A stretch of 64,000 nucleotides of DNA from Oscillospiraceae bacterium (lineage in GTDB: Bacteria; Bacillota; Clostridia; Oscillospirales; Oscillospiraceae), in NCBI GenBank assembly GCA_902778665.1, contig CACYYN010000001.1:1-64000 (forward strand), given 5' to 3'. Below, in pieces: positions 1-64,000 of the stretch. Below the pieces are notes generated by a model. That model saw nothing but the letters and a program-made list of their open reading frames with translations. It was not told where the DNA came from and did not search any database. A program made the translations under genes and the position numbers. Within the stretch, counting starts at the first letter, position 1; every line of letters starts with the position of its first letter.

Positions 1-174
1 AAAGCGCTTGTTTGTGTGATATCCGCTCCCGCTTTTCCACCGCTTTTTCCAGCTTCCGCAGCAGTACCCGATGTATACCTTTCCTTCCGGGTCAGTGTGC
101 TTGTATACGGTGAAAACGCGCTCCGTCTCAGCTACGATTTTGCGCAGTTCCTCAAATACCTCTTCTGTCTTCAT
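1..174 (-). CDS. GIY-YIG domain protein, 3' end cut off by window edge
   Basis: The minus strand opens with an ATG at 174 and runs without a stop to base 1, giving 58 residues. After a short helix (MKTEEVFEELRKIVAETERV) comes FTVYKHTDPEGKVYIGYC, followed by SWKKRWKSGSGYHTNKRF. The V-Y-K-H-x-x-P-x-G-K-x-Y-I-G pattern and the downstream RW..GSGY..N..F match the start of a GIY-YIG nuclease-type domain as found in phage and homing-type proteins. The catalytic glutamate would lie beyond the window. The start has only a weak ribosome site (AAAGGGAAA about 10 bases upstream). The function is inferred from the motif alone. Confidence 0.6.
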   Translation of the reverse strand, partial: MKTEEVFEELRKIVAETERVFTVYKHTDPEGKVYIGYCCGSWKKRWKSGSGYHTNKRF

Positions 175-250
175 ATTACTTGATTTCCCTTTAGCGTTCC
201 GTCCTTCCGTTCAGAATTAACTTGCCCGCTTGTGTGCGTGCGCAATATGA

Positions 251-286
251 GGGCATGTAGGGCATGTTGGGCATATAGGGCGGGTA
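251..286. repeat. Four tandem 9-bp units
   Basis: Successive units read GGGCATGTA, GGGCATGTT, GGGCATATA and GGGCGGGTA. They lie between the SdpI-like gene and the GIY-YIG gene. No coding role is seen; it is probably a small slippage-prone repeat. Confidence 0.7.
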
Positions 287-325
287 GTATAAAATAATCT
301 TGTTATATGGTACTGTACGCGAAAG

Positions 326-967
326 TCATAGGCCTTTCTTCGCGTGCAGCCAATAGGAATAAATACAAGGCACAAGTGCCATGATAAGGAATAAGCCGAT
401 CAGCCATTCAGCCGGAACAAGGCGTGACAAGCAAGCAATAATCATAAGAATACCTCCGATCATCCACAGATATCCGGCGAGGCGATGTGTCCGATTCCAG
501 TTTTCCTCATTTGCAAGTGTCCAGGGGATTCTTATGCCGATGGTGTAGTTCTGCCTCGCTTTGGGCAGATAGTTTCCGATTATCACAAACAGCACACCCA
601 ACAACAGTTCCATATAGAAGGTGATGTCTATCTGATATCCCAGATTAACCGGATATTCTATAGCTGCTACAAGAATCGAAGTAACAGGCACAATCCACAA
701 AACAAGTGTGAACATCTTAGGGCTGATATTCTGCTTCTTCGGATCACGAGCTGTTATAAATGCGCAAAGCAAATGTACAGCCAGAAGAAACACCGGTAAT
801 CCAAACACAGCAAATGCCTTACTGCTAAATCCGTTGGCCTCATTATTTGTTCCAAAGTGTGTCGCCATCACATCTGGCAGACGATTCCAATAGATGACAC
901 CAATCAGCACGGGAAGAATCGTCACGACACTTGTGATGATCAAAGTTTTTCTATTTGCTTTCAGCAC
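326..967 (-). CDS. sdpI: SdpI-family membrane protein
   Basis: A 213-residue polytopic protein with about six hydrophobic segments. The N-terminal part has the DUF1648 look (RLPDVMATHFGTNNEANGFSS), and the second half carries the SdpI signature (YTIGIRIPWTLANEENWNRTHRLAG). In Bacillus, SdpI protects cells from the SdpC toxin and also sequesters the repressor SdpR at the membrane. The start is GTG at 967, 8 bases behind AGGAGG. It overlaps the end of the sdpR-like gene, as in the Bacillus operon, so the two are co-transcribed and probably translationally coupled. No sdpABC toxin genes are present, so the substrate may be another bacteriocin or membrane stress. Confidence 0.85.
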   Translation of the reverse strand: MLKANRKTLIITSVVTILPVLIGVIYWNRLPDVMATHFGTNNEANGFSSKAFAVFGLPVFLLAVHLLCAFITARDPKKQNISPKMFTLVLWIVPVTSILVAAIEYPVNLGYQIDITFYMELLLGVLFVIIGNYLPKARQNYTIGIRIPWTLANEENWNRTHRLAGYLWMIGGILMIIACLSRLVPAEWLIGLFLIMALVPCIYSYWLHAKKGL

Positions 968-1235
968 CCGATTCGCCTCCTTTAAGTTGTGAGATCCATA
1001 GCATGATCTCTTCGAGTACAGATGTATTCAACTGATAGTATATGAAGTTCTTTTCTCTGCTCTCAAAAATGAGGTCCGCCTGCTTCAGAATCTTAAGATG
1101 ATAAGATATGGTTGCACCTGTCATTTCAAAGTGAGATCCAATATCTCCGGCAGAAAGAGGTCCCTTTTTCAGCAATTCAAGTATCTGCCGCCTCACCGGA
1201 TCAGACAGAGCTTTAAATGTCTCCGCAAATGCCAT
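951..1235 (-). CDS. sdpR: ArsR-family autorepressor (SdpR-like)
   Basis: A 94-residue winged-helix protein covering one ArsR domain: FKALSDPVRRQILELLKKGPLSAGDIGSHFEMTGATISYHLKILKQADLI, followed by the wing ESREKNFIYYQLN. The helix-turn-helix with SYHLKIL is typical of SdpR and related ArsR members that lack metal-binding cysteines; none is seen here. It is the first gene of a two-gene operon with the SdpI homologue, and its promoter lies between two matching palindromes, which implies autorepression. Its ATG has a strong AGGAGG behind it. Assignment to the SdpR branch rests on the SdpI partner. Confidence 0.88.
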   Translation of the reverse strand: MAFAETFKALSDPVRRQILELLKKGPLSAGDIGSHFEMTGATISYHLKILKQADLIFESREKNFIYYQLNTSVLEEIMLWISQLKGGESGAESK

Positions 1236-1257
1236 CCGAATCCTCCTCCCTGAAAGC

Positions 1258-1279
1258 TATTTAGATGTTTTTCTAAATA
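1258..1279. promoter_or_regulatory. Operator 1 of the sdpRI promoter
   Basis: Palindrome with outer arms TATTTAGA/TCTAAATA-type (TATTTAG ... CTAAATA). It lies just downstream of the -10 box on the minus strand, over the expected transcription start. The same arms recur in the second palindrome on the far side of the promoter. Confidence 0.7.
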
Positions 1280-1280
1280 C

Positions 1281-1309
1281 AATATACACTTTTAACTTAA
1301 AGTTGTCAA
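1281..1309 (-). promoter_or_regulatory. Promoter of sdpRI
   Basis: Read on the minus strand: TTGACA (1304-1309), exactly 17 bases, then TATATT (1281-1286), a near-consensus SigA promoter. It is sandwiched between the two operators. Confidence 0.85.
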
Positions 1310-1340
1310 GTGGTATTTAGAAATTTCTCTAAATACCACT
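1309..1340. promoter_or_regulatory. Operator 2 of the sdpRI promoter
   Basis: Perfect 13-bp arms, AGTGGTATTTAGA and its complement TCTAAATACCACT, separated by 6 bases. It abuts the -35 box from upstream. It shares the inner TATTTAG...CTAAATA core with operator 1, so a dimeric repressor could occupy both and close the promoter. Confidence 0.75.
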
Positions 1341-1439
1341 CGACAAAGGCAGCTCATTGTATTTTGAGAGAAATCTTCATTAGCATGCCGATAGGTCTTC
1401 TGGTTTCCTGAAGGGATGATTGGGATCGGCCGGGGGGCT

Positions 1440-2198
1440 TCATGTTTTCAGAAAGCCCATATACTCATCAAAAACATTAAACAGCATATCCCCGGAACAA
1501 ACCGGGAGAACAGCATCAGTCTTTCCGATCGCTGCAAAATCAAAGGTTTCCCTTTGCCGGGTCAACACTAGAACCGGAATGATTTCATAGTCCGGACCAA
1601 ACATGATTTCCAGATAAGGGCTGTACTTTGCAGCCTGCAGCACTTCGTCGGGATCCACACGGTCTTTCATTTTAAACTCAAGCGAAAAGACGCGGTTCTC
1701 CGTGATAATCAGCACATCCGCGTATATTCTTACATAACGGGACTGCTTCAGCCTGAGCTCAAAAGCAACCTCCCAGGTCAGGCATTTCTTCCCAACCATT
1801 GGCACAAGGTCATCAAACAGGCGCAGCACGGTTTCTCTGCAATCTCGGAATGAGTGGAATAGTCCTCGGGTATCATTCAGATTCCGCCCGATGTTTTTGC
1901 ATCCTTCTGTAAGGCTTGCCAGCCATTCCTCTTCGGTCTGCGCTGTGAATACTTCTGCTGGCGCGTAATAACCGGCGAATTCCTGCAGCCCGATATGGGG
2001 TCGAGCCTGTTTCATAATTCCATGCCAGCAATAATCTCTGTCCTGATAGCAGAGTTCTTTCATCAGGGGAGAACGATACAGAATCTGGTTCACAGCCCGG
2101 CGATCGGCATGCAGAATATCGGCTATCTCTCTCGCCCTGATGCCGTCATGCCGGCAGATCACCGAGCATACTGCCCGCCCGTCAATTTCGGATGTCAT
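1440..2198 (-). CDS. Hypothetical protein, possible PD-(D/E)XK nuclease fold
   Basis: A 252-residue protein of unknown function. The N-terminal 60 residues (SVICRHDGIRAREIADILHADRRAVNQILYRS) look like a winged helix-turn-helix. The C-terminal half contains YADVLIITENRVFSLEFKMKD followed by LQAAKY. That is the D-x(n)-E-x-K arrangement (D161, E174, K176) with a trailing Q-x-x-K-Y helix seen in PD-(D/E)XK nuclease-like domains. A TTG 63 bases further upstream is also in frame, but the ATG chosen here follows AGGAGG and gives a sensible N-terminus. Its own promoter lies at 2289-2318. It may be a defence or mobile-element gene; the function is not established. Confidence 0.6.
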   Translation of the reverse strand: MTSEIDGRAVCSVICRHDGIRAREIADILHADRRAVNQILYRSPLMKELCYQDRDYCWHGIMKQARPHIGLQEFAGYYAPAEVFTAQTEEEWLASLTEGCKNIGRNLNDTRGLFHSFRDCRETVLRLFDDLVPMVGKKCLTWEVAFELRLKQSRYVRIYADVLIITENRVFSLEFKMKDRVDPDEVLQAAKYSPYLEIMFGPDYEIIPVLVLTRQRETFDFAAIGKTDAVLPVCSGDMLFNVFDEYMGFLKT

Positions 2199-2288
2199 AT
2201 TATCTGCTTTCTCCTCCTGCCTTTGGAGCTGTAGCGGTACATCATCAAATCTTTTTCCCAACTATAGTTAAATGAGTCTTCTCCGAGT

Positions 2289-2318
2289 ATCATACGCTCT
2301 TCCGCTTTCAACTGTCAA
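2289..2318 (-). promoter_or_regulatory. Promoter of the PD-(D/E)XK-like gene
   Basis: Minus strand: TTGACA (2313-2318), 18 bases, TATGAT (2289-2294). Confidence 0.6.
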
Positions 2319-2363
2319 TTCTTTTATCATTCAGCTGTCTGCATCGGCATCATAGAATTATAC

Positions 2364-2392
2364 TTGCACAGTTTCACGTAAGGAAGTATACT
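2364..2392 (+). promoter_or_regulatory. Promoter of the Nudix gene
   Basis: TTGCAC (2364-2369), 17 bases, TATACT (2387-2392). The start codon follows about 38 bases later, behind a GGGGTG ribosome site. Confidence 0.7.
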
Positions 2393-2430
2393 CTTGTTTT
2401 ATAAAAGAAAATTCGGGGTGAAAGATTATA

Positions 2431-3006
2431 ATGGAATACTTTGATGTTGTTGATGAAGCCGGACTGCCGACAGGAGAAACAGTTTCCAGAGAAAATGCCC
2501 ATACCTATGGCATCCTGCATAGGACGGCACATGTGTGGATCGTGCGTCAGGTAGACGCACGACTTCAGGTTCTTCTCCAGAAACGCAGTATGGAAAAAGA
2601 CTCCTTTCCCGGATTGTATGATACCTCATCCGCAGGGCACATTCCTGCAGGTGACGAGTCTGTTCCGTCCGCTTTGCGGGAGCTTTCTGAGGAACTTGGT
2701 ATCGCCGCCTTGCCGGAGCAGCTCCATTACGCGGGGACATTTCGTATTCAGTATGAAAAAGAATTTCACGGGCGGATGTTCCGGGATAATGAAGTCACAA
2801 GGGTCTATGTTTATCAGGAACCTGTGGATGCAGAAACTCTTACTCTCCAGAAATCAGAAGTAGATGAGGTCCGCTGGTTTGACCTTGATGAAGTTTATGC
2901 GGAAACTCTTCGTGGGGATAGCAGCCGGTTCTGTGTCCCCCTACCGGGTCTTGAGGTCCTGATCCGATATCTGGATCAATGCAGCGGCAGCTTACAGCTG
3001 ATTTAG
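2431..3006 (+). CDS. Nudix hydrolase of the IPP-isomerase-like/YfcD branch
   Basis: A 191-residue protein. The N-terminus EYFDVVDEAGLPTGETVSRENAH and HRTAHVWIV are typical of the Nudix subgroup related to isopentenyl-diphosphate isomerase and E. coli YfcD. The Nudix box reads GHIPAGD, seven residues, RELSEELGI: the RE-x-x-EE-x-G metal-binding core is intact, while the first glutamate of the box is aspartate. Such proteins hydrolyse nucleoside diphosphate-linked compounds; the substrate here cannot be told. It is a single gene with its own promoter. Confidence 0.85.
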   Translation: MEYFDVVDEAGLPTGETVSRENAHTYGILHRTAHVWIVRQVDARLQVLLQKRSMEKDSFPGLYDTSSAGHIPAGDESVPSALRELSEELGIAALPEQLHYAGTFRIQYEKEFHGRMFRDNEVTRVYVYQEPVDAETLTLQKSEVDEVRWFDLDEVYAETLRGDSSRFCVPLPGLEVLIRYLDQCSGSLQLI

Positions 3007-3106
3007 AGAATGTCAAAGACAGCTTTCTCCGTAATGTGACAGAGCAGGACGAGGCCCTTGCGGCATGTCTATGAATCAGGGAAACGCGTTAAACGCAGGG
3101 CTTTTG

Positions 3107-3922
3107 CTAAATCACAACAGCGTTTTTCATTCCTCTCACCAGAAATAGGGGCGTTGATGAGAAATTCAGCTTTTCCCCCTCTGACCAGACGTGCTGCCAG
3201 ATTTCCTCGTCTGCTTCCGTCTGGAGACCGATTCTCTCCAGATACGTAAGATCCCAGGCGGGGCGGCGTATGTTGGAGAGTGGCATGCGGCGGGCGATGT
3301 CTTCCATCACGTCAAAGTTTTCTCCAACATTCTGATCCCACACACCCTGTTCGGCACTGTTGATCCGATCCCGGTCATAGGCGGCCTGTGCCTCGTCATC
3401 GAAGAGGTAGGCGTACCAGTTAGCGTCAAAGTTCAGGAGTAGCCCGCCCGGCTTTAAAACTCGCACCCATTCGTTATAGGCTTCCTCGGGATGAGGCAGG
3501 TTCCAGGTCAGGTTGCGGCTGACCACCACATCGAAGCTCTCATCCGCAAAAGTCATCTGCTCCGCATTCATCTCCATCCAGAGTATTTCGCCGGCAAGTG
3601 TGCCGGCGTTTCTCTTAGCCTCGGCAAGCATGGCAGGGGTCAGGTCGATGGCCGTCACGGCATAGCCCAGTTCACGCAGGAGAATGGCAAAGAAGCCCGG
3701 GCCTGTGCCCACCTCCAGCACACGCAGGGTTTCCGTCGGGCGATCTCGAAACTGCCGCGTGATCTCGCCATGGAGACAGGTGCGCCACTTCTGTCGTTGG
3801 GCGGTGACAAGTTCCAGCCGGTTGACATCAGAGTAGCCGGCCGCACGGCCGGTCCAGTAAGATTTATTTTCAGAAAGAATTGTTGGTTCGTACACTGTAG
3901 CTCTCCATCTGGCCTTTCTCAT
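3107..3922 (-). CDS. Class I SAM-dependent methyltransferase (transporter-linked, copy 1)
   Basis: A 271-residue Rossmann methyltransferase. The SAM-binding motif I is VLEVGTGPGFF (res. 68-78), the acidic strand is AIDLTPAMLAEAKRNAG, and the post-motif is RVLKPGGLLLNFDANWY (154-170). RNLTWNLPHPEEAY (136-149) and RRPAWDLTYLERIG are shared almost word for word with the second methyltransferase inside the ABC operon, so the two are paralogues. The gene is divergent from the ABC importer, and its promoter is a near mirror image of the importer promoter. The ATG at 3922 sits behind AGGGGG. The substrate is unknown; the context suggests a small molecule handled by the importer, possibly a metal ligand. 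Confidence 0.82.
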   Translation of the reverse strand: MRKARWRATVYEPTILSENKSYWTGRAAGYSDVNRLELVTAQRQKWRTCLHGEITRQFRDRPTETLRVLEVGTGPGFFAILLRELGYAVTAIDLTPAMLAEAKRNAGTLAGEILWMEMNAEQMTFADESFDVVVSRNLTWNLPHPEEAYNEWVRVLKPGGLLLNFDANWYAYLFDDEAQAAYDRDRINSAEQGVWDQNVGENFDVMEDIARRMPLSNIRRPAWDLTYLERIGLQTEADEEIWQHVWSEGEKLNFSSTPLFLVRGMKNAVVI

Positions 3923-3961
3923 TACGTCCCCCTGCTTTGCCCGTCAAATCCCGGAAATGCA

Positions 3962-3996
3962 TTGCGCCCTGCGATTGTCCAAAACGCAGGGCGCAA
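3962..3996 (-). other. Stem-loop in the methyltransferase leader
   Basis: A perfect 12-bp inverted repeat (TTGCGCCCTGCG and its complement) with an 11-base loop. It lies between the minus-strand promoter and the start codon of copy 1. No T-run follows, so it is not a plain terminator. It could affect message stability or translation. Confidence 0.55.
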
Positions 3997-4041
3997 GCAG
4001 GAGAGAGATGAGTTGAGAAATTTGATATCTAATCTGTCTGC

Positions 4042-4070
4042 AGTGTAGCATGACGTGTATTCTCTTGCAA
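4042..4070 (-). promoter_or_regulatory. Promoter of methyltransferase copy 1
   Basis: Minus strand: TTGCAA (4065-4070), 17 bases, TACACT (4042-4047). The -35 box overlaps the outer part of the left C/G palindrome. Confidence 0.65.
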
Positions 4071-4087
4071 GCCCCCCCGGGGGATAT
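4064..4087. promoter_or_regulatory. Left C-tract/G-tract operator
   Basis: Plus strand: CTTGCAAG, seven C, five G, ATAT. Its complement matches the right-hand site almost base for base. The pair lies head to head about 63 bases apart. C-run/G-run palindromes flanked by AT resemble operators of CsoR/RcnR-type metal sensors; that link is inference. Confidence 0.65.
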
Positions 4088-4150
4088 AATCGAAGCTTTT
4101 TTATAATATCCCTCACGGAGAGGTTTCCCGTGTTGTTTTTTCACCCGTTC

Positions 4151-4174
4151 ATATCCCCCCGGGGGGCTTGTAAG
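4151..4174. promoter_or_regulatory. Right C-tract/G-tract operator
   Basis: Plus strand: ATAT, six C, six G, CTTGTAAG. The TTGTAA within it is the -35 box of the importer promoter, so a bound protein would touch RNA polymerase directly, as on the other side. Confidence 0.65.
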
Positions 4175-4196
4175 AGAAGTTCCCGGCGGCTAAAAT
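4168..4196 (+). promoter_or_regulatory. Promoter of the ABC importer operon
   Basis: TTGTAA (4168-4173), 17 bases, TAAAAT (4191-4196). The start codon follows within about 18 bases of the -10 box, so the leader is very short. Confidence 0.65.
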
Positions 4197-4213
4197 ATAC
4201 TCAGGTGAGAGAT

Positions 4214-5155
4214 ATGAAAAAATATGTCATTCAAAGATTTATCCAACTGATCCCGGTTTTGATCGGGATCACCTTTCTGTCCTTTGCCATGATGCGCATG
4301 GCAGGCAGCGACGCCATTACGGAGCTGTACGGCGACAAAGGCGCAGTCGCCCAGGAGGTTATTGATGCCAAGCGTGCGGAGCTGGGGCTCGACAGACCCT
4401 TCCTGACGCAGTATTTCTCCTGGTTGGGCGGCATGCTCACAGGTGACATGGGAAAAAGCTACGTCTCCGGACGCGATGTTTTCAAAACCTTTACCTCCAA
4501 GCTCCCGGCAACGCTGCTGCTGACGGCGCTCTCTATCGTGGCAACAATCGTGATATCTATCCCACTGGGCATTCTGGCTGCTGTGCGGCATGACAGACTG
4601 ACCGACTATTTACTGCGCTTTCTGAGTTTTATCGGCAACTCTCTTCCGAACTTCTTTGTGGCAATGCTCCTGATGGAATTGCTGGCCATCAAGCTGGGCT
4701 GGTTGCCGGTCATCTCCAACGGGACCACTGTGCGCAGCGCCATCATGCCCACACTGACCCTCGCCATCGCTATGTCTGCAAAATACATGCGACAGGTACG
4801 AGCGACAGTATTGGAGGAGTTGAACAAAGACTATGTGGCCGGTGCGCATGCTCGCGGCGTCCGTAATCGTGTGATCCTCTGGAGGAGCGTCATCAAGTCC
4901 TCTATGCTCACCATCATTACTCTGCTGGCTCTCTCCATCGGCAGTCTTCTCGGCGGCACGGCTATCATTGAGAGCATCTTCATGTGGGACGGCGTGGGCA
5001 AGCTCGCCGTGGATGCAATCACTATGCGCGACTACCCGCTGATTCAATCCTATGTGGTTTGGATGGCGATCATCTATGTGTTGGTGAACCTGATCACTGA
5101 CCTGCTGTATCACGCGCTCGATCCGCGAATTCGACTGGGGGTGAGCGAGGGATGA
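4214..5155 (+). CDS. ABC importer permease, NikB/DppB/CntB type
   Basis: A 313-residue integral membrane protein. It opens with MKKYVIQRFIQLIPVLIGITFLSFAMMRMAGSD, the usual first membrane segment of this family. The family loop LGLDRPFLTQYFSWLGGMLTGDMGKSY and the coupling-helix region HARGVRNRVILWRSVIKSS, which docks on the ATPases, both follow. The open frame extends 159 bases further upstream through the promoter and operators, but the ATG at 4214 follows AGGTGAGAG and matches the family start. It overlaps the next permease by 4 bases (ATGA). The family moves nickel, nickel-opine complexes, dipeptides or oligopeptides; the cargo cannot be read from the permease. Confidence 0.9.
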   Translation: MKKYVIQRFIQLIPVLIGITFLSFAMMRMAGSDAITELYGDKGAVAQEVIDAKRAELGLDRPFLTQYFSWLGGMLTGDMGKSYVSGRDVFKTFTSKLPATLLLTALSIVATIVISIPLGILAAVRHDRLTDYLLRFLSFIGNSLPNFFVAMLLMELLAIKLGWLPVISNGTTVRSAIMPTLTLAIAMSAKYMRQVRATVLEELNKDYVAGAHARGVRNRVILWRSVIKSSMLTIITLLALSIGSLLGGTAIIESIFMWDGVGKLAVDAITMRDYPLIQSYVVWMAIIYVLVNLITDLLYHALDPRIRLGVSEG

Positions 5156-6003
5156 GTGAACCGACGATTCGGATTCAAAAAATCAAAAAGGACACCGTCA
5201 AGACCCGGCTCATTATTTTCGGGATCCTCGCGTTAATCCTCCTGTTCTGCTCTGTTTTCTGTGAGCACCTGACACCTTACGATCCTTATCTGCAGGATCT
5301 GAAAAACGCCAAGGCACCGCCCTCTCCTGAGCATCTCTTCGGTACAGACCGCTACGGCCGTGACATGCTCTCCCGCGTCATCGTCGGCAGCAAAACAAGC
5401 ATTTTCTCCACCCTCCTGCTGGTGGGTATCGTTACCGTCCTCGGCACCATGGTGGGAGTTTTCTGCGGCTGGCACGGCAAGTGGATCGATACCGTGCTCA
5501 TGCGTATTTCAGATATGTTTCTGGCATTTCCCGGCCTTGTGTTTGCTATGGCTGTAGCGGGCGTTCTGGGAGGAGGACTGCAGAATGCGATTATTGCACT
5601 GGTGGCTATCTCCTGGCCGAAATATGCCCGCATTGCCCGCAGTCAGACTCTTGCCCAGAAGGAGACGCCTTATCTGAAAGCCGCGAGGCTTTCCGGCAGT
5701 GGTACCTGGAAGATCATCTTCAAGCATATCCTTCCGAATATTGTCGGGCCCATTTTTGTTACCTCCATGCTGGATATCGGCACTATGATGATGGAACTGG
5801 CGGGATTGAGCTTCCTTGGCCTCGGCGCCAAGCCCCCTACAGCAGAGTGGGGCAGCATGATGAGCGATGCGCGCAGCCTCCTGTCCTCCGTGCCTTGGGT
5901 TACGCTGGCTCCCGGCTTCGCAATCTTCGTCTCTGTCATGATCTTCAACCTTCTGGGCGATACCATCCGGGACTATGCCGATCCAAAGTCAAGAGGTCGT
6001 TGA
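5152..6003 (+). CDS. ABC importer permease, NikC/DppC/CntC type
   Basis: A 283-residue partner permease. The periplasm-side motif PPSPEHLFGTDRYGRDMLSRVIVGSKTS near residues 62-85 is diagnostic for the DppC/NikC family. The EAA-type coupling segment ETPYLKAARLSGSGTWKIIFKHILPNIVGP and the C-terminal PTAEWGSMMSDAR...W...PG.AIF are also present. It is translationally coupled to the preceding permease and runs straight into the first ATPase gene. Confidence 0.92.
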   Translation: MSEPTIRIQKIKKDTVKTRLIIFGILALILLFCSVFCEHLTPYDPYLQDLKNAKAPPSPEHLFGTDRYGRDMLSRVIVGSKTSIFSTLLLVGIVTVLGTMVGVFCGWHGKWIDTVLMRISDMFLAFPGLVFAMAVAGVLGGGLQNAIIALVAISWPKYARIARSQTLAQKETPYLKAARLSGSGTWKIIFKHILPNIVGPIFVTSMLDIGTMMMELAGLSFLGLGAKPPTAEWGSMMSDARSLLSSVPWVTLAPGFAIFVSVMIFNLLGDTIRDYADPKSRGR

Positions 6004-6004
6004 T

Positions 6005-6784
6005 ATGGCAGAAATACTGAAATACGAACACGTAGACATTTCCTATAACGGCGAAAGAGTGATTAAGGACGTAAGCTTCACGGTGAATGAAGGAGAGATT
6101 CTCGGCATTGCGGGGGAGTCGGGTTCCGGCAAATCCACGTTGATCAAAGCAGCCATGGGCCTGCTGGGCCCGACCGGCCTTGTCACCCGTGGAGATATCT
6201 GGTATAAGGGCAGAAATCTGCCTGACCTGTCCGCCAGGGAAATCCGGAAGCTCAACGGCCCTGAGCTGGGTATGATCTTCCAATATGCCGGCAGCTCTTT
6301 CTGTCCCATCCGCACCGTTGGCGCCCAGCTCTACGAGAGTATGACCGAACACGAGAGCGTCTCCAGACCGATATTTCAGACTCGTGCGGTGGAACTGCTG
6401 CAGAAGATCGGATTTGAAAACGGACAGAGAATTCTGGACAGCTTTCCCTTTGAACTATCTGGCGGTATGCAGCAGCGTGTGGGCATCGCGGCAGCTATGC
6501 TCTTGAACCCCGGCATTCTCCTAGCGGATGAGCCCACCTCGGCCTTGGATGTTTCCGTGCAGAAGCAGGTGGTGGAGGAGATGCTGCTGGTGCGCAAGAC
6601 CTTTGGGACAGCCATCGTCCTTGTCACCCACAATATCGGCGTTATCAGTGCAATGGCAGACAGGGTGCTGGTTATGCGAAACGGAGAGATGGTGGAACAA
6701 GGTGAAACCCGGCAGGTTCTGGAGGATCCCAAAGAGGAATACACCCGGACGCTTATGTCCTCCGTTCCGAGATTGCGGAGGTGA
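6005..6784 (+). CDS. ABC importer ATPase, NikD/DppD type
   Basis: A 259-residue ATPase. Walker A is GESGSGKST, the signature is LSGGMQQRV, Walker B is ILLADEPTSALD, and the switch histidine is in VTHNIGV. The Q-loop is MIFQYAGSSFCPIRTVG. The C-terminus ends with VEQGETRQVLEDPKEEYTRTLMSSVP, as usual for peptide/nickel family ATPases. The ATG at 6005 begins one base after the upstream stop codon; a longer in-frame start inside the permease is unlikely. It forms a heterodimer with the next gene product. Confidence 0.92.
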   Translation: MAEILKYEHVDISYNGERVIKDVSFTVNEGEILGIAGESGSGKSTLIKAAMGLLGPTGLVTRGDIWYKGRNLPDLSAREIRKLNGPELGMIFQYAGSSFCPIRTVGAQLYESMTEHESVSRPIFQTRAVELLQKIGFENGQRILDSFPFELSGGMQQRVGIAAAMLLNPGILLADEPTSALDVSVQKQVVEEMLLVRKTFGTAIVLVTHNIGVISAMADRVLVMRNGEMVEQGETRQVLEDPKEEYTRTLMSSVPRLRR

Positions 6785-6789
6785 AGCGT

Positions 6790-7557
6790 ATGGATCAGGC
6801 AATTTTGAAAGTCGATAATCTCACCAAAGTTTTCAGCCGCAAGGGCAAACCGGACTTCACCGCCGTGGACCACATCAGCTTTACCATGCATCCGGGCGAG
6901 TGTGTTGGCCTTATCGGGGAGAGCGGAAGCGGCAAGACCACTGTGGTCAACATGATAACCCGCCTGCTGGATCCTACCGAGGGCAGCATCATCCTGGGTG
7001 GGGAGGATATCACCCGCTTCAGTGGCAGAGAACTGCGAAAGGTTTACGCCAGAATGCAGATGGTGTTCCAGACACCGACAGATTCCTTCGATCCCCGCTG
7101 TACCCTTGGCGACGGCATCGGTGAAAGCCTTCGAAATAACGGGTGGTCGCGCAAAGAGACCAAAGACGAGGTGACGCGTCTGCTTGAGATGTGCGGTCTC
7201 AGCGCCGACTTTGCCTCCCGCTACCCCCATCAGGTCAGCGGCGGCCAGTGCCAACGTGCGGCCATCGCCCGTGCTCTTGCCATCAAGCCCAGGCTTTTAA
7301 TCTGTGATGAAGCCACATCCTCTCTGGATGTGACTATCCAAAAGGAGATCATTGCTCTGTTAAATAAGCTGCGATGGGAGAAAGGCAGCGATCTCTCAAT
7401 TCTGTTTATTTGCCATGATATTGCACTGGTGCAGCAGTTTTGCAATCGGGTGCTGGTGCTTTACAAGGGTAAGATCGTTGAACAGGGCGAGCCGGACGAA
7501 GTCATCCGCAACCCACAGGATCCATACACCAGGCATCTGATTGATTCAATTTTGTGA
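6790..7557 (+). CDS. ABC importer ATPase, NikE/DppF type
   Basis: A 255-residue ATPase with Walker A GESGSGKTT, Q-loop MVFQTPTDSFDPR, signature VSGGQCQRA and Walker B LLICDEATSSLDV, with alanine where proline is usual (DEAT rather than DEPT). The start is ATG at 6790, 8 bases after GGAGG; a GTG at 6781 is in frame but overlaps the ribosome site. The ending GEPDEVIRNPQDPYTRHLIDSIL is typical of the family. It pairs with the preceding ATPase. Confidence 0.92.
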   Translation: MDQAILKVDNLTKVFSRKGKPDFTAVDHISFTMHPGECVGLIGESGSGKTTVVNMITRLLDPTEGSIILGGEDITRFSGRELRKVYARMQMVFQTPTDSFDPRCTLGDGIGESLRNNGWSRKETKDEVTRLLEMCGLSADFASRYPHQVSGGQCQRAAIARALAIKPRLLICDEATSSLDVTIQKEIIALLNKLRWEKGSDLSILFICHDIALVQQFCNRVLVLYKGKIVEQGEPDEVIRNPQDPYTRHLIDSIL

Positions 7558-7568
7558 GAGGGAAAAAC

Positions 7569-8294
7569 ATGGAACCGATTAAGCAGCGCATCACCCATTA
7601 CTGGGCCCACAGGGCGGAGGCCTTTCAGACTCAGCGCATCCGGGAATTTGAAGACGAAAAACACGTGCGTTGGTTGGAGGAATTCAACCGCTACATTCCT
7701 CATGACCGCACCCTTCGTGTGCTTGATCTGGGGACGGGTACGGGTTTTTTTGCTTTTGTCTTTGCCGCTGAGGGGCATGAAGCCATCGGCATCGACCTGA
7801 CACCCGACATGATCGAGCGGGCTAGGGAAACCATAGACATCCTCGGCCTGGATGCCACCTTCCGTATTATGGATGCAGAGCACCCGGAATTTGAGCCGGA
7901 GAGTTTCGATGTTCTGGTTACCCGCAATCTTACGTGGACGCTGCCCCATCTGACGGAGGCATACCGGGAGTGGTATAAGCTCCTGAAACCGGGCGGAGTA
8001 CTGATCAACTTTGACGCGGATTACTACAGCGCGCTGGAGCAGGCAGAGGAGGTCGAGCTGCCGGAAAACCACGCCCACAAACTGGTTCCGGAATACATGA
8101 AGGCAGAGAATGACGCCATCACCACGGAAGTCGGAGCCTACCAGATGCCGCGACCTCAATGGGATGTGCAACTGTTGGTGGAGGCTGGCTTTGAGCGCAT
8201 TTCAGTGGACATGGGTGTCTACAGGCGAATCTACCGGGAGATCGACGAGTTTTACAACCCTACGCCGATCTTCACCATTGCGGCGTATAAATGA
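7569..8294 (+). CDS. Class I SAM-dependent methyltransferase (in the importer operon, copy 2)
   Basis: A 241-residue methyltransferase with motif I VLDLGTGTGFF (51-61), IDLTPDMIERARE, RNLTWTLPH (119-127) and LLKPGGVLINFDADYY (138-153). It shares RNLTW.LPH, LKPGG...NFDA and RP.WD...L...G with copy 1, but its N-terminus and middle insert differ, so the two may methylate different positions or substrates. It lies 11 bases after the second ATPase and before the binding-protein gene, clearly within the importer operon. The ATG at 7569 was preferred over an earlier GTG because it follows GAGAGGG. Metallophore or opine modification is possible but unproven. Confidence 0.82.
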   Translation: MEPIKQRITHYWAHRAEAFQTQRIREFEDEKHVRWLEEFNRYIPHDRTLRVLDLGTGTGFFAFVFAAEGHEAIGIDLTPDMIERARETIDILGLDATFRIMDAEHPEFEPESFDVLVTRNLTWTLPHLTEAYREWYKLLKPGGVLINFDADYYSALEQAEEVELPENHAHKLVPEYMKAENDAITTEVGAYQMPRPQWDVQLLVEAGFERISVDMGVYRRIYREIDEFYNPTPIFTIAAYK

Positions 8295-8302
8295 GCCAAA
8301 AA

Positions 8303-8343
8303 GCGACTGTTCTGAAAGCCCTGACAAAGCACAGAACAGCCGC
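8303..8343 (+). other. Intercistronic hairpin before the binding-protein gene
   Basis: GCG-x-CTGTTCTG pairs with CAGAACAG-x-CGC around a 17-base loop, directly behind the methyltransferase stop. There is no T-run. Such hairpins often protect or separate the message for a highly expressed binding protein. Confidence 0.45.
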
Positions 8344-8444
8344 CTAAGGAAACTGGCGAGCGGCGGAGTATCCGCTTCTGCCGCCTCCAGTATAAAAGAT
8401 TTTGCGGAAACAAGCAAGAAAAAAGAAAAATGGAGGAAAAAACC

Positions 8445-9977
8445 ATGAAGAAACTGTTGTCTCTGGCGCTGATCCTGATCCTGATGCTCAGCTTTCTCTC
8501 GGCTACCGCCTCGGCGGAGGTGAAAAAGATGATTATCGGCGACACCACCTTCAACGCGGAAAACTGGGAAGAGACCATCGACCCGCACCGCACCTACAAC
8601 GGCTGGCCCTGCATCCGCTACGGTGTGGGTGAAACCCTGGTGCACTATACCGACACTATGGAGCTGGAGCCCTGGCTTGCCACCGACTGGTCGAACGACG
8701 GCGGCAACACCTGGACTGTCGTGCTGCGTGACGGCGTGAAATTTTCCAGCGGCCGCGACATGGACGCCGAGGCTGTCAAACAGTGCTTTGAGCATCTGCT
8801 TGAGAACCATGATCGCGCTCCTGGCGACACCAGAATCGTGAGTATGGATGCAGACGGGCAGGTGCTGACGATCGTCACTTCCGAACCGAACCCTGCCTTA
8901 ATGAACTACCTGGGCGATCCCTACGCCTGCATCATCGATGTGGATGCCTCTGATTTCGATACAGGCATCTCCGTCGGCACCGGCCCTTACAAAGCAGTCG
9001 ATATGCTGATGGACGATCACATTACCCTGGTTCCCAACGAGTTCTACTGGGATGGCACCCCCAAACTCGATGAGCTGACGATTCGCACCATCTCCGACAG
9101 AAACACGCTGGCCCTGGCTCTGGAGGGTGGAGAGATTGATGCGGCCTACGGCGTTGCTTATGACGCCTACTCCAAGTTTGAAAATCCCAACTACCGGTTC
9201 TCCAGCATCCAGACCTCCCGCGCTTTCTTCGGTTGCATGAACATGCAGAGCGCCATCATCCAGGATCCGGCTGTGCGTCAGGCCATTGTCATGGGTATTG
9301 ACCGTGAGGGCTTCGTTGTCGCCCTGCTGGACGGCCACGGCGTTCCCGGGTACGGCCCCTTCCCTGAGGGCTTCAGCACCTTTGGCAGCGAACATCTCAA
9401 TACTTTGGGGTATGATCCCGATGGGGCGAAAGCCGTTCTGGAGGAGGCCGGTTGGATCGATAGCGACGGAGATGGCATCCGCGAGAAGGACGGTCAGAAA
9501 CTTACGATTCGTTGGCTGACCTATCCCAGCCGTGCAGAACTGCCCCTGCTGGCTGAGTCTGCCCAGGCGTCCCTAAAGGACATTGGCATCGATGTGGACA
9601 TTAATAATACTGCCAACCGCCGGGAGTTCCTGGCCACCATGGATTTTGACGTCTATGCTTCCGCTCTCGTGACCGCCCCCTCCGGCGACCCGCAGTACTT
9701 TTTCACCACCAGTTGTGTTCCCGGCATGAGCTACAACTTTGGCGCATATGAAAACGAGCACGTGAATGACTTGCTCCATCAGCTGTCAACCGAGTTTGAC
9801 ACCGCTAAGCGTTCCGAGCTTGCCATCGAGCTGCAGCAGACCATTCTGGACGACAACGGCTACGTCTTCTGCTCCTTCCTGGAGATGAGCATGATTTCCA
9901 AGGCCAATGTTTCCAACTGGAATGCCCACGCCTGCGACTATTACGAGGTCACTGTTGATCTCGACATCGATAACTAA
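8445..9977 (+). CDS. ABC importer substrate-binding protein, family 5 (NikA/CntA/DppA type)
   Basis: A 510-residue extracytoplasmic solute-binding protein. Residues 1-24 are a signal peptide ending ATASA before EVKK; no lipobox cysteine is seen, unusual for a Gram-positive binding protein. Family 5 landmarks are ETLVHYTDTMELEPWLATDWSNDGGNTWTVVLRDGVKFSSG, VGTGPYKAVDM and DPAVRQAIVMGIDRE. NikA and CntA resemble this region as much as peptide-binding proteins do, so cargo is open. It is the last gene of the operon, behind GGAGG, after a 150-base gap with a hairpin. Its 3' end faces the glycyl-radical activase gene 33 bases away, without a clear terminator between them. Confidence 0.88.
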   Translation: MKKLLSLALILILMLSFLSATASAEVKKMIIGDTTFNAENWEETIDPHRTYNGWPCIRYGVGETLVHYTDTMELEPWLATDWSNDGGNTWTVVLRDGVKFSSGRDMDAEAVKQCFEHLLENHDRAPGDTRIVSMDADGQVLTIVTSEPNPALMNYLGDPYACIIDVDASDFDTGISVGTGPYKAVDMLMDDHITLVPNEFYWDGTPKLDELTIRTISDRNTLALALEGGEIDAAYGVAYDAYSKFENPNYRFSSIQTSRAFFGCMNMQSAIIQDPAVRQAIVMGIDREGFVVALLDGHGVPGYGPFPEGFSTFGSEHLNTLGYDPDGAKAVLEEAGWIDSDGDGIREKDGQKLTIRWLTYPSRAELPLLAESAQASLKDIGIDVDINNTANRREFLATMDFDVYASALVTAPSGDPQYFFTTSCVPGMSYNFGAYENEHVNDLLHQLSTEFDTAKRSELAIELQQTILDDNGYVFCSFLEMSMISKANVSNWNAHACDYYEVTVDLDIDN

Positions 9978-10010
9978 TACGCCTTCGAGTGCACCGGGAG
10001 GTCCCTGTTC

Positions 10011-10859
10011 TCATCGAAACACTTTGTATGGAATCCCCGCATCATCAAATACGTTGAGAAAGTACCGGGGAGGGACAGCCTCATCGAATTCAGGGGAATA
10101 ATCTCTGCCGACCATGCTGTATTTGGCTCCTGCTGCCCTCTGATACGGCAAAATGTCAATCCGGAGCAGCGTCTTTGCGTCCTTCACAATCTCTGCTGCA
10201 GTTTGAAAATGTTCCTCTGTGTCATTCACACCCGGGATGATTGGCATACGAAGGATAAATGGCGTCTCTCCGGCGGCAAGCATCTCGGCGTGACGTCGAA
10301 TGGGAGCCTGGTCCACACCGGTGTAATATCTGTGTTTTTCAGGGTCAGAGACTTTCCAGTCCATCATGATAAGATCCAGAGTTCCCATCGCCTGACGGAA
10401 TATTTCATCGTTTGTGTAACCGCTGGTTTCTATAGCTGTGTTTATGCCTTTCAAACGGCTGATCACTTCAGAGACAAAATCCCACTGCATCAGAGGCTCC
10501 CCTCCGGAGAAGGTAACCCCGCCGCCGGACATCTGATACACGTCTGCATCACGCTGCAGTCTTTCTGCCAGCGCTTCCGCAGTCCAGATCGTGCCTGCAA
10601 TCTTTCGCAGTCCCAGCCTGCAGTACGGTACGCACACTCCGCAGGCAATGCAATTGTCAGGGTGCTTGCAGACTCTGCTGCAGGCACCGCAATGTACGCA
10701 TGATGCGGAGGAAACCATAAGTTGGGGTTTCGGAGACAACCCTTCCGGATTGTGGCACCACTGGCAGCGAAGCGGGCACCCTTTGAGAAATACCGTTGTG
10801 CGGATGCCAGGTCCGTCAAAAACGGCGAACTCTTTAATGTCAAATACGGTACCCGTCAT
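10011..10859 (-). CDS. Glycyl radical enzyme activase (radical SAM)
   Basis: A 282-residue radical SAM protein. The SAM cluster motif is GCPLRCQWCHNPEG (C-x3-C-x2-C). An inserted ferredoxin-like domain follows with CVHCGACSRVC and CIACGVCVPYC, enough cysteines for two further 4Fe-4S clusters, as in activases of non-PFL glycyl radical enzymes. GGGVTFSGGEPLMQ and IETSGYT are family-typical. It would abstract hydrogen from the C-terminal glycine of the enzyme encoded immediately upstream; the two genes overlap by 4 bases (ATGA). It needs anaerobic conditions. Confidence 0.93.
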   Translation of the reverse strand: MTGTVFDIKEFAVFDGPGIRTTVFLKGCPLRCQWCHNPEGLSPKPQLMVSSASCVHCGACSRVCKHPDNCIACGVCVPYCRLGLRKIAGTIWTAEALAERLQRDADVYQMSGGGVTFSGGEPLMQWDFVSEVISRLKGINTAIETSGYTNDEIFRQAMGTLDLIMMDWKVSDPEKHRYYTGVDQAPIRRHAEMLAAGETPFILRMPIIPGVNDTEEHFQTAAEIVKDAKTLLRIDILPYQRAAGAKYSMVGRDYSPEFDEAVPPRYFLNVFDDAGIPYKVFR

Positions 10860-12883
10860 GACAGAAGCAGCTCAGCCCTGCGGATGATATGGTCCTGGTA
10901 GCACTTGTCCAGTTCCACGAAGTAACCGCTCCAGCCCCATACCCGCACAATCAGATTGCGGTAGTTTTCCGGATGCTTTTGTGCATCCAGCAGTCGCTCC
11001 CGGTTGACAGTGTTCAGCTGCAGCTGGTGTCCTCCGCGCAGGATAAACAGCTGTACCAGCTGTGCTACCTTGGTGATGGCTTCATCCTGCGAAAACACAC
11101 TTTCCGAGAATTCAATGGTCAGAGGGCCGCCGTTAATGGTGCGTTTCAGATCTGGTTTGGAAAAGCTCTTGATCAGCGATACGGGCCCGTTTAGCCGGAT
11201 GTTCAGAGAAGGGGAGTAGTTGGCTGGCAGCGGCACACCTGCTTCGCGGCCGTCAGCCGTGGCTCCCAACTCTTGCGCATGGAAGATGTAAAACATGGCA
11301 GAACCGGTGCCTGCACGGATAATGCCCCCGCGTTCATTGTGAAGGCCTTCCACGGCATCTGCAAAGGTATTCAGCAGCCAGCTGAGGTATTCATCAGCCT
11401 GATCGTCGTCATTCCCGGCTTTCGGGCAGTGGTATTTCAGCCTGTCATGCAGAGGTTCATAGCCGACGAAGTCTGCGTCCATAGCTTGGAGAAGCTCCTC
11501 GGCGGATGTACCCTCCCGGAATATCACCTGATCTACAGCGGCCAGCATATCTGCCGCCGGAGCGACTCCTGTTCCGTGGAGTCCCCAGTTGTTGTATTTG
11601 CAGCCCAGAGAGATATCCTTCTCCTTTTCAAGGCATCCTTCAAAAAACAGAGAAAGATAGGGGGAGGGAATCACATACAGGTTCCTGCGTTCTTCCAGAA
11701 TCCTCCGCACCTCTGCAAAGATCTCCTGCCGGATGGCTGCTTTCAGTTCTTTCATGGAGTGCAGCTTCTGAAGCTGCTCATGCAGGACTTTGTCCACAAC
11801 GTTGGCGAAGGGCAACGCTCCGATATTGACGATGTCCATGGCCTTACCCGGAATAATGAATTCCCAGCATGCCGCCATCACATAGGACCGTGCATCCCCC
11901 TCTTCATATCCCAGTGCCATAAGGCCGGGGATCGCCACGTCGTCATTTTCATACTGCGGGAATCCCAGCCCCAGCTTCGTCAGTCTTGTGCCCTTCTCGT
12001 ATACAGAGAGGGGCGTTTTGCTGTTTACGCGCAGGTTGATCTTTGGGTCAATCAGCCGCAGTTCTCCCGATGCCTTGAGGCACCATTCAGAGAGAATATT
12101 GAAACCGTCGCTTCCGTCAGGCAGCATACCGCCCAGCACCATGCTCTGGCCGTTGTCTCCCTGCTGCATTCCGGGATAGAGGTCGCTGTCTCGGTTGCAG
12201 CTCAGAAAGAAGGCTTCCAGCAGTTCAAATGCGCTCTCCTCAGTCTCACGCCCTGCGGCGAGATCTGCCTTCAGATAGGGGAGCATATACTGGTCAAAAC
12301 GTCCCAGTGTGTTGTGATAATCTCCTTCACACCACATGGCGTAATGCAGAATCCGGAGAGACTGCAGCGCCTCGCGAAATGTTCTCGGAGAATACGCAGG
12401 CACCTGCGCCAGTGTGTCGGCAATCTCTGTGAGGCCTTTGGCACGGGCGGCCTCTTCATAGCGGCTGGTAAGATGAAGCACTGCATCAATTGACCGGCGC
12501 ATTGCCCGGTGATAATCGCTGTCTGTCAGCTTATCCCGCAGAGAAGCAAGGCCTTCGGCAATCACAGTGCCGTAATCCGGAGAGAGGTTGCTCACATTCC
12601 CCAGCTCGTGAATATAATGCTCTTTCGTAATAGCTGACCATTCTTCCTCATCATAGATTCGCGGCAGGTTCGGCACCGTGCGGGTAAAGGCGATCAGCTC
12701 CTGCGGAAAGAAATATGGTTCTTCCGTTTCCAGCGCCTGCTCTAACCGCAAAGCAGTCCGGGCATAATCGGGGAGTGCATTGTCCCGATATCGAAGATGC
12801 AGATCTTCCGGCAGGAAAGTACGGGCAGTATGGTGCTTATGCTCCCATTGAAACTGCCTCATAGCCTGAATGCGGTCCGTCAT
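10856..12883 (-). CDS. Glycyl radical enzyme of unassigned reaction
   Basis: A 675-residue PFL-superfamily enzyme, shorter than PFL or the diol dehydratases. The C-terminal radical loop is LIVRVWGWSGYFVEL with Gly650; the usual RVxGYxA is RVWGWSG here. The mid-chain thiyl site is AACWEFIIPG, with Cys339 and Glu341 two residues on. The C-x-E spacing is shared with dehydratases and C-N/C-S lyases of the family, but not PFL's Cys-Cys pair. PYLSLFFEGCLEKEKDI and HQLQLNTVNRERLLDAQKHPE are also family landmarks. The substrate cannot be assigned: the CWE and WGW sequences do not match PFL, choline lyase, glycerol, propanediol or hydroxyproline dehydratases as I know them. It has its own strong promoter and no microcompartment genes nearby. 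Confidence 0.88.
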   Translation of the reverse strand: MTDRIQAMRQFQWEHKHHTARTFLPEDLHLRYRDNALPDYARTALRLEQALETEEPYFFPQELIAFTRTVPNLPRIYDEEEWSAITKEHYIHELGNVSNLSPDYGTVIAEGLASLRDKLTDSDYHRAMRRSIDAVLHLTSRYEEAARAKGLTEIADTLAQVPAYSPRTFREALQSLRILHYAMWCEGDYHNTLGRFDQYMLPYLKADLAAGRETEESAFELLEAFFLSCNRDSDLYPGMQQGDNGQSMVLGGMLPDGSDGFNILSEWCLKASGELRLIDPKINLRVNSKTPLSVYEKGTRLTKLGLGFPQYENDDVAIPGLMALGYEEGDARSYVMAACWEFIIPGKAMDIVNIGALPFANVVDKVLHEQLQKLHSMKELKAAIRQEIFAEVRRILEERRNLYVIPSPYLSLFFEGCLEKEKDISLGCKYNNWGLHGTGVAPAADMLAAVDQVIFREGTSAEELLQAMDADFVGYEPLHDRLKYHCPKAGNDDDQADEYLSWLLNTFADAVEGLHNERGGIIRAGTGSAMFYIFHAQELGATADGREAGVPLPANYSPSLNIRLNGPVSLIKSFSKPDLKRTINGGPLTIEFSESVFSQDEAITKVAQLVQLFILRGGHQLQLNTVNRERLLDAQKHPENYRNLIVRVWGWSGYFVELDKCYQDHIIRRAELLLS

Positions 12884-12928
12884 TCTCTCTCACTCCTTAT
12901 TAAATGTCATTGTCGTTTCTCTGATTCA

Positions 12929-12957
12929 TTTATAGTTTGTGAAATGCAAATTGTCAA
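12929..12957 (-). promoter_or_regulatory. Promoter of the glycyl radical enzyme operon
   Basis: Minus strand: TTGACA (12952-12957), 17 bases, TATAAA (12929-12934). The 10-mer AAATGTCATT occurs on both sides (12902-12911 and 12972-12981) as a direct repeat about 70 bases apart and could be a regulator site. Confidence 0.8.
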
Positions 12958-13104
12958 GGGTGTGCTGAACGAAATGTCATTTACTTGCCGGAACGCAACC
13001 GGACATAACAAAAATCATAGAAATCTGTCATCTTCAGTTGGTAGAAAATCAGGCAACCGTGCTTTACAATAATCATACAAATCATAAATATGGAGGTGCT
13101 TGTG

Positions 13105-13824
13105 ATGATTGCGGAAGTACGGGATCTTGTGAAAAGATACCCTTCATTTGAGCTTGATCATGTCTCCTTTGGGCTTGAAAGCGGCAGAATTACGGGGTTC
13201 ATCGGAAGAAATGGAGCAGGCAAGACGACCACCGTCAAAGCTATGCTGAATCTGATCCATCCTGACAGCGGTTCGGTCTGCTTTTTTGGCATGCCTTTGG
13301 CAGGTAATGAAACGGAAATCAAAAAACGTATCGGCTACTCCACAGGCACCGTCAGCTGGTATCCGAGGAAGAAGATCGGGAGCATCATTGATATTGTAAA
13401 AAGATTCTATGAAACATGGGATGAAGAGGCCTGCCGAACATACCTTGATTTATTTAGAATAGACGCGAGGAAAACACCGCTTGAACTGTCCGAGGGCATG
13501 AAGGTGAAACTGAATCTTGCCCTGGCCCTCTCTCACAAAGCCGAAGTGCTGATTCTGGATGAGCCCACCAGCGGGCTTGATCCTTTCTCCCGGAATGAAC
13601 TGCTGGAGCTTTTCCTCGGTTTAAAAGAGAAAGGGGTGGCTGTGTTCTTCTCTACCCACATTATTTCCGATATTGAGAAATCAGCTGATGATATCGTGTA
13701 TATCTCCGGGGGAAAAATCATCGCAGCACTGCCGAAAGAAGCTTTCACCCTGCAGTATTCTCTTACAGGAGAAACCCTGGAGGACACAATGCTTCGTCTG
13801 GAAGGAGGGTTTATCCATGCGTAA
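13105..13824 (+). CDS. ABC transporter ATPase (YtrB/BcrA-like exporter)
   Basis: A 239-residue ATPase with Walker A GRNGAGKTT, signature LSEGMKVKL (in place of LSGGQ), Walker B VLILDEPTSGLDP and switch STHIISD. The LS-x-GMK variant is common in YtrB- and PmtA-like drug or peptide exporters. ATG 13105 follows GGAGG by 8 bases; an upstream ATG at 13090 would put the ribosome site inside the gene. The permease gene overlaps its end by 8 bases. The presence of a regulator as third gene suggests an inducible efflux or immunity transporter. Confidence 0.9.
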   Translation: MIAEVRDLVKRYPSFELDHVSFGLESGRITGFIGRNGAGKTTTVKAMLNLIHPDSGSVCFFGMPLAGNETEIKKRIGYSTGTVSWYPRKKIGSIIDIVKRFYETWDEEACRTYLDLFRIDARKTPLELSEGMKVKLNLALALSHKAEVLILDEPTSGLDPFSRNELLELFLGLKEKGVAVFFSTHIISDIEKSADDIVYISGGKIIAALPKEAFTLQYSLTGETLEDTMLRLEGGFIHA

Positions 13825-14470
13825 TATTCTGCGAAAAGAAGTAAGGCTCAGTTCATCCGTGTTGTCATTCCTGTTTATCCTGTTCGGCCTTATGTTTCTG
13901 ATCCCGGGTTATCCCATTCTCTGCAGTGCATTTTTCGTGTCACTTGGCATTTTTCAAAGCTTTCAGACGGCGCGAGAAGCAAATGACATTGTTTTCTCTG
14001 CCCTTCTCCCGATCGCAAAAAAAGACGTTGTAAAAGGAAAATTTCTGTTTGTCTGCCTGATTGAGGCCTGTGCTCTGTTGCTGATGACACTTGCAGTCAT
14101 TCTCCGTATGACGGTGTTTTCAGCCGCGCCCGTTTACCGCAGCAATGCTCTGATGAATGCCAACTTCTTCGCCTTGGCGGTTGCCCTCCTGATCTTTGGA
14201 CTTTTTAACCTGATCTTTGTCGGGGGCTTCTTCAAAACCGCTTATCGCTTTGCCCGCCCGTTTGTGATCTATATCATTGCGGCTTTTCTGATCATTTTTG
14301 CAGCGGAAACGCTTCATCATGTGCCGGGGTTGGAGATTCTGAATGCTTTCGGCACGGATTATCTCGCGATTCAGTTGACGCTTCTTGCAGTTAGCGTTAT
14401 ACTTTTTCTGCTGATGACGGTGTATTCCTGCAAAAGAGCATGTGAAGATTTTGAAAGAATAGACCTGTAA
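13817..14470 (+). CDS. ABC-2 type permease partner
   Basis: A 217-residue protein with six predicted membrane helices. It starts MRNILRKEVRLSSSVLSFLFILFGLMFL and has a cytosolic loop SLLPIAKKDVVKGKF-like (FSALLPIAKKDVVKGKFLFVCL), typical of two-component exporters of the YtrC/ABC-2 type. The ATG at 13817 follows GGAGGG inside the ATPase gene; longer in-frame extensions are in the ATPase coding region. The substrate is unknown. Confidence 0.85.
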   Translation: MRNILRKEVRLSSSVLSFLFILFGLMFLIPGYPILCSAFFVSLGIFQSFQTAREANDIVFSALLPIAKKDVVKGKFLFVCLIEACALLLMTLAVILRMTVFSAAPVYRSNALMNANFFALAVALLIFGLFNLIFVGGFFKTAYRFARPFVIYIIAAFLIIFAAETLHHVPGLEILNAFGTDYLAIQLTLLAVSVILFLLMTVYSCKRACEDFERIDL

Positions 14471-14482
14471 AGGAGAGAAGCC

Positions 14483-14926
14483 ATGCTGAAAGATAATCTT
14501 GTGATGCTGCGTAATATCCATGGATTTTCACAGGAGAAGATTGCCGAAAAAATCGGCATTTCCCGGCAGGCATATGCAAAATGGGAAACAGGTGCAACTG
14601 TTCCTGATGTGGAAAAATGTGCTCTTCTGGCAGAAGTGTACGGAACAACCGTCGACGGTCTTCTGAAAACCGAAAGGGAAGACAATCTTGGGATGATTCC
14701 GCCTGCTCCGAAAGGCAAAAATATATGGGGTTCTGTCGTAGTCAATGACAGAGGGCAGATCGTCATTCCGAAAGGCGCCAGAGACCGTTTCGGGCTCACA
14801 GGCGGGCAGCGTCTGATCGTCCTCAGTGATGAGCAAGGTATCGCGCTGATTCCCGACAAGACATTTGAAGCGGGTATGAAGAGAGCGCTGGAACTGATGT
14901 CTCAAAGAGAGAATTCAGAGCAGTGA
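14483..14926 (+). CDS. XRE helix-turn-helix fused to an AbrB/SpoVT domain
   Basis: A 147-residue regulator. Residues 1-65 are an XRE/Cro domain (RNIHGFSQEKIAEKIGISRQAYAKWETGATVPDVEKCALLAEVYGTTVDGLL). Residues 83-125 are an AbrB swapped-hairpin domain (GSVVVNDRGQIVIPKGARDRFGLTGGQRLIVLSDEQGIALI). Having two DNA-binding folds on one chain is uncommon but recurs beside ABC exporters in Firmicutes. It follows the permease gene by 12 bases with GGAGAG, so it is co-transcribed and probably controls the operon. A terminator follows. Confidence 0.88.
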   Translation: MLKDNLVMLRNIHGFSQEKIAEKIGISRQAYAKWETGATVPDVEKCALLAEVYGTTVDGLLKTEREDNLGMIPPAPKGKNIWGSVVVNDRGQIVIPKGARDRFGLTGGQRLIVLSDEQGIALIPDKTFEAGMKRALELMSQRENSEQ

Positions 14927-14945
14927 GTTGAGACGTAGTAAAATG

Positions 14946-14993
14946 ACCCGGCATGAAGAAAGCCAGTAATTACAGGCTTTCTTCATGTCGGGT
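14946..14993. terminator. Bidirectional terminator
   Basis: A 19-bp stem (ACCCGGCATGAAGAAAGCC with one mismatched partner) and a 10-base loop, followed by TTTT on the plus strand and ATTTT on the minus strand. It separates the exporter operon from the end of the large nucleotide operon. Confidence 0.85.
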
Positions 14994-15050
14994 TTTGGTC
15001 TAGTATGGAGCGGGTGAAGGAATATTCAATCTGTGTGGAACTGTCGATTA

Positions 15051-16727
15051 TCAGAACAATCCGCTGATGACACCGTTTTCATCCACGTCGATTCTCTCGG
15101 CTGCAGGTGCTTTCGGTAATCCCGGCATCGTCATAATGTCGCCGGTGAGTACCACTATGAAACCTGCTCCGGCAGATACCTTGACGTTTTTCACCGTAAC
15201 CGTGAAACCCTCAGGTGCACCAAGCTTCGTGGGATCGTCGGTAAAGCTGTACTGGGTCTTTGCAATGCAGATTGGCAACCCGCTGTAGCCAAGCTTTGCG
15301 AGTTCGTTGATCTGTTTCTGTGCCGCAGGCAGAATGGTGATGTCCTTGCCGCCGTAAACACGCGTAACAATGGCGGCGATCTTTTCTTCAATACTGCCGT
15401 CGAGCTCATAGGAGAAGTGGAAGTCGCCTTTCTCTTCTTCGCACAGACGCACAACTTCACGCGCAAGATCTTCACCGCCTTTGCCGCCCTCAGCCCACAC
15501 AGTGGAGAGCACCGTGTTGACGCCGAGTTCACGGCACTTCCGGATGATGAAATTGATCTCCGCGTCGGTATCCGTGGGGAAACGGTTCACCGCCACTACG
15601 CAGGGGAGCCCGTAGACATTGCGGATGTTGGAAACATGACGCAGCAGGTTTGGAATTCCATTTTCCAGCGCTGTGAGGTTCTCGCTGGCAAGCTCTGTTT
15701 TTGCAAGGCCGCCATGCATCTTGAGAGCACGCACTGTTGCTACGATAACAACTGCATCCGGCTTGAGTCCTGCCATCCGGCACTTGATATCAAGGAACTT
15801 CTCCGCTCCGAGGTCTGCACCGAAGCCTGCCTCTGTCACTGTGTAGTCACCCATCTTGAGGGCAAGGCGAGTTGCCATGACCGAATTGCACCCGTGTGCA
15901 ATATTGGCAAAGGGACCTCCGTGTACGAAAGCCGGTGTTCCTTCCAGCGTCTGTACAAGGTTCGGCTTTAATGCATCTTTCAGCAGTGCTGCCATCGCGC
16001 CGGTGGCTTTGAGGTCGGCGGCTGTCACAGGCTTCCCCTCATAACTGTAGCCGACAATGATTCGGCCAAGACGTTCCTTCAGGTCAGTGATCGAGGAGGC
16101 AAGGCAGAACACCGCCATAATCTCGCTTGCTACCGTGATATCAAAGCCGTCCTCCCTCGGAGTGCCGTTCGCCTTTCCGCCGAGGCCGTCTACTACAAAG
16201 CGCAGCTGCCGGTCGTTCATATCTACGCAGCGTTTCCAGGTGATGCGGCGCGGATCGATGTGCAGGCTGTTTCCCTGCTGGATATGGTTGTCAAGCATCG
16301 CGGCCAGCAGATTGTTTGCTGCTCCGATGGCATGAAAGTCTCCGGTGAAGTGGAGGTTGATGTCCTCCATGGGAACCACCTGGGCATATCCGCCGCCGGC
16401 AGCTCCGCCTTTGATCCCGAAAACCGGGCCGAGAGAGGGTTCGCGCAGTGCGACTGTGACATCTTTGCCGATGCGCTTCAACCCGTCTGCCAGGCCTATG
16501 GTCGTGGTGGTTTTTCCTTCACCGGCCGGGGTAGGTGTAATAGCAGTGACCAGAACCAGCTTCCCGTTTCCACGGTCACTCTCACGCAGCAGGGCAGGAT
16601 CGACTTTTGCTTTGTACCGTCCGTATTGTTCCAGATACTTCTCATCAACGTGCGCCCGTGCCGCAATTTCTCCGATGGGGCGAAGCTTACATGCCTGAGC
16701 GATTTCAATATCGGTTTTATATTCCAT
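15051..16727 (-). CDS. fhs: Formate-tetrahydrofolate ligase
   Basis: A 558-residue enzyme joining formate to tetrahydrofolate with ATP to make 10-formyl-THF. The P-loop region [20 protein letters not shown] (about 65-84), [36 protein letters not shown] and [10 protein letters not shown] are all present, and the length is normal. It is the last gene of the nucleotide operon, 15 bases after purL. Its product feeds PurN and the AICAR formyltransferase encoded upstream in the same unit. A strong terminator follows. Confidence 0.97.
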
Positions 16728-16741
16728 ATTATACCTCCGGA

Positions 16742-19700
16742 TTATTTAAAATACTGTACTGCCGCTTCAAACATGCGGATATCGTAGTTGCCCGGAACGT
16801 TGCGGTAAAGTCCACTGCCGATGCGTTCGGAATGGCCCATTTTGCCGAAAACGCGCCCGTCTGGCGAGGTGATGCCTTCCACACCGAAGATGGAGCCGTT
16901 CGGGTTGAAATGAACATCCGCGCTGACGTTCCCCTCCAGGTCGACATACTGTGTGGCAATCTGTCCGTTGGCAGCAAGCGTACGGACCAGTTCCTCGCTT
17001 GCGAGGAAGCGCCCCTCACCGTGGGAGATCGGAACACTGTAGATCTCTCCAACCTCAGTGAGCGACAGCCAGGGGGATTTGTTCGAGGCAATGCGCGTGC
17101 GTACAATGCGGGACTGGTGCCGCCCGATTCGGTTAAATGTTAGTGTCGGGCTGTCAGCATCTGTATTCACAATTCTGCCGTAGGGCACAAGGCCAAGCTT
17201 AATGAGCGCCTGGAAGCCGTTGCAGATGCCGCACATCAGTCCGTCGCGACGATCCAGCAGCTCTGTTACGCCATCCTTGACGGCAGCGGAGCGGAAGAAA
17301 GCCGTTATGAATTTGCCGGAACCGTCCGGCTCATCTCCGCCGGAAAAACCTCCCGGGATAAAAACGATCTGTGATTCCTTCAGCAGCGCAGCAAAACGGT
17401 CCACACTTCTGGCAATACCATCGGAAGAGAGATTGTTGATAATCAGGATCTCCGGCTCGGCACCCGCATCACTGACCGCTTTTGCACTGTCATATTCGCA
17501 GTTTGTACCCGGGAAAACCGGGATCAGCACCCTTGGTCTGGCATTTTTCACCGTCGGAGAAGGCCATACGGATGTACAGCAGGAAAAAGCGTCTGTATGA
17601 GAATCGGAATCCGGGATATTGCAGGAATAAACCGGTTCAAGCCGACCTTCATAAAGCGCAAGCAGTTCTGCGAGCGACACGCTCTCGGATCCCAGCGAAA
17701 ACTTCCTGTCGTCTGTAATCGAGCCGAGGCATTCAGCATCCGGGATCGTCTCAGCGGATTCAAGCAGAAAAGCACCGTAATCATATCGGAAGAGCGTCTC
17801 TACCGACAACCCGGGTTCAAAGCGGAAGCCCAGGCCGTTGCCGATACACATTTTGAAAACAGCTTCCGCAATCCCTCCTATGCCGGGCGTGTAACAGGCA
17901 ACTGCCATGCCTTTGCGCTGCAGAAGAGTAATCCGGTCGAAAAGGGCAAGGAGAGAGCACGCCAGAGGAAGACCGTCAGCGCCGTAATCCGGTGCGAGAC
18001 GATAGAGCTTGTGTCCGGCACGTTTGCATTCCGGAGATACAATGTTTTCAGTTTTCTCCGTGGTGACTGCAAAGGAGACCAGGGTCGGCGGTACGTCGAG
18101 CTGCTCAAAACTGCCGCTCATCGAATCTTTTCCCCCGATTGCTCCGACTCCGAGCTCCATCTGTGCCCGGAATGCACCGAGCAGCGCCGCGAGCGGTTTG
18201 CCCCAGCGTTTCGGATCTTTGCCGAGGCGTTCAAAGTATTCCTGGAAACTCAGATAGACGTCGTTATATGCACTTCCCGAAGCGACCAGCTTGCAGATTG
18301 ATTCCACCACCGCAAGGTAGGCCCCGTGATAGGGGCTTTTTTCTGCAACATAGGGGTTATATCCCCATGCCATCAGAGAGCAGCTGTCGGTGTGATTTTT
18401 CTCCATTGAAATGTTCTGCACCATGGCCTGAACGGGCGTCAGCTGGTATTTTCCGCCGAATGGCATCAGGACCGTTCCCGCACCGATCGTGGAATCAAAG
18501 CGTTCCGACAAACCGCGTTTTGAGCAGCAATTCAAATCGGAGACAGTGGCACGGAGGTTTTCGGCAAAGTTTCCGGATATCGTTTTCGTATAATCCTGAG
18601 GTGCGGCTACTTCAGCGGTTGTGTGTTTGCTTGCTCCGTTCGTATCGAGAAAAGCACGGCTGAGATCCACAATCGTCACGCCGTTCCACCGCATTCTGAG
18701 GCGAGGCTCCGCTGTGACTACAGCCACCGGGCAGGCCTGCAGATTTTCTCCTTTTGCAAGAGCGAGGAACGCATCCACATTCTCTTTCTCTATGACGACT
18801 GCCATGCGCTCCTGTGATTCGCTGATGGCAAGTTCCGTTCCGTCGAGTCCCTCATACTTCCGGGGAACCTGATTGAGGTCAATATCCAATCCATCGGCAA
18901 GCTCTCCGATGGCAACGGACACTCCGCCTGCACCGAAGTCATTGCATCGCTTGATGAGTCGGCAGGCATCCCCGTTTCGGAAGAGGCGCTGTAGCTTGCG
19001 TTCCTCGGGAGCATTGCCTTTCTGCACCTCGGCTCCGCAGGTTTCCACGGAATGGACATTGTGTGCCTTTGAAGAACCTGTTGCTCCGCCGATGCCATCA
19101 CGTCCGGTGCTCCCGCCGAGGAGAATCACCACATCTCCCGGCTCCGGTCGCTCCCGCCGTACGTTTTCCGCAGGGGCAGCCGCAATGACCGCACCGATTT
19201 CCATCCTCTTTGCAGCGTAACCGGGGTGATAGAGTTCGTCCACAATACCGGTCGCAAGCCCGATCTGGTTGCCATAGGAGGAATAGCCCGCCGCAGCAGT
19301 CGTGACGAGCTTTCGCTGCGGGATCTTACCCGGGATTGTCTCGCTCACGGGAACAGTCGGGTCGGCGGCACCTGTAACACGCATAGCGCCGTAGACATAA
19401 GCCCGTCCCGACAGGGGATCCCGAATAGCTCCGCCGATACAGGTAGCAGCACCGCCGAAGGGTTCGATTTCAGTGGGATGGTTGTGTGTCTCATTTTTGA
19501 ACAGCAGCAGCCAGGGTTCGGCCTTTCCGTCAGCGTTGACCGTGATCTTCACCGTACAGGCATTGATCTCCTCGCTCTCGTCCAGTTTATCAAGCTTTCC
19601 GGTTTTGCGAAGAAATCGGACCGCAAGTGTTGCCAGATCCATAAGGCATACCGCTTTTGTACGCCCTAGCTCCTCCCGGGTGCGGAGATAGTCCTCATAG

Positions 19701-20431
19701 GTGTTCTGCAGCAGTGCATCCTCAAAGCGGACGCTGTCGATAACCGTGTTGAATGTGGTGTGACGGCAGTGATCTGACCAGTATGTGTCAAGGACTCTCA
19801 GTTCCGTGATGGTAGGCTCACGCTGTTCCGTGCGGAAATACGCCTGGCAGAAAGCCAGGTCATCCGCATCCATGGCAAGCCCGTAGCGGAGAACAAAGCC
19901 TTCGAGTTCTGCGATATCCATAGAGGTAAAACCTGCCAGGGTTTCGACACCGGTGGGAATGGTGTAGCGCAGGGAGAGCGTTTCTGGTTTGCCCAAAGAG
20001 GCCTCCCGCGCTTCTACGGGATTGATAACGTATTTCCTGATCTCTGCCAGCTCTTCAGCTCCGAGAGATCCGTAAAGTGCATAGACCTTTGCCGAGCGCA
20101 CCAGAGGGCGTTCTCCCTGAGAAAGAATCTGGATACACTGGGCGGCAGAGTCTGCCCGCTGATCGAACTGTCCGGGGAGATATTCCACTGCAAAAACCGA
20201 TGCTCCGTCGAGCTCCGGTTCCTCGTACACAAGATCGAGCTGAGGTTCTGAGAAGACTGTGTGCACTGCGTAGTCAAAGAGTTCCCGTCCGATTCCCTCA
20301 ACGTCATAACGGTTGAAAAGCCTCACAGTTTCGAGTGCCTGTATGCCGAGCAGGGATCTGGCGTCATTCAGCAGAGACCGGGCTTCGTTGTCCAGCCCCG
20401 GCTTTTTTTCAACATAAATCCGATAAACCAT
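16742..20431 (-). CDS. purL: Phosphoribosylformylglycinamidine synthase, single-chain
   Basis: A 1229-residue one-piece FGAM synthase with an N-terminal PurS-like region, two AIRS-like halves ([20 protein letters not shown], then [19 protein letters not shown] and [14 protein letters not shown]), and a C-terminal glutamine amidotransferase. Its nucleophile is in [18 protein letters not shown] and its His/Glu pair in SHGEGRF. It converts FGAR, glutamine and ATP to FGAM. The ATG at 20431 ([17 protein letters not shown]) matches the family start; the 57 extra in-frame residues upstream lie inside purD. It nearly abuts the purD stop. Confidence 0.96.
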
Positions 20432-20432
20432 C

Positions 20433-21701
20433 TTAAGCCTCTTTCGCTGCCATAGCTTTTGCGCCGATATCCCGGCGGCAGAATTTGTTTTCAAAACGGA
20501 CCTGATCCGCGATCTTATAGGCATTCCGGACTGCCTCAGACAGTGTTTCCGCAATCGCCGTGCAGCCCACGACGCGCCCGCCGTTTGTGACGAGTCTGCC
20601 ATCCCTAACAGCGGCTCCTGCTACATAGACTTTATCCTGCACACTTTCAGGGATCTCCAGAGGGAATCCCTTTTCGTAATGTTCCGGATACCCCTTAGAG
20701 GCTAAAATCACACAGCACGCGTGTTTGTCGCTGAAGCGTACCTCCGTATCTGCAAGGTGTTCTTCGGTCACGGCACGCATCACTGTCAGCAGATCACTCT
20801 CCAGCAGCGGAAGCACAACCTGTGCTTCCGGGTCGCCGAAGCGGCAGTTGTATTCGATCACCTTCGGCTCGTTCTTCGTAATCATCAATCCAAAGTACAG
20901 GCAGCCTTTAAAACGTCGGCCCTCTGCATTCATTGCCCGGATCGTCGGAAGGAAGATCTCTTCCATACAGCGCTCTGCGATCTCCTTCGTATAATACGGA
21001 TTCGGAGCTACAACGCCCATGCCTCCCGTATTGAGGCCTTCATCCCCGTCGAGTGCACGCTTGTGATCCATGGAAGACACCATGGGAATAAGCGTTTTTC
21101 CGTCTGTAAAAGCCAGCACAGAGACCTCCGGCCCTTCCAGATATTCCTCGATCACCACGTGCTCACCGCTTTTGCCGAATTTGCCGAATTGCATCATGTC
21201 ACTGATAGCCCGGCGAGCCTCTTCCCGGCTGTCGGCAATGATCACCCCTTTGCCGAGGGCCAGACCGTCGGCTTTGATCACCATGGGCAGGGGAGCATCT
21301 TCCGCATACCGAAGTGCATCCTCCGCCGAGCTGAAGGTCTCGAACCGTGCTGTCGGGATATTGTATTTTTTCATGAGGTTCTTGGAAAAGACCTTACTGC
21401 CCTCAATGATCGCCGCATCCGCACGCGGGCCGAAGCAGGGAATACCTGCCGCCTCCAATGCGTCCACACAACCGAGTACCAGCGGATCATCCGGCGTCAC
21501 AACGGCATAGTCGATTCTGTTCTCCACGGCAAAAGCCTGAATGGCCGGGATATCCTTTGCACTGATGTTGATGCACGAGGCATCCGCAGAGATCCCGCCG
21601 TTTCCGGGGAGTGCGAAAATCTCTGTGACCTCCGGGTTCTGTTTCAGTTTTTTGATAACGGCGTGCTCACGTCCGCCGCCTCCAACGACCAGAAGCTTCA
21701 T
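20433..21701 (-). CDS. purD: Phosphoribosylamine-glycine ligase
   Basis: A 422-residue ATP-grasp enzyme for the second step of purine synthesis. The start MKLLVVGGGGREHAVIKKL, then LPMVIKADGLALGKGVIIAD, the central GLNTGGMGVVAPNPYYT and the metal-binding FGDPEAQVVLPLL are classic PurD landmarks. ATG follows GGAGGAG. It lies between the AICAR formyltransferase gene and purL in the operon. Confidence 0.96.
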   Translation of the reverse strand: MKLLVVGGGGREHAVIKKLKQNPEVTEIFALPGNGGISADASCINISAKDIPAIQAFAVENRIDYAVVTPDDPLVLGCVDALEAAGIPCFGPRADAAIIEGSKVFSKNLMKKYNIPTARFETFSSAEDALRYAEDAPLPMVIKADGLALGKGVIIADSREEARRAISDMMQFGKFGKSGEHVVIEEYLEGPEVSVLAFTDGKTLIPMVSSMDHKRALDGDEGLNTGGMGVVAPNPYYTKEIAERCMEEIFLPTIRAMNAEGRRFKGCLYFGLMITKNEPKVIEYNCRFGDPEAQVVLPLLESDLLTVMRAVTEEHLADTEVRFSDKHACCVILASKGYPEHYEKGFPLEIPESVQDKVYVAGAAVRDGRLVTNGGRVVGCTAIAETLSEAVRNAYKIADQVRFENKFCRRDIGAKAMAAKEA

Positions 21702-21716
21702 TCCCGCTCCTCCGTA

Positions 21717-22895
21717 TCAGTGATGGAACAGACGCATGCCTGTAAAGGCCATAACCATGCCGTATTTGTTTGCGGTTTCGATAACGTGGTCATCGCGAAT
21801 GGATCCGCCAGGCTCGGCGATGTACTGCACTCCGGACTTGCGTGCGCGCTCGACATTGTCGCCGAAGGGGAAGAATGCGTCAGAGCCGCAGGTTACGCCG
21901 CTTTGCGTGGCAATCCATGCCTTCTTCTCTTCTGAAGTCAGCACTTCCGGCTTCTCTTTGAAGACTTTCTGCCATTCGCCCTCACGCAGCACATCTTCGT
22001 ATTCGTCGGAAGTGTAGATGTCAATGGCGTTGTCGCGGTCGGCGCGGCGGATACCGTCAACGAACGGAAGATCCAGCACTTTCGGATGCTGACGCAGATA
22101 CCAGTTGTCAGCTTTCTGCCCGGCGAGCCGGGTGCAGTGAATACGGCTCTGCTGTCCTGCGCCGACTCCGATCGCCTGCCCGTCCTTGACGTAGCAGACG
22201 GAGTTGGACTGGGTGTATTTGAGCGTGATAAGCGCAACGATCATGTCGATCTTTGCCTGTTCAGGCAGATTTTTATTTTCGGTGACAATATTTGAAAGCA
22301 GTTTCTCGTCAATTTTGAAGTTGTTGTGGCCCTGCTCAAAGGTCACACCGAAGACATCCTTGCACTCCTGCTCAGCCGGGATATAGGCCGGATCGATCTG
22401 CACTACGTTGTAGCCGCCTTTTTTCTTGGTGCGCAGGATTGCCAGTGCCTCCTCGGTGTATCCCGGGGCGATCACTCCGTCGGAGACCTCATCTTTCAGG
22501 TAGGCAGCCGTTGCGGCGTCACATGTTTCGCTCAGAGCAGCCCAGTCACCGTAGGAACAGAGCCGATCGGCGCCGCGGGCTCGGATATAGGCACAGGCAA
22601 TAGGAGAGAGCTCAGCATTATCGGCGACGAAATAGATACGCCTGTCTGTCTCGGTAAGAGGCAGTCCGACAGCTGCACCGGCGGGTGACACATGCTTGAA
22701 AGAAGCTGCTGCCGGGAGACCGGTGGCATCACTGAGCTCTTTGACAAGCTGCCAAGAGTTCAGAGCATCGAGGAAGTTGATGTAACCGGGGCGGCCGTTG
22801 AGCACGGTGACAGGCAGCTCCGAGCCGTCTTTCATATAGATTCGGGCGGGTTTCTGATTCGGATTGCAGCCATACTTGAGTTCGAATTCTTTCAT
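21717..22895 (-). CDS. purV: AICAR formyltransferase, stand-alone (PurH C-terminal domain only)
   Basis: A 392-residue protein homologous only to the formyltransferase half of PurH. It begins directly with ELKYGCNPNQKPARIY (the KYGxNPxQ motif), then FKHVSPAGAAVG with the catalytic Lys-His, later SNSVCYVKDGQAIGVGAGQQSR, and ends FFPFGDNVERA...YIAEPGGSIRDDHVIETANKYGM.M.FTGMRLFHH. The MGS-like IMP cyclohydrolase half of ordinary PurH is absent; that reaction is supplied by the PurO-type gene 3 bases upstream. It uses 10-formyl-THF, made by Fhs in the same operon. Confidence 0.93.
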   Translation of the reverse strand: MKEFELKYGCNPNQKPARIYMKDGSELPVTVLNGRPGYINFLDALNSWQLVKELSDATGLPAAASFKHVSPAGAAVGLPLTETDRRIYFVADNAELSPIACAYIRARGADRLCSYGDWAALSETCDAATAAYLKDEVSDGVIAPGYTEEALAILRTKKKGGYNVVQIDPAYIPAEQECKDVFGVTFEQGHNNFKIDEKLLSNIVTENKNLPEQAKIDMIVALITLKYTQSNSVCYVKDGQAIGVGAGQQSRIHCTRLAGQKADNWYLRQHPKVLDLPFVDGIRRADRDNAIDIYTSDEYEDVLREGEWQKVFKEKPEVLTSEEKKAWIATQSGVTCGSDAFFPFGDNVERARKSGVQYIAEPGGSIRDDHVIETANKYGMVMAFTGMRLFHH

Positions 22896-22898
22896 GTT

Positions 22899-23531
22899 TT
22901 AATCCCCCAGATGTTTGTTGAAAATCCTGACCTCGCCGTCCACGTTTGAGTAGAGCGAGACTTTGTTGTCATGGTTCAGAGCCTGCCAGACCTGTTCCGG
23001 CTCCGGCATATTGATCTGCATCGGTTCTCCGGCAAAGCTCGGCAGCGGAGAGCCGTCACCCTGATAGGTGCTGATAAAATAACCTTTCCCCTCGTCGCAG
23101 CCCTCATAGTCATAGGTGCAGCGCAGGCAGCGTCCGTCCACCCGCTTGAGAATGGAGAGGGAGAAGCTTCCGTCCTCGTTCATAATTGCGGAAATTCGCG
23201 GCGTCCAATTCGGCTCGTCGGGCTCGTACTCCCGTGTGGCGAGCGCAGCACGGAAATCACCCATGTCGCGGATCGTGTCAGTCTGGTTGCCGTTTGTTAT
23301 GATGAGGCTCGTTCCCATAGTCCGCACAGGGTGATAAATGATCAGGCTGGGGTCAGTGACCTTTGCCGGGTCAAAAGCCTCCGTGCGGATCCCGTCTTCT
23401 GTCAGGGTGAAGATACGGTTGCGGCTGTTTTCGCTCCGTCCCATGATGAAGTAATAGACTCTGTTTTTGCCCACAGCAATCCCCCTGCCGGGATAGGATG
23501 TGTTTTTCAGATAGTCCAGAAAATCGGTCAT
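22899..23531 (-). CDS. purO: IMP cyclohydrolase, PurO type
   Basis: A 210-residue protein. YPGRGIAVGKNRVYYFIMGRSENSRNRIF at residues 13-41 matches the PurO/IMP_cyclohyd family first known from archaea and unrelated to the PurH cyclohydrolase domain. It would close the ring of FAICAR to IMP, the last step. Position between purN and the formyltransferase gene, with a 4-base overlap with purN, supports the assignment. Gram-positive anaerobes often have this split arrangement. Confidence 0.88.
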   Translation of the reverse strand: MTDFLDYLKNTSYPGRGIAVGKNRVYYFIMGRSENSRNRIFTLTEDGIRTEAFDPAKVTDPSLIIYHPVRTMGTSLIITNGNQTDTIRDMGDFRAALATREYEPDEPNWTPRISAIMNEDGSFSLSILKRVDGRCLRCTYDYEGCDEGKGYFISTYQGDGSPLPSFAGEPMQINMPEPEQVWQALNHDNKVSLYSNVDGEVRIFNKHLGD

Positions 23532-24148
23532 ATCCAGTTCTCCTTATCATTCAGTAATTTGGCGGATACCATCTCGGCTGCTTCAGGGAGGATGCGCCAT
23601 TCCGCCTGCTCCATGACGCGCCTCTGCAGCGTTTCCGGCGTATCGCCGGGCTCTACACTGACGGCTTTCTGAAGAAGTATTTTCCCGCCGTCCGGGACTT
23701 CATTGACATAGTGGACGGTCGCGCCGGTAACCTTGACGCCGTAAGCGAGCGCCGCCTCATGTACCCGCAGACCGTAATAGCCTTTCCCGCAAAACGAGGG
23801 GATCAGCGATGGATGAATGTTGATCATTCGGTTCTCGTAATGCCCTGTAAAACTGGCAGAGAGGATACTCATAAAACCCGCAAGCACAATGAGTCCGATC
23901 TTCCGGGAATCGAGCGCTTCCATCAGGGCTGTTTCAAAGCCCTCTTGACTGCCGCAGTCTGTTCGGGTGAGTGTCAGCGTTTCGATACCGGCACGTTTTG
24001 CGCGCTCAAGGGCATAAGCACCGGGCTTGTTCGATACCACAAGAGCGATTTCTCCGCTCTGCAGACTGCCTTTTGCCTGCGCGTCGATCAGGGCCTGAAG
24101 GTTGGTGCCGCCCCCGGAAACCAGCACTGCAATTCGAATTTTATTCAT
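23528..24148 (-). CDS. purN: Phosphoribosylglycinamide formyltransferase
   Basis: A 206-residue enzyme using 10-formyl-THF for the third step. It starts MNKIRIAVLVSGGGTNLQALIDA. The family motif around the catalytic residues, MINIHPSLIPSFCGKGYYGLRVHEAAL...GVKVTGATVHYVNEVPDGGKIL, is present, with the Asn-His pair in INIHPSL and the catalytic Asp in VPDGG. The ATG at 24148 overlaps the stop of the preceding FNT gene (ATGA), so a 14-residue longer frame is rejected. Confidence 0.95.
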   Translation of the reverse strand: MNKIRIAVLVSGGGTNLQALIDAQAKGSLQSGEIALVVSNKPGAYALERAKRAGIETLTLTRTDCGSQEGFETALMEALDSRKIGLIVLAGFMSILSASFTGHYENRMINIHPSLIPSFCGKGYYGLRVHEAALAYGVKVTGATVHYVNEVPDGGKILLQKAVSVEPGDTPETLQRRVMEQAEWRILPEAAEMVSAKLLNDKENWI

Positions 24149-24762
24149 GCATTCTGCTCTCCTTTCAGTGCCTGAACAGCCGGAATGCACAAGCCCCCGA
24201 GGGTGTTGCCCAGCACAACGAGAAAGATATAGACAAAGGACCGCAGGGAAAACAGCCCGGCTGCAGCAAAATAGAACATATCGGCAACGGAGTGTTCAAA
24301 ACCGGAGAGGATAAAAACCGGGATACAGAAGAGAATCCCTGAAATGCTCTTTTTCTCTCTGTAGATCCAGACGGCGGTATACATCAATATACCGCAGAAA
24401 AAGCCGCACAGCAAAGTCTGAAGCGGAAGCTGTGTAAGCCGCTTTTCGCAGGCGGTGAGCGCCGCCTCATGGATCGCGGGCAGCGCCGCGGATATCAGAA
24501 GCCCGGCTATAACCGTGCCGACCATATTTCCGATCAGGCCGAGAAAGGTTACGGAGACATCTGCTTTCGAATGGCTTCGCAACAGAAAGCCGATTTTCCC
24601 GGTATAGAGATTGAATCCGAAATAGCAGATTGCAAGCAGTGCCACAGAAAACAGCGCTGCACCGGCTATTCGGTTTTCACAGGAGAGAAGCTCTGCTCCT
24701 CCGATGGAGACCATCAGTCCTGCAAGCACACCGTCGAGCAGCGGAGCTATTACAGAATGCAC
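24145..24762 (-). CDS. Formate/nitrite transporter (FNT) family channel
   Basis: A 205-residue membrane protein with six hydrophobic stretches. GNMVGTVIAGLL, FFCGILMYTAVWIYREKKSISGI and especially FILSGFEHSVADMFYFAAAGL match the FocA/NirC family (GFEHSxANM), and FNLYTGKIG stands where the family has ELFTGN. It is short for the family (usually about 250-280), with reduced termini. The start is GTG behind GGGGAGG. Lying between purM and purN with overlaps on both sides, it is almost certainly co-expressed with one-carbon-using purine genes; formate as cargo is an inference from this context. Confidence 0.85.
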   Translation of the reverse strand: MHSVIAPLLDGVLAGLMVSIGGAELLSCENRIAGAALFSVALLAICYFGFNLYTGKIGFLLRSHSKADVSVTFLGLIGNMVGTVIAGLLISAALPAIHEAALTACEKRLTQLPLQTLLCGFFCGILMYTAVWIYREKKSISGILFCIPVFILSGFEHSVADMFYFAAAGLFSLRSFVYIFLVVLGNTLGGLCIPAVQALKGEQNA

Positions 24763-25787
24763 AGCTTTTCCTCCCCTTTTCGGATCTCACCGATCGGATA
24801 GGCATCAACGCCGTGGCTCACCAGTGTTTCCACCGCGCGATCGGCACTGTCTCGGGAGACAATCAGGCTCATGCCTACACCCATATTGAAGGTGTTGAAC
24901 ATATCCCGTTCCGGAATATTGCCTATCTTCTGAATCATGCCAAAGATTGCCGGTGTGCGAACAGCTGCCTTTTCGACAAAGGCACAGAGCCCTTCCGGGA
25001 CGGAGCGGGGAATGTTTTCATAAAAACCGCCTCCCGTGATGTGGCTGATTCCGTGTACCTCGGCCGCTTTGAGGACGGCAAGGACTGGTTTTACATAAAT
25101 GCAGGTTGGCGTCAGCAGTGTCTCACCCAGGCTCATCCCAAGCTCCGGAACCTCACGTCCGAGATCGGCGTGTTCCACATCAAAAACCTTCCGTACAAGG
25201 GAGAAGCCGTTGGAATGGATACCGCTCGAAGGAAGTGCAAGAAGTACATCCCCGGGGCAAACGCCGGTTTTGTCGAGAATTTTTGCTTTATCCACGATAC
25301 CGACGGAGAACCCCGCCAGATCATAGTCATCCGGTTGCATGGTTCCGGGGTGCTCGGCAGTTTCTCCTCCGATAAGGGCACAGCCTGCCTGTACACAGCC
25401 CTCTGCCACTCCCGAAACCAGCGAAGCGACCTTTTCAGGGTCATTTCTGCCGATTGCTATGTAGTCCAGGAAGAAAAGGGGCTTTGCTCCGCAGCAGATA
25501 ATGTCATTGACGCACATGGCAACGCAGTCGATCCCGACTGTGTCATGCTTTCCCATGATTTGGGCGATGCGCTGCTTTGTCCCGACACCGTCGGTTCCGG
25601 ATACAAGTACCGGTTCACGGTAACCTGTCAGTGAGGGTGCGAAAAGGCCTCCGAAGCCGCCTATTTCTGACACCACGCCCGGAATAAAAGTCCGTTCAAC
25701 ATGCTGCCTCATCAGGCGCACTCCTTCATATCCGGCTTCGATATTGACTCCGGCTGCTGCATAAGATGCAGAATGTGAATGTTCCAT
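24750..25787 (-). CDS. purM: Phosphoribosylformylglycinamidine cyclo-ligase (AIR synthetase)
   Basis: A 345-residue enzyme of the fifth step. The N-terminus SASYAAAGVNIEAGYEGVRLM, then LVSGTDGVGTKQRIA, VGIDCVAMCVNDIICCGAKPLFFLDY and the C-terminal HITGGGFYENIPRSVPEG are signature PurM sequences. It overlaps the FNT gene by 13 bases and follows purF by 3 bases. Confidence 0.96.
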   Translation of the reverse strand: MEHSHSASYAAAGVNIEAGYEGVRLMRQHVERTFIPGVVSEIGGFGGLFAPSLTGYREPVLVSGTDGVGTKQRIAQIMGKHDTVGIDCVAMCVNDIICCGAKPLFFLDYIAIGRNDPEKVASLVSGVAEGCVQAGCALIGGETAEHPGTMQPDDYDLAGFSVGIVDKAKILDKTGVCPGDVLLALPSSGIHSNGFSLVRKVFDVEHADLGREVPELGMSLGETLLTPTCIYVKPVLAVLKAAEVHGISHITGGGFYENIPRSVPEGLCAFVEKAAVRTPAIFGMIQKIGNIPERDMFNTFNMGVGMSLIVSRDSADRAVETLVSHGVDAYPIGEIRKGEEKLCIL

Positions 25788-25790
25788 GGG

Positions 25791-27215
25791 CTATTCCTTT
25801 CCGTTCCAGCAGTACGTGCAGATCTTGTCTCGATCGATTCCGATAGCCTCCAGAAGGCTGTCAAGCGACTGGTAGCCGAGAGAATCAAAGCCGAGCTTCT
25901 CACAGATGGTGTGCAGCAGACATTGTCCCCGTTCGGTAGAGGAATCGGCATACTCGCTGAGATGTGCCTCTCCCTCTTCTCCTTCCAGCTCGCGGATGAT
26001 TCGGCGGGCAAGAAGATCCATATCGGAGTTATTGCGGGAAAAATTGAGATATTTGCAGGCATACATGATCGGCGGGCAGGCGGAACGCATATGAACCTCT
26101 GCCGCACCGGATTCATAGAGGAACTCAACGGTGCTCTGCAGCTGTGTCCCGCGGACGATCGAATCGTCTACAAACAGGAGCTTTTTTCCTTCTATCAGCT
26201 CTGGGACAGGAATCTGCTTCATCTTGGCAACCTGATCACGTATAGATTGTTGCGCCGGCATGAAAGAGCGTGGCCAGGTGGGTGTGTACTTGACGAACGG
26301 GCGGGCAAAAGGCTTTCCGCTGCGGTTGGCATAGCCGATCGCGTGAGGAACGCCGGAATCGGGTACGCCGGCAACATAGTCCACTTTCGGCAGGCTGCCG
26401 CGCGCCACTTCGTCCCGCGCCATGATCTCCCCGTTCCGCATACGCATGATCTCAACATTCACGCCTTCGTAGTTGGAGTTCGGGTAGCCATAGTAAGTCC
26501 ATAAAAACGCACAGATCTTCATGTCCTTTCCGGCAGGGGAAAGCACCTCCCAGCCGTCAGCTGTGATGCGCAGGATCTCTGCCGGCCCAAGCTCATAAAC
26601 AGTCTGATAGTTGAGCTTTGTATAGGCAAAGGATTCAAAGGAAACGCAGTAGCCGTCTGCATCTTTTCCAAGCAGCACCGGCAAACGGCCAAACCGGTCC
26701 CGACCGGCGATAAGCGAACCGTCACCGCACATGAGAAGCACGGAAAGTGAGCCGTCAATAACATCCTGTGCATGGAGGATCCCTTCTGTCAGACTCTCAC
26801 ATTCGTTGATCAGCGCGGCAACGAGCTCCGTGGTATTGACGCGCCCCGACCCCATTGCCATAAACTGGTGCCCATGGTCGGAAAAATATTTGTTCACGAG
26901 ATCCTCGGCATTGTTGATTTGCCCTACGGTAATAATCGCATAAAGTCCGAGATGAGAGCGAACCAGAAGAGGCTGAGGATCCGTGTCGCTGATACACCCG
27001 ATCCCGACGTTTCCGGCGAAGTCCGGAAGATCTTTCTCAAAGCGGGTGCGGAAGGGGGTATTGGCGATGGAGTGGATTTCTCGGGTGCAGCTGCCGTCTT
27101 TGTCCAGCACAGCCATTCCCGCACTCCGGGTTCCGAGATGGCTGTGATAATCTGTGCCGAAAAACACATCCAGCACAATGTCGCGGTGTGAAACCGCGCC
27201 GAAAAAACCTCCCAT
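25791..27215 (-). CDS. purF: Amidophosphoribosyltransferase, variant without N-terminal cysteine
   Basis: A 474-residue PurF homologue for the first committed step. The phosphoribosyltransferase half is intact: KLLFVDDSIVRGTQ at 345-358 is the PRPP loop. Four cysteines, C235, C387, C466 and C469 (CTYCW), fit the 4Fe-4S ligands of the B. subtilis-type enzyme. The glutaminase half starts [12 protein letters not shown]: the cysteine that should be residue 1 after processing is Gly, and the usual RY-x-T glutamine-site motif is not seen (IGCISDTDPQP instead). The enzyme may use ammonia or a different amide source. This variant is, to my knowledge, shared by a clade of Clostridia and Bacteroidetes proteins. 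Confidence 0.9.
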   Translation of the reverse strand: MGGFFGAVSHRDIVLDVFFGTDYHSHLGTRSAGMAVLDKDGSCTREIHSIANTPFRTRFEKDLPDFAGNVGIGCISDTDPQPLLVRSHLGLYAIITVGQINNAEDLVNKYFSDHGHQFMAMGSGRVNTTELVAALINECESLTEGILHAQDVIDGSLSVLLMCGDGSLIAGRDRFGRLPVLLGKDADGYCVSFESFAYTKLNYQTVYELGPAEILRITADGWEVLSPAGKDMKICAFLWTYYGYPNSNYEGVNVEIMRMRNGEIMARDEVARGSLPKVDYVAGVPDSGVPHAIGYANRSGKPFARPFVKYTPTWPRSFMPAQQSIRDQVAKMKQIPVPELIEGKKLLFVDDSIVRGTQLQSTVEFLYESGAAEVHMRSACPPIMYACKYLNFSRNNSDMDLLARRIIRELEGEEGEAHLSEYADSSTERGQCLLHTICEKLGFDSLGYQSLDSLLEAIGIDRDKICTYCWNGKE

Positions 27216-27901
27216 TATGCGAAGAAGAGCCCGGAGAGGGTCATAGGATCGATGTAGCTGCCGTCTTTGTAAACACGCATATTGCCAGAGGCAATCTCGT
27301 CAATAAGCATAACCTTTCCCTCTGAATCATAGCCATACTCAAACTTGATGTCGTAGAGTACAAGGCCGCGCGCTGCCATTTCATCAGCAACAATCCGGGT
27401 GATCTTCTGGGTCATATCCTTGATCTCGTCATACTGCTCATCGGTCATAACACCGAGTACGATGAGTCCGTCCTTTGTGACAAGGGGATCGCCCTTTTCG
27501 TCATTTTTGAAGGTCATTTCCACATAAGCAGGCAGATCTGCGCCTTCCTCGATATATTCGCCGTAGCGGCGCAGGAAAGACCCGACGGCTTTGTAACGGC
27601 AGATCACTTCAAGCCCGTGGCCAAAGACCTTGGCAGGCAGAACTTCCATCGTAGTCTCCTTCAGATCTGCGCTCAGAAAATGCGTGCGGATACCCGCAGC
27701 ATTGATCTTTTCGAAAAAGTAGATCGACATGCGCAGGTTCACATCACCAACGCCCTCAATGGTAAGGCCTACAGAGTTTTCACCGGGGTCAAACACCCCG
27801 TCCTTGCCGGTGCAGTCATCTTTGAATTTGAGCAGATAGTTGCCATTGTCGAGAGCATACACATTTTTGGTCTTTCCGGTGTAAACGAGCTTTTTTTCCA
27901 T
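27215..27901 (-). CDS. purC: SAICAR synthetase
   Basis: A 228-residue enzyme for the seventh step. [26 protein letters not shown] at the N-terminus, [19 protein letters not shown] and the C-terminal [15 protein letters not shown] are PurC hallmarks. The last ones normally read DE.sPDs.R; here IASGN replaces SPDS, a variant found in clostridial proteins. The gene shares one base with purF. Confidence 0.93.
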
Positions 27902-27933
27902 GAGTTCTTCTCCTTTATAAAAATTAGGGGTTC

Positions 27934-28422
27934 TTAAATTCTTTCAGCGATGCCAGCGTCCTTCTCAAGGACGGCATCACTGTCGCGCTGGCGCTTCTGC
28001 TGCAGGAGGGCGGCAAGCTCCGTATCCTCCACAGCAAGGATTTCAGCCGCAAGCAGGGCAGCATTTGCTCCATTATTCACACCTACGGTCGCCACGGGGA
28101 TACCGGAAGGCATCTGCACCGTGGACAAAAGTGCATCCAGCCCGTCGAGTGCAGGTCCTTTGCAGGGAATGCCGATGACCGGCAGTGTAGTGTTCGCTGC
28201 GATCGCACCTGCCAGATGCGCCGCCATGCCCGCAGCAGCAATAATCACGCCGAATCCGTTTTCACGCGCATGCAGAGCAAATTCCCGTGCCTTCTCAGGT
28301 GTGCGGTGAGCGGAAAAGACATGGGCCTCAAACGGAATGTTCAACTCGCGCAGGATCTTAACCGCCTTTTCTATGACGGGCAGATCACTGTCGCTGCCCA
28401 TAACGATGCCGATTTTCTTCAT
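27934..28422 (-). CDS. purE: N5-CAIR mutase / AIR carboxylase catalytic subunit
   Basis: A 162-residue protein. [57 protein letters not shown] and [18 protein letters not shown] are classic class I PurE motifs. No purK is seen in this window, so bicarbonate/ATP-dependent CAIR formation must come from elsewhere or CO2 is used directly. It sits first among the purine genes after guaB. Confidence 0.95.
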
Positions 28423-28434
28423 ATCGCACTCCTT

Positions 28435-29943
28435 TTACTTGATGACCGGCGAGGTGTCCTTCTGAATGACATCGTGTGCACCGCCTTCAATGATGGATGT
28501 GGAGGATACAAGTGTAAGAACTGCTTTTTCCTGAAGTTCCGGGATGCTCATCGCGCCGCAGTTGCACATGGCATGGCGCACTTTGCTGAGTGTGAGCGCA
28601 ACATTGTATTTCAGTGAGCCCGCATAGGGAACGTAGGAGTCTACGCCCTCCTCAAAACTGAGTTTTTTGTCACCGCCCATGTCATAGCGCTGCCAGTTGC
28701 GGGCACGTGCGGAACCCTCACCCCAGTATTCCTTATAATAGGTGCCTCCGATGTTCACCTTGTTGGTCGGGCTCTCGTCAAAACGGGCGAAATAACGCCC
28801 AAGCATCACGAAGTCGGCACCCATGGCGAGAGCAAGCGTAATATGGTGATCGTAGACGATGCCACCGTCGGAACAGACGGGGATATAGATGCCAGTTTCT
28901 TTAAAGTATCTGTCCCGCTCTTCGCACACCTCTATGACTGCCGTTGCCTGGCCGCGGCCGATACCCTTCGTTTCCCGTGTGATGCAGATGGAACCGCCTC
29001 CGATTCCAACTTTAACGAAGTCAGCGCCGCATTCTGCAAGGAAGCGGAAACCTGCAGCGTCTACAACATTGCCTGCACCAACCTTGACTGCATCACCGTA
29101 GTGCTCGCGGATCCAGCCGAGTGTGAACCGCTGCCAGTCGTTGTGCCCCTCGGAGGAGTCAATGCACAGCACATCTGCACCGGCTTCAAGCAGGGCAGGA
29201 ACACGCTCCTCATAGTCGCGTGTGTTGATGCCTGCACCGACGACATAGCGTTTGTCCGCATCCAGCAGTTCATTGGGGTTCTGCTTATGGCTCTCATAGT
29301 CCTTCCGGAAGACGAAGCTGCACAGACGTCCGTCCTCAGACAGGATGGGGAGGGAGTTGAGCTTGTGCTCCCAGATGATGTCGTTTGCTTCTTTGAGCGT
29401 CGTTCCCTCACGTGCCCAGACAAGCTTGTTAAACGGTGTCATGAACGAGGAAACCGGGGTATCAGGATCCATGCGGCTCACGCGGTAATCCCGGCTTGTG
29501 ACAACGCCGACGAGTTTTCCTTCCGCAGTGCCGTCCTCGGTAATGGCTACAGTGGAATGTCCGGTCTTCTCCTTGAGTTCCAGCACATCCTGCAGCGTAT
29601 TGTCGGGGTGGAGGTTCGAGTCGCTCTGAACAAAACCGGCTTTATAACTTTTGGCGCGGCGTACCATCGCGGCCTCGTCCTCCACACTCTGTGAACCGTA
29701 GATGAAGGAGATACCGCCCTCGGTGGCAAGTGCAACAGCCATCCGGTCTCCGGAGACAGACTGCATGATGGCAGAGACCATGGGGATATTCATCCGGATG
29801 GGGCATTCCTCCTGGCCCTTCCGGAACTTCACAAGCGGAGTCTGGAGGGAGACCTTGTCAGAACGGCAGGTGATGGGAGTATAGCCGGGGATCAGCAGAT
29901 ACTCATTAAAAGTGTGGCAGGGGTCATTGATAATTCTCGCCAT
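28435..29943 (-). CDS. guaB: IMP dehydrogenase
   Basis: A 502-residue enzyme oxidising IMP to XMP with NAD+. Two CBS domains lie at about 110-220. The catalytic loop is [26 protein letters not shown] with Cys320, and [31 protein letters not shown] binds IMP. The flap is [18 protein letters not shown]. It is placed between the pyrimidine half (pyrI) and the purine half (purE) of the operon, with gaps of 20 and 12 bases. Confidence 0.95.
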
Positions 29944-29963
29944 GATTTCTCTCCTTTTCTGGC

Positions 29964-30380
29964 TCAGTTGGCTTTTGTCTCGCAGTAAAAGCAGCGATAG
30001 ATCTTATTATTTCTGTCCGTTAACTTGAAAATGTGTTTGAGTTCCTGCTCTGTGGAGCAGATGCACCGTGGATTTTTGCAGAAGATGACATTGGTGAGTG
30101 TCTCCGGCATATCGATTTTCCGTTTTTCTGCAAGCATGCCGTTTCGGATCGTATTCACGCTGACACCCGGGTCGACATATCCGATCACATCAAGATTCAC
30201 GGGTATATCGGCATCGATCTTGATGATGTCTTTCTTCCCGAGCTTTTCGCTGTGTGCATTTTTAATGATGGCAACCGAACAGTCCAGTGTTTCAAGCCCC
30301 AAAAGCTCATAGAGGCGCATCCCCTGTCCGGCGGTGATGTGGTCGATCACGATGCCGTTCTGGATAGAATCAATATTCAC
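29964..30380 (-). CDS. pyrI: Aspartate carbamoyltransferase regulatory chain
   Basis: A 138-residue subunit. The nucleotide-binding part [22 protein letters not shown] is followed by the zinc domain with C101-x4-C106 and C130-x2-C133 (FCKNPRC and CFYC). It allosterically controls PyrB, coupling the operon's first pyrimidine steps to nucleotide levels. The start is GTG, overlapping the pyrB stop (GTGA). Confidence 0.95.
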
Positions 30381-31303
30381 AGTGTTCCGGCCTCCTTCAA
30401 TAGTTTCAGGATCAGAGCCATTCGCATATACTTGCCGTAAAGCACCTGTTTGAAATAGCAGGCGCGGGGATCGTCATCAATGGCAACGCTGATCTCGTTG
30501 ACACGGGGGAGCGGGTGCATAATGCAGAGATCCTTTTTTGCGTTGTACAGGCGCTCTGGTGTAAGAATGTAACTGTCCTTCAGGCGGAGGTAGTCTTCCT
30601 CGTTAAAGAAGCGCTCCCGCTGCACACGGGTCATATAAAGGATATCCAGCTCCGGCATGACGGCTTCAAGGTCGGTTGTCTGAACATAGGGAATGTTATT
30701 TGCCTTAAGAATCTCCTTTTTCACATAACTCGGCAGTTTGAGCTCTTCAGGAGAAATCAGGACAAATCTGATCCCCTCATAGCGGCTGAGCGCGGCAATC
30801 AGCGAATGCACCGTGCGGCCGAACTTCAGGTCGCCGCAAATCCCTACTGTAAGATTGCCGAGGCGCCCCTTCTCCCGGTAGATCGTCAGCAGGTCGGCAA
30901 GCGTCTGCGTGGGGTGGTTGTGTCCGCCGTCCCCGGCGTTGATTACCGGGATGGAGGCATTCATCGCAGCTACCAGCGGCGCACCTTCCTTGGGATGGCG
31001 CATGGCGATAATATCCGCGTAGCAGGAGATAACCTTTGCTGTATCCGCAACACTCTCTCCCTTGGCGGCAGAGGAGCTTTGCGCCTCGGAGAAGCCGATT
31101 ACCGCTCCGCCGAGCTCAAGCATTGCAGCTTCAAAGCTGAGCCGTGTGCGGGTCGATGGTTCGAAAAACAGCGTTGCGATTTTCTTGCCGCGGCAGAGCT
31201 CACTGTATCCGGAAGGATTTGCGATAATATCATTCGCAGTATCCATGAGCTCCTGCAGCTCTTCTACCGAAAAATCCTGAATGGCTATAAGACTGCGTTT
31301 CAC
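30377..31303 (-). CDS. pyrB: Aspartate carbamoyltransferase catalytic chain
   Basis: A 308-residue enzyme. [21 protein letters not shown] binds carbamoyl phosphate; [12 protein letters not shown] carries the 80s-loop residues, and [20 protein letters not shown] and [12 protein letters not shown] are also present. The start is GTG behind GGAGGG. It overlaps pyrE upstream and pyrI downstream by 4 bases each, so the three are tightly coupled. Confidence 0.96.
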
Positions 31304-31938
31304 GCCTTCCCTCCGATCCAGCTCTCATCCGAGGGATTGTCGCGGAAGCGAAGCAGCCGTTCCACATCCTCCGGTCGGATATAACCCTCGTCAGCTGCGA
31401 CACGGGCAATACAGTCAAAATCTGTGAGCGAGTGGTTCTCCACCTGCGCACTTGCCAGGCGCTCAAGTCCTCTCTTCATCCCGTAGGTGAAAATGCTCAC
31501 GATGCCGAGCACCTCGGCACCCGCTTCGCGAAGCGCATCTACGACGTCAATGACGCTTCCTCCGGTAGAGATCAGGTCCTCCACCACCACTACTTTTTCG
31601 CCCGCTTCCAGCTTTCCCTCTATACGATTTTTCCGACCATGGTCCTTGCTGCCGGAACGGACATAGCCCATTGGCAGATGAAGCAGGTGGCCTGTGATAG
31701 CCGCATGTGCGATGCCGGCTGTTGAAGTGCCCATCAGAGCTTCGGCATTCGGATAGTATTCCCGTATCATTGCAGCAAGGCCGTTTTCCACATGATCCCG
31801 TACGTCCGGGGCGGTAAGTGTCAGCCGGTTGTCACAGTACACCGGGCTTTTGATACCGCTCGCCCAGAGAAAGGGTTCATCCGGCCGGAAGAAAACCGCA
31901 CCGATCTTCAGTAGATCTCTGGCTATTTGTTCCCTCAT
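31300..31938 (-). CDS. pyrE: Orotate phosphoribosyltransferase
   Basis: A 212-residue enzyme making OMP from orotate and PRPP. The PRPP loop is [37 protein letters not shown] is typical of the N-terminal hood. The ATG at 31938 overlaps the pyrF stop; seven residues further upstream are in frame but lie inside pyrF. Confidence 0.95.
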
Positions 31939-32633
31939 TCCAAAAACTCCTTTACACATTTTCTGTAGGCAGCTGTGGGATCGTCCGCCTGGGTAATCGG
32001 GCGACCTACAACAATATAATCCGCACCGAGCTCCCGGGCTTTCCGCGGAGTGGTGACGCGTTTCTGATCACCAGCGCTGCCGTCCGCAAAGCGCACGCCC
32101 GGGGTGACAGTGAGAAAGCCCGCACCGCATGCATCATGCACGCGCCCCGCTTCCAGTGGGGAGCAGACTACGCCGTCAAGTCCCGAGGAAGCAGCGTTCT
32201 GTGCGTACGCGATTACGACGTCCTCAAGTGGCTTTTCAATCAGCAGTTCTGACTCCATTATGTTCTGATCCGTGCTTGTGAGCTGTGTAACGGCAATCAG
32301 AAGCGGCCGGCTGCCGTCCGGTCGTGTCAGGCCTTCGATTGCCGCCTTCATCATGTTTGATCCGCCCGCCGCATGCAGGTTCACAATATCTGCATCAAGG
32401 TGTGACAGCACAGCCATAGCCTTCCCGACGGTGTTTGGAATATCGTGAAGTTTCAGATCGAGAAAGATCTTGTGGCCGCGACGTTTGATCTCGCGCACAA
32501 TGGCAGGACCTTCGGCATAATACAGTTCCATCCCGATCTTGACAAAAGGCTTTTCTTCTGAAAAACGATCGAGGAAGCGGAAACAGTCCTCCGCACTTGA
32601 AAAATCGCATGCAACAATAACATCTTTAGCCAT
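31935..32633 (-). CDS. pyrF: Orotidine 5'-phosphate decarboxylase
   Basis: A 232-residue TIM-barrel enzyme. The catalytic DLKLHDIPNTVGKA (Asp-x-Lys-x-x-Asp) is intact, and VTPGVRFADGSAGDQKRVTTPRKA and YIVVGRPITQADDPTAAY form the phosphate site. It follows the short B. subtilis-type subgroup. It overlaps pyrD by 8 bases. Confidence 0.96.
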   Translation of the reverse strand: MAKDVIVACDFSSAEDCFRFLDRFSEEKPFVKIGMELYYAEGPAIVREIKRRGHKIFLDLKLHDIPNTVGKAMAVLSHLDADIVNLHAAGGSNMMKAAIEGLTRPDGSRPLLIAVTQLTSTDQNIMESELLIEKPLEDVVIAYAQNAASSGLDGVVCSPLEAGRVHDACGAGFLTVTPGVRFADGSAGDQKRVTTPRKARELGADYIVVGRPITQADDPTAAYRKCVKEFLE

Positions 32634-33540
32634 GGGCTCCTCCTGTAATATCTTTCAGGGTGTTTATCTGCAGCCTGTCCATCACGGCAGGCAGGTTTTC
32701 AATGATGTCACGGCAGGCAAAAGGATTGATCAGGTTTGCTGCCCCGATTTCCACGGCAGTCGCCCCGGCAAGCATCATTTCAATAACATCCTCTGCGCTT
32801 TGAATCCCTCCGAGGCCGATAACCGGGATTTTCACCGCTTGTGAAACCTGCCAGACCATACCCAGCGCTATCGGGAAAACCGCCGGACCTGAGAGGCCTC
32901 CGGTGATGTTAGCGAGAATGGGCTGTCTCGTTTGCAGATCAATCCGCATCCCTTTGAGCGTGTTGATCAGGCTTACTCCATCCGCTCCGGCATCTTCACA
33001 GGCTCTTGCAACGGACACTATATCCGTGACGTTCGGGGTCAGCTTCATAATGACAGGTTTTGTCGTCACTGCCTTGACTGCCCTTGTAATTGCAGCAGCT
33101 GCTTGAGGGTCGGTGCCGAAGCTCATTCCTCCGCCATGCACATTCGGGCAGCTGATGTTGACTTCCAGCCAGCCTACCTGCTCCTGCTCGTCGAGTCTGC
33201 GGCATACCTCTGCATATTCCGATTCGGAAAATCCGCTGACATTGGCGATAACGGGTTTATGAAAACATCCGGCCAGCTTTGGCAGTTCTTCGGCTATGAC
33301 CTTCTCTACGCCGGGATTTTGAAGCCCTACAGCATTGAGCATTCCGGCACCTGTCTCCGCAATGCGGGGCAGCGGATTCCCGACGCGCTCGGCCAGTGTC
33401 GTTCCCTTGAAAGAGAAAGTACCCAGACAGTTGATGTCATAGAGCTCCGCGAATTCATAGCCGTAGCCGAAGGTTCCTGAGGCGGGGATGACGGGATTCT
33501 CAAGTTCGATGCCGCAGAGGCTGACGCTTAACCTTCCCAT
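32626..33540 (-). CDS. pyrD: Dihydroorotate dehydrogenase B, catalytic subunit
   Basis: A 304-residue FMN enzyme of class 1B. The active base is cysteine in EVNISCPNVHGGG, which distinguishes it from class 2 (serine) enzymes. NPVIPASGTFGYGYE and GLGGIQSAEDVIEMMLAGATAVEIG are FMN-site motifs. Class 1B enzymes pass electrons to NAD+ through PyrK, encoded 12 bases inside the upstream end. Confidence 0.95.
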   Translation of the reverse strand: MGRLSVSLCGIELENPVIPASGTFGYGYEFAELYDINCLGTFSFKGTTLAERVGNPLPRIAETGAGMLNAVGLQNPGVEKVIAEELPKLAGCFHKPVIANVSGFSESEYAEVCRRLDEQEQVGWLEVNISCPNVHGGGMSFGTDPQAAAAITRAVKAVTTKPVIMKLTPNVTDIVSVARACEDAGADGVSLINTLKGMRIDLQTRQPILANITGGLSGPAVFPIALGMVWQVSQAVKIPVIGLGGIQSAEDVIEMMLAGATAVEIGAANLINPFACRDIIENLPAVMDRLQINTLKDITGGAHG

Positions 33541-34262
33541 AGAACCTCCTCACTGTTCAGAACCGGTCCGTCTTTACAGATCCGCTTCGCTCCGTTTTTC
33601 GTAAGCACGGTACAGCCCATGCAGGCGCCGAAACCGCAGCCCATACGCTTGCCCAGACTGATTTGCCCCGGGCATCTGCTCTTCTCACAGACCGCGCGCA
33701 GCATCGCTTCCGTCCCGCAGGCATAGAAAAACGTGTACGGAAAGTCCATCGCCGCGGTAACGAAGCCCCGGACGCCGCAGCTTCCGTCCTCGGTGGTGAT
33801 AACGGGCTCTATCCCCATACTTTTGAATTCCCCGGTATAGAACACTTCCGCCGCCGTATGAAAGCCGAGAATCACCACGGGTCGAACGCTGTTCTTCAGC
33901 AGAGCCTTCGCCAGACCGTAGAGAGGCGAAAGACCCGTCCCGCCGCCGACCAGCAGCGGATGCCCTCCGGCAAGGCTGATATCATAGCCGTTGCCGAGGC
34001 CTGTCAGCACATCAAGCCTTTCACCGGCTGGGAGTGCGGCCATCCGCTCGGTACCTTGTCCCACGCGCTCATAGAGGATGGTGAAGCTCTCATCGTCCCA
34101 GTCGCAGACAGACAGCGGGCGGCGAAGAAAAAGGCTCTCAAGCCGGATATCAACAAACTGTCCCGGCCGTTCCATGGCGGATGTGTCACCCGCAAGCCGC
34201 ATACGCATGACCTTGTCGGTCAGCGCCGTATTTTCAATGATTTCAAATAAACCCTGTTTCAT
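33528..34262 (-). CDS. pyrK: Dihydroorotate dehydrogenase B, electron transfer subunit
   Basis: A 244-residue flavoprotein. The FAD domain has FLRRPLSVCDWD and the nucleotide domain LLVGGGTGLSPLYGLAKAL. The 2Fe-2S site is in MGCGFGACMGCTVLTKNGAKRICKDGP. It partners PyrD to use NAD+ as acceptor, fitting an anaerobe. It overlaps pyrD by 13 bases and follows carB by 3 bases. Confidence 0.95.
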   Translation of the reverse strand: MKQGLFEIIENTALTDKVMRMRLAGDTSAMERPGQFVDIRLESLFLRRPLSVCDWDDESFTILYERVGQGTERMAALPAGERLDVLTGLGNGYDISLAGGHPLLVGGGTGLSPLYGLAKALLKNSVRPVVILGFHTAAEVFYTGEFKSMGIEPVITTEDGSCGVRGFVTAAMDFPYTFFYACGTEAMLRAVCEKSRCPGQISLGKRMGCGFGACMGCTVLTKNGAKRICKDGPVLNSEEVLWEG

Positions 34263-34265
34263 CGT

Positions 34266-37200
34266 TCAGGAATCTATCGTGGAAACGGTGATTGTGGTCT
34301 CTTCCAGCACATCCAGCAGGACGCGCACCGTATCCAGGGAAGTGAAAATGGTCACATTATTTTCGGCTGCACAACGCCGGATCGCTACGCCGTCCTCAAA
34401 GTGCCTGCCGCGCTGAAGGGCTCGTGTATTGATAATATAGGAGACATAGCCAGCACGGATGGATTCAAGGATTTCTTCGCTGCCCTCGCTGATTTTTCGG
34501 CGGACCCGGGTGCGGATACCGTGCTGCTTGAGGAATGCTGCAGTACCCGCCGTTGCCTCAATGTTGAAGCCCATGTCATAGAAGCGTCGCACGAGAGGCA
34601 GCGCCTCCTCCTTGTCCTCGTCTGCAAGGGTGACAAACACTGTTCCGTAGTTCTGCAGTTTCATTCCGGATGCCTGCAGTGCCTTGTACATGGCGCGCGG
34701 CATCTTGTCATCATAGCCTATGGCTTCCCCTGTGGATTTCATCTCGGGGCTCAGATAGGCATCGAGACCTTTAATCTTGTTCCAGGAGAATACCGGCACT
34801 TTGACATAATGGCGCTTTTTCTCTTCGGGATACAGATCGAAAATCCCCTGCTCCTTGAGACTCTTGCCGAGAATGACCTCAGTGGCGATATCTGCCAGCG
34901 ACCAGCCGGTAGCTTTGGAGAGGAAAGGCACCGTGCGGGAGGAACGTGGATTGACCTCGATGATGTAAACGCGCTCATCCCTGTCCACGATAAACTGGAT
35001 ATTGTACAGTCCGATGATTCCGATGCCGAGCCCCAGTTTTTTTGCGTACTGTAAAATGATGCCCTTGACCTTGTTGGAGATGGATACTGTCGGATAAACA
35101 CTGATTGAGTCCCCGGAATGGACGCCTGTACGCTCCACAAGCTCCATAATGCCGGGCACAAAGACATCCCTTCCGTCGCAGATAGCGTCGATCTCCACTT
35201 CCTTGCCGAGGATGTATTTGTCGACCAGCACGGGTTTGTCCGCGTCAATCTCCACGGCCGTCTTAAGGTAGTGGCGCAGCATCTCCTCATTGGCGACGAT
35301 CTCCATCGCGCGACCGCCAAGGACAAAGCTCGGCCGTACAAGTACGGGATACCCGATCTCGGATGCGGCTCTCACGCCGTCCTCGATACTTGTAACGGCA
35401 AGGCCGGGGGGCTGCGGGATATCAAGTTCGAGCAGAACCTTTTCAAAGCTGTCACGGTTTTCCGCTCTCTCGATGGCTGCGCAGTCGGTTCCGATAAGTT
35501 TCACCCCGCGTTTCATCAACGGCTCGGCAAGATTGATGGCTGTCTGCCCGCCCAAGGAGGCGATGACACCCTCGGGTTTCTCGAAGTCGATGATAGCCAT
35601 CACATCCTCCGGCGTCAGAGGCTCAAAGTAGAGCTTGTCGCCGGTGGTATAGTCGGTAGAAACCGTTTCCGGGTTGTTGTTGATGATAATAGCCTCATAT
35701 CCGTTGCGCTTGATGGTCTGTACGGCATGAACAGTGGAATAGTCAAATTCCACACCCTGTCCGATGCGGATCGGCCCTGCGCCGAGAACGATAACCTTTT
35801 TCTTCTCCATCAGCCGTGAATCGTTTTTGCCGGTATAGGAGGAGTAGAGATAGGCAATGTATTTTCCGGTGTGCAGCGTATCGACCATGCGGAAAACCGG
35901 GACAATGCCGTGTTTCTTCCGTTTTTCGTAGATTTCAAGCTCGCTGAGGTTCCAGAGTGCAGAAATATACTGGTCCGAAAATCCCATCTGTTTTGCGGCT
36001 TTCAGAACAGAAACATCGTTCACATGGGCTTTCAGCGTTTCCTCCATCTCCACAATGCGCTTCAGCGCATCCAGGAAAAGCGGTGTGATCATCGTGATCT
36101 CGTGAAGCTGTTTCACTCCGATCCCGCGGCGCAGCAGCTCAGTGACCGCGTAGATATTATCATGCCGAAAAGTCGAGATATACGCAAGCAGATCCTCGCT
36201 CGCCATGTTGGCAAACTTGCGGCTGTAAAGATGGCAGGTTCCCGTTTCCAGCGAGCGGACTGATTTCAGGAAGCATTCCTCCAGAGTCGAACCGATGCCC
36301 ATGACCTCGCCGGTGGCTTTCATTTGTGTGCCGAGTGTATTCGGTGCATCGGGAAACTTGTCAAACGGGAAGCGCGGGAACTTGGCTACGAAGTAGTCCA
36401 GACTCGGTTCCATTGCCGCGGTGCCGCCTGCGACAGGGATTTCCTCCAGCGCCATACCCATGGCGATCTTTGCCGTCACGCGGGCAATGGGATAGCCGCT
36501 GGCTTTCGAAGCCAGTGCTGAAGAACGGGAGACACGGGGATTGACCTCGATCAGGAAGTACTCGCTGCTCTCCGGATTCAGCGCAAACTGAACATTGCAG
36601 CCCCCTTCGATTTTGAGCTCACGGATGATCTTGATTGCGCTGTCGTTGAGCATCTTGAGATCATGTTCATTCAGGGAGAGAATCGGGGCTACGACGATGG
36701 AGTCTCCGGTGTGCACGCCGACAGGATCCACATTCTCCATCCCGCAGATGGTAATTGCCCGGTCATTAGAATCCCGCATGACCTCAAATTCAATTTCCTT
36801 ATAACCTTTGACGCTCTTTTCAATCAGCACCTGATGAACGGGGGAAAGACGGAAGGCATTGATGCCGATCTCCTCAAGTTCCTTCTCATTGTTTGCAAAT
36901 CCGCCTCCCGTACCTCCGAGGGTAAATGCCGGGCGCAGTACAACGGGATAGCCGATTTCTTCGGCGGCCCGTTTTGCATGCTCCAGATCATAGGTGATCT
37001 CGGAGGGAATGACCGGCTCCCCGATGGACTGGCACATCTCCTTGAAGAGTTCGCGGTCTTCGGCGCGCTCAATGCTCTTGCTGCTTGTGCCCAGAAGCTC
37101 AACTCCGCACTCGTGCAGAATGCCTTTGCGCTCCAGCTGCATTGCAAGGTTCAGGCCTGTCTGACCGCCGATGCCGGGGACGATCGCATCCGGCCGTTCG

Positions 37201-37439
37201 TAACGCAGGATTTTAGCCACGTAGTCAAGCGTCAGCGGCTCCATGTAGACTTTGTCGGCGATAGAGGTGTCTGTCATGATCGTGGCAGGGTTGGAGTTGA
37301 CCAGCACAACCTCATAGCCCTCCTCCTTGAGCGACAGGCAGGCCTGTGTGCCTGCATAGTCAAACTCCGCCGCCTGACCGATCACAATCGGTCCCGAGCC
37401 GATGATAAGCACTTTTTTAATGTCTGTTCGTTTTGCCAT
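34266..37439 (-). CDS. carB: Carbamoyl phosphate synthase large subunit
   Basis: A 1057-residue enzyme with two homologous ATP-grasp halves ([25 protein letters not shown] near the N-terminus and [25 protein letters not shown] in the middle) and a C-terminal MGS-like allosteric domain. The ATG at 37439 follows GAGGAG; a TTG two codons earlier is possible. The small subunit gene carA, which usually sits just upstream, is absent: pyrC takes its place. The glutaminase must be encoded elsewhere. Confidence 0.96.
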   Translation of the reverse strand: [1057 protein letters not shown]

Positions 37440-37441
37440 TT

Positions 37442-38650
37442 TCAATTCTCCTCATAATAAACGGATTTTCCGTGGCAGACCGTCAGCATGCAGCGTCCGT
37501 ATACCGGATTGCCTGCAAAGGGTGTTGCCCGGCCCCGTGAGAGAAACTCCTCAGGGTCAATATAATATTGCCGATTGAGATCCCAGATTGAAAAATCATT
37601 CCCGAGCGGAATGCCGAAACGCTTTCGCGGCTTTTCACACAGCAGCTTCACCAATGCTTCAATGCTCAGGATGCCCGTCTTGACAAGCCCGGTATAAAGC
37701 AGCGGAAAGGCTGTTTCGATGCCTGTTATGCCGAAAGCGCTCTTTTCCAGACCGCGGCTCTTTTCCTCTCTGCTGTGCGGGGCATGGTCGGTTGCAATCA
37801 TGTCGATCGTGCCGTCCAGCAATCCCTCGATCAGCGCCTCCCGGTCTTCAGCTGCACGCAGGGGAGGATTCATCTTGAACCGTCCGTCCTCCTGCAGATT
37901 GTTCTCATCCAGCAGCAGGTAATGTGGTGCTGTTTCACAGCTTACATCCGTGCCCGCGCGTTTTGCTTCACGGATCAGCGCAACGCTCTCCTTTGTTGAG
38001 ACATGGCACACGTGATATCCGCAGCCGGTCTCCGCAGCAAGGCGCAGGTCACGTTTGACCTGCCTCCATTCGCTTTCGGAGCAAATCCCCCGATGGCCGT
38101 GTGCAGCAGCGTAACTGCCGTCATGGATATATCCGCCATGCAGCAGACTGTTATCCTCACAGTGCGCTACAATCATCTTTCCGAGCGCTTTTGCCCGTTG
38201 CATAGCTTCGCGCATCATGCTCTCTGACTGCACACCTCTCCCGTCATCCGAGAAGGCAATAACCTTTGGTGCAAGTGCCTCCAGGTCGGTAAGCTCCTCG
38301 CCTTTTTCTCCCAGTGTGATAGCCGCATACGGCAGGACGTCTATCACCGCATCCCGTCGGATAACCTCTTCCTGCAACGCAAGATGTTCCGGACTGTCGC
38401 AGACCGGGTTCAGGTTCGGCATTGTGCACACTGCCGTATACCCGCCTCTGGCAGCAGCCTGGCTGCCGCTGCGGATCGTTTCTTTATAAGAAAAACCCGG
38501 CTCTCGAAAATGCACATGCACATCGCAGAAACCGGGTAACAACACATATGAAATTTTATTATAGACATTAAAGACGGCACAATTCTCCCCTATGAAGAAC
38601 TGAGTTCCCTCATCGGAGCAGATTCTCTTGACGTTGTCAAAAATCGGCAT
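37442..38650 (-). CDS. pyrC: Dihydroorotase
   Basis: A 402-residue amidohydrolase of the B. subtilis class I type. Metal ligands are in LPGFCDVHVHFREPG, IVAHCEDNSLL, YHVCHVSTKESV and MIATDHAPHSREEKS. It is the first gene of the nucleotide operon. The ATG at 38650 follows AGGAGG by 8 bases; a TTG two codons upstream is also open. A promoter lies 30-60 bases upstream, leaving a leader too short for a PyrR attenuator. Confidence 0.94.
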   Translation of the reverse strand: MPIFDNVKRICSDEGTQFFIGENCAVFNVYNKISYVLLPGFCDVHVHFREPGFSYKETIRSGSQAAARGGYTAVCTMPNLNPVCDSPEHLALQEEVIRRDAVIDVLPYAAITLGEKGEELTDLEALAPKVIAFSDDGRGVQSESMMREAMQRAKALGKMIVAHCEDNSLLHGGYIHDGSYAAAHGHRGICSESEWRQVKRDLRLAAETGCGYHVCHVSTKESVALIREAKRAGTDVSCETAPHYLLLDENNLQEDGRFKMNPPLRAAEDREALIEGLLDGTIDMIATDHAPHSREEKSRGLEKSAFGITGIETAFPLLYTGLVKTGILSIEALVKLLCEKPRKRFGIPLGNDFSIWDLNRQYYIDPEEFLSRGRATPFAGNPVYGRCMLTVCHGKSVYYEEN

Positions 38651-38678
38651 TCGCAAGTCCTCCTGTAAGAGTGGCCGT

Positions 38679-38708
38679 ATTATATAGGTAGGAGACTGTA
38701 GTTGTCAA
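38679..38708 (-). promoter_or_regulatory. Promoter of the pyr-pur operon
   Basis: Minus strand: TTGACA (38703-38708), 18 bases, TATAAT (38679-38684). A second TTGACA lies 8 bases further upstream. The box falls at the very end of the degenerate desulfidase gene. The leader of about 20 bases holds no riboswitch or attenuator. Confidence 0.75.
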
Positions 38709-38711
38709 TTG

Positions 38712-39170
38712 TCAAAATAGCCAAAAACCCTTTGAAGGAGCCGCTTTTGAAGGAGCCGCTTTTTCTGTCAGCTCCCGGTTAATGCCTGTGTTTCTCGCTC
38801 CTGCCCCTGCGGGTATTATCGACGGCCTTCCGTTTCTGAGCTCGACGGTTACCTTTCCCTCCTCAACGTACCTTGCGGCAGTCACGTTGTCTTCAGGCGT
38901 CACGCCTCCAAGAGCTTCCAGACCTTTTGACGCGTTTCCTGCCACAAAACCAAGTGCAGCGGAGAAGACGTTGCCTACCTCGTTGGAATTGGGGATCCCG
39001 CAGGTAAAGGCATTTTTGTACATGCCGCTGTTCATCGCCACATTCAGGTGTTTGAGCTCACCTCCCAGATAAGTGCGGGCTTTGGCCACACAAAAGGCAA
39101 TAGCTCCGGGTTCCGTGACACCGAGTGCCGGCAGCATGTCTTTCTTGATCAGTTGAGTCAATTCGTGCAT
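38712..39170 (-). pseudogene. Truncated UPF0597/L-cysteine desulfidase-like gene
   Basis: The 152-residue frame matches only the first third of the roughly 430-residue CdsB/YhaM (UPF0597) family. LPALGVTEPGAIAFCVAKAR, MNSGMYKNAFTCGIPNSNEVGNVFSAALGFVAGNASKGLEAL and EEGKVTVELRN align well. The similarity then ends in a junk tail with a duplicated AAPSK (two copies of a 15-bp unit at 38731-38760) before the stop. The rest of the enzyme, with its Fe-S cysteines, is missing. An intact promoter and ribosome site remain. It is most likely a deletion remnant, not a working enzyme. Confidence 0.75.
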
Positions 39171-39223
39171 GTGGAACCTCCTGTCTTCAATTGAAAGGAA
39201 TTGTTCTTATTCGTTTTGATGTT

Positions 39224-39253
39224 ATTATACGTATTAACGTTCTCGTGTGTCAA
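39224..39253 (-). promoter_or_regulatory. Promoter of the truncated desulfidase gene
   Basis: Minus strand: TTGACA (39248-39253), 18 bases, TATAAT (39224-39229). The 372-base gap from 39171 to 39542 holds this promoter and the V-ATPase promoter; nothing else convincing is seen in it. Confidence 0.7.
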
Positions 39254-39450
39254 TTCATTTGAGAAATATATCTCTGTCTACTCACGTTCTGTCGTAGAGC
39301 AGATTACAACAGAAAACAGATGCACTTTTCTCAGCAATGCCTGCAACGTTGCGAGACTATTGGTTTCCACGAGAAAAGGAAAGAAATAGCAGGAGACAAT
39401 TTTGATAGAAATTGCATATGGAAAAAGTATAAATTCGGTTGTTTTTGCAC

Positions 39451-39479
39451 TTGTGATTGAGTTGGTGGTGATGTATAAT
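39451..39479 (+). promoter_or_regulatory. Promoter of the V-ATPase operon
   Basis: TTGTGA (39451-39456), 17 bases, TATAAT (39474-39479), about 64 bases before the first start codon. Confidence 0.65.
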
Positions 39480-39542
39480 CTGTTATCATAGTGTTAATGG
39501 TGTTTATCGCATTAACCAAGACTGAAAACAGGAGGTGTGCGA

Positions 39543-39857
39543 ATGTCATTTGATGCAATAACAAGTATTGCACAGGCGGAAGATGCTGCAAAAGTAGCGG
39601 TTCAGTATGCCAGAGCACAGGCAAAACAGATGCTTGCCGATGCCGATGCTGCCGGAAAGGCTTCTGTTGCAGCAGCGGTTGATCGGGCGGAAAAAGAGCT
39701 GGTTGCGCTGGGGCAGAAGGCAGATGAGAAATCAGTTGCCGATGCCAAACAGGTGCGGGCAGAGCTGGACAAAAAAAAGGCGGCTCTCCGTGCTGAAGCC
39801 GGAGCAAAGCTTGAAGCAGCAGCGACGCTCGTGGCGGAAAGGATCGTGAACGGCTGA
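39543..39857 (+). CDS. V-type ATPase peripheral stalk subunit G/H
   Basis: A 104-residue, alanine- and charge-rich helical protein (DAAKVAVQYARAQAKQMLADADAAGKASVAAAVDRAEKEL), predicted to be one long coiled coil as in the NtpF/AtpH stalk subunit that pairs with subunit E. It has little sequence signature; the position as first gene of the ATPase operon decides the call. ATG 39543 follows GGAGGTG. Confidence 0.8.
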   Translation: MSFDAITSIAQAEDAAKVAVQYARAQAKQMLADADAAGKASVAAAVDRAEKELVALGQKADEKSVADAKQVRAELDKKKAALRAEAGAKLEAAATLVAERIVNG

Positions 39858-39858
39858 G

Positions 39859-41862
39859 ATGGCTATTTTACAGATGAAAAGGCTGACGCTGGCTGTTATC
39901 CGCAGCCAGAAGGAAGCACTTCTGAAGGATCTGATCCGGCACGGATGCGTGGAGGTATCGGAGATTGACGAGATTGTCAAAGATTCTGAAATCAGCAATC
40001 TTGTCAAAAGTGAGAATTCTGACCTGATGAAGGTTAGACAGGCCCATGCTTCTCTGTTGCACGGTATTGATCTGCTCAACCGCTATGTGCCGAAAAAATC
40101 CCCGTTGCTTTCTGCCAAACCTGAAGTTACGCCTGACGAGTTCCTGGATGAGACCGGGCTTTGGGGGGCAGTTCAGTTTGCACAGCAGATTGAAGAGGAA
40201 GACGGACGGATCAAGCGCATAGCCGCGGAGGAGAGCAGGCAGAGATCTGTCATCGAGAGCCTGAAGCCCTGGTCGGATCTGACGATGCCTCTCAACAGCG
40301 AGGGTACGGAATACGCTGCCGTCCTTTTAGGAACCATCCCTGCCCGCATCCCGTTGGAGGAGGTTGCCTCCGCAGTGGAAAAGGTAACGGAGGAAGCCCA
40401 GCTTTACAGCGTCAGTGAGGACAAGTCCCAGCATTATGTGATGCTGATCTGCCTGCGTCAGAAGCTCTCCGAGGTGCAGGAAGCACTGCGCAGTTCCGGC
40501 TTTACCGCGTCAACGGTGAGCGGGATGGAAGGCTCTGCCCGGGAGTGTATCGGCAAAGCTGAAGTCGCGCTGAGGGAGCTCGCTGCCGAGAAGCAGCAGC
40601 TTGTGAAGGCCATTGAGGCAGAAGACGTCCGCCGGGATGAGATGAAGCTCGCGGCTGACCGGATGGCAGCCAGAATTTCCATTGCCGAGGCGGAAGAGAA
40701 GCTCTTCGGAACCGAATCGGTTGTTATGCTCGAAGGCTGGATGCCAGCCGAGAAGGAGACGGAGCTTTCCCATGTGTTTGAGGACTATACCTGTGCCTAT
40801 GAAACCCGTGATCCTCTTCCGGAGGAGTATCCTGATGTTCCGGTCAAGCTGAAGAATAACCGGGTGACGGACGGGCTCAACATGGTTACGAATATGTACT
40901 CCCTCCCGGCATACGGTACGGTTGACCCGAACCCGCTGATGGCACCGTTCTTCATCATTTTCTTCGGGCTGATGTTTGCCGATATCGGCTACGGAGTCCT
41001 GATGATTGTTGCCGCACTCTTCGCACTGGCAAAGATCAAGCCGCAGGAGGGATCCCTCTCGTTCTGCCGTCTGCTCCTCTGGGGTGGAATTGCCACTACG
41101 ATAGCCGGCTTCCTCACGGGCGGGCTCTTCAGCGATGCTCCGAAGCAGATTTATGATGTGTATTGCGCAAGCAAGGGAATTGAGCCCACGTGGCAGGGCC
41201 TTCCGAGGCTGTTCAGCCCCACGGAGGACAGTATCCTTGTTCTGGTCGGCTCCCTGATTCTCGGCTGGCTGCACCTGAACACCGGTATGGTGGTTTCTTT
41301 TGTGCAGAAGTGGAAGCACGGAGACAAAGCCGATGCCATCTGGGAAGAAGGCTCTCAGTGGGTTCTCCTGATCGGCGCGGTTATCTTTGCCTTGAAGAAG
41401 CTGAATGTGGTTCCCGCTATTCCGGACGCGGTCGCACTGGGAGCGCTGATCATCGGTGTGGCGATGCTTCTTTTCGGGGCCGGCAGAAACGCGAAAGGAT
41501 TCGGCAAAGTTACGGCTGCTTTCGGCTGCATCTACAACACGGCCACAGGGTGGTTTGGAGATATTCTCTCCTACTCCCGTATCATGGCTCTGATGCTGGC
41601 AGGCGGTGTTGTCGGGCAGGTTTTCAATACGGTTGCAATCATGCCGGCAAAAAACAGCGGCATTAACGTGTTTACGGTGATTGCCTTCCTGGTGATTTTC
41701 CTGCTTGGCCATGCCATGAACTTTGGCCTCAACCTGCTTGGCTGCTATGTGCACGACCTGAGGCTGCAGTGCCTTGAATTCTTCGGCAAGTTCTACCAGG
41801 ACGGCGGGAAGCCGTTCAAACCGCTGAAACTGAGCGGAAAATTTGTACGGGCGAAAAACTGA
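39859..41862 (+). CDS. V-type ATPase subunit I (a)
   Basis: A 667-residue stator protein. The N-terminal half (to about 340) is cytoplasmic and helical (MAILQMKRLTLAVIRSQKEALLKDL). The C-terminal half has seven to eight membrane helices beginning PLMAPFFIIFFGLMFADIGYG, a family hallmark, and includes WFGDILSYSRIMALMLAGGVV, which carries the arginine facing the rotor ring. It provides the ion half-channels. It starts one base after the upstream stop. Confidence 0.93.
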   Translation: MAILQMKRLTLAVIRSQKEALLKDLIRHGCVEVSEIDEIVKDSEISNLVKSENSDLMKVRQAHASLLHGIDLLNRYVPKKSPLLSAKPEVTPDEFLDETGLWGAVQFAQQIEEEDGRIKRIAAEESRQRSVIESLKPWSDLTMPLNSEGTEYAAVLLGTIPARIPLEEVASAVEKVTEEAQLYSVSEDKSQHYVMLICLRQKLSEVQEALRSSGFTASTVSGMEGSARECIGKAEVALRELAAEKQQLVKAIEAEDVRRDEMKLAADRMAARISIAEAEEKLFGTESVVMLEGWMPAEKETELSHVFEDYTCAYETRDPLPEEYPDVPVKLKNNRVTDGLNMVTNMYSLPAYGTVDPNPLMAPFFIIFFGLMFADIGYGVLMIVAALFALAKIKPQEGSLSFCRLLLWGGIATTIAGFLTGGLFSDAPKQIYDVYCASKGIEPTWQGLPRLFSPTEDSILVLVGSLILGWLHLNTGMVVSFVQKWKHGDKADAIWEEGSQWVLLIGAVIFALKKLNVVPAIPDAVALGALIIGVAMLLFGAGRNAKGFGKVTAAFGCIYNTATGWFGDILSYSRIMALMLAGGVVGQVFNTVAIMPAKNSGINVFTVIAFLVIFLLGHAMNFGLNLLGCYVHDLRLQCLEFFGKFYQDGGKPFKPLKLSGKFVRAKN

Positions 41863-41879
41863 AAGTAATAAATTTTTAA

Positions 41880-42371
<492 letters not shown>

Positions 42372-42395
42372 CAGATCCGCATTGAGAGGTAGCTT

Positions 42396-42980
42396 ATGAA
42401 AGGCACTGAAAAAATAATCGCGCATATACAGGCTGACGCAAAAACGCAGGCTGACGCGATACTCGCTCAGGCTGAGCAGCAGTGCGCGGGTATCCGGGAG
42501 GATTATGACAGCAAGGCGAAAGAAGCCTATGCTGAAAAAATCAGAGCCGGCGTGAAAAAGTGTGAAGATCTGGCAGAGAGCAAAAGCAGAATCGCACAGA
42601 TGGAGAGCAAGAAAAGTGTTCTTGCCCTCAAGCAGGAGATGGTTTCTGAAGTCTTTGCCAGGGCGAAGGATGTTGTCCTTTCCCTGCCCGCGGAGAAATA
42701 CTGTGCTTTTCTCACCAGACTGGCTGTTCAGTCAGCTCCTGATGGAAAGGGACAGATCATTCTCAATGCCGCCGACAGGAAAAACTATGGAGAAACTGTT
42801 GTAAAGCAGGCAAATGCAGCCCTGGGCGGAAAGCTCTCGCTTTCTGCTGAAACGGGTGATTTTGCCGGCGGACTGATTGTCCGTAACGGAGCTGTTGAGG
42901 TAAACAATACGCTGGAGCTTCTGATCGATCTTTGCCGCGGCAACATGGCTGCAGAGGTTGCAAAGATGCTGTTCGGTTGA
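42396..42980 (+). CDS. V-type ATPase subunit E
   Basis: A 194-residue stalk protein. The N-terminal 100 residues form a long helix (IIAHIQADAKTQADAILAQAEQQCAGIREDYDSKAKEAYAEK), and the C-terminal part is globular, ending FAGGLIVRNGAVEVNNTLELLIDLCRGNMAAEVAKMLFG, the family's VRNG..EVNNT motif. It pairs with the G/H subunit to hold the catalytic head. It follows the proteolipid gene by 24 bases. Confidence 0.92.
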   Translation: MKGTEKIIAHIQADAKTQADAILAQAEQQCAGIREDYDSKAKEAYAEKIRAGVKKCEDLAESKSRIAQMESKKSVLALKQEMVSEVFARAKDVVLSLPAEKYCAFLTRLAVQSAPDGKGQIILNAADRKNYGETVVKQANAALGGKLSLSAETGDFAGGLIVRNGAVEVNNTLELLIDLCRGNMAAEVAKMLFG

Positions 42981-43005
42981 TCATCCCGAAAAGGGAGGGA
43001 AAAAA

Positions 43006-43998
43006 TTGTTAAAGAACAAAGAATCATACCTCTGCCTTTCGGCGATGCTTCGCGCAAGAGAGCCGAAGCTTCTGAATGCGGATAAAGCTGCCCGTATGCT
43101 GGACGCTTCCACTTATGAAGAGGCAGCAAAGCTTCTGACTGACTGCGGCTATGAAGACATGTCACAGATGAATACTTCGGAAGTGGAACAGGTCCTCTCC
43201 GGTCACAGGAAAGAGATCTTTGAAGAGATCAAACGCTTGTCCCCTGATCGGATGATTCCGGAGCTCTTCCAGATGAAGTATGATTATCACAATGCCAAGG
43301 TCATCCTGAAGGCGGAGGCAATGGAAAGTGCGTCAGACCATCTTCTCTCCGATGCGGGAAGAATTTCTCCTGCCGAGCTGAAGAGCCTCTACCACGAAGA
43401 AAAGTTTAGCAGCATGCCGGGGCATCTGGGAAAAGCAATGGAAGAAGCGTCATCTCTTCTTGCCCGTACTGCCAACCCCCAGCAGGCAGACTTCGTTCTG
43501 GATAAGGCCTATTATGCAGAGTTTACGGAAGCGGCAAAACAGTCAGGCAATGCATTCCTGCAGGGTTACGGAAAGCTTCTGATTGACTGTGCAAACCTGA
43601 AAAGCACAGTCCGTACCATGCGGATGGGTAAAGACAGAGATTTCCTGAAGGATGCTTTGATTCCGGGCGGCAGCATCGGCACCGATCGGATTCTCGCGGC
43701 ATCCGACAAGGAAGCCCTCGCAGCTCTCTTCAGCTGCTCAGAACTGGAAAAGGCTGCTGCACTCGGTGCTGAGGCTATTGATGGCGGAACACTCACGGAT
43801 TTCGAGCGCTCCTGCGACAATGCACTCAACACCTATCTCGGCAAGGCAAAGCTGGTCAGTTTCGGCAGTGAGCCGGTGACGGCTTATCTCGCCGCGGTAG
43901 AAAACGAGATCACTGCCGTTCGCATGATCCTGACAGGGCGTCTCGCCGGCATCAGGAGCGATGTGATCAGAGAAAGGCTGCGTGATTTATATGCTTAA
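43006..43998 (+). CDS. V-type ATPase subunit C (d)
   Basis: A 330-residue helical protein that links the central stalk to the proteolipid ring; the length matches NtpC. YLCLSAMLRAREPKLLNADKAARMLDAST and the C-terminal LVSFGSEPVTAYLAAVENEITAVRMILTGRLAGI are typical. The likely start is TTG at 43006 behind GGGAGGG, an uncommon but supported choice; the open frame continues upstream through subunit E without a ribosome site. Confidence 0.88.
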   Translation: MLKNKESYLCLSAMLRAREPKLLNADKAARMLDASTYEEAAKLLTDCGYEDMSQMNTSEVEQVLSGHRKEIFEEIKRLSPDRMIPELFQMKYDYHNAKVILKAEAMESASDHLLSDAGRISPAELKSLYHEEKFSSMPGHLGKAMEEASSLLARTANPQQADFVLDKAYYAEFTEAAKQSGNAFLQGYGKLLIDCANLKSTVRTMRMGKDRDFLKDALIPGGSIGTDRILAASDKEALAALFSCSELEKAAALGAEAIDGGTLTDFERSCDNALNTYLGKAKLVSFGSEPVTAYLAAVENEITAVRMILTGRLAGIRSDVIRERLRDLYA

Positions 43999-44311
43999 AA
44001 TTGCAGTTATCGGCAGTGCACAGACCGTCATGGGCTTCAAAGCTCTTGGTTTGGAGGCGTGCCCTGCATCCGATGCGGATGAGGCCCGTAAGGCATTGAA
44101 AAGGCTTACTGCAGAGGGCAGTGAATATGCCATTATCTATATTGAAGAAAATCTCTATGTTCAGCTAAGCACGGAAATAGACAAGTTCAAAGACAGTCCT
44201 CTTCCGGCGATCATTCTGATTCCCGGTAAGGACGGTTCCTCCGGCCTTGGGCTCTCGGCATTGAATGCTGCTGTGGAGCGTGCAGTTGGAACCAATATCT
44301 TAGGAGATTAA
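43991..44311 (+). CDS. V-type ATPase subunit F
   Basis: A 106-residue protein of the central stalk. [23 protein letters not shown] matches the family N-terminus, and [14 protein letters not shown] and [33 protein letters not shown] follow. The ATG at 43991 overlaps the end of subunit C; a GTG 9 bases earlier is the alternative. Confidence 0.9.
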
Positions 44312-44324
44312 GGAGTATTACCAT

Positions 44325-46097
44325 ATGAGCGGAACGATAACAAAAGTCTCAGGGCCGCTTGTCGTAGCCAAGGGGCTGGCAGATGCCAACGTCTCCGACG
44401 TTGTGCGTGTCGGTTCCCAGCATCTGATCGGCGAGATCCTGAATATGACCGGAGACAGCGCCTCCATTCAGGTCTATGAAGAGACGTCAGGCCTCGGACC
44501 CGGTGCAGAAGTTCTGACAACCGGGATGCCTATGTCTGTAGAACTCGGGCCCGGCATGCTCAATAACATCTATGACGGAATCCAGCGTCCTCTTCCCGAA
44601 ATGCGCCGCCTCTCAGGTGACTGCATTGCCAGAGGCATCGATGTTCCTGCACTGGACAGGGAAAAGCTCTGGAAGTTTGTCCCTGTTGCTAAACCCGGCG
44701 ACAAAGTGATAACCGGTGATGTAATCGGCACAGTCCAGGAGACAACCGCAATTCTGCATAAAATCATGGTTCCTCACGGCATTCAGGGCACGGTAAAGAG
44801 CATCATTGCTGAGAGCGAGCATACGGTTACGGATGTGGTCGCAGTGGTTACTGACGAAAAAGGTATCGATCATGACCTTACCATGACGCAGCGCTGGCCT
44901 GTCCGTATTGCGAGACCCTATGCAAGAAAGTATGTTCCGAGCCGCCCCATGAACAGCGGTCAGAGAATTATAGACACCATGTTCCCCATCGCGAAAGGCG
45001 GCACGGCTGCAGTTCCGGGCCCCTTTGGCTCAGGCAAAACGGTCGTTCAGCACCAGCTCGCAAAATGGTCGGATGTGGACATCGTCATCTATATCGGCTG
45101 CGGTGAACGCGGCAATGAGATGACCGACGTTCTGATGGAGTTCCCTGAGCTCAATGACCCGCGCAACGGCGAGCCTCTGATGAAGAGAACGGTTCTGATC
45201 GCCAATACTTCCGACATGCCTGTGGCAGCCCGTGAAGCATCCATCTATACCGGAATCACCATTGCGGAATACTTCCGCGATCAGGGCTATGATGTCGCTG
45301 TCCTGGCTGACTCCACTTCCCGCTGGGCTGAGGCTCTGCGTGAGATGTCCGGTCGTCTGGAAGAGATGCCCGGTGAAGAAGGCTATCCTGCCTACCTCGC
45401 TTCCCGTCTGGCTCAGTTCTATGAGCGTGCAGGTGTGGTAGAGTGCCTCGGCTCTGATGAGCGTCAGGGCTCTGTCACAGCGATCGGCGCAGTCTCGCCT
45501 CCGGGCGGTGATATTTCCGAGCCTGTTTCCCAGGCTACTATGCGTATTGTTAAAGTCTTCTGGGCGCTTGACTCCAGCCTTGCCTACGCCCGTCACTTCC
45601 CGGCAATCAACTGGCTGACATCCTATTCCCTTTATCTGGATACACTTGCTCCCTGGTATACCGCCCAGTTTGGCGAATCCTATATGAAGAACCGCGAAAA
45701 GGCCATGCATATTCTGCAGGAGGAGAGTGAACTGCAGGAAATTGTCCGTCTGGTCGGCCAGGACGCTCTTTCTCCGACAGACCGTCTCACCATGGAAACT
45801 GCCAAGATGATCCGTGAAGACTTCCTGCAGCAGAATGCATTTGTCGATGAAGACGCTTATTCCTCCTATGCAAAGCAGTACCGCCTGCTGGATCTTGTCC
45901 TGAAATATGATGCGATCTGCCGTGAAGCCCTGAAACAGGATCCCAATCTCGATACGCTCTTCACCATACCCGCCAGAGAAAAAATCGGCCGTGCAAAAAT
46001 GGCGAATGCAGCAACTTTTGAAGCGGATTACGCCGCCATTGAAAAGGAAATGGAAGCGGAAATCAATGCCGTGGCAGCAGGAGGGAATAACGAATGA
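44325..46097 (+). CDS. V-type ATPase catalytic subunit A
   Basis: A 590-residue catalytic subunit. The P-loop is [13 protein letters not shown], preceded by the family-specific non-homologous insert around [55 protein letters not shown] is the catalytic interface. It hydrolyses ATP in alternation with subunit B. It follows subunit F by 13 bases with GGAG and overlaps subunit B by 4 bases. Confidence 0.97.
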
Positions 46098-47467
46098 TCA
46101 AGGAATATAAAACCATAAAAGAAATCGCCAGCCCTCTGATGGTTGTTGACGGGGTGGAAAATGTCACCTACGATGAACTCGGTGAACTGGAGCTCCCTAA
46201 CGGGCAGGTTCGCCGCTGCAAAGTGCTTGAGATTGAGGGGCAGAAGGCTGTCGTTCAGCTGTTTGAATCGGCACAGGGCATCAACCTTGCCGAGACGAAA
46301 GTCCGTTTCCTCGGTCATCCCCAGCAGTTGGCAGTTTCGGAAGATATGCTCGGCCGTGTTTTCAACGGCATGGGCAATCCCATTGACGGCGGTCCGGATA
46401 TTCTTGCAGATGCGCATATGGATATCAACGGTCTGCCCATGAATCCGGCAGCACGTGCCTATCCTGCTGAATTTATCCAGACCGGTGTCTCCGCAATTGA
46501 CGGTCTGAATACGCTTGTCCGCGGTCAGAAGCTCCCGATCTTCTCCGGCTCCGGTCTGCCTCATGCAGCCCTCGCCGCTCAGATTGCCCGTCAGGCTCGT
46601 GTCCTTGGGGATAACGAGACCTTTGCTGTTGTCTTTGCGGCCATCGGTATCACCTTTGAAGAATCTGAATACTTCATCAACGAGTTCCGCAGGACCGGCG
46701 CCATCGAGAGAACAGTTGTTTTTTCCAACCTTGCCAATGACCCAGCTGTTGAGCGTATTGCAACCCCGCGTATGGCACTTACTGCCGCCGAATACCTCGC
46801 TTTTGAAAAAGATATGCAGGTTCTGGTTATCCTTACCGATATTACCAACTATGCCGAGGCCCTGCGTGAAATCTCCGCAGCAAAGAAGGAAGTTCCTGGC
46901 CGTCGCGGCTATCCCGGCTATCTTTATACAGACCTTGCAACCATGTATGAGCGTGCAGGCCGTCGTCAGGGCAAGAAGGGATCCATCACCATGCTCCCGA
47001 TCCTCACCATGCCGGAAGATGACAAGACGCACCCCATTCCTGACCTTACAGGTTACATCACCGAGGGCCAGATTATCCTCTCACGTGATCTCTTCCGCAA
47101 AGGCATCATTCCTCCCGTGGATGTGCTTCCTTCCCTGTCCCGTCTGAAGGATAAGGGCATCGGCACCGGCAAGACCCGTGAAGATCATGCCGGCACCATG
47201 AACCAGCTCTTCGCCGCCTATTCCCGCGGTAAAGATGCGAAAGAACTTATGACCATTCTCGGTGAAGCTGCCCTCTCTGAGGACGACAAGCTGTATGCTA
47301 AATTTGCCGAAGAGTTTGAAAAGGTTTATGTCGGTCAGGGGAACAGCACCAACCGTTCCATTGAAGAGACACTGAATATCGGCTGGGATCTCCTCAGCAT
47401 TCTGCCTGTTCGTGAGTTGAAGCGAATCAAGCCCGAATATATTGAGAAGTATCTTCCCAAAAAGTAA
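46094..47467 (+). CDS. V-type ATPase regulatory subunit B
   Basis: A 457-residue non-catalytic subunit. It lacks a P-loop ([23 protein letters not shown] at that position, as usual for B), and carries [43 protein letters not shown]. The C-terminus FGEEF-like ([37 protein letters not shown]) is typical. It forms the A3B3 head with subunit A. Confidence 0.97.
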
Positions 47468-47482
47468 GGAGGGGCAACAGCA

Positions 47483-48133
47483 ATGGCATCAACTGCTATA
47501 ACCCCGACCAGAATGGTGCTCAATCAGCTCAAAGGCCGTCTGAGAACTGCCCGCCGCGGGCATAAGCTCCTCAAAGATAAGCGCGATGAGCTGATGCGCC
47601 AGTTCATGGAAGTGATCAAACAGAATAAAATCCTGCGTACCAGGGTGGAAGAAGGGCTCACAGCAGCTTTCGGTTCCCTTCAGGTCGCGTCCTCCATTAT
47701 GTCCCCTGAGGTAATGGAACAGTCGCTCCTGTATCCCCGGCAGAGTGTGGAACTCAGCGTGAAATATAAAAACGTCATGAGTGTCAATGTGCCGGAGTAC
47801 AGCTTCACGACGAAGAATAACGATCCGTCGGAAATCTTCCCTTACGGCTTTGCTCAGACTTCCGGTGAGCTGGATGATGCGCTGGAGCAGCTGGCAAAGG
47901 TTTTTAACGATATGCTGGAGCTGGCGGAAGTTGAAAAGACCATGCAGCTTCTCGCGGAAGAAATTGAAAAAACCCGTCGCCGCGTTAACGCTCTTGAATA
48001 TTCCACCATTCCATCTCTGGAGGAAAATATCAAATACATCACCATGAAGCTCGCTGAAAACGAGAACGCCACCAAGGTCCGCCTGCTCAAAGTCAAAGAC
48101 ATGGTCCTCCAGAAAGCACACAATTTTACTTGA
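47483..48133 (+). CDS. V-type ATPase subunit D
   Basis: A 216-residue central-shaft protein. TRMVLNQLKGRLRTARRGHKLLKDKRDELMRQF is the family N-terminal coiled coil, and RRRVNALEYSTIPSLEENIKYITMKLAENE the C-terminal one. It rotates inside the A3B3 head. It is the last gene of the operon and is followed by a hairpin. Confidence 0.95.
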   Translation: MASTAITPTRMVLNQLKGRLRTARRGHKLLKDKRDELMRQFMEVIKQNKILRTRVEEGLTAAFGSLQVASSIMSPEVMEQSLLYPRQSVELSVKYKNVMSVNVPEYSFTTKNNDPSEIFPYGFAQTSGELDDALEQLAKVFNDMLELAEVEKTMQLLAEEIEKTRRRVNALEYSTIPSLEENIKYITMKLAENENATKVRLLKVKDMVLQKAHNFT

Positions 48134-48144
48134 ATCACATTAAA

Positions 48145-48179
48145 CAACCCCCACTGCTGTTCATCCAGCAGTGGGGTTG
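48145..48179. terminator. Hairpin between V-ATPase operon and tRNA-Ser
   Basis: CAACCCCCACTGCTG pairs with CAGCAGTGGGGTTG (one bulged C) around a 6-base loop. It is followed by TTGTGTGG on the plus strand and TTTAAT on the minus strand, so it could end both the ATPase message and the minus-strand tRNA transcript. Confidence 0.75.
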
Positions 48180-48184
48180 TTGTG

Positions 48185-48273
48185 TGGCGGAGAGTAAGGG
48201 ATTCGAACCCCTGTGACGTTGCCGTCTAACGGTTTTCAAGACCGCCCCGTTGTGACCACTTCGGTAACTCTCC
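48185..48273 (-). tRNA. tRNA-Ser (anticodon UGA)
   Basis: The minus strand reads GGAGAG at the 5' end and ...CTCTCC then GCCA at the 3' end, with CCA encoded. The anticodon loop is CTTGAAA between paired GCGGT/ACCGT arms, giving TGA. The T-arm GGGTTCGAATCCC and the long variable arm mark it as a class II serine tRNA reading UCA. Confidence 0.95.
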
Positions 48274-48324
48274 GTATGAAATTGAGCCTTATATTTATAT
48301 CACAATGAAGCCTCGCTGTCAAGA

Positions 48325-48570
48325 TAAATGGGACAGGTGAATGGGGGCAGATAGGACAGACGAAGCGGGGCAGATGAGACAGACTAAGCGGGACAGATGA
48401 GACGGACGAAGCGAGACAGATGGGACAGGTGAATGGGGGCAGATGAGACAGACGAAGCGGGACAGATGAGACAGGTGAATGGGGGCAGATGAGACAGACG
48501 AAGCGGGGCAGATGGGACAGACGAAGGGAGACAGATAGAACAGGCGGAGGGGGACAAATGGAGCAGGTCA
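48325..48570. repeat. 23-bp tandem repeat array, ten copies
   Basis: Units start at 48325 and then every 23 bases to 48532, with a partial unit from 48555. The constant part is CAGATGA or CAGATGG followed by GACAG. Two variant tails occur, ACGAAGCGGG(A/G) and GTGAATGGGGG, in order A B B B A B A B B and one diverged copy. The A-B doublet has itself been duplicated in copies 5-8. The array fills the space between tRNA-Ser and the stop codon of the AraC gene. The period is not a multiple of three, so it is not a coding repeat. Confidence 0.9.
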
Positions 48571-49416
48571 CTTTTTCAGATCGGCGGGGCGGATGCCGAA
48601 GCATTCGCGAAAAGCGCGGTTAAAAACAGAGTAATCGCCAAATCCGCTCATGGAAGCAGCCTGCCCGGCAGAAAAACCTTCCCGGATCAGACGGGCGGCA
48701 TAGAGCAGGCGCTTCTGGCGGATGTAGGAATGCACCGTGCTGCCGGTTTGCTGTTTAAAAAGACGCATGAAGTAATACCGGCTCAGGTAGACTCTTGCGG
48801 CGAGAAGATCGATGGAGAGTTCGGCAGACAGATTTTCATTGATGAATGAGAGCGTCTGACGGATTTTTTCGTCATATCGGTGATCTACGCCGGAAGGAGT
48901 TTTTCCGGAAACAGAAATCCTGTTGACGAGGATCAGAAATTGCATGATCAGTGTATCCCGCATGGCATCTGAGCCGTACTGCAGGTCTGACGAGGCAGCT
49001 TCATAGGAAGAAATGACAGAGGATAACAGCTTTTTCTGGGAATCATCGGGAAAGAGAAGGCAGTTTCCGGGGCGGTCGGATGACGCAAAGCAGGCCATGA
49101 GGGAGGCGTCCGGCAGAATTCGCGTGAAGTAGGTGCCGTCCAAGTAGAGAATAATTCGGTCGTAAGGAGCTGAGACGTCGATGAGGGCCTTGTGAATGGC
49201 ATGGTGGCGGACCAGAAGAACGGACCAGGGTTTCAGGGAGTAGGTGACATCCTCCACAATATAATCAACCTTGCCGGAGAGCAGGAGAACTATTTTATCG
49301 AATTCGTGAAAGTGAAAGCTTTTTTCCTGACCGGCAGTATCATGCAGATGAAAATAGTGATAGTTTTCATTGAGATAACCTTCACGGCGAAAGGTGTTGA
49401 GATTGGGGGTGACCAT
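48568..49416 (-). CDS. AraC-family transcriptional regulator
   Basis: A 282-residue regulator. The N-terminal half is a cupin-type sensor (FHFHEFDKIVLLLSGKVDYIVEDVTYSLKPWSVLLVRHHAIH). The C-terminal 100 residues are two helix-turn-helix units (LSIDLLAARVYLSRYYFMRLFKQQTGSTVHSYIRQKRLLYAARLI and AASMSGFGDYSVFNRAFRECFGIRPADLKK). It is divergent from the dicarboxylate/amino-acid symporter operon and probably controls it. The 23-bp array begins at its stop codon. Confidence 0.92.
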   Translation of the reverse strand: MVTPNLNTFRREGYLNENYHYFHLHDTAGQEKSFHFHEFDKIVLLLSGKVDYIVEDVTYSLKPWSVLLVRHHAIHKALIDVSAPYDRIILYLDGTYFTRILPDASLMACFASSDRPGNCLLFPDDSQKKLLSSVISSYEAASSDLQYGSDAMRDTLIMQFLILVNRISVSGKTPSGVDHRYDEKIRQTLSFINENLSAELSIDLLAARVYLSRYYFMRLFKQQTGSTVHSYIRQKRLLYAARLIREGFSAGQAASMSGFGDYSVFNRAFRECFGIRPADLKK

Positions 49417-49443
49417 CGGAGCCTCCGTTTCGTGAGGATTTTT

Positions 49444-49471
49444 TTCATACTATATTGTCAGAAAATGACAA
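49444..49471 (-). promoter_or_regulatory. Possible promoter of the AraC gene
   Basis: Minus strand: TTGTCA (49466-49471), 16 bases, TATGAA (49444-49449). Confidence 0.4.
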
Positions 49472-49473
49472 TA
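49453..49473. promoter_or_regulatory. Palindrome in the AraC-symporter intergenic region
   Basis: Perfect 8-bp arms TATTGTCA and TGACAATA around GAAAA. It covers the putative -35 box of the AraC gene and may be its autoregulatory or shared operator. Confidence 0.5.
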
Positions 49474-49541
49474 CAGAAGCTTTAAAAGGAACTGAAAACA
49501 GTATAAAGCACTTTTTGCAAGAATTCAAGCATGATTCGCAA

Positions 49542-49569
49542 TTTACGTTGCAATAATTCTGGTTATAAT
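49542..49569 (+). promoter_or_regulatory. Possible promoter of the symporter operon
   Basis: TTTACG (49542-49547), 16 bases, TATAAT (49564-49569). The -35 is weak, which would fit a promoter needing an activator such as the divergent AraC protein. Confidence 0.5.
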
Positions 49570-49600
49570 ATACACAACCGTGAACATGGGAGGTTTTGGT

Positions 49601-50836
49601 ATGAAATCAAAGAATATCCTCAAAAACAACTGGTTTTTCTTTACGATGATTCTTGGTATCGTGCTTGGTATAGTCGTGGGATTTGCCTGGCCGGGAGCAG
49701 GTGCCCTGGAGCCCCTGGGAACACTGTTTATCAACATGATGTTCTGTGTTGTGGTGCCGATGGTGTTTTTCTCCATTTCGTCATCCATTGCAAATATGAA
49801 GAGTGCCAAGAGAGCAGGCAAGCTGATGGGCACAACGGTGATCACCTTTATGTGCACCACCATCATCGCCTCTGTGATTATGTATGTGATCGTGCGTTTC
49901 GTGCCGATTTATATGGGTGATCCCGTATTTGAGGAATCAACGGGAACGAAAATGAATGCCGGGGAACTGATTGTCGGATTCTTTACCAAGCCTGACTTTC
50001 CGGAACTCTGGAGCCGCCGTTCCATCCTGCAGTTGATTATAGCCGGTATCTTCTTCGGATTCGGCGTTCAGATGTGCGGCGGGCCTGAGACGAAGGTTGC
50101 CGGATTGCTCGAGGAGATCACAAATGCCCTCATGAAGGTCATCAAGCTGATCAGCTATTACGCACCCATCGGATTTTTCGGCTTCTTTGCCGCGCTGGTG
50201 GCAGCACACGGTGCAGACTTTGTTTCCAGCTACGCCAGAGCTATTATCCTCTACTATGTGGTAGCTTTCCTGTATATGTTTGTATGCTTCCCGCTTTATG
50301 CCAGATTCGGCGGCGGCAAGGGTGCTGTAAAGGTAATGTTCCAGCACATCTTCCGGCCGGCTGCAGTTGCATTCGGAACATGCTCTTCCGTTGCAACCAT
50401 CCCGACCAATATGGAAGTTTCAGAGGATACGGGAATTTCCAAGGACGTGACAGATATCGTGCTTCCTATGGGCGCAACGATGAATATGGACGGCTCCGGC
50501 ATGAGCGCTATTATAAAGGTGGCCTTCCTCTTCGGCATGTTCGGCAAAGATTTTGCCACGACGGATGCGCTTCTGGCGATTGTTGTTGCGACTGTTTCTT
50601 CCGTAGCTATGTCCGGCATTCCGGGCGGCGGCGGAACCGGCGAACTGGTGCTTTGCTCTCTGTTCTTCCCGGAGCAGCTGGCAGTGGCATTCCCCATTGC
50701 GCAGGCAATCGGCGATCTGGTGGACCCCCCTGCAACGATGGTCAATGCGGCAGGCGACTATGTGGCATCCTTTATCGTATCCCGTTTCAACGACGGAAAA
50801 GACTGGTTTCAGAAAAAGCTGAACGAGAAGAAGTAA
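49601..50836 (+). CDS. Dicarboxylate/amino acid:cation symporter
   Basis: A 411-residue DAACS-family transporter (GltP/GltT/DctA group). The serine-rich loop FSISSSIANM is early in the chain, then GTCSSVATIPTNME is the first re-entrant hairpin, GATMNMDGSGMSAIIKVAFLFGMFG the NMDGT-type cation site, and GIPGGGGTGELVL the second hairpin. NMDGS in place of NMDGT is conservative. It would import glutamate, aspartate, serine or dicarboxylates with Na+ or H+. ATG 49601 follows GGGAGG. The dapF-like gene begins right after its stop. Confidence 0.92.
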   Translation: MKSKNILKNNWFFFTMILGIVLGIVVGFAWPGAGALEPLGTLFINMMFCVVVPMVFFSISSSIANMKSAKRAGKLMGTTVITFMCTTIIASVIMYVIVRFVPIYMGDPVFEESTGTKMNAGELIVGFFTKPDFPELWSRRSILQLIIAGIFFGFGVQMCGGPETKVAGLLEEITNALMKVIKLISYYAPIGFFGFFAALVAAHGADFVSSYARAIILYYVVAFLYMFVCFPLYARFGGGKGAVKVMFQHIFRPAAVAFGTCSSVATIPTNMEVSEDTGISKDVTDIVLPMGATMNMDGSGMSAIIKVAFLFGMFGKDFATTDALLAIVVATVSSVAMSGIPGGGGTGELVLCSLFFPEQLAVAFPIAQAIGDLVDPPATMVNAAGDYVASFIVSRFNDGKDWFQKKLNEKK

Positions 50837-51694
50837 ATGCAATATACAAAAATGCACGGGGCAGGCAACTCCTTTGTGCTGATTGAAAACAGAAACGGCG
50901 AGCTTGGCGGGATTGATCCCGCTGAGCTCGCCAGGCTTCTTTGCGGAAAGGAAAAAGGACCGGGCGCGGACGGGCTGATTATCGTGACGGATGCCGGAAA
51001 AGAAGCCGACTTTGGAATGCTCTTTTACAATGCGGACGGGACCAGAGGCGAAATGTGCGGCAACGGAGCGAGATGCCTTGCCCGATACGGCGTGGAGCAC
51101 GGGCTGGCAGAGGATGCGGAAAACATCCGGATTCTTGCAACGGCAGGGCTTGTCAGGGCGAGAAGAATAACAGAGGAGCAGTATGAAGTAAGGCTGAATG
51201 ATCCGTCTGTAATTGACCTGCACCGGAAAGTATTTGCTGCGGGAAAGGAATATGACTGCGCGTACATAGAACTCGGAAGCCCGGGGATCCCCCATGCGGT
51301 TGTGGAGGTATCAGCCGCTGAGCTTGAGAAAAAAGAAAATCTGCGGGAGAGAGGACGGATGCTGCGGCACAGCGAAGCATTCCCCAGAGGTGCCAACGTG
51401 ACCTTTGCCTGCATTATGGGAGAACACGCGATAACGGCAATCACCTTTGAGCGGGGCGTGGAGGACTTTACCCTTGCCTGCGGGACCGGATGCGGAGCCA
51501 CCGCGGTCAGTCTGATTCTCCGGGGGAAAATCCCGGGGAATAGGGTTGAAATTGATATGCCCGGGGGCCATCTAAGCGTCAGCATCTGTATTGACGGAGA
51601 AGGCGTGCATGACGTCCTCCTGACGGGACCGACAGCTGTTGTGGACAGGGGAGAAACTGCGCTGCCCGGCAGACAGACAAATAAGGAATTGTAA
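50837..51694 (+). CDS. dapF: Diaminopimelate epimerase-family protein
   Basis: A 285-residue two-domain epimerase. The catalytic cysteines lie in MCGNGARCLARY (Cys73) and LACGTGCGATAV (second Cys), with ERGVEDFTLACGTG keeping the substrate-binding Glu-Arg. KMHGAGNSFV at the N-terminus replaces the usual GNDF with GNSF, and GTGCGA replaces GTGAxA. It may epimerise LL-diaminopimelate for peptidoglycan and lysine, but its place in a transporter operon leaves another amino acid possible. Confidence 0.82.
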   Translation: MQYTKMHGAGNSFVLIENRNGELGGIDPAELARLLCGKEKGPGADGLIIVTDAGKEADFGMLFYNADGTRGEMCGNGARCLARYGVEHGLAEDAENIRILATAGLVRARRITEEQYEVRLNDPSVIDLHRKVFAAGKEYDCAYIELGSPGIPHAVVEVSAAELEKKENLRERGRMLRHSEAFPRGANVTFACIMGEHAITAITFERGVEDFTLACGTGCGATAVSLILRGKIPGNRVEIDMPGGHLSVSICIDGEGVHDVLLTGPTAVVDRGETALPGRQTNKEL

Positions 51695-52557
51695 TGGGAA
51701 AAGAATTTGATTCAAAAAAATACAGGATTGCGGCATTTGATGTGGACGGAACCCTGATTTGCCATGGAAAGCAGATACGGCCTAAAGTGCAGGAAAGCCT
51801 GGTAAAGCTGCGCGAGAGCGGAATTGTGACTGTGGTTGCAACCGGGAGAGATGAGCTGCAGATGCCGCCGGATCTGATGAAATGCTTCTCCTACGCGGTT
51901 ACCGCAAACGGAGGATGTGTTTCCGAGCCGGCAACCGGAAGACTTATTACCGGGCATCCGTTTTCCAAAGAGCTGCTCCTGGAAATGATGAACACACTGA
52001 AGAAAATGACGGGAGAGTGCATTCTATTTCGCAGAGGAAGCATGCCGGGGGCTCCGTATGCGCTGAAATGTCTGTTTGAAAAATACCCTCCCGGAACCAA
52101 AAGCTTTCTTCCGCCGAAGAAGGGGCCTTTGCCGGGGCGGCCGATGCCGGTGCCTGCGATTCGGGCACTGGCGTGGTACAGTCCGTTTCCGGTTTACAAG
52201 GTTAAGTGCTATTTTCGCGATCCCTCAAGACTGGAAGAGGCGTATGAAAGGATGCGGGAAGATAAGCGTCTGACGGTAATCCTGATGGATGAGGATGACC
52301 TGGAAATAACGCTGGCGGGTATTTCAAAAGCGTCAGCAATCGGAGAATTATGCCGTGAAATCGGAATGACGCAGGATAATGTCGCAGCTTTCGGTGACAG
52401 CGGAAATGACCTGGAAATGCTCCGCGCTGCCGGATTCTCGGTCGTGATGGGGAACGGAGAGGAGTGCGTGAAGCCTTCTGCGGATTATATTGCCCCGAGT
52501 GTCTATGAGGACGGGGCAGCGAAGGCGATCGCGGAGCTGTACGGTATATCCGTCTGA
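51694..52557 (+). CDS. HAD-superfamily Cof-type phosphatase
   Basis: A 287-residue hydrolase. HAD motif I is AAFDVDGTL (Asp nucleophile and the +2 Asp), motif II VVATGR, motif III lysine near GISKASAIGELC, and motif IV AAFGDSGNDLEML. The large inserted cap is of the Cof/C2B type, used for phosphosugars or cofactors. It shares one base with the dapF stop (TAATG) and ends the operon. The substrate is unknown. Confidence 0.88.
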   Translation: MGKEFDSKKYRIAAFDVDGTLICHGKQIRPKVQESLVKLRESGIVTVVATGRDELQMPPDLMKCFSYAVTANGGCVSEPATGRLITGHPFSKELLLEMMNTLKKMTGECILFRRGSMPGAPYALKCLFEKYPPGTKSFLPPKKGPLPGRPMPVPAIRALAWYSPFPVYKVKCYFRDPSRLEEAYERMREDKRLTVILMDEDDLEITLAGISKASAIGELCREIGMTQDNVAAFGDSGNDLEMLRAAGFSVVMGNGEECVKPSADYIAPSVYEDGAAKAIAELYGISV

Positions 52558-52620
52558 CACGGTAAAGATGAGGAGGCCGACGTCTTCCTCCAGCGTGTGA
52601 AAGGTAAAACATGATAAAAA

Positions 52621-52660
52621 CAGGGCTGTGAGGAATGGAACACCATTCTTCACAGCCCTG
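52621..52660 (-). terminator. Terminator of the putP-like gene
   Basis: An 18-bp stem with one mismatch and a 4-base loop. The minus strand continues TTTTTATC, making a good intrinsic terminator for the symporter gene; it may also catch transcripts from the other side. Confidence 0.85.
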
Positions 52661-52710
52661 TCTGCTGATAAGGAAAGAGATGGAGAAAAGAGAAAAACAG
52701 GAAAATCAGG

Positions 52711-54240
52711 TCAGGCAGCATTCACACTTTCAAATTCATTTGTGATCTCGCGGGATGGTGCCTTTGTGAGCAGACTCACCAGCACAATAAAGATGCAGGA
52801 AACAACGAAGGCGGGAAGCAACTCATAGATGCTGAAGATGCCGCCTTTCGGGGAAACCAGGAACTTCCAGATAAAGACGGTTGCTGCACCGGAGAACATA
52901 CCGGTGATGGCACCCCATTTGTTGCAGCGCTTCCAGAACAGGGCGAAGAGCATGACCGGGCCGAAGGTGGCACCGAAACCGGCCCAGGCGAAGGAAACCA
53001 CGCGGAAGATGGAGCTGTTAGGGTTGCTGGCAAATATCACACCGAGCACGGCAACACAGATGACCGTAATACGGGCGATGAGCATATTTTTCTTTTCATC
53101 TACCTTCAGGCCTAATACGTCACGCAGAAGATTCTGCGTCACACCGGATGCTGCACCGAGGAGCTGTGCATCGGCGGTAGACATGGTTGCTGCCAGAATT
53201 CCTGCAAGACAGAGGCCTGCAATGATGGCAGGGAAGATGCCGTTTTTCGAGAGCAGGGAGGCCGTCTGCACGATCATGTTTTCTGCCTCAGGCTCGGAAC
53301 CGGGCATAGGCAGAGCGCCGGCTTTGGCCATGGAGTAACCCACGATGCCGATAACAACGGCAACTGCAAGGGAAACCACACACCAGATGCTGCCGACTCT
53401 GCGGCTGATCTTGAGCTTCTCCTCACTTTCAACGGCCATAAAGTGAATGAGAATATGGGGCATGCCGAAATAGCCGAGACCCCAGGCCAGGGTGGAGGCA
53501 ATCATCAGCGGGGTGTAGCGGCCGGCTTGTTCTGCAAGAATGCTGGTGCTGGCGGTGAAGCTCAGATAGCCGGGAATGGCCTTTGCGTTTGCAACTACCG
53601 TGTCCCATCCGCCGGCAGTACGGATGCCGAAGAAGAGGACGACGATGAGGGCAAAGGTCATCACAATGCTCTGAATGAGACTGGTGACGGAGGCAGCCAT
53701 GAAACCGCCGAGGGCGCAGTAGGCCACAATCACGACGGCGGAGACAATCATGGAGGTCATATAATCAAAGCCGAAGAGACTGTTGAAGAGCTTACCGCAG
53801 GCGGAAAAACCGGATGCCACGTAAGGGACAAAGAAAACGATGATCATCAGAGCGCCCAGCGTTTCAATGAGCTTAGTGTTATCCCGGAAGCGAGTGGAGA
53901 GAAAATCCGGCACGGTGATGGCATGAATCCTGGAGGAATAACGGCGGAGACGATTCGCCACGATTAGCCAGTTGAGGTACGTACCGATGGAGAGACCGAT
54001 TGCCGTCCAGCTGGCTTCCGCAACGCCGCAGAAAAACGCCAGGCCCGGAACCCCCATCAGAAGATATGCGCTCATATCGGAGGCTTCGGTGCTCATTGCC
54101 GTAACAATCGGGCCGAGCTTTCTGCCGCCGAGATAGAAATCTTCAGAGTTCTGGTTGTTGGAGTACCGGATGCCGATATAAAGCATTCCGGCAAGATAAA
54201 CGATGATCGCTATCAGGATACAGATGGTGGATGAGGTCAT
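52711..54240 (-). CDS. putP: Sodium/solute symporter, PutP (proline permease) type
   Basis: A 509-residue protein with about 12-13 membrane helices. The SSS-family motifs are present: YLGGRKLGPIVTAMSTEASDMSAYLLMGVPG in helices 1-2 (with the Na+-site Ser/Asp region of PutP), SSRIHAITVPDFLSTRF, and LCLAGILAATMSTADAQLLGAASGVTQNLLRD in helix 8-9. The latter strongly favours the proline subgroup. It is divergent from a LysR gene that probably controls it. Confidence 0.93.
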   Translation of the reverse strand: MTSSTICILIAIIVYLAGMLYIGIRYSNNQNSEDFYLGGRKLGPIVTAMSTEASDMSAYLLMGVPGLAFFCGVAEASWTAIGLSIGTYLNWLIVANRLRRYSSRIHAITVPDFLSTRFRDNTKLIETLGALMIIVFFVPYVASGFSACGKLFNSLFGFDYMTSMIVSAVVIVAYCALGGFMAASVTSLIQSIVMTFALIVVLFFGIRTAGGWDTVVANAKAIPGYLSFTASTSILAEQAGRYTPLMIASTLAWGLGYFGMPHILIHFMAVESEEKLKISRRVGSIWCVVSLAVAVVIGIVGYSMAKAGALPMPGSEPEAENMIVQTASLLSKNGIFPAIIAGLCLAGILAATMSTADAQLLGAASGVTQNLLRDVLGLKVDEKKNMLIARITVICVAVLGVIFASNPNSSIFRVVSFAWAGFGATFGPVMLFALFWKRCNKWGAITGMFSGAATVFIWKFLVSPKGGIFSIYELLPAFVVSCIFIVLVSLLTKAPSREITNEFESVNAA

Positions 54241-54326
54241 AACGGTTACCTTCTTTCTTCTTTCGAACGAGATGGATTATACGGGAGAAAAATCCAAACT
54301 GCAACGGAAGCGGAATCAAAAACCTC

Positions 54327-54354
54327 TTGAATTGACGGAGAAAACCGGTATAAT
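54327..54354 (+). promoter_or_regulatory. Promoter of the LysR gene
   Basis: TTGAAT (54327-54332), 16 bases, TATAAT (54349-54354). Confidence 0.55.
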
Positions 54355-54372
54355 AGTACGTGCTTTAATAGA

Positions 54373-54390
54373 ATTCATCTTTAGATGAAT
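54373..54390. promoter_or_regulatory. Palindrome upstream of the LysR gene
   Basis: ATTCATC-TTTA-GATGAAT, 7-bp arms, within 25 bases of the LysR start. It has the dyad layout of a LysR-type recognition site and lies downstream of the -10 box, consistent with autorepression. Confidence 0.55.
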
Positions 54391-54413
54391 AAAATTCATA
54401 CTAAGGAGCGAGT

Positions 54414-55349
54414 ATGGACCTTTCACTTGCAAAATGCGAGATCCTGATGGAAGTGGTGGAATCAGGGAGCCTGACAAGTGCGTCCCAGAGGCTGGGCATT
54501 ACCCAGAGTGCTGTGAGCCACAGCATTTCCGGACTGGAGGAGGAGCTTGGATTCCCCGTCATCAAGAGGGGAAGGGGCGGTGTCAGGCTGACGGATGAGG
54601 GAGAGAGACTTCTGCCCGCTATCCGGGCACTGCTGAACAGCGCGGAACTTCTGGAACAGACGGCTTCATCCATCCGCGGGCTGGAATCGGGCACGGTACG
54701 GATCGGGTCTTTTACATCGGTGGCAGTGCACTGGCTGCCTCCCGTGCTCAAGCGCTTTCAGGAGGATTATCCGAAGGTGGACTTCCGCCTGCTGAACGGA
54801 GACTATCACGATGTGGAGCAATGGCTAAATGAGGGCAGCATTGATATCGGATTCATCAATCTCCCGTGCGATGTGAAGTGTGAATGCGTGGCGCTGATGG
54901 AGGACCGGCTGCTTGCGATTGTGCCGGAGGATAGCCGATTCGCCAGCTATCCGAAATTCCCCCTGATTGAGTGTGAAACGGAGCCCTTCATCAGCCTGCT
55001 GGAGAGCTCGGACCATGATGCGAGACGTGCTCTCGATGCGGCGGGGGTGAAGCCGAACGTCCGCTTCTATACCAAAGATGACTATGCGATTCTCGCCATG
55101 GTGGAACAGGGACTGGGCATCAGCATTATGCCGGAGCTGCTGCTGAAGGGGAGACATGACAGGCTGAAGATCCTCCCGCTGGTGCCGGAAGCAAAACGGA
55201 CGATCGGCCTGGCCATTGCTGCAGGGAACAAGGCCGGGCCGGCCGTCCGCCGGTTTGCGGAGTATGTGATTACGTATGTGCAGGGCCAAAATACTTCTCC
55301 ACAAAGTCTACGGAATCCACAGAGAATTCCCGCCCGCGAAGATAGTTGA
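54414..55349 (+). CDS. LysR-family transcriptional regulator
   Basis: A 311-residue regulator. The N-terminal helix-turn-helix is ESGSLTSASQRLGITQSAVSHSISGLEEELGFPVIKRGRGGVRLTDEGE, followed by the effector domain GTVRIGSFTSVAVHWLPPVLKRFQEDYPKVDFRL...VEQGLGISIMPELLL. The usual FxR motif reads VIKR. It is divergent from the putP-like gene, its likely target. The final 80 bases overlap the end of the convergent pseudouridine synthase gene. Confidence 0.93.
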   Translation: MDLSLAKCEILMEVVESGSLTSASQRLGITQSAVSHSISGLEEELGFPVIKRGRGGVRLTDEGERLLPAIRALLNSAELLEQTASSIRGLESGTVRIGSFTSVAVHWLPPVLKRFQEDYPKVDFRLLNGDYHDVEQWLNEGSIDIGFINLPCDVKCECVALMEDRLLAIVPEDSRFASYPKFPLIECETEPFISLLESSDHDARRALDAAGVKPNVRFYTKDDYAILAMVEQGLGISIMPELLLKGRHDRLKILPLVPEAKRTIGLAIAAGNKAGPAVRRFAEYVITYVQGQNTSPQSLRNPQRIPAREDS

Positions 55350-56238
55350 GCATGCCCGCATCGGTAGGAAAGCTGAAAAGGAGCTTGTAGGAATAGAGGG
55401 CCTGGCCGGTTTCGCCGTAGGTCTTATTAAAACGCTCACTGCCGTACTTTCCGTCTCCGAGGAGAGGCCAGCCGGCATAGGACATCTGTGCACGAATCTG
55501 GTGGGTTCGGCCGGTCAGAAGATGGCACTCAACGAGGGAGAGAGGCCCTTTGGAACGGATGGTTTTATATTCGGTAACGGCGGTTCTGGCACCGGGTTCA
55601 CTTTTGCTTTTGACATAGACCTGGTTTTTGGAGGCATCCTTGAAGAGAAAGTTTTCCAGCCTGCCGGAGGGTGGGGAAGGCCTGCCGTGGACCAGGCAGA
55701 GATAGTATTTTTCGATCTCGCGGTCCCTGATTTTTTCATTGATGATCCGCAGCGCTTCCGCATTCTTCGCGGCAATGACGATGCCGCCGGTGTTGCGGTC
55801 AATCCGGTTGCAGAGAGCGGGAGCAAAAGAATTCTCCTCTTTCGGCCGCCACTCACCCTTTTGCGCGAGGTAGGCCTGGATGTTGGCTATCAGCGTGTTA
55901 TAATCCCACTGACCGGCGCTGTGACAGAGAACGCCCGGCTTCTTGTCGGCGAGAAGGATGTTTTCATCTTCATAGACGATAGAAACCCGGGGCTTTCCGA
56001 CCTTCAGATAAGAGTTTTCTTCCTTCGGCTTTTCAAAGAACTCATCATTGATGTAAAGCTGGATACAGTCTCCGTCTGAAAGGCGGACGTCGCGCTTGGC
56101 ACCCTTCCCGTTGAGCTTGATGCGTTTGAGGCGGATGTACTTCTGCAAAAGCGATTCCGGCAGGAGAGGGACGGATTTTCCGACAAATCTGTCCAGCCGC
56201 TGCCCGGCGTCATTCTTCCCGATTATCAGTTCTTTCAT
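55270..56238 (-). CDS. Pseudouridine synthase, RluC/RluD family
   Basis: A 322-residue RNA-modifying enzyme. An S4 domain at the N-terminus (AGQRLDRFVGKSVPLLPESLLQKYIRLKRIKLNGKGAKRDVRLSDGDCIQLY) precedes the catalytic core with Asp in CNRIDRNTGGIVIAAK (usually RLDxxTSG). LLTGRTHQIRAQMSYAGWPLLGDGKYG is the family's second motif. It modifies uridines in 23S rRNA; exact positions cannot be told. Confidence 0.92.
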   Translation of the reverse strand: MKELIIGKNDAGQRLDRFVGKSVPLLPESLLQKYIRLKRIKLNGKGAKRDVRLSDGDCIQLYINDEFFEKPKEENSYLKVGKPRVSIVYEDENILLADKKPGVLCHSAGQWDYNTLIANIQAYLAQKGEWRPKEENSFAPALCNRIDRNTGGIVIAAKNAEALRIINEKIRDREIEKYYLCLVHGRPSPPSGRLENFLFKDASKNQVYVKSKSEPGARTAVTEYKTIRSKGPLSLVECHLLTGRTHQIRAQMSYAGWPLLGDGKYGSERFNKTYGETGQALYSYKLLFSFPTDAGMLNYLRGREFSVDSVDFVEKYFGPAHT

Positions 56239-56365
56239 AGCTGCTCCGTATGACTTCAGTTATATTCCAGGTAATACTATAAATGAAACGTCTGAAAAGA
56301 GCAAGCGGATTCTTTGAAAAGGCCGAAAAAGCAAAGAAAATAAGGGGTTTGACAGAAAATTTCTG

Positions 56366-56394
56366 TTGACAAGAGAGCCTGAGGCTATTATAAT
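56366..56394 (+). promoter_or_regulatory. Promoter of the DUF177-rpmF operon
   Basis: Perfect consensus: TTGACA (56366-56371), 17 bases, TATAAT (56389-56394). Another TTGACA lies 17 bases further upstream. Confidence 0.9.
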
Positions 56395-56421
56395 ACTAAG
56401 GCGATTGTGCGAGGAGCGGTT

Positions 56422-56913
56422 ATGCAGCTTGATGTAAGAAAAATCATAGAGATACCCGGTGCTTCGCTGAGCTTCGAGTGTGAAGTGAGCGAGGAGAGGC
56501 TTGATTTTCCGTCTGTCAATCGGTACAGGAAGCTGCCTTACGCACACGGACGTGTTTTTAATGAAGCGGGTATTCTTCGGATGACGGGAGAGATCGAAGC
56601 CGAGATGGAATGCATCTGCGACAGATGCGGTACGGTGTTTGATCGATCCAAAACCACGAATGTGGACGTCGTTCTGGCGGAAGAGGAATCGGAAGAGAAT
56701 CCGGAAGTGTTTGCCCTGAAGGGTGACGCGGTAGATCTCGATGAAGTTCTCGCATCCTGCTTTATTATGGACATGGACATGAAAGTTCTGTGCTCGGAGG
56801 AGTGCAAGGGTTTGTGCCCGGTCTGCGGGAAAAACCTGAATCTCGGCCCCTGCGGGTGCCGAAAGCAACCCGATCCAAGATTTGCTGTACTTGAGCAGCT
56901 TTTGGATAAATAA
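56422..56913 (+). CDS. YceD/DUF177 family protein
   Basis: A 163-residue protein. LDVRKIIEIPGASLSFECEV, the first cysteine pair ECICDRCG near 72-79 and the second set LCSEECKGLCPVCGKNLNLGPCGC near 133-156 are the family pattern, giving likely zinc sites. DUF177 genes almost always precede rpmF and have been tied to 23S rRNA accumulation. ATG 56422 follows GAGGAG; a GTG 15 bases upstream is less likely. Confidence 0.92.
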   Translation: MQLDVRKIIEIPGASLSFECEVSEERLDFPSVNRYRKLPYAHGRVFNEAGILRMTGEIEAEMECICDRCGTVFDRSKTTNVDVVLAEEESEENPEVFALKGDAVDLDEVLASCFIMDMDMKVLCSEECKGLCPVCGKNLNLGPCGCRKQPDPRFAVLEQLLDK

Positions 56914-56960
56914 AAAAATATTGAGCTGCTCAGAACAGCTGAAATGCAGGAGGTGTCAAT

Positions 56961-57146
56961 ATGGCAGTCCCAAAGGGAAAAGTTTCAAGACAGAGAAGAG
57001 ATAAGAGAAGATCTTCTACCTGGAAGCTCACGGCTCCGGCTCTCGTGAAGTGCCCCAATTGCGGTGCTTTCGTAATGCCACACCGTGTGTGCAAGGCTTG
57101 CGGCAAGTATAACGGCCGCCAGGTCCTGACCGTCGAAGAGGAGTAA
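56961..57146 (+). CDS. rpmF: 50S ribosomal protein L32
   Basis: A 61-residue protein starting MAVPKGKVSRQRRDKRRSSTWKL, with a zinc ribbon CPNC...CKAC (KCPNCGAFVMPHRVCKACGKYNGR). The zinc-type (C+) form suggests no zinc-sparing paralogue was needed at this locus. It follows DUF177 and is behind AGGAGG. Confidence 0.97.
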   Translation: MAVPKGKVSRQRRDKRRSSTWKLTAPALVKCPNCGAFVMPHRVCKACGKYNGRQVLTVEEE

Positions 57147-57155
57147 GCAAGCGTT

Positions 57156-57183
57156 AGGAGGAGATGCAAGTCTCCTCCTTTTT
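57156..57183 (+). terminator. Terminator after rpmF
   Basis: 9-bp stem AGGAGGAGA/TCTCCTCCT with a 6-base loop, followed by TTTT. Confidence 0.85.
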
Positions 57184-57252
57184 GCTTTGTATGGCGTCTG
57201 AGAGGGAACAGCAGGCCGACCGGCCGGAAACGATACGAAAACAGGGTGAAGC

Positions 57253-58626
57253 ATGGAAACACACGGGAACAGGATTAAGCATATAGATGATGATTCTCCG
57301 CTGCGGGGGAGAGTGTCGGTAGGGGATCGACTGCTGGCAATCAACGGCAACCGGATCATCGATGTGCTGGACTATAAATATTACGCATACGACAGGCATC
57401 TCCACCTGGACCTGCTGCGGGAGGACGGAAGTGCATATTCCCTGCATGTGGAAAAGAATGAGGGCGGAGAGCTTGGCCTGGATTTTCAGAGCTATCTGAT
57501 GGATGCTCCCCGGTCCTGCGCCAACAACTGTGTGTTCTGTTTTATTGACCAGCTGCCGAAGGGCATGCGGCCGACCATGTACTTCAAGGACGATGACGCC
57601 CGCCTGAGCTTTCTGCTGGGAAACTACATTACGCTGACAAATCTCTCAGATCGAGAGGTGCAGCGTATTATTGACCTGCATGTGAGCCCTGTGAATGTAT
57701 CGGTGCACACCACAAACCCGGAGCTTCGCTGCAGAATGCTGCGAAATCCCCACGCCGGCAGAGGGCTGAAGCTGATGCAGCGCTTTGCCGAGGGCGGGAT
57801 ACAGATGAACTGTCAGATTGTCTGCTGCCCGGGGCTCAACGACGGGGACGAGCTAATGCGAACGATGCGTGATCTATCCGGCATGTATCCGCAGGTAAAA
57901 AGCGTTTCTGTTGTTCCGGTGGGGCTGACAAAATTCCGGGAAGGGTTGTATCCCCTCACACCCTTTACGCCGGAGCTGGCGGAGAAAACCATTGACGAAG
58001 TTACCGGATTCGGAGATGAATGCATCAGAAAATACGGGAGCAGAATCTTTTTCTGCGGCGATGAGCTCTATCTCAAGTGCGGAAGGCCGATCCCTCCGGA
58101 TGAATTCTATGAGGACTATGTGCAGCTGGAAAACGGCGTCGGGATGCTGCGGCTGATGGAAACCGAGTTTACGTCAGCGCTCTCACTCGCTGAAAAGCCG
58201 GAAGAGGAACAAAGGTTTTCTATAGCAACAGGGGTTGCGGCGACTCCTTTTTTTGAGAAGCTGATTTGCAAAGCACAGGAGATGTATGGTACAATAAAGG
58301 GAAAGGTTTATCCGATCGAGAATCACTTCTTCGGGACCAGCATTGATGTGGCAGGGCTTATCACAGGGAAGGACCTGATCGGCCAGCTGAAGGGGAAGGA
58401 TCTCGGAGAGAGACTTTTGATTTCGCACAACATGATCCGCCGGGAAGAACGGGACTTTCTGGATGATATCACGCTGAAGCAAGCCTCCGAGGAGCTGGGC
58501 GTGCCCATTTATCCGATTGAACAGGACGGATTTGACCTGTGGGATGCCATGTCCGGCGAGGCATTGCCGGATCTGCCGGAGGGCGGACATAAAAATAGGG
58601 AAGAAGCGTTTTATCGGTATAATTAG
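57253..58626 (+). CDS. DUF512 radical SAM-like protein with PDZ domain
   Basis: A 457-residue protein. The N-terminal PDZ-like domain (DDSPLRGRVSVGDRLLAINGNRIIDVLDYKYY) is followed by a radical SAM-type core with C-x3-C-x2-C in SCANNCVFCFIDQLPKGMR, and the C-terminal DUF512 domain (IATGVAATPFFEKL...NHFFGTSIDVAGLITGKDLIGQL). It is widely conserved in Clostridia next to der, as here; its reaction is unknown. Confidence 0.92.
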   Translation: METHGNRIKHIDDDSPLRGRVSVGDRLLAINGNRIIDVLDYKYYAYDRHLHLDLLREDGSAYSLHVEKNEGGELGLDFQSYLMDAPRSCANNCVFCFIDQLPKGMRPTMYFKDDDARLSFLLGNYITLTNLSDREVQRIIDLHVSPVNVSVHTTNPELRCRMLRNPHAGRGLKLMQRFAEGGIQMNCQIVCCPGLNDGDELMRTMRDLSGMYPQVKSVSVVPVGLTKFREGLYPLTPFTPELAEKTIDEVTGFGDECIRKYGSRIFFCGDELYLKCGRPIPPDEFYEDYVQLENGVGMLRLMETEFTSALSLAEKPEEEQRFSIATGVAATPFFEKLICKAQEMYGTIKGKVYPIENHFFGTSIDVAGLITGKDLIGQLKGKDLGERLLISHNMIRREERDFLDDITLKQASEELGVPIYPIEQDGFDLWDAMSGEALPDLPEGGHKNREEAFYRYN

Positions 58627-58683
58627 TTGGCAGTTGTTAATTGGTAGTTGTTAGTTGGAAGTTTTGTCGGGATAGGTGATGAT

Positions 58684-60009
58684 ATGAGCAGACCATTGGT
58701 AGCAATTGTAGGAAGGCCAAATGTGGGCAAGTCGCTGCTGTTTAACAGGCTTGTGGGGCAGAGGCTTTCTATCGTTGAAGATACGCCGGGTGTTACGAGA
58801 GACCGGCTTTACGCACCGTGCGAATGGGCAGGGCGCACATTCGACATGGTGGATACAGGCGGCATTGAGCCGAACACAGACAGTGAGATCCTCGCTTTCA
58901 TGCGGGAGCAGGCTCAGATCGCCATTGATGCGGCAACGGTGATTATTTTTGTCACAGACATCCGCACCGGCGTGACCGCAGCGGATGAGGAAGTGGCAAC
59001 CATGCTGCTGAAATCCGGGAAGCCGGTTGTGCTGGCAGTGAATAAGGCTGACTCTACCGGCAGGACAGACCCGGCGGTATATGAGTTTTATTCGCTGGGA
59101 CTGGGTGACCCGATCCCATGCTCGGCTGTCCACGGCCACGGCACAGGGGATATTCTGGATGAGTGCTTGAAATACTTCCCGAAGGAAGAGGAGACAGCGG
59201 AAGAGGACGACCGCATTAAGGTAGCCGTCATCGGTAAGCCGAACGTGGGAAAATCTTCTCTGATCAACCAGATTCTGGGAGAAAAAAGAGTTATTGTCAG
59301 TGATGTGGCCGGAACGACAAGGGACGCCGTTGACTCTGAGTTTGAAAACCAGTACGGGAAGTATCTGCTGATCGACACGGCAGGGATCCGCCGGAAAAGC
59401 AAGGTTGAAGAGCGGGTGGAACGGTTTTCTGTCATGCGCGCCCAGCTGGCGATTGAGCGGGCGGACGTCTGCCTCATCATGATTGACGCCCGGGACGGCG
59501 TGACCGACCAGGACACCAAGATAGCCGGCCTTGCCCATGAGGCGGGGAAGGCCTCTATTGTGATCGTGAACAAGTGGGACTTGGTGGAGAAGGAAACCGG
59601 GACCATGGAAAAGATGCGCAAGGACATTATGCGCGATCTCTCCTTCATGAGCTATGCACCGATCCTTTTCATCTCTGCCCTGACAGGGCAGCGGACAGAG
59701 CGTATTTTTGAACTGATCAACTTTGCCAATGACCAGACAAACATGCGCATCACAACGGGCATGCTCAACGACGTGCTGACGGATGCCCAGATGCGCGTGC
59801 AGCCGCCCACGGACAAGGGCCGCCGGCTGAAGATATACTACATGACCCAGACCGGCGTGCGCCCGCCCAGTTTTGTGGTTTTCTGCAACCGGAGAGATCT
59901 GTTCCACTTCTCCTATCAGAGATATTTGGAAAACCAGATCAGGGCAGTGTTCGGCCTGGAAGGAACACCGATTCGCATGGTGATCCGGCAGAAAGGGGAC
60001 ACGGAATGA
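58684..60009 (+). CDS. der: Ribosome assembly GTPase Der (EngA)
   Basis: A 441-residue protein with two tandem GTPase domains: G1 motifs GRPNVGKSLLFNRL and GKPNVGKSSLINQI, G3 motifs DTGGIEP and DTAGIRRKS, and G4 motifs NKAD and NKWD. A C-terminal KH-like domain ends RKIYYMTQ-like (RRLKIYYMTQTGVRPPSFVVF). It acts late in 50S assembly. ATG 58684 fits the family start; the open frame extends 36 bases upstream into a short TTAGTTGG repeat tract. Confidence 0.97.
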   Translation: MSRPLVAIVGRPNVGKSLLFNRLVGQRLSIVEDTPGVTRDRLYAPCEWAGRTFDMVDTGGIEPNTDSEILAFMREQAQIAIDAATVIIFVTDIRTGVTAADEEVATMLLKSGKPVVLAVNKADSTGRTDPAVYEFYSLGLGDPIPCSAVHGHGTGDILDECLKYFPKEEETAEEDDRIKVAVIGKPNVGKSSLINQILGEKRVIVSDVAGTTRDAVDSEFENQYGKYLLIDTAGIRRKSKVEERVERFSVMRAQLAIERADVCLIMIDARDGVTDQDTKIAGLAHEAGKASIVIVNKWDLVEKETGTMEKMRKDIMRDLSFMSYAPILFISALTGQRTERIFELINFANDQTNMRITTGMLNDVLTDAQMRVQPPTDKGRRLKIYYMTQTGVRPPSFVVFCNRRDLFHFSYQRYLENQIRAVFGLEGTPIRMVIRQKGDTE

Positions 60010-60656
60010 TTGTCTACTGGCTTCTGCTTCTGCCGACGGCTGTTATTGCCTATCTTTTAGGGAGCATGAGCACCATGGTGCTGGCCTCCAATTTCATCTT
60101 CCGCTATAACCTGCGGCGGCTGGGCAGAGGCAACGACTGGTTGGCAAACTTCCGAAGAGTGTACGGCCTGAAGGGTGCGCTGATCCTGCTGCTGGTTGAG
60201 GCAATCAAGGACATCATCCCGATTATTATCGGAGGTGTTCTGCTGGGGATTAAAGGACATGCAGAAGTGGGCAGGGCATTTGCAGGCTTCTGCATGGTGA
60301 TGGGCAGGCTCTGGCCGGTCTATTACAGGCTGAAGGGCAGCGACGCGATTATGCCCATGATTATAACCGCCATGTTTGCGGATACGTCACTGGGGATCAC
60401 GCTTGCGGTGATTGTGATCGGCGTGCTGCTGGTGACAAAATATCTGTCCCTCTCTGCCATGGTCAGCGGGCTGGCAATGATGGCAGCGTCCTTCCTGATT
60501 CTGGAGGACCGGCTGTGCATCCTGCTGGTGCTTTTCACGGGGCTGGCGGTGGTCATCCGGCATATCCCTGCACTGAAAAGAATCAGTGAAGGGCGGGAGC
60601 TCAAAATCGATCTGCGGAAGATTGACCTGACCTACAAGTTTGATAATAGATTCTGA
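60006..60656 (+). CDS. PlsY-like membrane protein with degenerate motifs
   Basis: A 216-residue protein with about five to six membrane helices, overlapping der by 4 bases, the place where plsY is usual in Firmicutes. The layout follows PlsY (LLGSMSTMVLASNF, then LGRGNDWLANFRRVYGLKG at 39-57, then MGRLWPVYYRLKGSDAI at 99-115). The catalytic motifs are changed: GSGNxGATN is GRGNDWLAN, the GH of motif 2 is GR, and FKGGKG is LKGSDA. Acyl-phosphate-dependent acylation of glycerol-3-phosphate is therefore doubtful. Confidence 0.75.
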   Translation: MIVYWLLLLPTAVIAYLLGSMSTMVLASNFIFRYNLRRLGRGNDWLANFRRVYGLKGALILLLVEAIKDIIPIIIGGVLLGIKGHAEVGRAFAGFCMVMGRLWPVYYRLKGSDAIMPMIITAMFADTSLGITLAVIVIGVLLVTKYLSLSAMVSGLAMMAASFLILEDRLCILLVLFTGLAVVIRHIPALKRISEGRELKIDLRKIDLTYKFDNRF

Positions 60657-61504
60657 TGAGAAGGGAAAGAACAAGAAAGAGAGCCGGAAGCGTTATCCTC
60701 TTTCTGCTGCTGGTGATGGTGATTGCACTGGGCTTCCTTTTCGGGGCGGCGTATTACCGCACTCAGGAGGCTGAAAAGGCGGAGCTGCGAAGCACGCTGG
60801 AAAAGAGCAACATGGAACTGGCTCTCCGCCGGATGACGGAGGAACAGCGCGCAGCGAGGCTGAAGGCGGCAGAGGCGGAGGAAGCGGAGGCTGATGCCCA
60901 GCGCCTTGCCCTGAAAAACAGTTTTCTGGAGCGGGACAGGGAAGAGCTGCTGCAGCTGGTGAACCCTTGGAACATGCTGCCGGAAGACTATCAGCCGCAT
61001 CTCACGGAGATCGGGGACGGAATGCTTTTTGATGAGCGTGCGGCAGGTGCCCTCAGGCACATGCTGGAGGACGCACAAAAGGAAGGCGTTATTGCCGTGC
61101 CGATTTCCGGCTACCGCACGAGGGAATATCAGCAGGGGCTGTTTGACGACAAGGTGTTGCGCGTGCGCGCCAACGGCTTTGAAGGTGACGCGGCACTGGA
61201 AGAGGCCGCGAAGGAAGTTGCCGTGCCGGGTACCAGCGAGCATGAGCTGGGCCTGGCGATGGACATTCTGGATGTGAATAACCCGAACCTGGACTGGACC
61301 CAGGAATGGGCCCCTGCCCAGCGCTGGCTGATGGAACACTGCAGTGAATACGGTTTTATTCTCCGCTTCCCGAACGGAACGGAGGAAGAAACCGGAATCA
61401 TATATGAACCCTGGCATTACCGTTACGTCGGGCTTTCGGCGGCGAAGGAAATCACGGAAGCAGGCGTGACATTGGAAGCATATCTGAATCGAAAGGAAGG
61501 TTGA
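60656..61504 (+). CDS. M15-family D,D/L,D-carboxypeptidase (VanY/LdcB-like), membrane anchored
   Basis: A 282-residue protein. A signal anchor at 11-31 (SVILFLLLVMVIALGFLFGAAYY) is followed by a coiled-coil rich in Ala/Glu to about 100, then the peptidase domain: ISGYRTREYQQGLFDD, PGTSEHELGLAMDIL (zinc His and Asp) and EPWHYRYVG (Glu-x-x-His). It trims peptidoglycan side chains outside the membrane. It shares one base with the upstream stop (TGATG). Confidence 0.92.
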   Translation: MRRERTRKRAGSVILFLLLVMVIALGFLFGAAYYRTQEAEKAELRSTLEKSNMELALRRMTEEQRAARLKAAEAEEAEADAQRLALKNSFLERDREELLQLVNPWNMLPEDYQPHLTEIGDGMLFDERAAGALRHMLEDAQKEGVIAVPISGYRTREYQQGLFDDKVLRVRANGFEGDAALEEAAKEVAVPGTSEHELGLAMDILDVNNPNLDWTQEWAPAQRWLMEHCSEYGFILRFPNGTEEETGIIYEPWHYRYVGLSAAKEITEAGVTLEAYLNRKEG

Positions 61505-61507
61505 AGC

Positions 61508-62563
61508 ATGGATCCCAACGAATACAGATGGAAGCGCCCGGACCCGGAGCCCGGGCAGGAACAGAACCCGGGGCAGGAAGCAAATGCCGGTCCGGAAGCG
61601 AAAAATGCCGGACGGCAGCCGAAGCGCAGGAAACCGAACCGTGTTCTGAAAACGGCACTGATCCCGATTGTGTTGATCGCGGCGGTTATCGCATCCATTC
61701 TCTGGAACTCCTTTTATGAGCTGAATGAGGACGAGTATGCGGTTATCACCACCCTGGGGAAGCCATCGGTGGTGTCAACTTCCGGATTGAAGTTCAAATG
61801 GCCGTTTATTCAGCAGAAAACACTGGTGTCAAAGGCGACAAAGGGTTTTTCTATCGGGTACGATCTGAGGACGGGAAACTCCATCCCCACGGAATCGGTG
61901 ATGATCACGGTGGACTACAACTTCGTCAATGTGGACTTCTATGTGGAATACCGGGTGACGGACCCGGTGAAGTATCTCTATAATTCTGCAGACCCTGTAG
62001 GAATACTGAAGATGCTGTGCCAGTCCTATATCCGTGACACCATCGGCCTTTACAAGGTGGACGATGTCATCACAACGGGGAAGAGTGAGATCCAGGCGGC
62101 GATCAAGGATAAAATCCTGACGCGGCTGGAGCAGGAGGACCTGGGCATCACGCTGGTGAATATCACGATTCAGGACGCGGAGCCGCCTACAACCAAGGTT
62201 CAGGAGGCTTTCAAGGCGGTTGAGACGGCAAAACAGGATGCGGAAACCGCCACAAACAACGCCAACAAGTACGCCAACGAAGTCCTGCCGGCGGCCCAAG
62301 CCGACGCCGATGAGGTGCTGCAGCAGGCGGAGGCATACAAGACCGCCCGCATCAATGAAGCCAACGGACAGGCATCCAGATTCCAGAAGCTCTATGAGGA
62401 GTATTCCAAGTACCCGGAGATCACGAGACAGAGACTCTTCTATGAGACAATCTCGGATATCTTCCCGGGGATGAAGGTGATTATCACCGGGAAGGACGGC
62501 AGCGAGATGACCACGGTGCTGCCACTGGATGATTTTGTACAGACCGGAAAGGAGGACGGCTGA
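61508..62563 (+). CDS. hflK: HflK-type SPFH protein
   Basis: A 351-residue protein. The N-terminal tail is Pro/Gly/Glu-rich (PDPEPGQEQNPGQEANAGPEAKNAG), followed by one membrane helix (ALIPIVLIAAVIASILW) and an SPFH/band 7 domain. The C-terminal part is helical, rich in Ala/Glu (AFKAVETAKQDAETATNNANKYANEVLPAAQADADEVL). With HflC, it forms a large membrane cage that regulates FtsH. It lies 3 bases after the peptidase gene and 2 bases before hflC. Confidence 0.92.
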   Translation: MDPNEYRWKRPDPEPGQEQNPGQEANAGPEAKNAGRQPKRRKPNRVLKTALIPIVLIAAVIASILWNSFYELNEDEYAVITTLGKPSVVSTSGLKFKWPFIQQKTLVSKATKGFSIGYDLRTGNSIPTESVMITVDYNFVNVDFYVEYRVTDPVKYLYNSADPVGILKMLCQSYIRDTIGLYKVDDVITTGKSEIQAAIKDKILTRLEQEDLGITLVNITIQDAEPPTTKVQEAFKAVETAKQDAETATNNANKYANEVLPAAQADADEVLQQAEAYKTARINEANGQASRFQKLYEEYSKYPEITRQRLFYETISDIFPGMKVIITGKDGSEMTTVLPLDDFVQTGKEDG

Positions 62564-62565
62564 CC

Positions 62566-63447
62566 ATGAAGAATGCCTTTGCAGGAAAGCCGATCACCAG
62601 AGTGCTGGTGATTGCGGCGGTAATTGTGCTGGTGCTGATCCTTTTCGGATCCATGTATATTGTGCATCAGAATGAGTACGGGATCGTATGGCAGTTCGGC
62701 GCCGTCAACACGGTGAGGAACGAACCGGGGCTCTATCTCAAGGTGCCCTTTGTGCAGTCGGTTTCCATCCTGCCGAAGACGGAGCTCCTCTATGACCTGC
62801 CCATCAGCGATGTCATCACGGGCGACAAGCACTCCATGGTGCTCGATTCCTTCGCCCTCTGGCGCATCAGTGACCCGCGGCTGTTTATTGAATCCCTCTC
62901 CGGCAGCCTTGCCAACGCGGAAAGCCGCATCAACGCTATCATCTACAACGCCCTGAAGACTGTTATCTCATCCCAGAAGCAGGAGACGATTATTTCCGGA
63001 CGTGACGGCCGGGTGGTCAAGCTGGTGATGGATAACATCGGCAATAACTTTGATCGGTACGGCATTGAAATCCTCGCAGTGGAGACGAAGACGCTGGATC
63101 TGCCGGACGACAACAAGGATGCGGTTTATACCCGTATGATCTCGGAGCGCAACAACATCGCGGCCTCCTATACGGCCGAAGGAAACGCCGAAGCGAAGCG
63201 AATCCGCAATGAGGCGGACAAAAAGGTTATGATCACCCTCTCTGAGGCCAATGCCAGAGCGGCGGAGCTGCGCGCCGAGGGAGATGCGGAATACATGCGG
63301 ATTCTTGCTGACGTCTATGATTCGGAAAACGAAGCGGAATTTTACACGTTTATGATCGCGCTGGATGCCCTGCAGCAGTCCATGACCGGATCGGAAAAGA
63401 CCCTGATCCTTGACGCGGACAGCCCGATAGCAAAGCTCTTCTACTGA
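62566..63447 (+). CDS. hflC: HflC-type SPFH protein
   Basis: A 293-residue partner of HflK. The membrane helix (VLVIAAVIVLVLILFGSMYIV) is near the N-terminus, then an SPFH domain with NEYGIVWQFGAVNTVRNEPGLYLKVPFVQSV and the C-terminal RMISERNNIAASYTAEGNAEAKRIRNEADKKVMITLSEANARA typical of HflC. Position behind hflK supports the pairing. Confidence 0.93.
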   Translation: MKNAFAGKPITRVLVIAAVIVLVLILFGSMYIVHQNEYGIVWQFGAVNTVRNEPGLYLKVPFVQSVSILPKTELLYDLPISDVITGDKHSMVLDSFALWRISDPRLFIESLSGSLANAESRINAIIYNALKTVISSQKQETIISGRDGRVVKLVMDNIGNNFDRYGIEILAVETKTLDLPDDNKDAVYTRMISERNNIAASYTAEGNAEAKRIRNEADKKVMITLSEANARAAELRAEGDAEYMRILADVYDSENEAEFYTFMIALDALQQSMTGSEKTLILDADSPIAKLFY

Positions 63448-63454
63448 GACAGAG

Positions 63455-64000
63455 ATGGACAGCACGAAGTTTAAAGCGGCAATCTGCCAGATCCGCACGG
63501 AGCTGGACCAGAGGGAAACCATGGAAAAAGCCGGCAGAATGGTGCGGGAGGCGGCAGAGAACGGAGCGAATGTCGTATGCCTGCCGGAGATGTTCAACTG
63601 CCCGTATTCCAGGGATTACTTCAGGCGGTATGCCCATCTCGGGCATGAGGATGCCGTACGGGAGATGTCCGGCTGGGCGAGGGAGAACGGAATTGTTCTG
63701 ATCGGCGGGTCTCTTCCCGAGACCGAAGGAGAAAAGCTCTACAACACCTGTTTCGTCTTTGATGAAGACGGAAAGCAGATCGCAAAACACCGGAAGGTGC
63801 ATCTCTTTGACGTGGACATCCCCGGGATGCGGTTTCACGAGTCGCACACGTTCACACCGGGGGAGGACATCACGGTGTTTGACACCCGGTACGGCCGTTT
63901 CGGCGTGGCAATCTGCTTTGATGTGAGGTTTCCAGAGCTCTTCCGCGCGATGGCGAAACGGGGGGCGAAGATGATCTTCCTGCCTGCCCAGTTTAACATG
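63455..64000 (+). CDS. Carbon-nitrogen hydrolase (nitrilase/omega-amidase type), 3' end cut off
   Basis: The frame from ATG 63455 stays open to the window edge, 182 residues. The nitrilase triad is visible: Glu in CLPEMFNCPYS, Lys in AKHRKVHLFDVDIPG and Cys in VAICFDVRFPELFR. The FDVDIPG and HESHTFTPG strings favour the Nit2/omega-amidase branch, which hydrolyses alpha-ketoglutaramate and alpha-ketosuccinamate. The ribosome site is weak. It follows hflC by 7 bases. Confidence 0.9.
   Translation, partial: MDSTKFKAAICQIRTELDQRETMEKAGRMVREAAENGANVVCLPEMFNCPYSRDYFRRYAHLGHEDAVREMSGWARENGIVLIGGSLPETEGEKLYNTCFVFDEDGKQIAKHRKVHLFDVDIPGMRFHESHTFTPGEDITVFDTRYGRFGVAICFDVRFPELFRAMAKRGAKMIFLPAQFNM

What the first reader, a model, noticed from the sequence alone, without database searches (positions are those of the whole stretch)
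3107..9977. Nickel/opine-type ABC importer with two paralogous methyltransferases
Seen: a complete importer (two permeases, two ATPases, binding protein) with one methyltransferase inside the operon and a second, related one divergently transcribed. The two share RNLTW.LPH, LKPGG...NFDA and RP.WD, yet differ at their N-termini and inserts. Known: NikABCDE and CntABCDF transporters of this family take up nickel or metal-opine complexes made by dedicated enzymes. Inference: the methyltransferases modify a small ligand before or after import, making this a candidate metallophore or scavenging system distinct from staphylopine.
Basis: partly seen in the sequence, partly recalled or inferred. Interest (0 to 1): 0.75.

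Follow-up and report, generated by a model that had tools for sequence, protein, structure and literature searches.

The report
Nickel importer with paired methyltransferases
A gut bacterium carries a nickel-type importer together with two dedicated methyltransferases under one metal-type switch, a set also found in many relatives and in Proteus, which makes them candidate enzymes for the still unknown helper molecule that carries nickel into cells.

Summary
In detail: 3107-9977 encodes MTase-A (divergent), NikB, NikC, NikD, NikE, MTase-B and a NikA-like binding protein; the methyltransferases are 35% identical. The association is not chance. Of the 80 most similar loci in named genomes, 65 adjoin an importer; in 299 phylum genomes drawn evenly, 19 of 28 MTase loci adjoin Nik-like or FecCD genes. 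A and B are separate clades, tandem in 36 of 80 and fused, often with an AstE-type hydrolase, in 16 of 80. Context points to nickel: Proteus nikABCDE, a hydrogenase maturase, LarC. Best reading: a nickel-starvation regulon whose methyltransferases modify the chelator carrying nickel, slightly more likely maturing a nickelophore than unloading one. Substrate, metal response and direction are unproven; cobalt is not excluded.

The parts
3107..3922 (-). MTase-A: class I SAM-dependent methyltransferase, divergent from the operon
   Evidence: Pfam Methyltransf_11 E 7.5e-24; 35% identical to MTase-B; in the A clade of 93 sequences
4042..4086 (-). operator and promoter of MTase-A: operator TATCCCCCGGGGGGGCTTG 4068-4086, -35 TTGCAA 4065-4070, 17-bp spacer, -10 TACACT 4042-4047 (minus strand)
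   Evidence: sequence; motif in the genome and family; promoter spacing in relatives. Not tested by experiment
4152..4196 (+). operator and promoter of the nik operon: operator TATCCCCCCGGGGGGCTTG 4152-4170, -35 TTGTAA 4168-4173, 17-bp spacer, -10 TAAAAT 4191-4196
   Evidence: sequence; motif in the genome and family
4214..5155 (+). NikB-type permease (ORF listed from GTG 4055; ATG 4214 likely start)
   Evidence: NCBIfam NF045470 Opp2B 353.1 bits, cut-off 350
5152..6003 (+). NikC-type permease
   Evidence: NCBIfam NF045474 Opp2C 318.1 bits, cut-off 300
5975..6784 (+). NikD-type ATPase
   Evidence: ABC_tran; CntF, CntD and NikD models best, below cut-offs
6781..7557 (+). NikE-type ATPase
   Evidence: ABC_tran; OppF, GsiA and NikE models best, below cut-offs
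7554..8294 (+). MTase-B: class I SAM-dependent methyltransferase overlapping the NikE gene by 4 bp
   Evidence: Pfam Methyltransf_31/25/11; in the B clade of 55 sequences
8430..9977 (+). NikA-like extracellular binding protein
   Evidence: SBP_bac_5 E 1.4e-73; PDB 3T66 nickel-binding protein E 9.4e-65, then SaNikA 4OFJ and E. coli NikA

Best explanation
This is the chelate-uptake arm of a nickel-starvation regulon. An InrS-like member of the CsoR/RcnR family (in this genome at G000:C25:35309-35578) binds a G/C-tract operator that overlaps the -35 box of each promoter and keeps the genes on when nickel is short; by analogy with InrS in Synechocystis this would be activation by the metal-free protein, lost when nickel binds. 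It drives a NikABCDE-type importer, an ECF CbiM/NikM-type importer, a FecBCD-type importer and the methyltransferases. MTase-A and MTase-B are steps of one cytoplasmic pathway, joined in some lineages by an AstE/DoeB-like hydrolase on the same polypeptide. They methylate the small organic chelator with which nickel travels through the importer. I judge it most likely that they mature a nickelophore before export (about 0.4), less likely that they disarm an imported chelator to free nickel (about 0.3). Shown by sequence: gene content, conservation, fusions, operator, co-occurrence of the regulator, nickel context in relatives. Inferred: which metal is sensed, direction of regulation, that the InrS-like protein binds the site, the substrate, and methyl transfer to a ligand.
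For: 65 of the 80 best loci are beside an importer: 59 by a fixed rule, of which 40 have a NikB or NikC at least 60% identical to the window's, 13 at 40-59% and 6 below 40%; 6 more by inspection. 19 of 28 non-window loci from 299 phylum genomes adjoin Nik-like or FecCD genes. A and B form two clades, split support 99. A and B are tandem within 400 bp in 36 of 80 loci; fusions A~AstE~B in 8, AstE~B in 7, A~B in 1 of 80. Operator before an MTase gene in 8, 24 and 40 of 80 loci at up to 1, 2 and 3 mismatches; reversed motif 0 each time; 200 shuffles at up to 3 mismatches mean 0.01, maximum 1; 65 of 73 sites have a -10 at the right spacing, against 2649 of 20293 background TTG. The motif came from the window's genome before these loci were fetched. 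InrS-like protein (E<=1e-18) in 27 of 30 motif genomes and 13 of 71 others, Fisher p 1e-11; its gene lies within 60 bp of a site in L179, L062, L120 and L119. NikR 0 of 101. Nickel: Proteus terrae MTaseA-NikABCDE with NikA over TIGR02294 (618.9>393), same order in P. mirabilis; Sutterella cluster followed by HupD (154.2>151.8); LarC between MTaseB and MTaseA in L138. Chelate traffic: FecBCD and a TonB receptor behind MTaseA in L248; a MATE gene in line with the cluster in 5, and beside it under its own operator in 1, of 80.
Against: No substrate is known; the solved methyltransferases found match mainly the Rossmann core. No scaffold-building enzyme was recognised. MATE genes are in line in few loci. 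15 of 80 loci have no importer nearby, about ten of them with long flanks, and two Selenomonas plasmid copies stand alone. The window's genome has no AstE. NikD, NikE and the binding protein are under all curated cut-offs shown. The FecCD of the regulon is nearest to the vitamin B12 permease BtuC (187 bits, cut-off 334) and the L248 TonB receptor to the B12 receptor (294 bits, cut-off 600), so cobalt or corrinoid uptake may share the regulon; because of this I lowered confidence from 0.60 to 0.58. CsoR-family nickel sensors are mostly known to control efflux (PMC7055735). The 80 loci were chosen by similarity; 'Nik' labels are BLAST hits to the window's genes down to about 25% identity; genomes in the co-occurrence test share ancestry and not every InrS-like hit was checked for its His tract.
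Confidence: 0.58

Rival explanations
1. Unloading: the importer brings in a foreign nickel chelate such as Ni-(L-His)2 and the methyltransferases (with AstE or GNAT enzymes where present) alter donor groups of the ligand so that nickel is released and the ligand cannot rebind it; MATE expels the spent ligand.
For: No scaffold-building enzyme recognised in the clusters; exogenous L-histidine is believed to be a widespread NikA ligand (PMC11091072, passages); a GNAT acetyltransferase lies between NikD and NikA in L241 (Pfam), with look-alike ORFs in L252 and L253 (by eye); AstE is nearest to a deacetylase, DoeB.
Against: Needs two different ancient methyltransferases for one release step; the E. 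coli Nik system works without them (recalled).
Confidence: 0.3
2. The methyltransferases serve a nickel enzyme or cofactor inside the cell (for example a nickel-pincer-like cofactor) and are merely co-regulated with uptake.
For: LarC lies between MTaseB and MTaseA in L138 and, by eye, behind CbiMQO in L053; a protein with a partial Lar_N match over its cut-off is in the window's genome.
Against: In the loci displayed the MTases sit with importers far more often than with a recognised nickel enzyme; no methylation step is known in the pincer pathway (recalled).
Confidence: 0.13
3. The regulon is for cobalt or corrinoids rather than nickel, and the methyltransferases act on a cobalt ligand or corrinoid precursor.
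For: CbiM is named a cobalt uptake family in Pfam; FecCD in C30 is nearest to BtuC and the L248 receptor to a B12 receptor; RcnR-type sensors answer cobalt too (PMC3902906 calls RcnR a Ni/Co regulator).
Against: Proteus NikA over the nickel cut-off, HupD and LarC contexts; nickel permease cut-offs passed in the window; BtuC and BtuB cut-offs not reached.
Confidence: 0.1
4. General housekeeping or detoxifying methyltransferases that hitch-hike in the operon; no link to metal.
For: Class I methyltransferases are very common; 15 of 80 loci stand without an importer; stand-alone plasmid copies.
Against: Operator directly before MTase genes in 40 of 80 loci against 0.01 expected from shuffles; repeated tandem pairs and fusions; association in Bacillota and Pseudomonadota.
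Confidence: 0.07
5. 3-amino-3-carboxypropyl (aminobutyrate) transferases, as nicotianamine synthase-like CntL, rather than methyltransferases, building a metallophore skeleton from SAM.
For: Same cofactor as CntL and a similar operon layout (both recalled for Cnt); enzyme genes before a NikA/CntA-type importer.
Against: The profile search listed 57 PDB sequences, none named nicotianamine synthase or CntL; the Pfam hits are methyltransferase families.
Confidence: 0.06

Closest known systems
NikABCDE nickel importer (E. coli, Staphylococcus aureus, Proteus)
   Same: Two permeases, two ATPases, family-5 binding protein whose best solved relatives are nickel-binding; in Proteus the same MTase-A precedes a NikA over the curated nickel cut-off.
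   Different: One or two dedicated methyltransferases, a G/C-tract operator and no NikR in 101 family genomes; binding protein under curated cut-offs, and the position aligned with E. coli NikA His416 is not His (loop alignment, tentative).
Staphylopine / opine metallophore systems (CntKLM-ABCDF)
   Same: SAM-dependent enzymes encoded with a NikA/CntA-type importer; in a few loci an exporter; in one an outer-membrane receptor. The Cnt layout itself is recalled.
   Different: No staphylopine dehydrogenase over cut-off in 101 family genomes; enzymes are methyltransferase-like; CntA model 129.2 bits against an 800 cut-off.
InrS of Synechocystis (CsoR/RcnR family nickel sensor)
   Same: C-H-C metal residues plus, in six of seven aligned, a clearly His-rich N-terminus; no NikR; [quoted passage not shown] operator resembles the type-2 kind of the family (PMC3902906, passages).
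   Different: Would control three importer types plus methyltransferases here; binding and nickel response not tested.
AstE/AspA family, nearest named member DoeB (N-acetyl-diaminobutanoate deacetylase)
   Same: Catalytic domain PF24827; DoeB model E 1.3e-26 for the L200 protein.
   Different: Far under the DoeB cut-off (93 against 403 bits); in 8 loci fused between two methyltransferases.

Membership tests
NikABCDE-type nickel importer | permeases of the nickel subgroup | tested here: met
   Opp2B 353.1>350; Opp2C 318.1>300
NikABCDE-type nickel importer | binding protein over a curated NikA model | tested here: not met
   NF045468 350.1<600; TIGR02294 189.4<393; nearest PDB entries are nevertheless nickel binders
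NikABCDE-type nickel importer | ATPases over NikD/NikE models | tested here: not met
   NikD 231.4<318.7; NikE 216<332.55
NikABCDE-type nickel importer | transports nickel or a nickel chelate | not testable with these tools
   context in relatives only: Proteus nikABCDE, HupD, LarC
NikR regulon | NikR present | tested here: not met
   PF08753 in 0 of 101 family genomes; 5 of 14 control genomes ring
CsoR/RcnR family, InrS-like regulon | PF02583 protein with Cys-His-Cys and N-terminal His | tested here: met
   own protein L118:3220-3582; C68, H93, C97 invariant in 10 aligned proteins, three of which are CsoR-like without the His tract
CsoR/RcnR family, InrS-like regulon | type-2 operator: two short G/C tracts with 2-4 bases between, AT-rich outside | tested here: met
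   95 distinct sites: atATCCCCCcgGGgGGCTTgtg, the two central positions most variable; the AT-rich flank is good on the left, weaker on the right
CsoR/RcnR family, InrS-like regulon | binds the site and responds to nickel | not testable with these tools
   co-occurrence 27/30 vs 13/71 and neighbourhood only
Staphylopine-type opine metallophore system | opine dehydrogenase | tested here: not met
   PF10100 over cut-off in 0 of 101 (two sub-threshold hits); none of the 14 control genomes rings, so sensitivity was not shown
Staphylopine-type opine metallophore system | nicotianamine synthase-like CntL and racemase CntK | not tested
   none recognised by eye in the clusters
Class I SAM-dependent methyltransferase | Rossmann core with SAM glycine motif and acidic residue | tested here: met
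   Pfam over cut-off; G72, G74, G76, D93 invariant in 39 aligned MTase-A
A named methyltransferase family (UbiE, BioC, CpaM, DVU_1556, ArsM etc.) | score over an equivalog cut-off | tested here: not met
   best 65.5 bits against 180 (MTase-A) and 54 against 575 (MTase-B); best 25 models shown for each

The most novel reading that the evidence does not exclude
MTase-A, the AstE/DoeB-like hydrolase and MTase-B form a dedicated pathway, in some lineages one tri-functional polypeptide, that makes the long-sought bacterial nickelophore for NikABCDE from an ordinary amino-acid-like metabolite; it is exported by a MATE carrier, recovered by Nik or FecBCD (through a TonB receptor where there is an outer membrane) and switched on by a nickel-free InrS-like activator. 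It would run through gut Clostridia and reach Proteus.
Probability: 0.27. Interest if true: 0.87.

Novelty: new variant of a known kind. Interest (0 to 1): 0.63.

Why it matters
[quoted passage not shown] This finding names enzyme genes, an operator, a regulator and an exporter candidate that can be tested directly. A 2009 survey found NikR in less than half of organisms with NikABCDE and inferred NikR-independent control (PMC2667541, passages); the operator and InrS-like protein described here are a concrete candidate for that control in gut Clostridia. Nickel feeds hydrogenase, urease and lactate racemase (established knowledge).

Tried and rejected
NikR control: rejected, 0 of 101 genomes. 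Rfam riboswitch before the operon: none in the window at gathering scores. Staphylopine-type system: rejected. Peptide importer: disfavoured, DppA and OppA relatives score well below nickel binders. The operator as a site after the -10 box: my first reading, dropped when the family sites were lined up and the CTTG end proved to be the -35 box with a -10 about seventeen bases on. A plain RcnR-type sensor: the residue four places after the His is Cys, as in InrS and CsoR (passages; alignment), so the InrS-like label fits better. Named families for the methyltransferases: none over cut-off. Alignment A3 of a fused A~B with single A and B put B on the A half and was not used. Literature: in the listings I saw no paper described as linking these methyltransferases with nickel importers; the listed papers were not all read, and only open PMC papers are held, so this is a weak absence.

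Motif sites judged chance: two of the 30 motif genomes (G026, G056) have the site inside a coding frame by eye; they also lack the InrS-like protein. They were kept in the 30 for the count. Of the 15 loci without an importer, three lie within about 1 kb of a contig end, two more within 2.5 kb, and five of the fifteen carry an operator-like site. One of the 54 loci counted for MTase-B (L137) rests on a weak 28% hit.


Full report
What is there. The window is the first 64 kb of contig 1 of a 2.73-Mb, 79-contig genome, 84% complete. NikB and NikC pass curated cut-offs for 'nickel' permeases; the ATPases and the binding protein fall below every curated cut-off shown. The binding protein's best solved relatives are 3T66 'nickel-binding protein' (E 9.4e-65), S. 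aureus NikA and E. coli NikA; DppA and OppA come much lower. In the alignments the position of E. coli NikA His416 is not His in the window protein (a loop, so tentative; the His416 role is from PMC11091072). MTase-A and MTase-B are 35% identical. No named methyltransferase model in the table is reached.

The pair elsewhere. An alignment of 11 A and B proteins was used for the single scan of the named species genomes. By their titles they are mostly Lachnospiraceae and Oscillospiraceae, with Flavonifractor plautii, Blautia species, Coprococcus catus, Clostridium carboxidivorans, Acetobacterium tundrae, an Eggerthellaceae bacterium, Sutterella wadsworthensis and Proteus terrae. By a fixed rule (at least two of NikB, C, D, E within 8 kb of MTase-A) 59 of 80 have a Nik-like importer and 54 of 80 an MTase-B hit. 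'Nik' here means a BLAST hit to the window's genes: in 40 of the 59 the best NikB or NikC is at least 60% identical, in 13 it is 40-59% and in 6, Proteus among them, below 40%. Of the other 21, six have an importer by inspection: L136, L139 and L140 at a contig end, L138 FecBCD, L165 CbiM, L172 NikB and CbiMQO. Fifteen have none. Because these 80 were picked by similarity, I also drew 299 genomes evenly from the phylum: 25 have a match at E<=1e-35, in 35 places, for which 30 loci were returned. Of the 28 not from the window's genome, 19 have Nik-like or FecCD genes within 1.5 kb. Some of these loci are neighbours in one genome, and at 31-46% identity the A or B label is loose there.

Two enzymes, one pathway. 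148 distinct domains split cleanly into A (93) and B (55) with support 99 (FastTree); labels came from best BLAST hits, so the clean split rather than the labels is the result. A and B lie in tandem on one strand within 400 bp in 36 of 80 loci. In 8 of 80 one frame of 813-866 aa reads A~AstE~B, in 7 AstE~B, in 1 A~B. Stand-alone AstE genes lie between B and A in L127, L128 and L190 and after NikE in L200. The nearest named relative of the L200 AstE is the deacetylase DoeB, far below its cut-off. The window's genome has no AstE, so it is optional.

Other partners. A MATE exporter is in line with the cluster in L143, L150, L151, L176 and L200 and stands under its own operator site near the cluster in L192: 6 of 80. 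In one phylum genome (L248) MTase-A lies between NikABCDE and a FecB, FecCD, FecE, TonB-receptor run; that receptor's best named model is the vitamin B12 receptor, under its cut-off. L241 has a GNAT gene between NikD and NikA, with look-alike ORFs in L252 and L253. LysR genes follow five of the fused A~AstE~B genes.

Which metal. In Proteus terrae MTase-A heads NikABCDE, and that NikA passes TIGR02294 at 618.9 bits against 393. P. mirabilis has the same order, and its Nik system is reported to deliver nickel (review PMC11026637, passages). In Sutterella, MTaseB-MTaseA-NikBCADE is followed about 0.9 kb on by a HyaD/HupD hydrogenase maturase over its cut-off. LarC, the nickel-insertion protein, sits between B and A in L138. 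Against: the FecCD of the regulon resembles BtuC, and Pfam names CbiM a cobalt uptake family, so cobalt is not excluded.

The operator. The 291-bp divergent region holds two near-identical G/C-tract sites. With up to two mismatches the core word CAAGCCCCCCGGGGG occurs at five places in the genome: these two, upstream of a CbiM/NikM-type ECF importer, upstream of a FecCD-type importer whose operon ends in a third class I methyltransferase, and one poorer match; reversed control 0. A second pattern gave the same four and four poorer matches. Of 101 family genomes 30 have the 19-base motif with up to two mismatches and none has the reversed control. Genes below the sites include CbiM, NikA, NikB and FecCD types and all three MTase types. 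By eye the CTTG end is the -35 box of most promoter sites, with a -10 about seventeen bases on. In the 80 named loci a site precedes an MTase gene in 8, 24 and 40 at up to 1, 2 and 3 mismatches; reversed motif 0; 200 letter shuffles at up to 3 mismatches mean 0.01, maximum 1. 65 of 73 sites have the -10 (2 or fewer mismatches, spacer 16-18), against 2649 of 20293 background TTG. The logo of 95 distinct promoter-positive sites is atATCCCCCcgGGgGGCTTgtg. This resembles the published type-2 operators of the CsoR/RcnR family: two short G/C tracts, two to four intervening bases, AT-rich outside (PMC3902906, passages).

The regulator. PF02583 proteins occur in 75 of 101 genomes; those read fall by eye into a Cu-CsoR-like type and a His-rich type. 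The His-rich type lies within 60 bp of a site in L179, L062, L120 and L119, and 232 and 532 bp away in L154 and L072. It has Cys, His and Cys at the CsoR/InrS positions plus, in six of seven aligned, a clear N-terminal His tract. Relatives of the window genome's copy (E<=1e-18) are present in 27 of 30 motif genomes and 13 of 71 others, Fisher p 1.1e-11 (counts tabulated by hand; test; genomes are related, so the p-value is optimistic). The three exceptions are two coding-frame chance sites and one 81%-complete genome. NikR is absent from all 101. InrS is reported to bind upstream of nik in Synechocystis, which lacks nikR, and to enhance its expression (PMC7055735, passages); the position of our sites suits an activator or a repressor covering the -35 box.

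How it probably works. Shown by sequence: co-conservation, fusions, shared promoter architecture, regulator co-occurrence, nickel context in relatives. Inferred: a nickel-free InrS-like protein turns the genes on; the methyltransferases act on the chelator that carries nickel. Enzyme genes ahead of a binding-protein-dependent importer, an occasional MATE gene and, in one genome, a TonB receptor copy the layout of opine metallophore systems (recalled), which is why I put maturation of a nickelophore slightly ahead of unloading an imported chelate. The lack of a recognised scaffold-building enzyme and the scarcity of MATE genes argue the other way.

Novelty. No listing in the searches named in Tried and rejected describes this pairing. 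I class it as a new variant of a known kind: a NikABCDE-type uptake system with dedicated methyltransferases and a NikR-independent operator. The chemistry, if it is a nickelophore pathway, would be new.

Noticed in passing
window 10011-12883 (-): Glycyl radical enzyme (675 aa, PFL-like) with its radical-SAM activase, convergent to the binding protein gene; the enzyme's best NCBIfam models (PFL2-3, hydroxyproline dehydratase) are under cut-off, so its substrate is unassigned.
   Followed up: no
L011 4142-7742 (G000:C30): FecCD-type importer, ATPase, binding protein and a third class I methyltransferase under the same operator: a second chelate importer of the regulon, nearest to BtuC but under its cut-off.
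   Followed up: partly
L010 5576-8340 (G000:C6): CbiM/NikM-CbiQ-CbiO importer under the operator; no methyltransferase of A or B type among its ORFs.
   Followed up: partly
L241 2941-3552; L151 8415-9056; L256 9256-9816: FmdE-family proteins (PF02663) beside MTase-Nik clusters; DUF4198 and Gate-domain proteins also in L241.
   Followed up: no
L240 9210-9911; L244 8138-8836: Similar proteins between MTase-A and NikA in two genomes; the L244 one has a double 4Fe-4S domain (PF13484).
   Followed up: no
L118 upstream of 3220 (G000:C25): The window genome's own InrS-like gene is preceded by a diverged G/C-tract word (6 mismatches to the motif), possibly autoregulation.
   Followed up: partly
L063 6956; L073 3001; L069 3565; L076 3001: Operator-like sites before a (by eye) 5'-nucleotidase-like protein and uncharacterised ORFs in other family genomes; regulon membership unclear.
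   Followed up: no
window 16742-29943 and 39859-47467: Purine genes (FGAM synthase, PurD, AICAR formyltransferase, PurM, IMP dehydrogenase) on the minus strand, and V-type ATP synthase subunits: ordinary.
   Followed up: no
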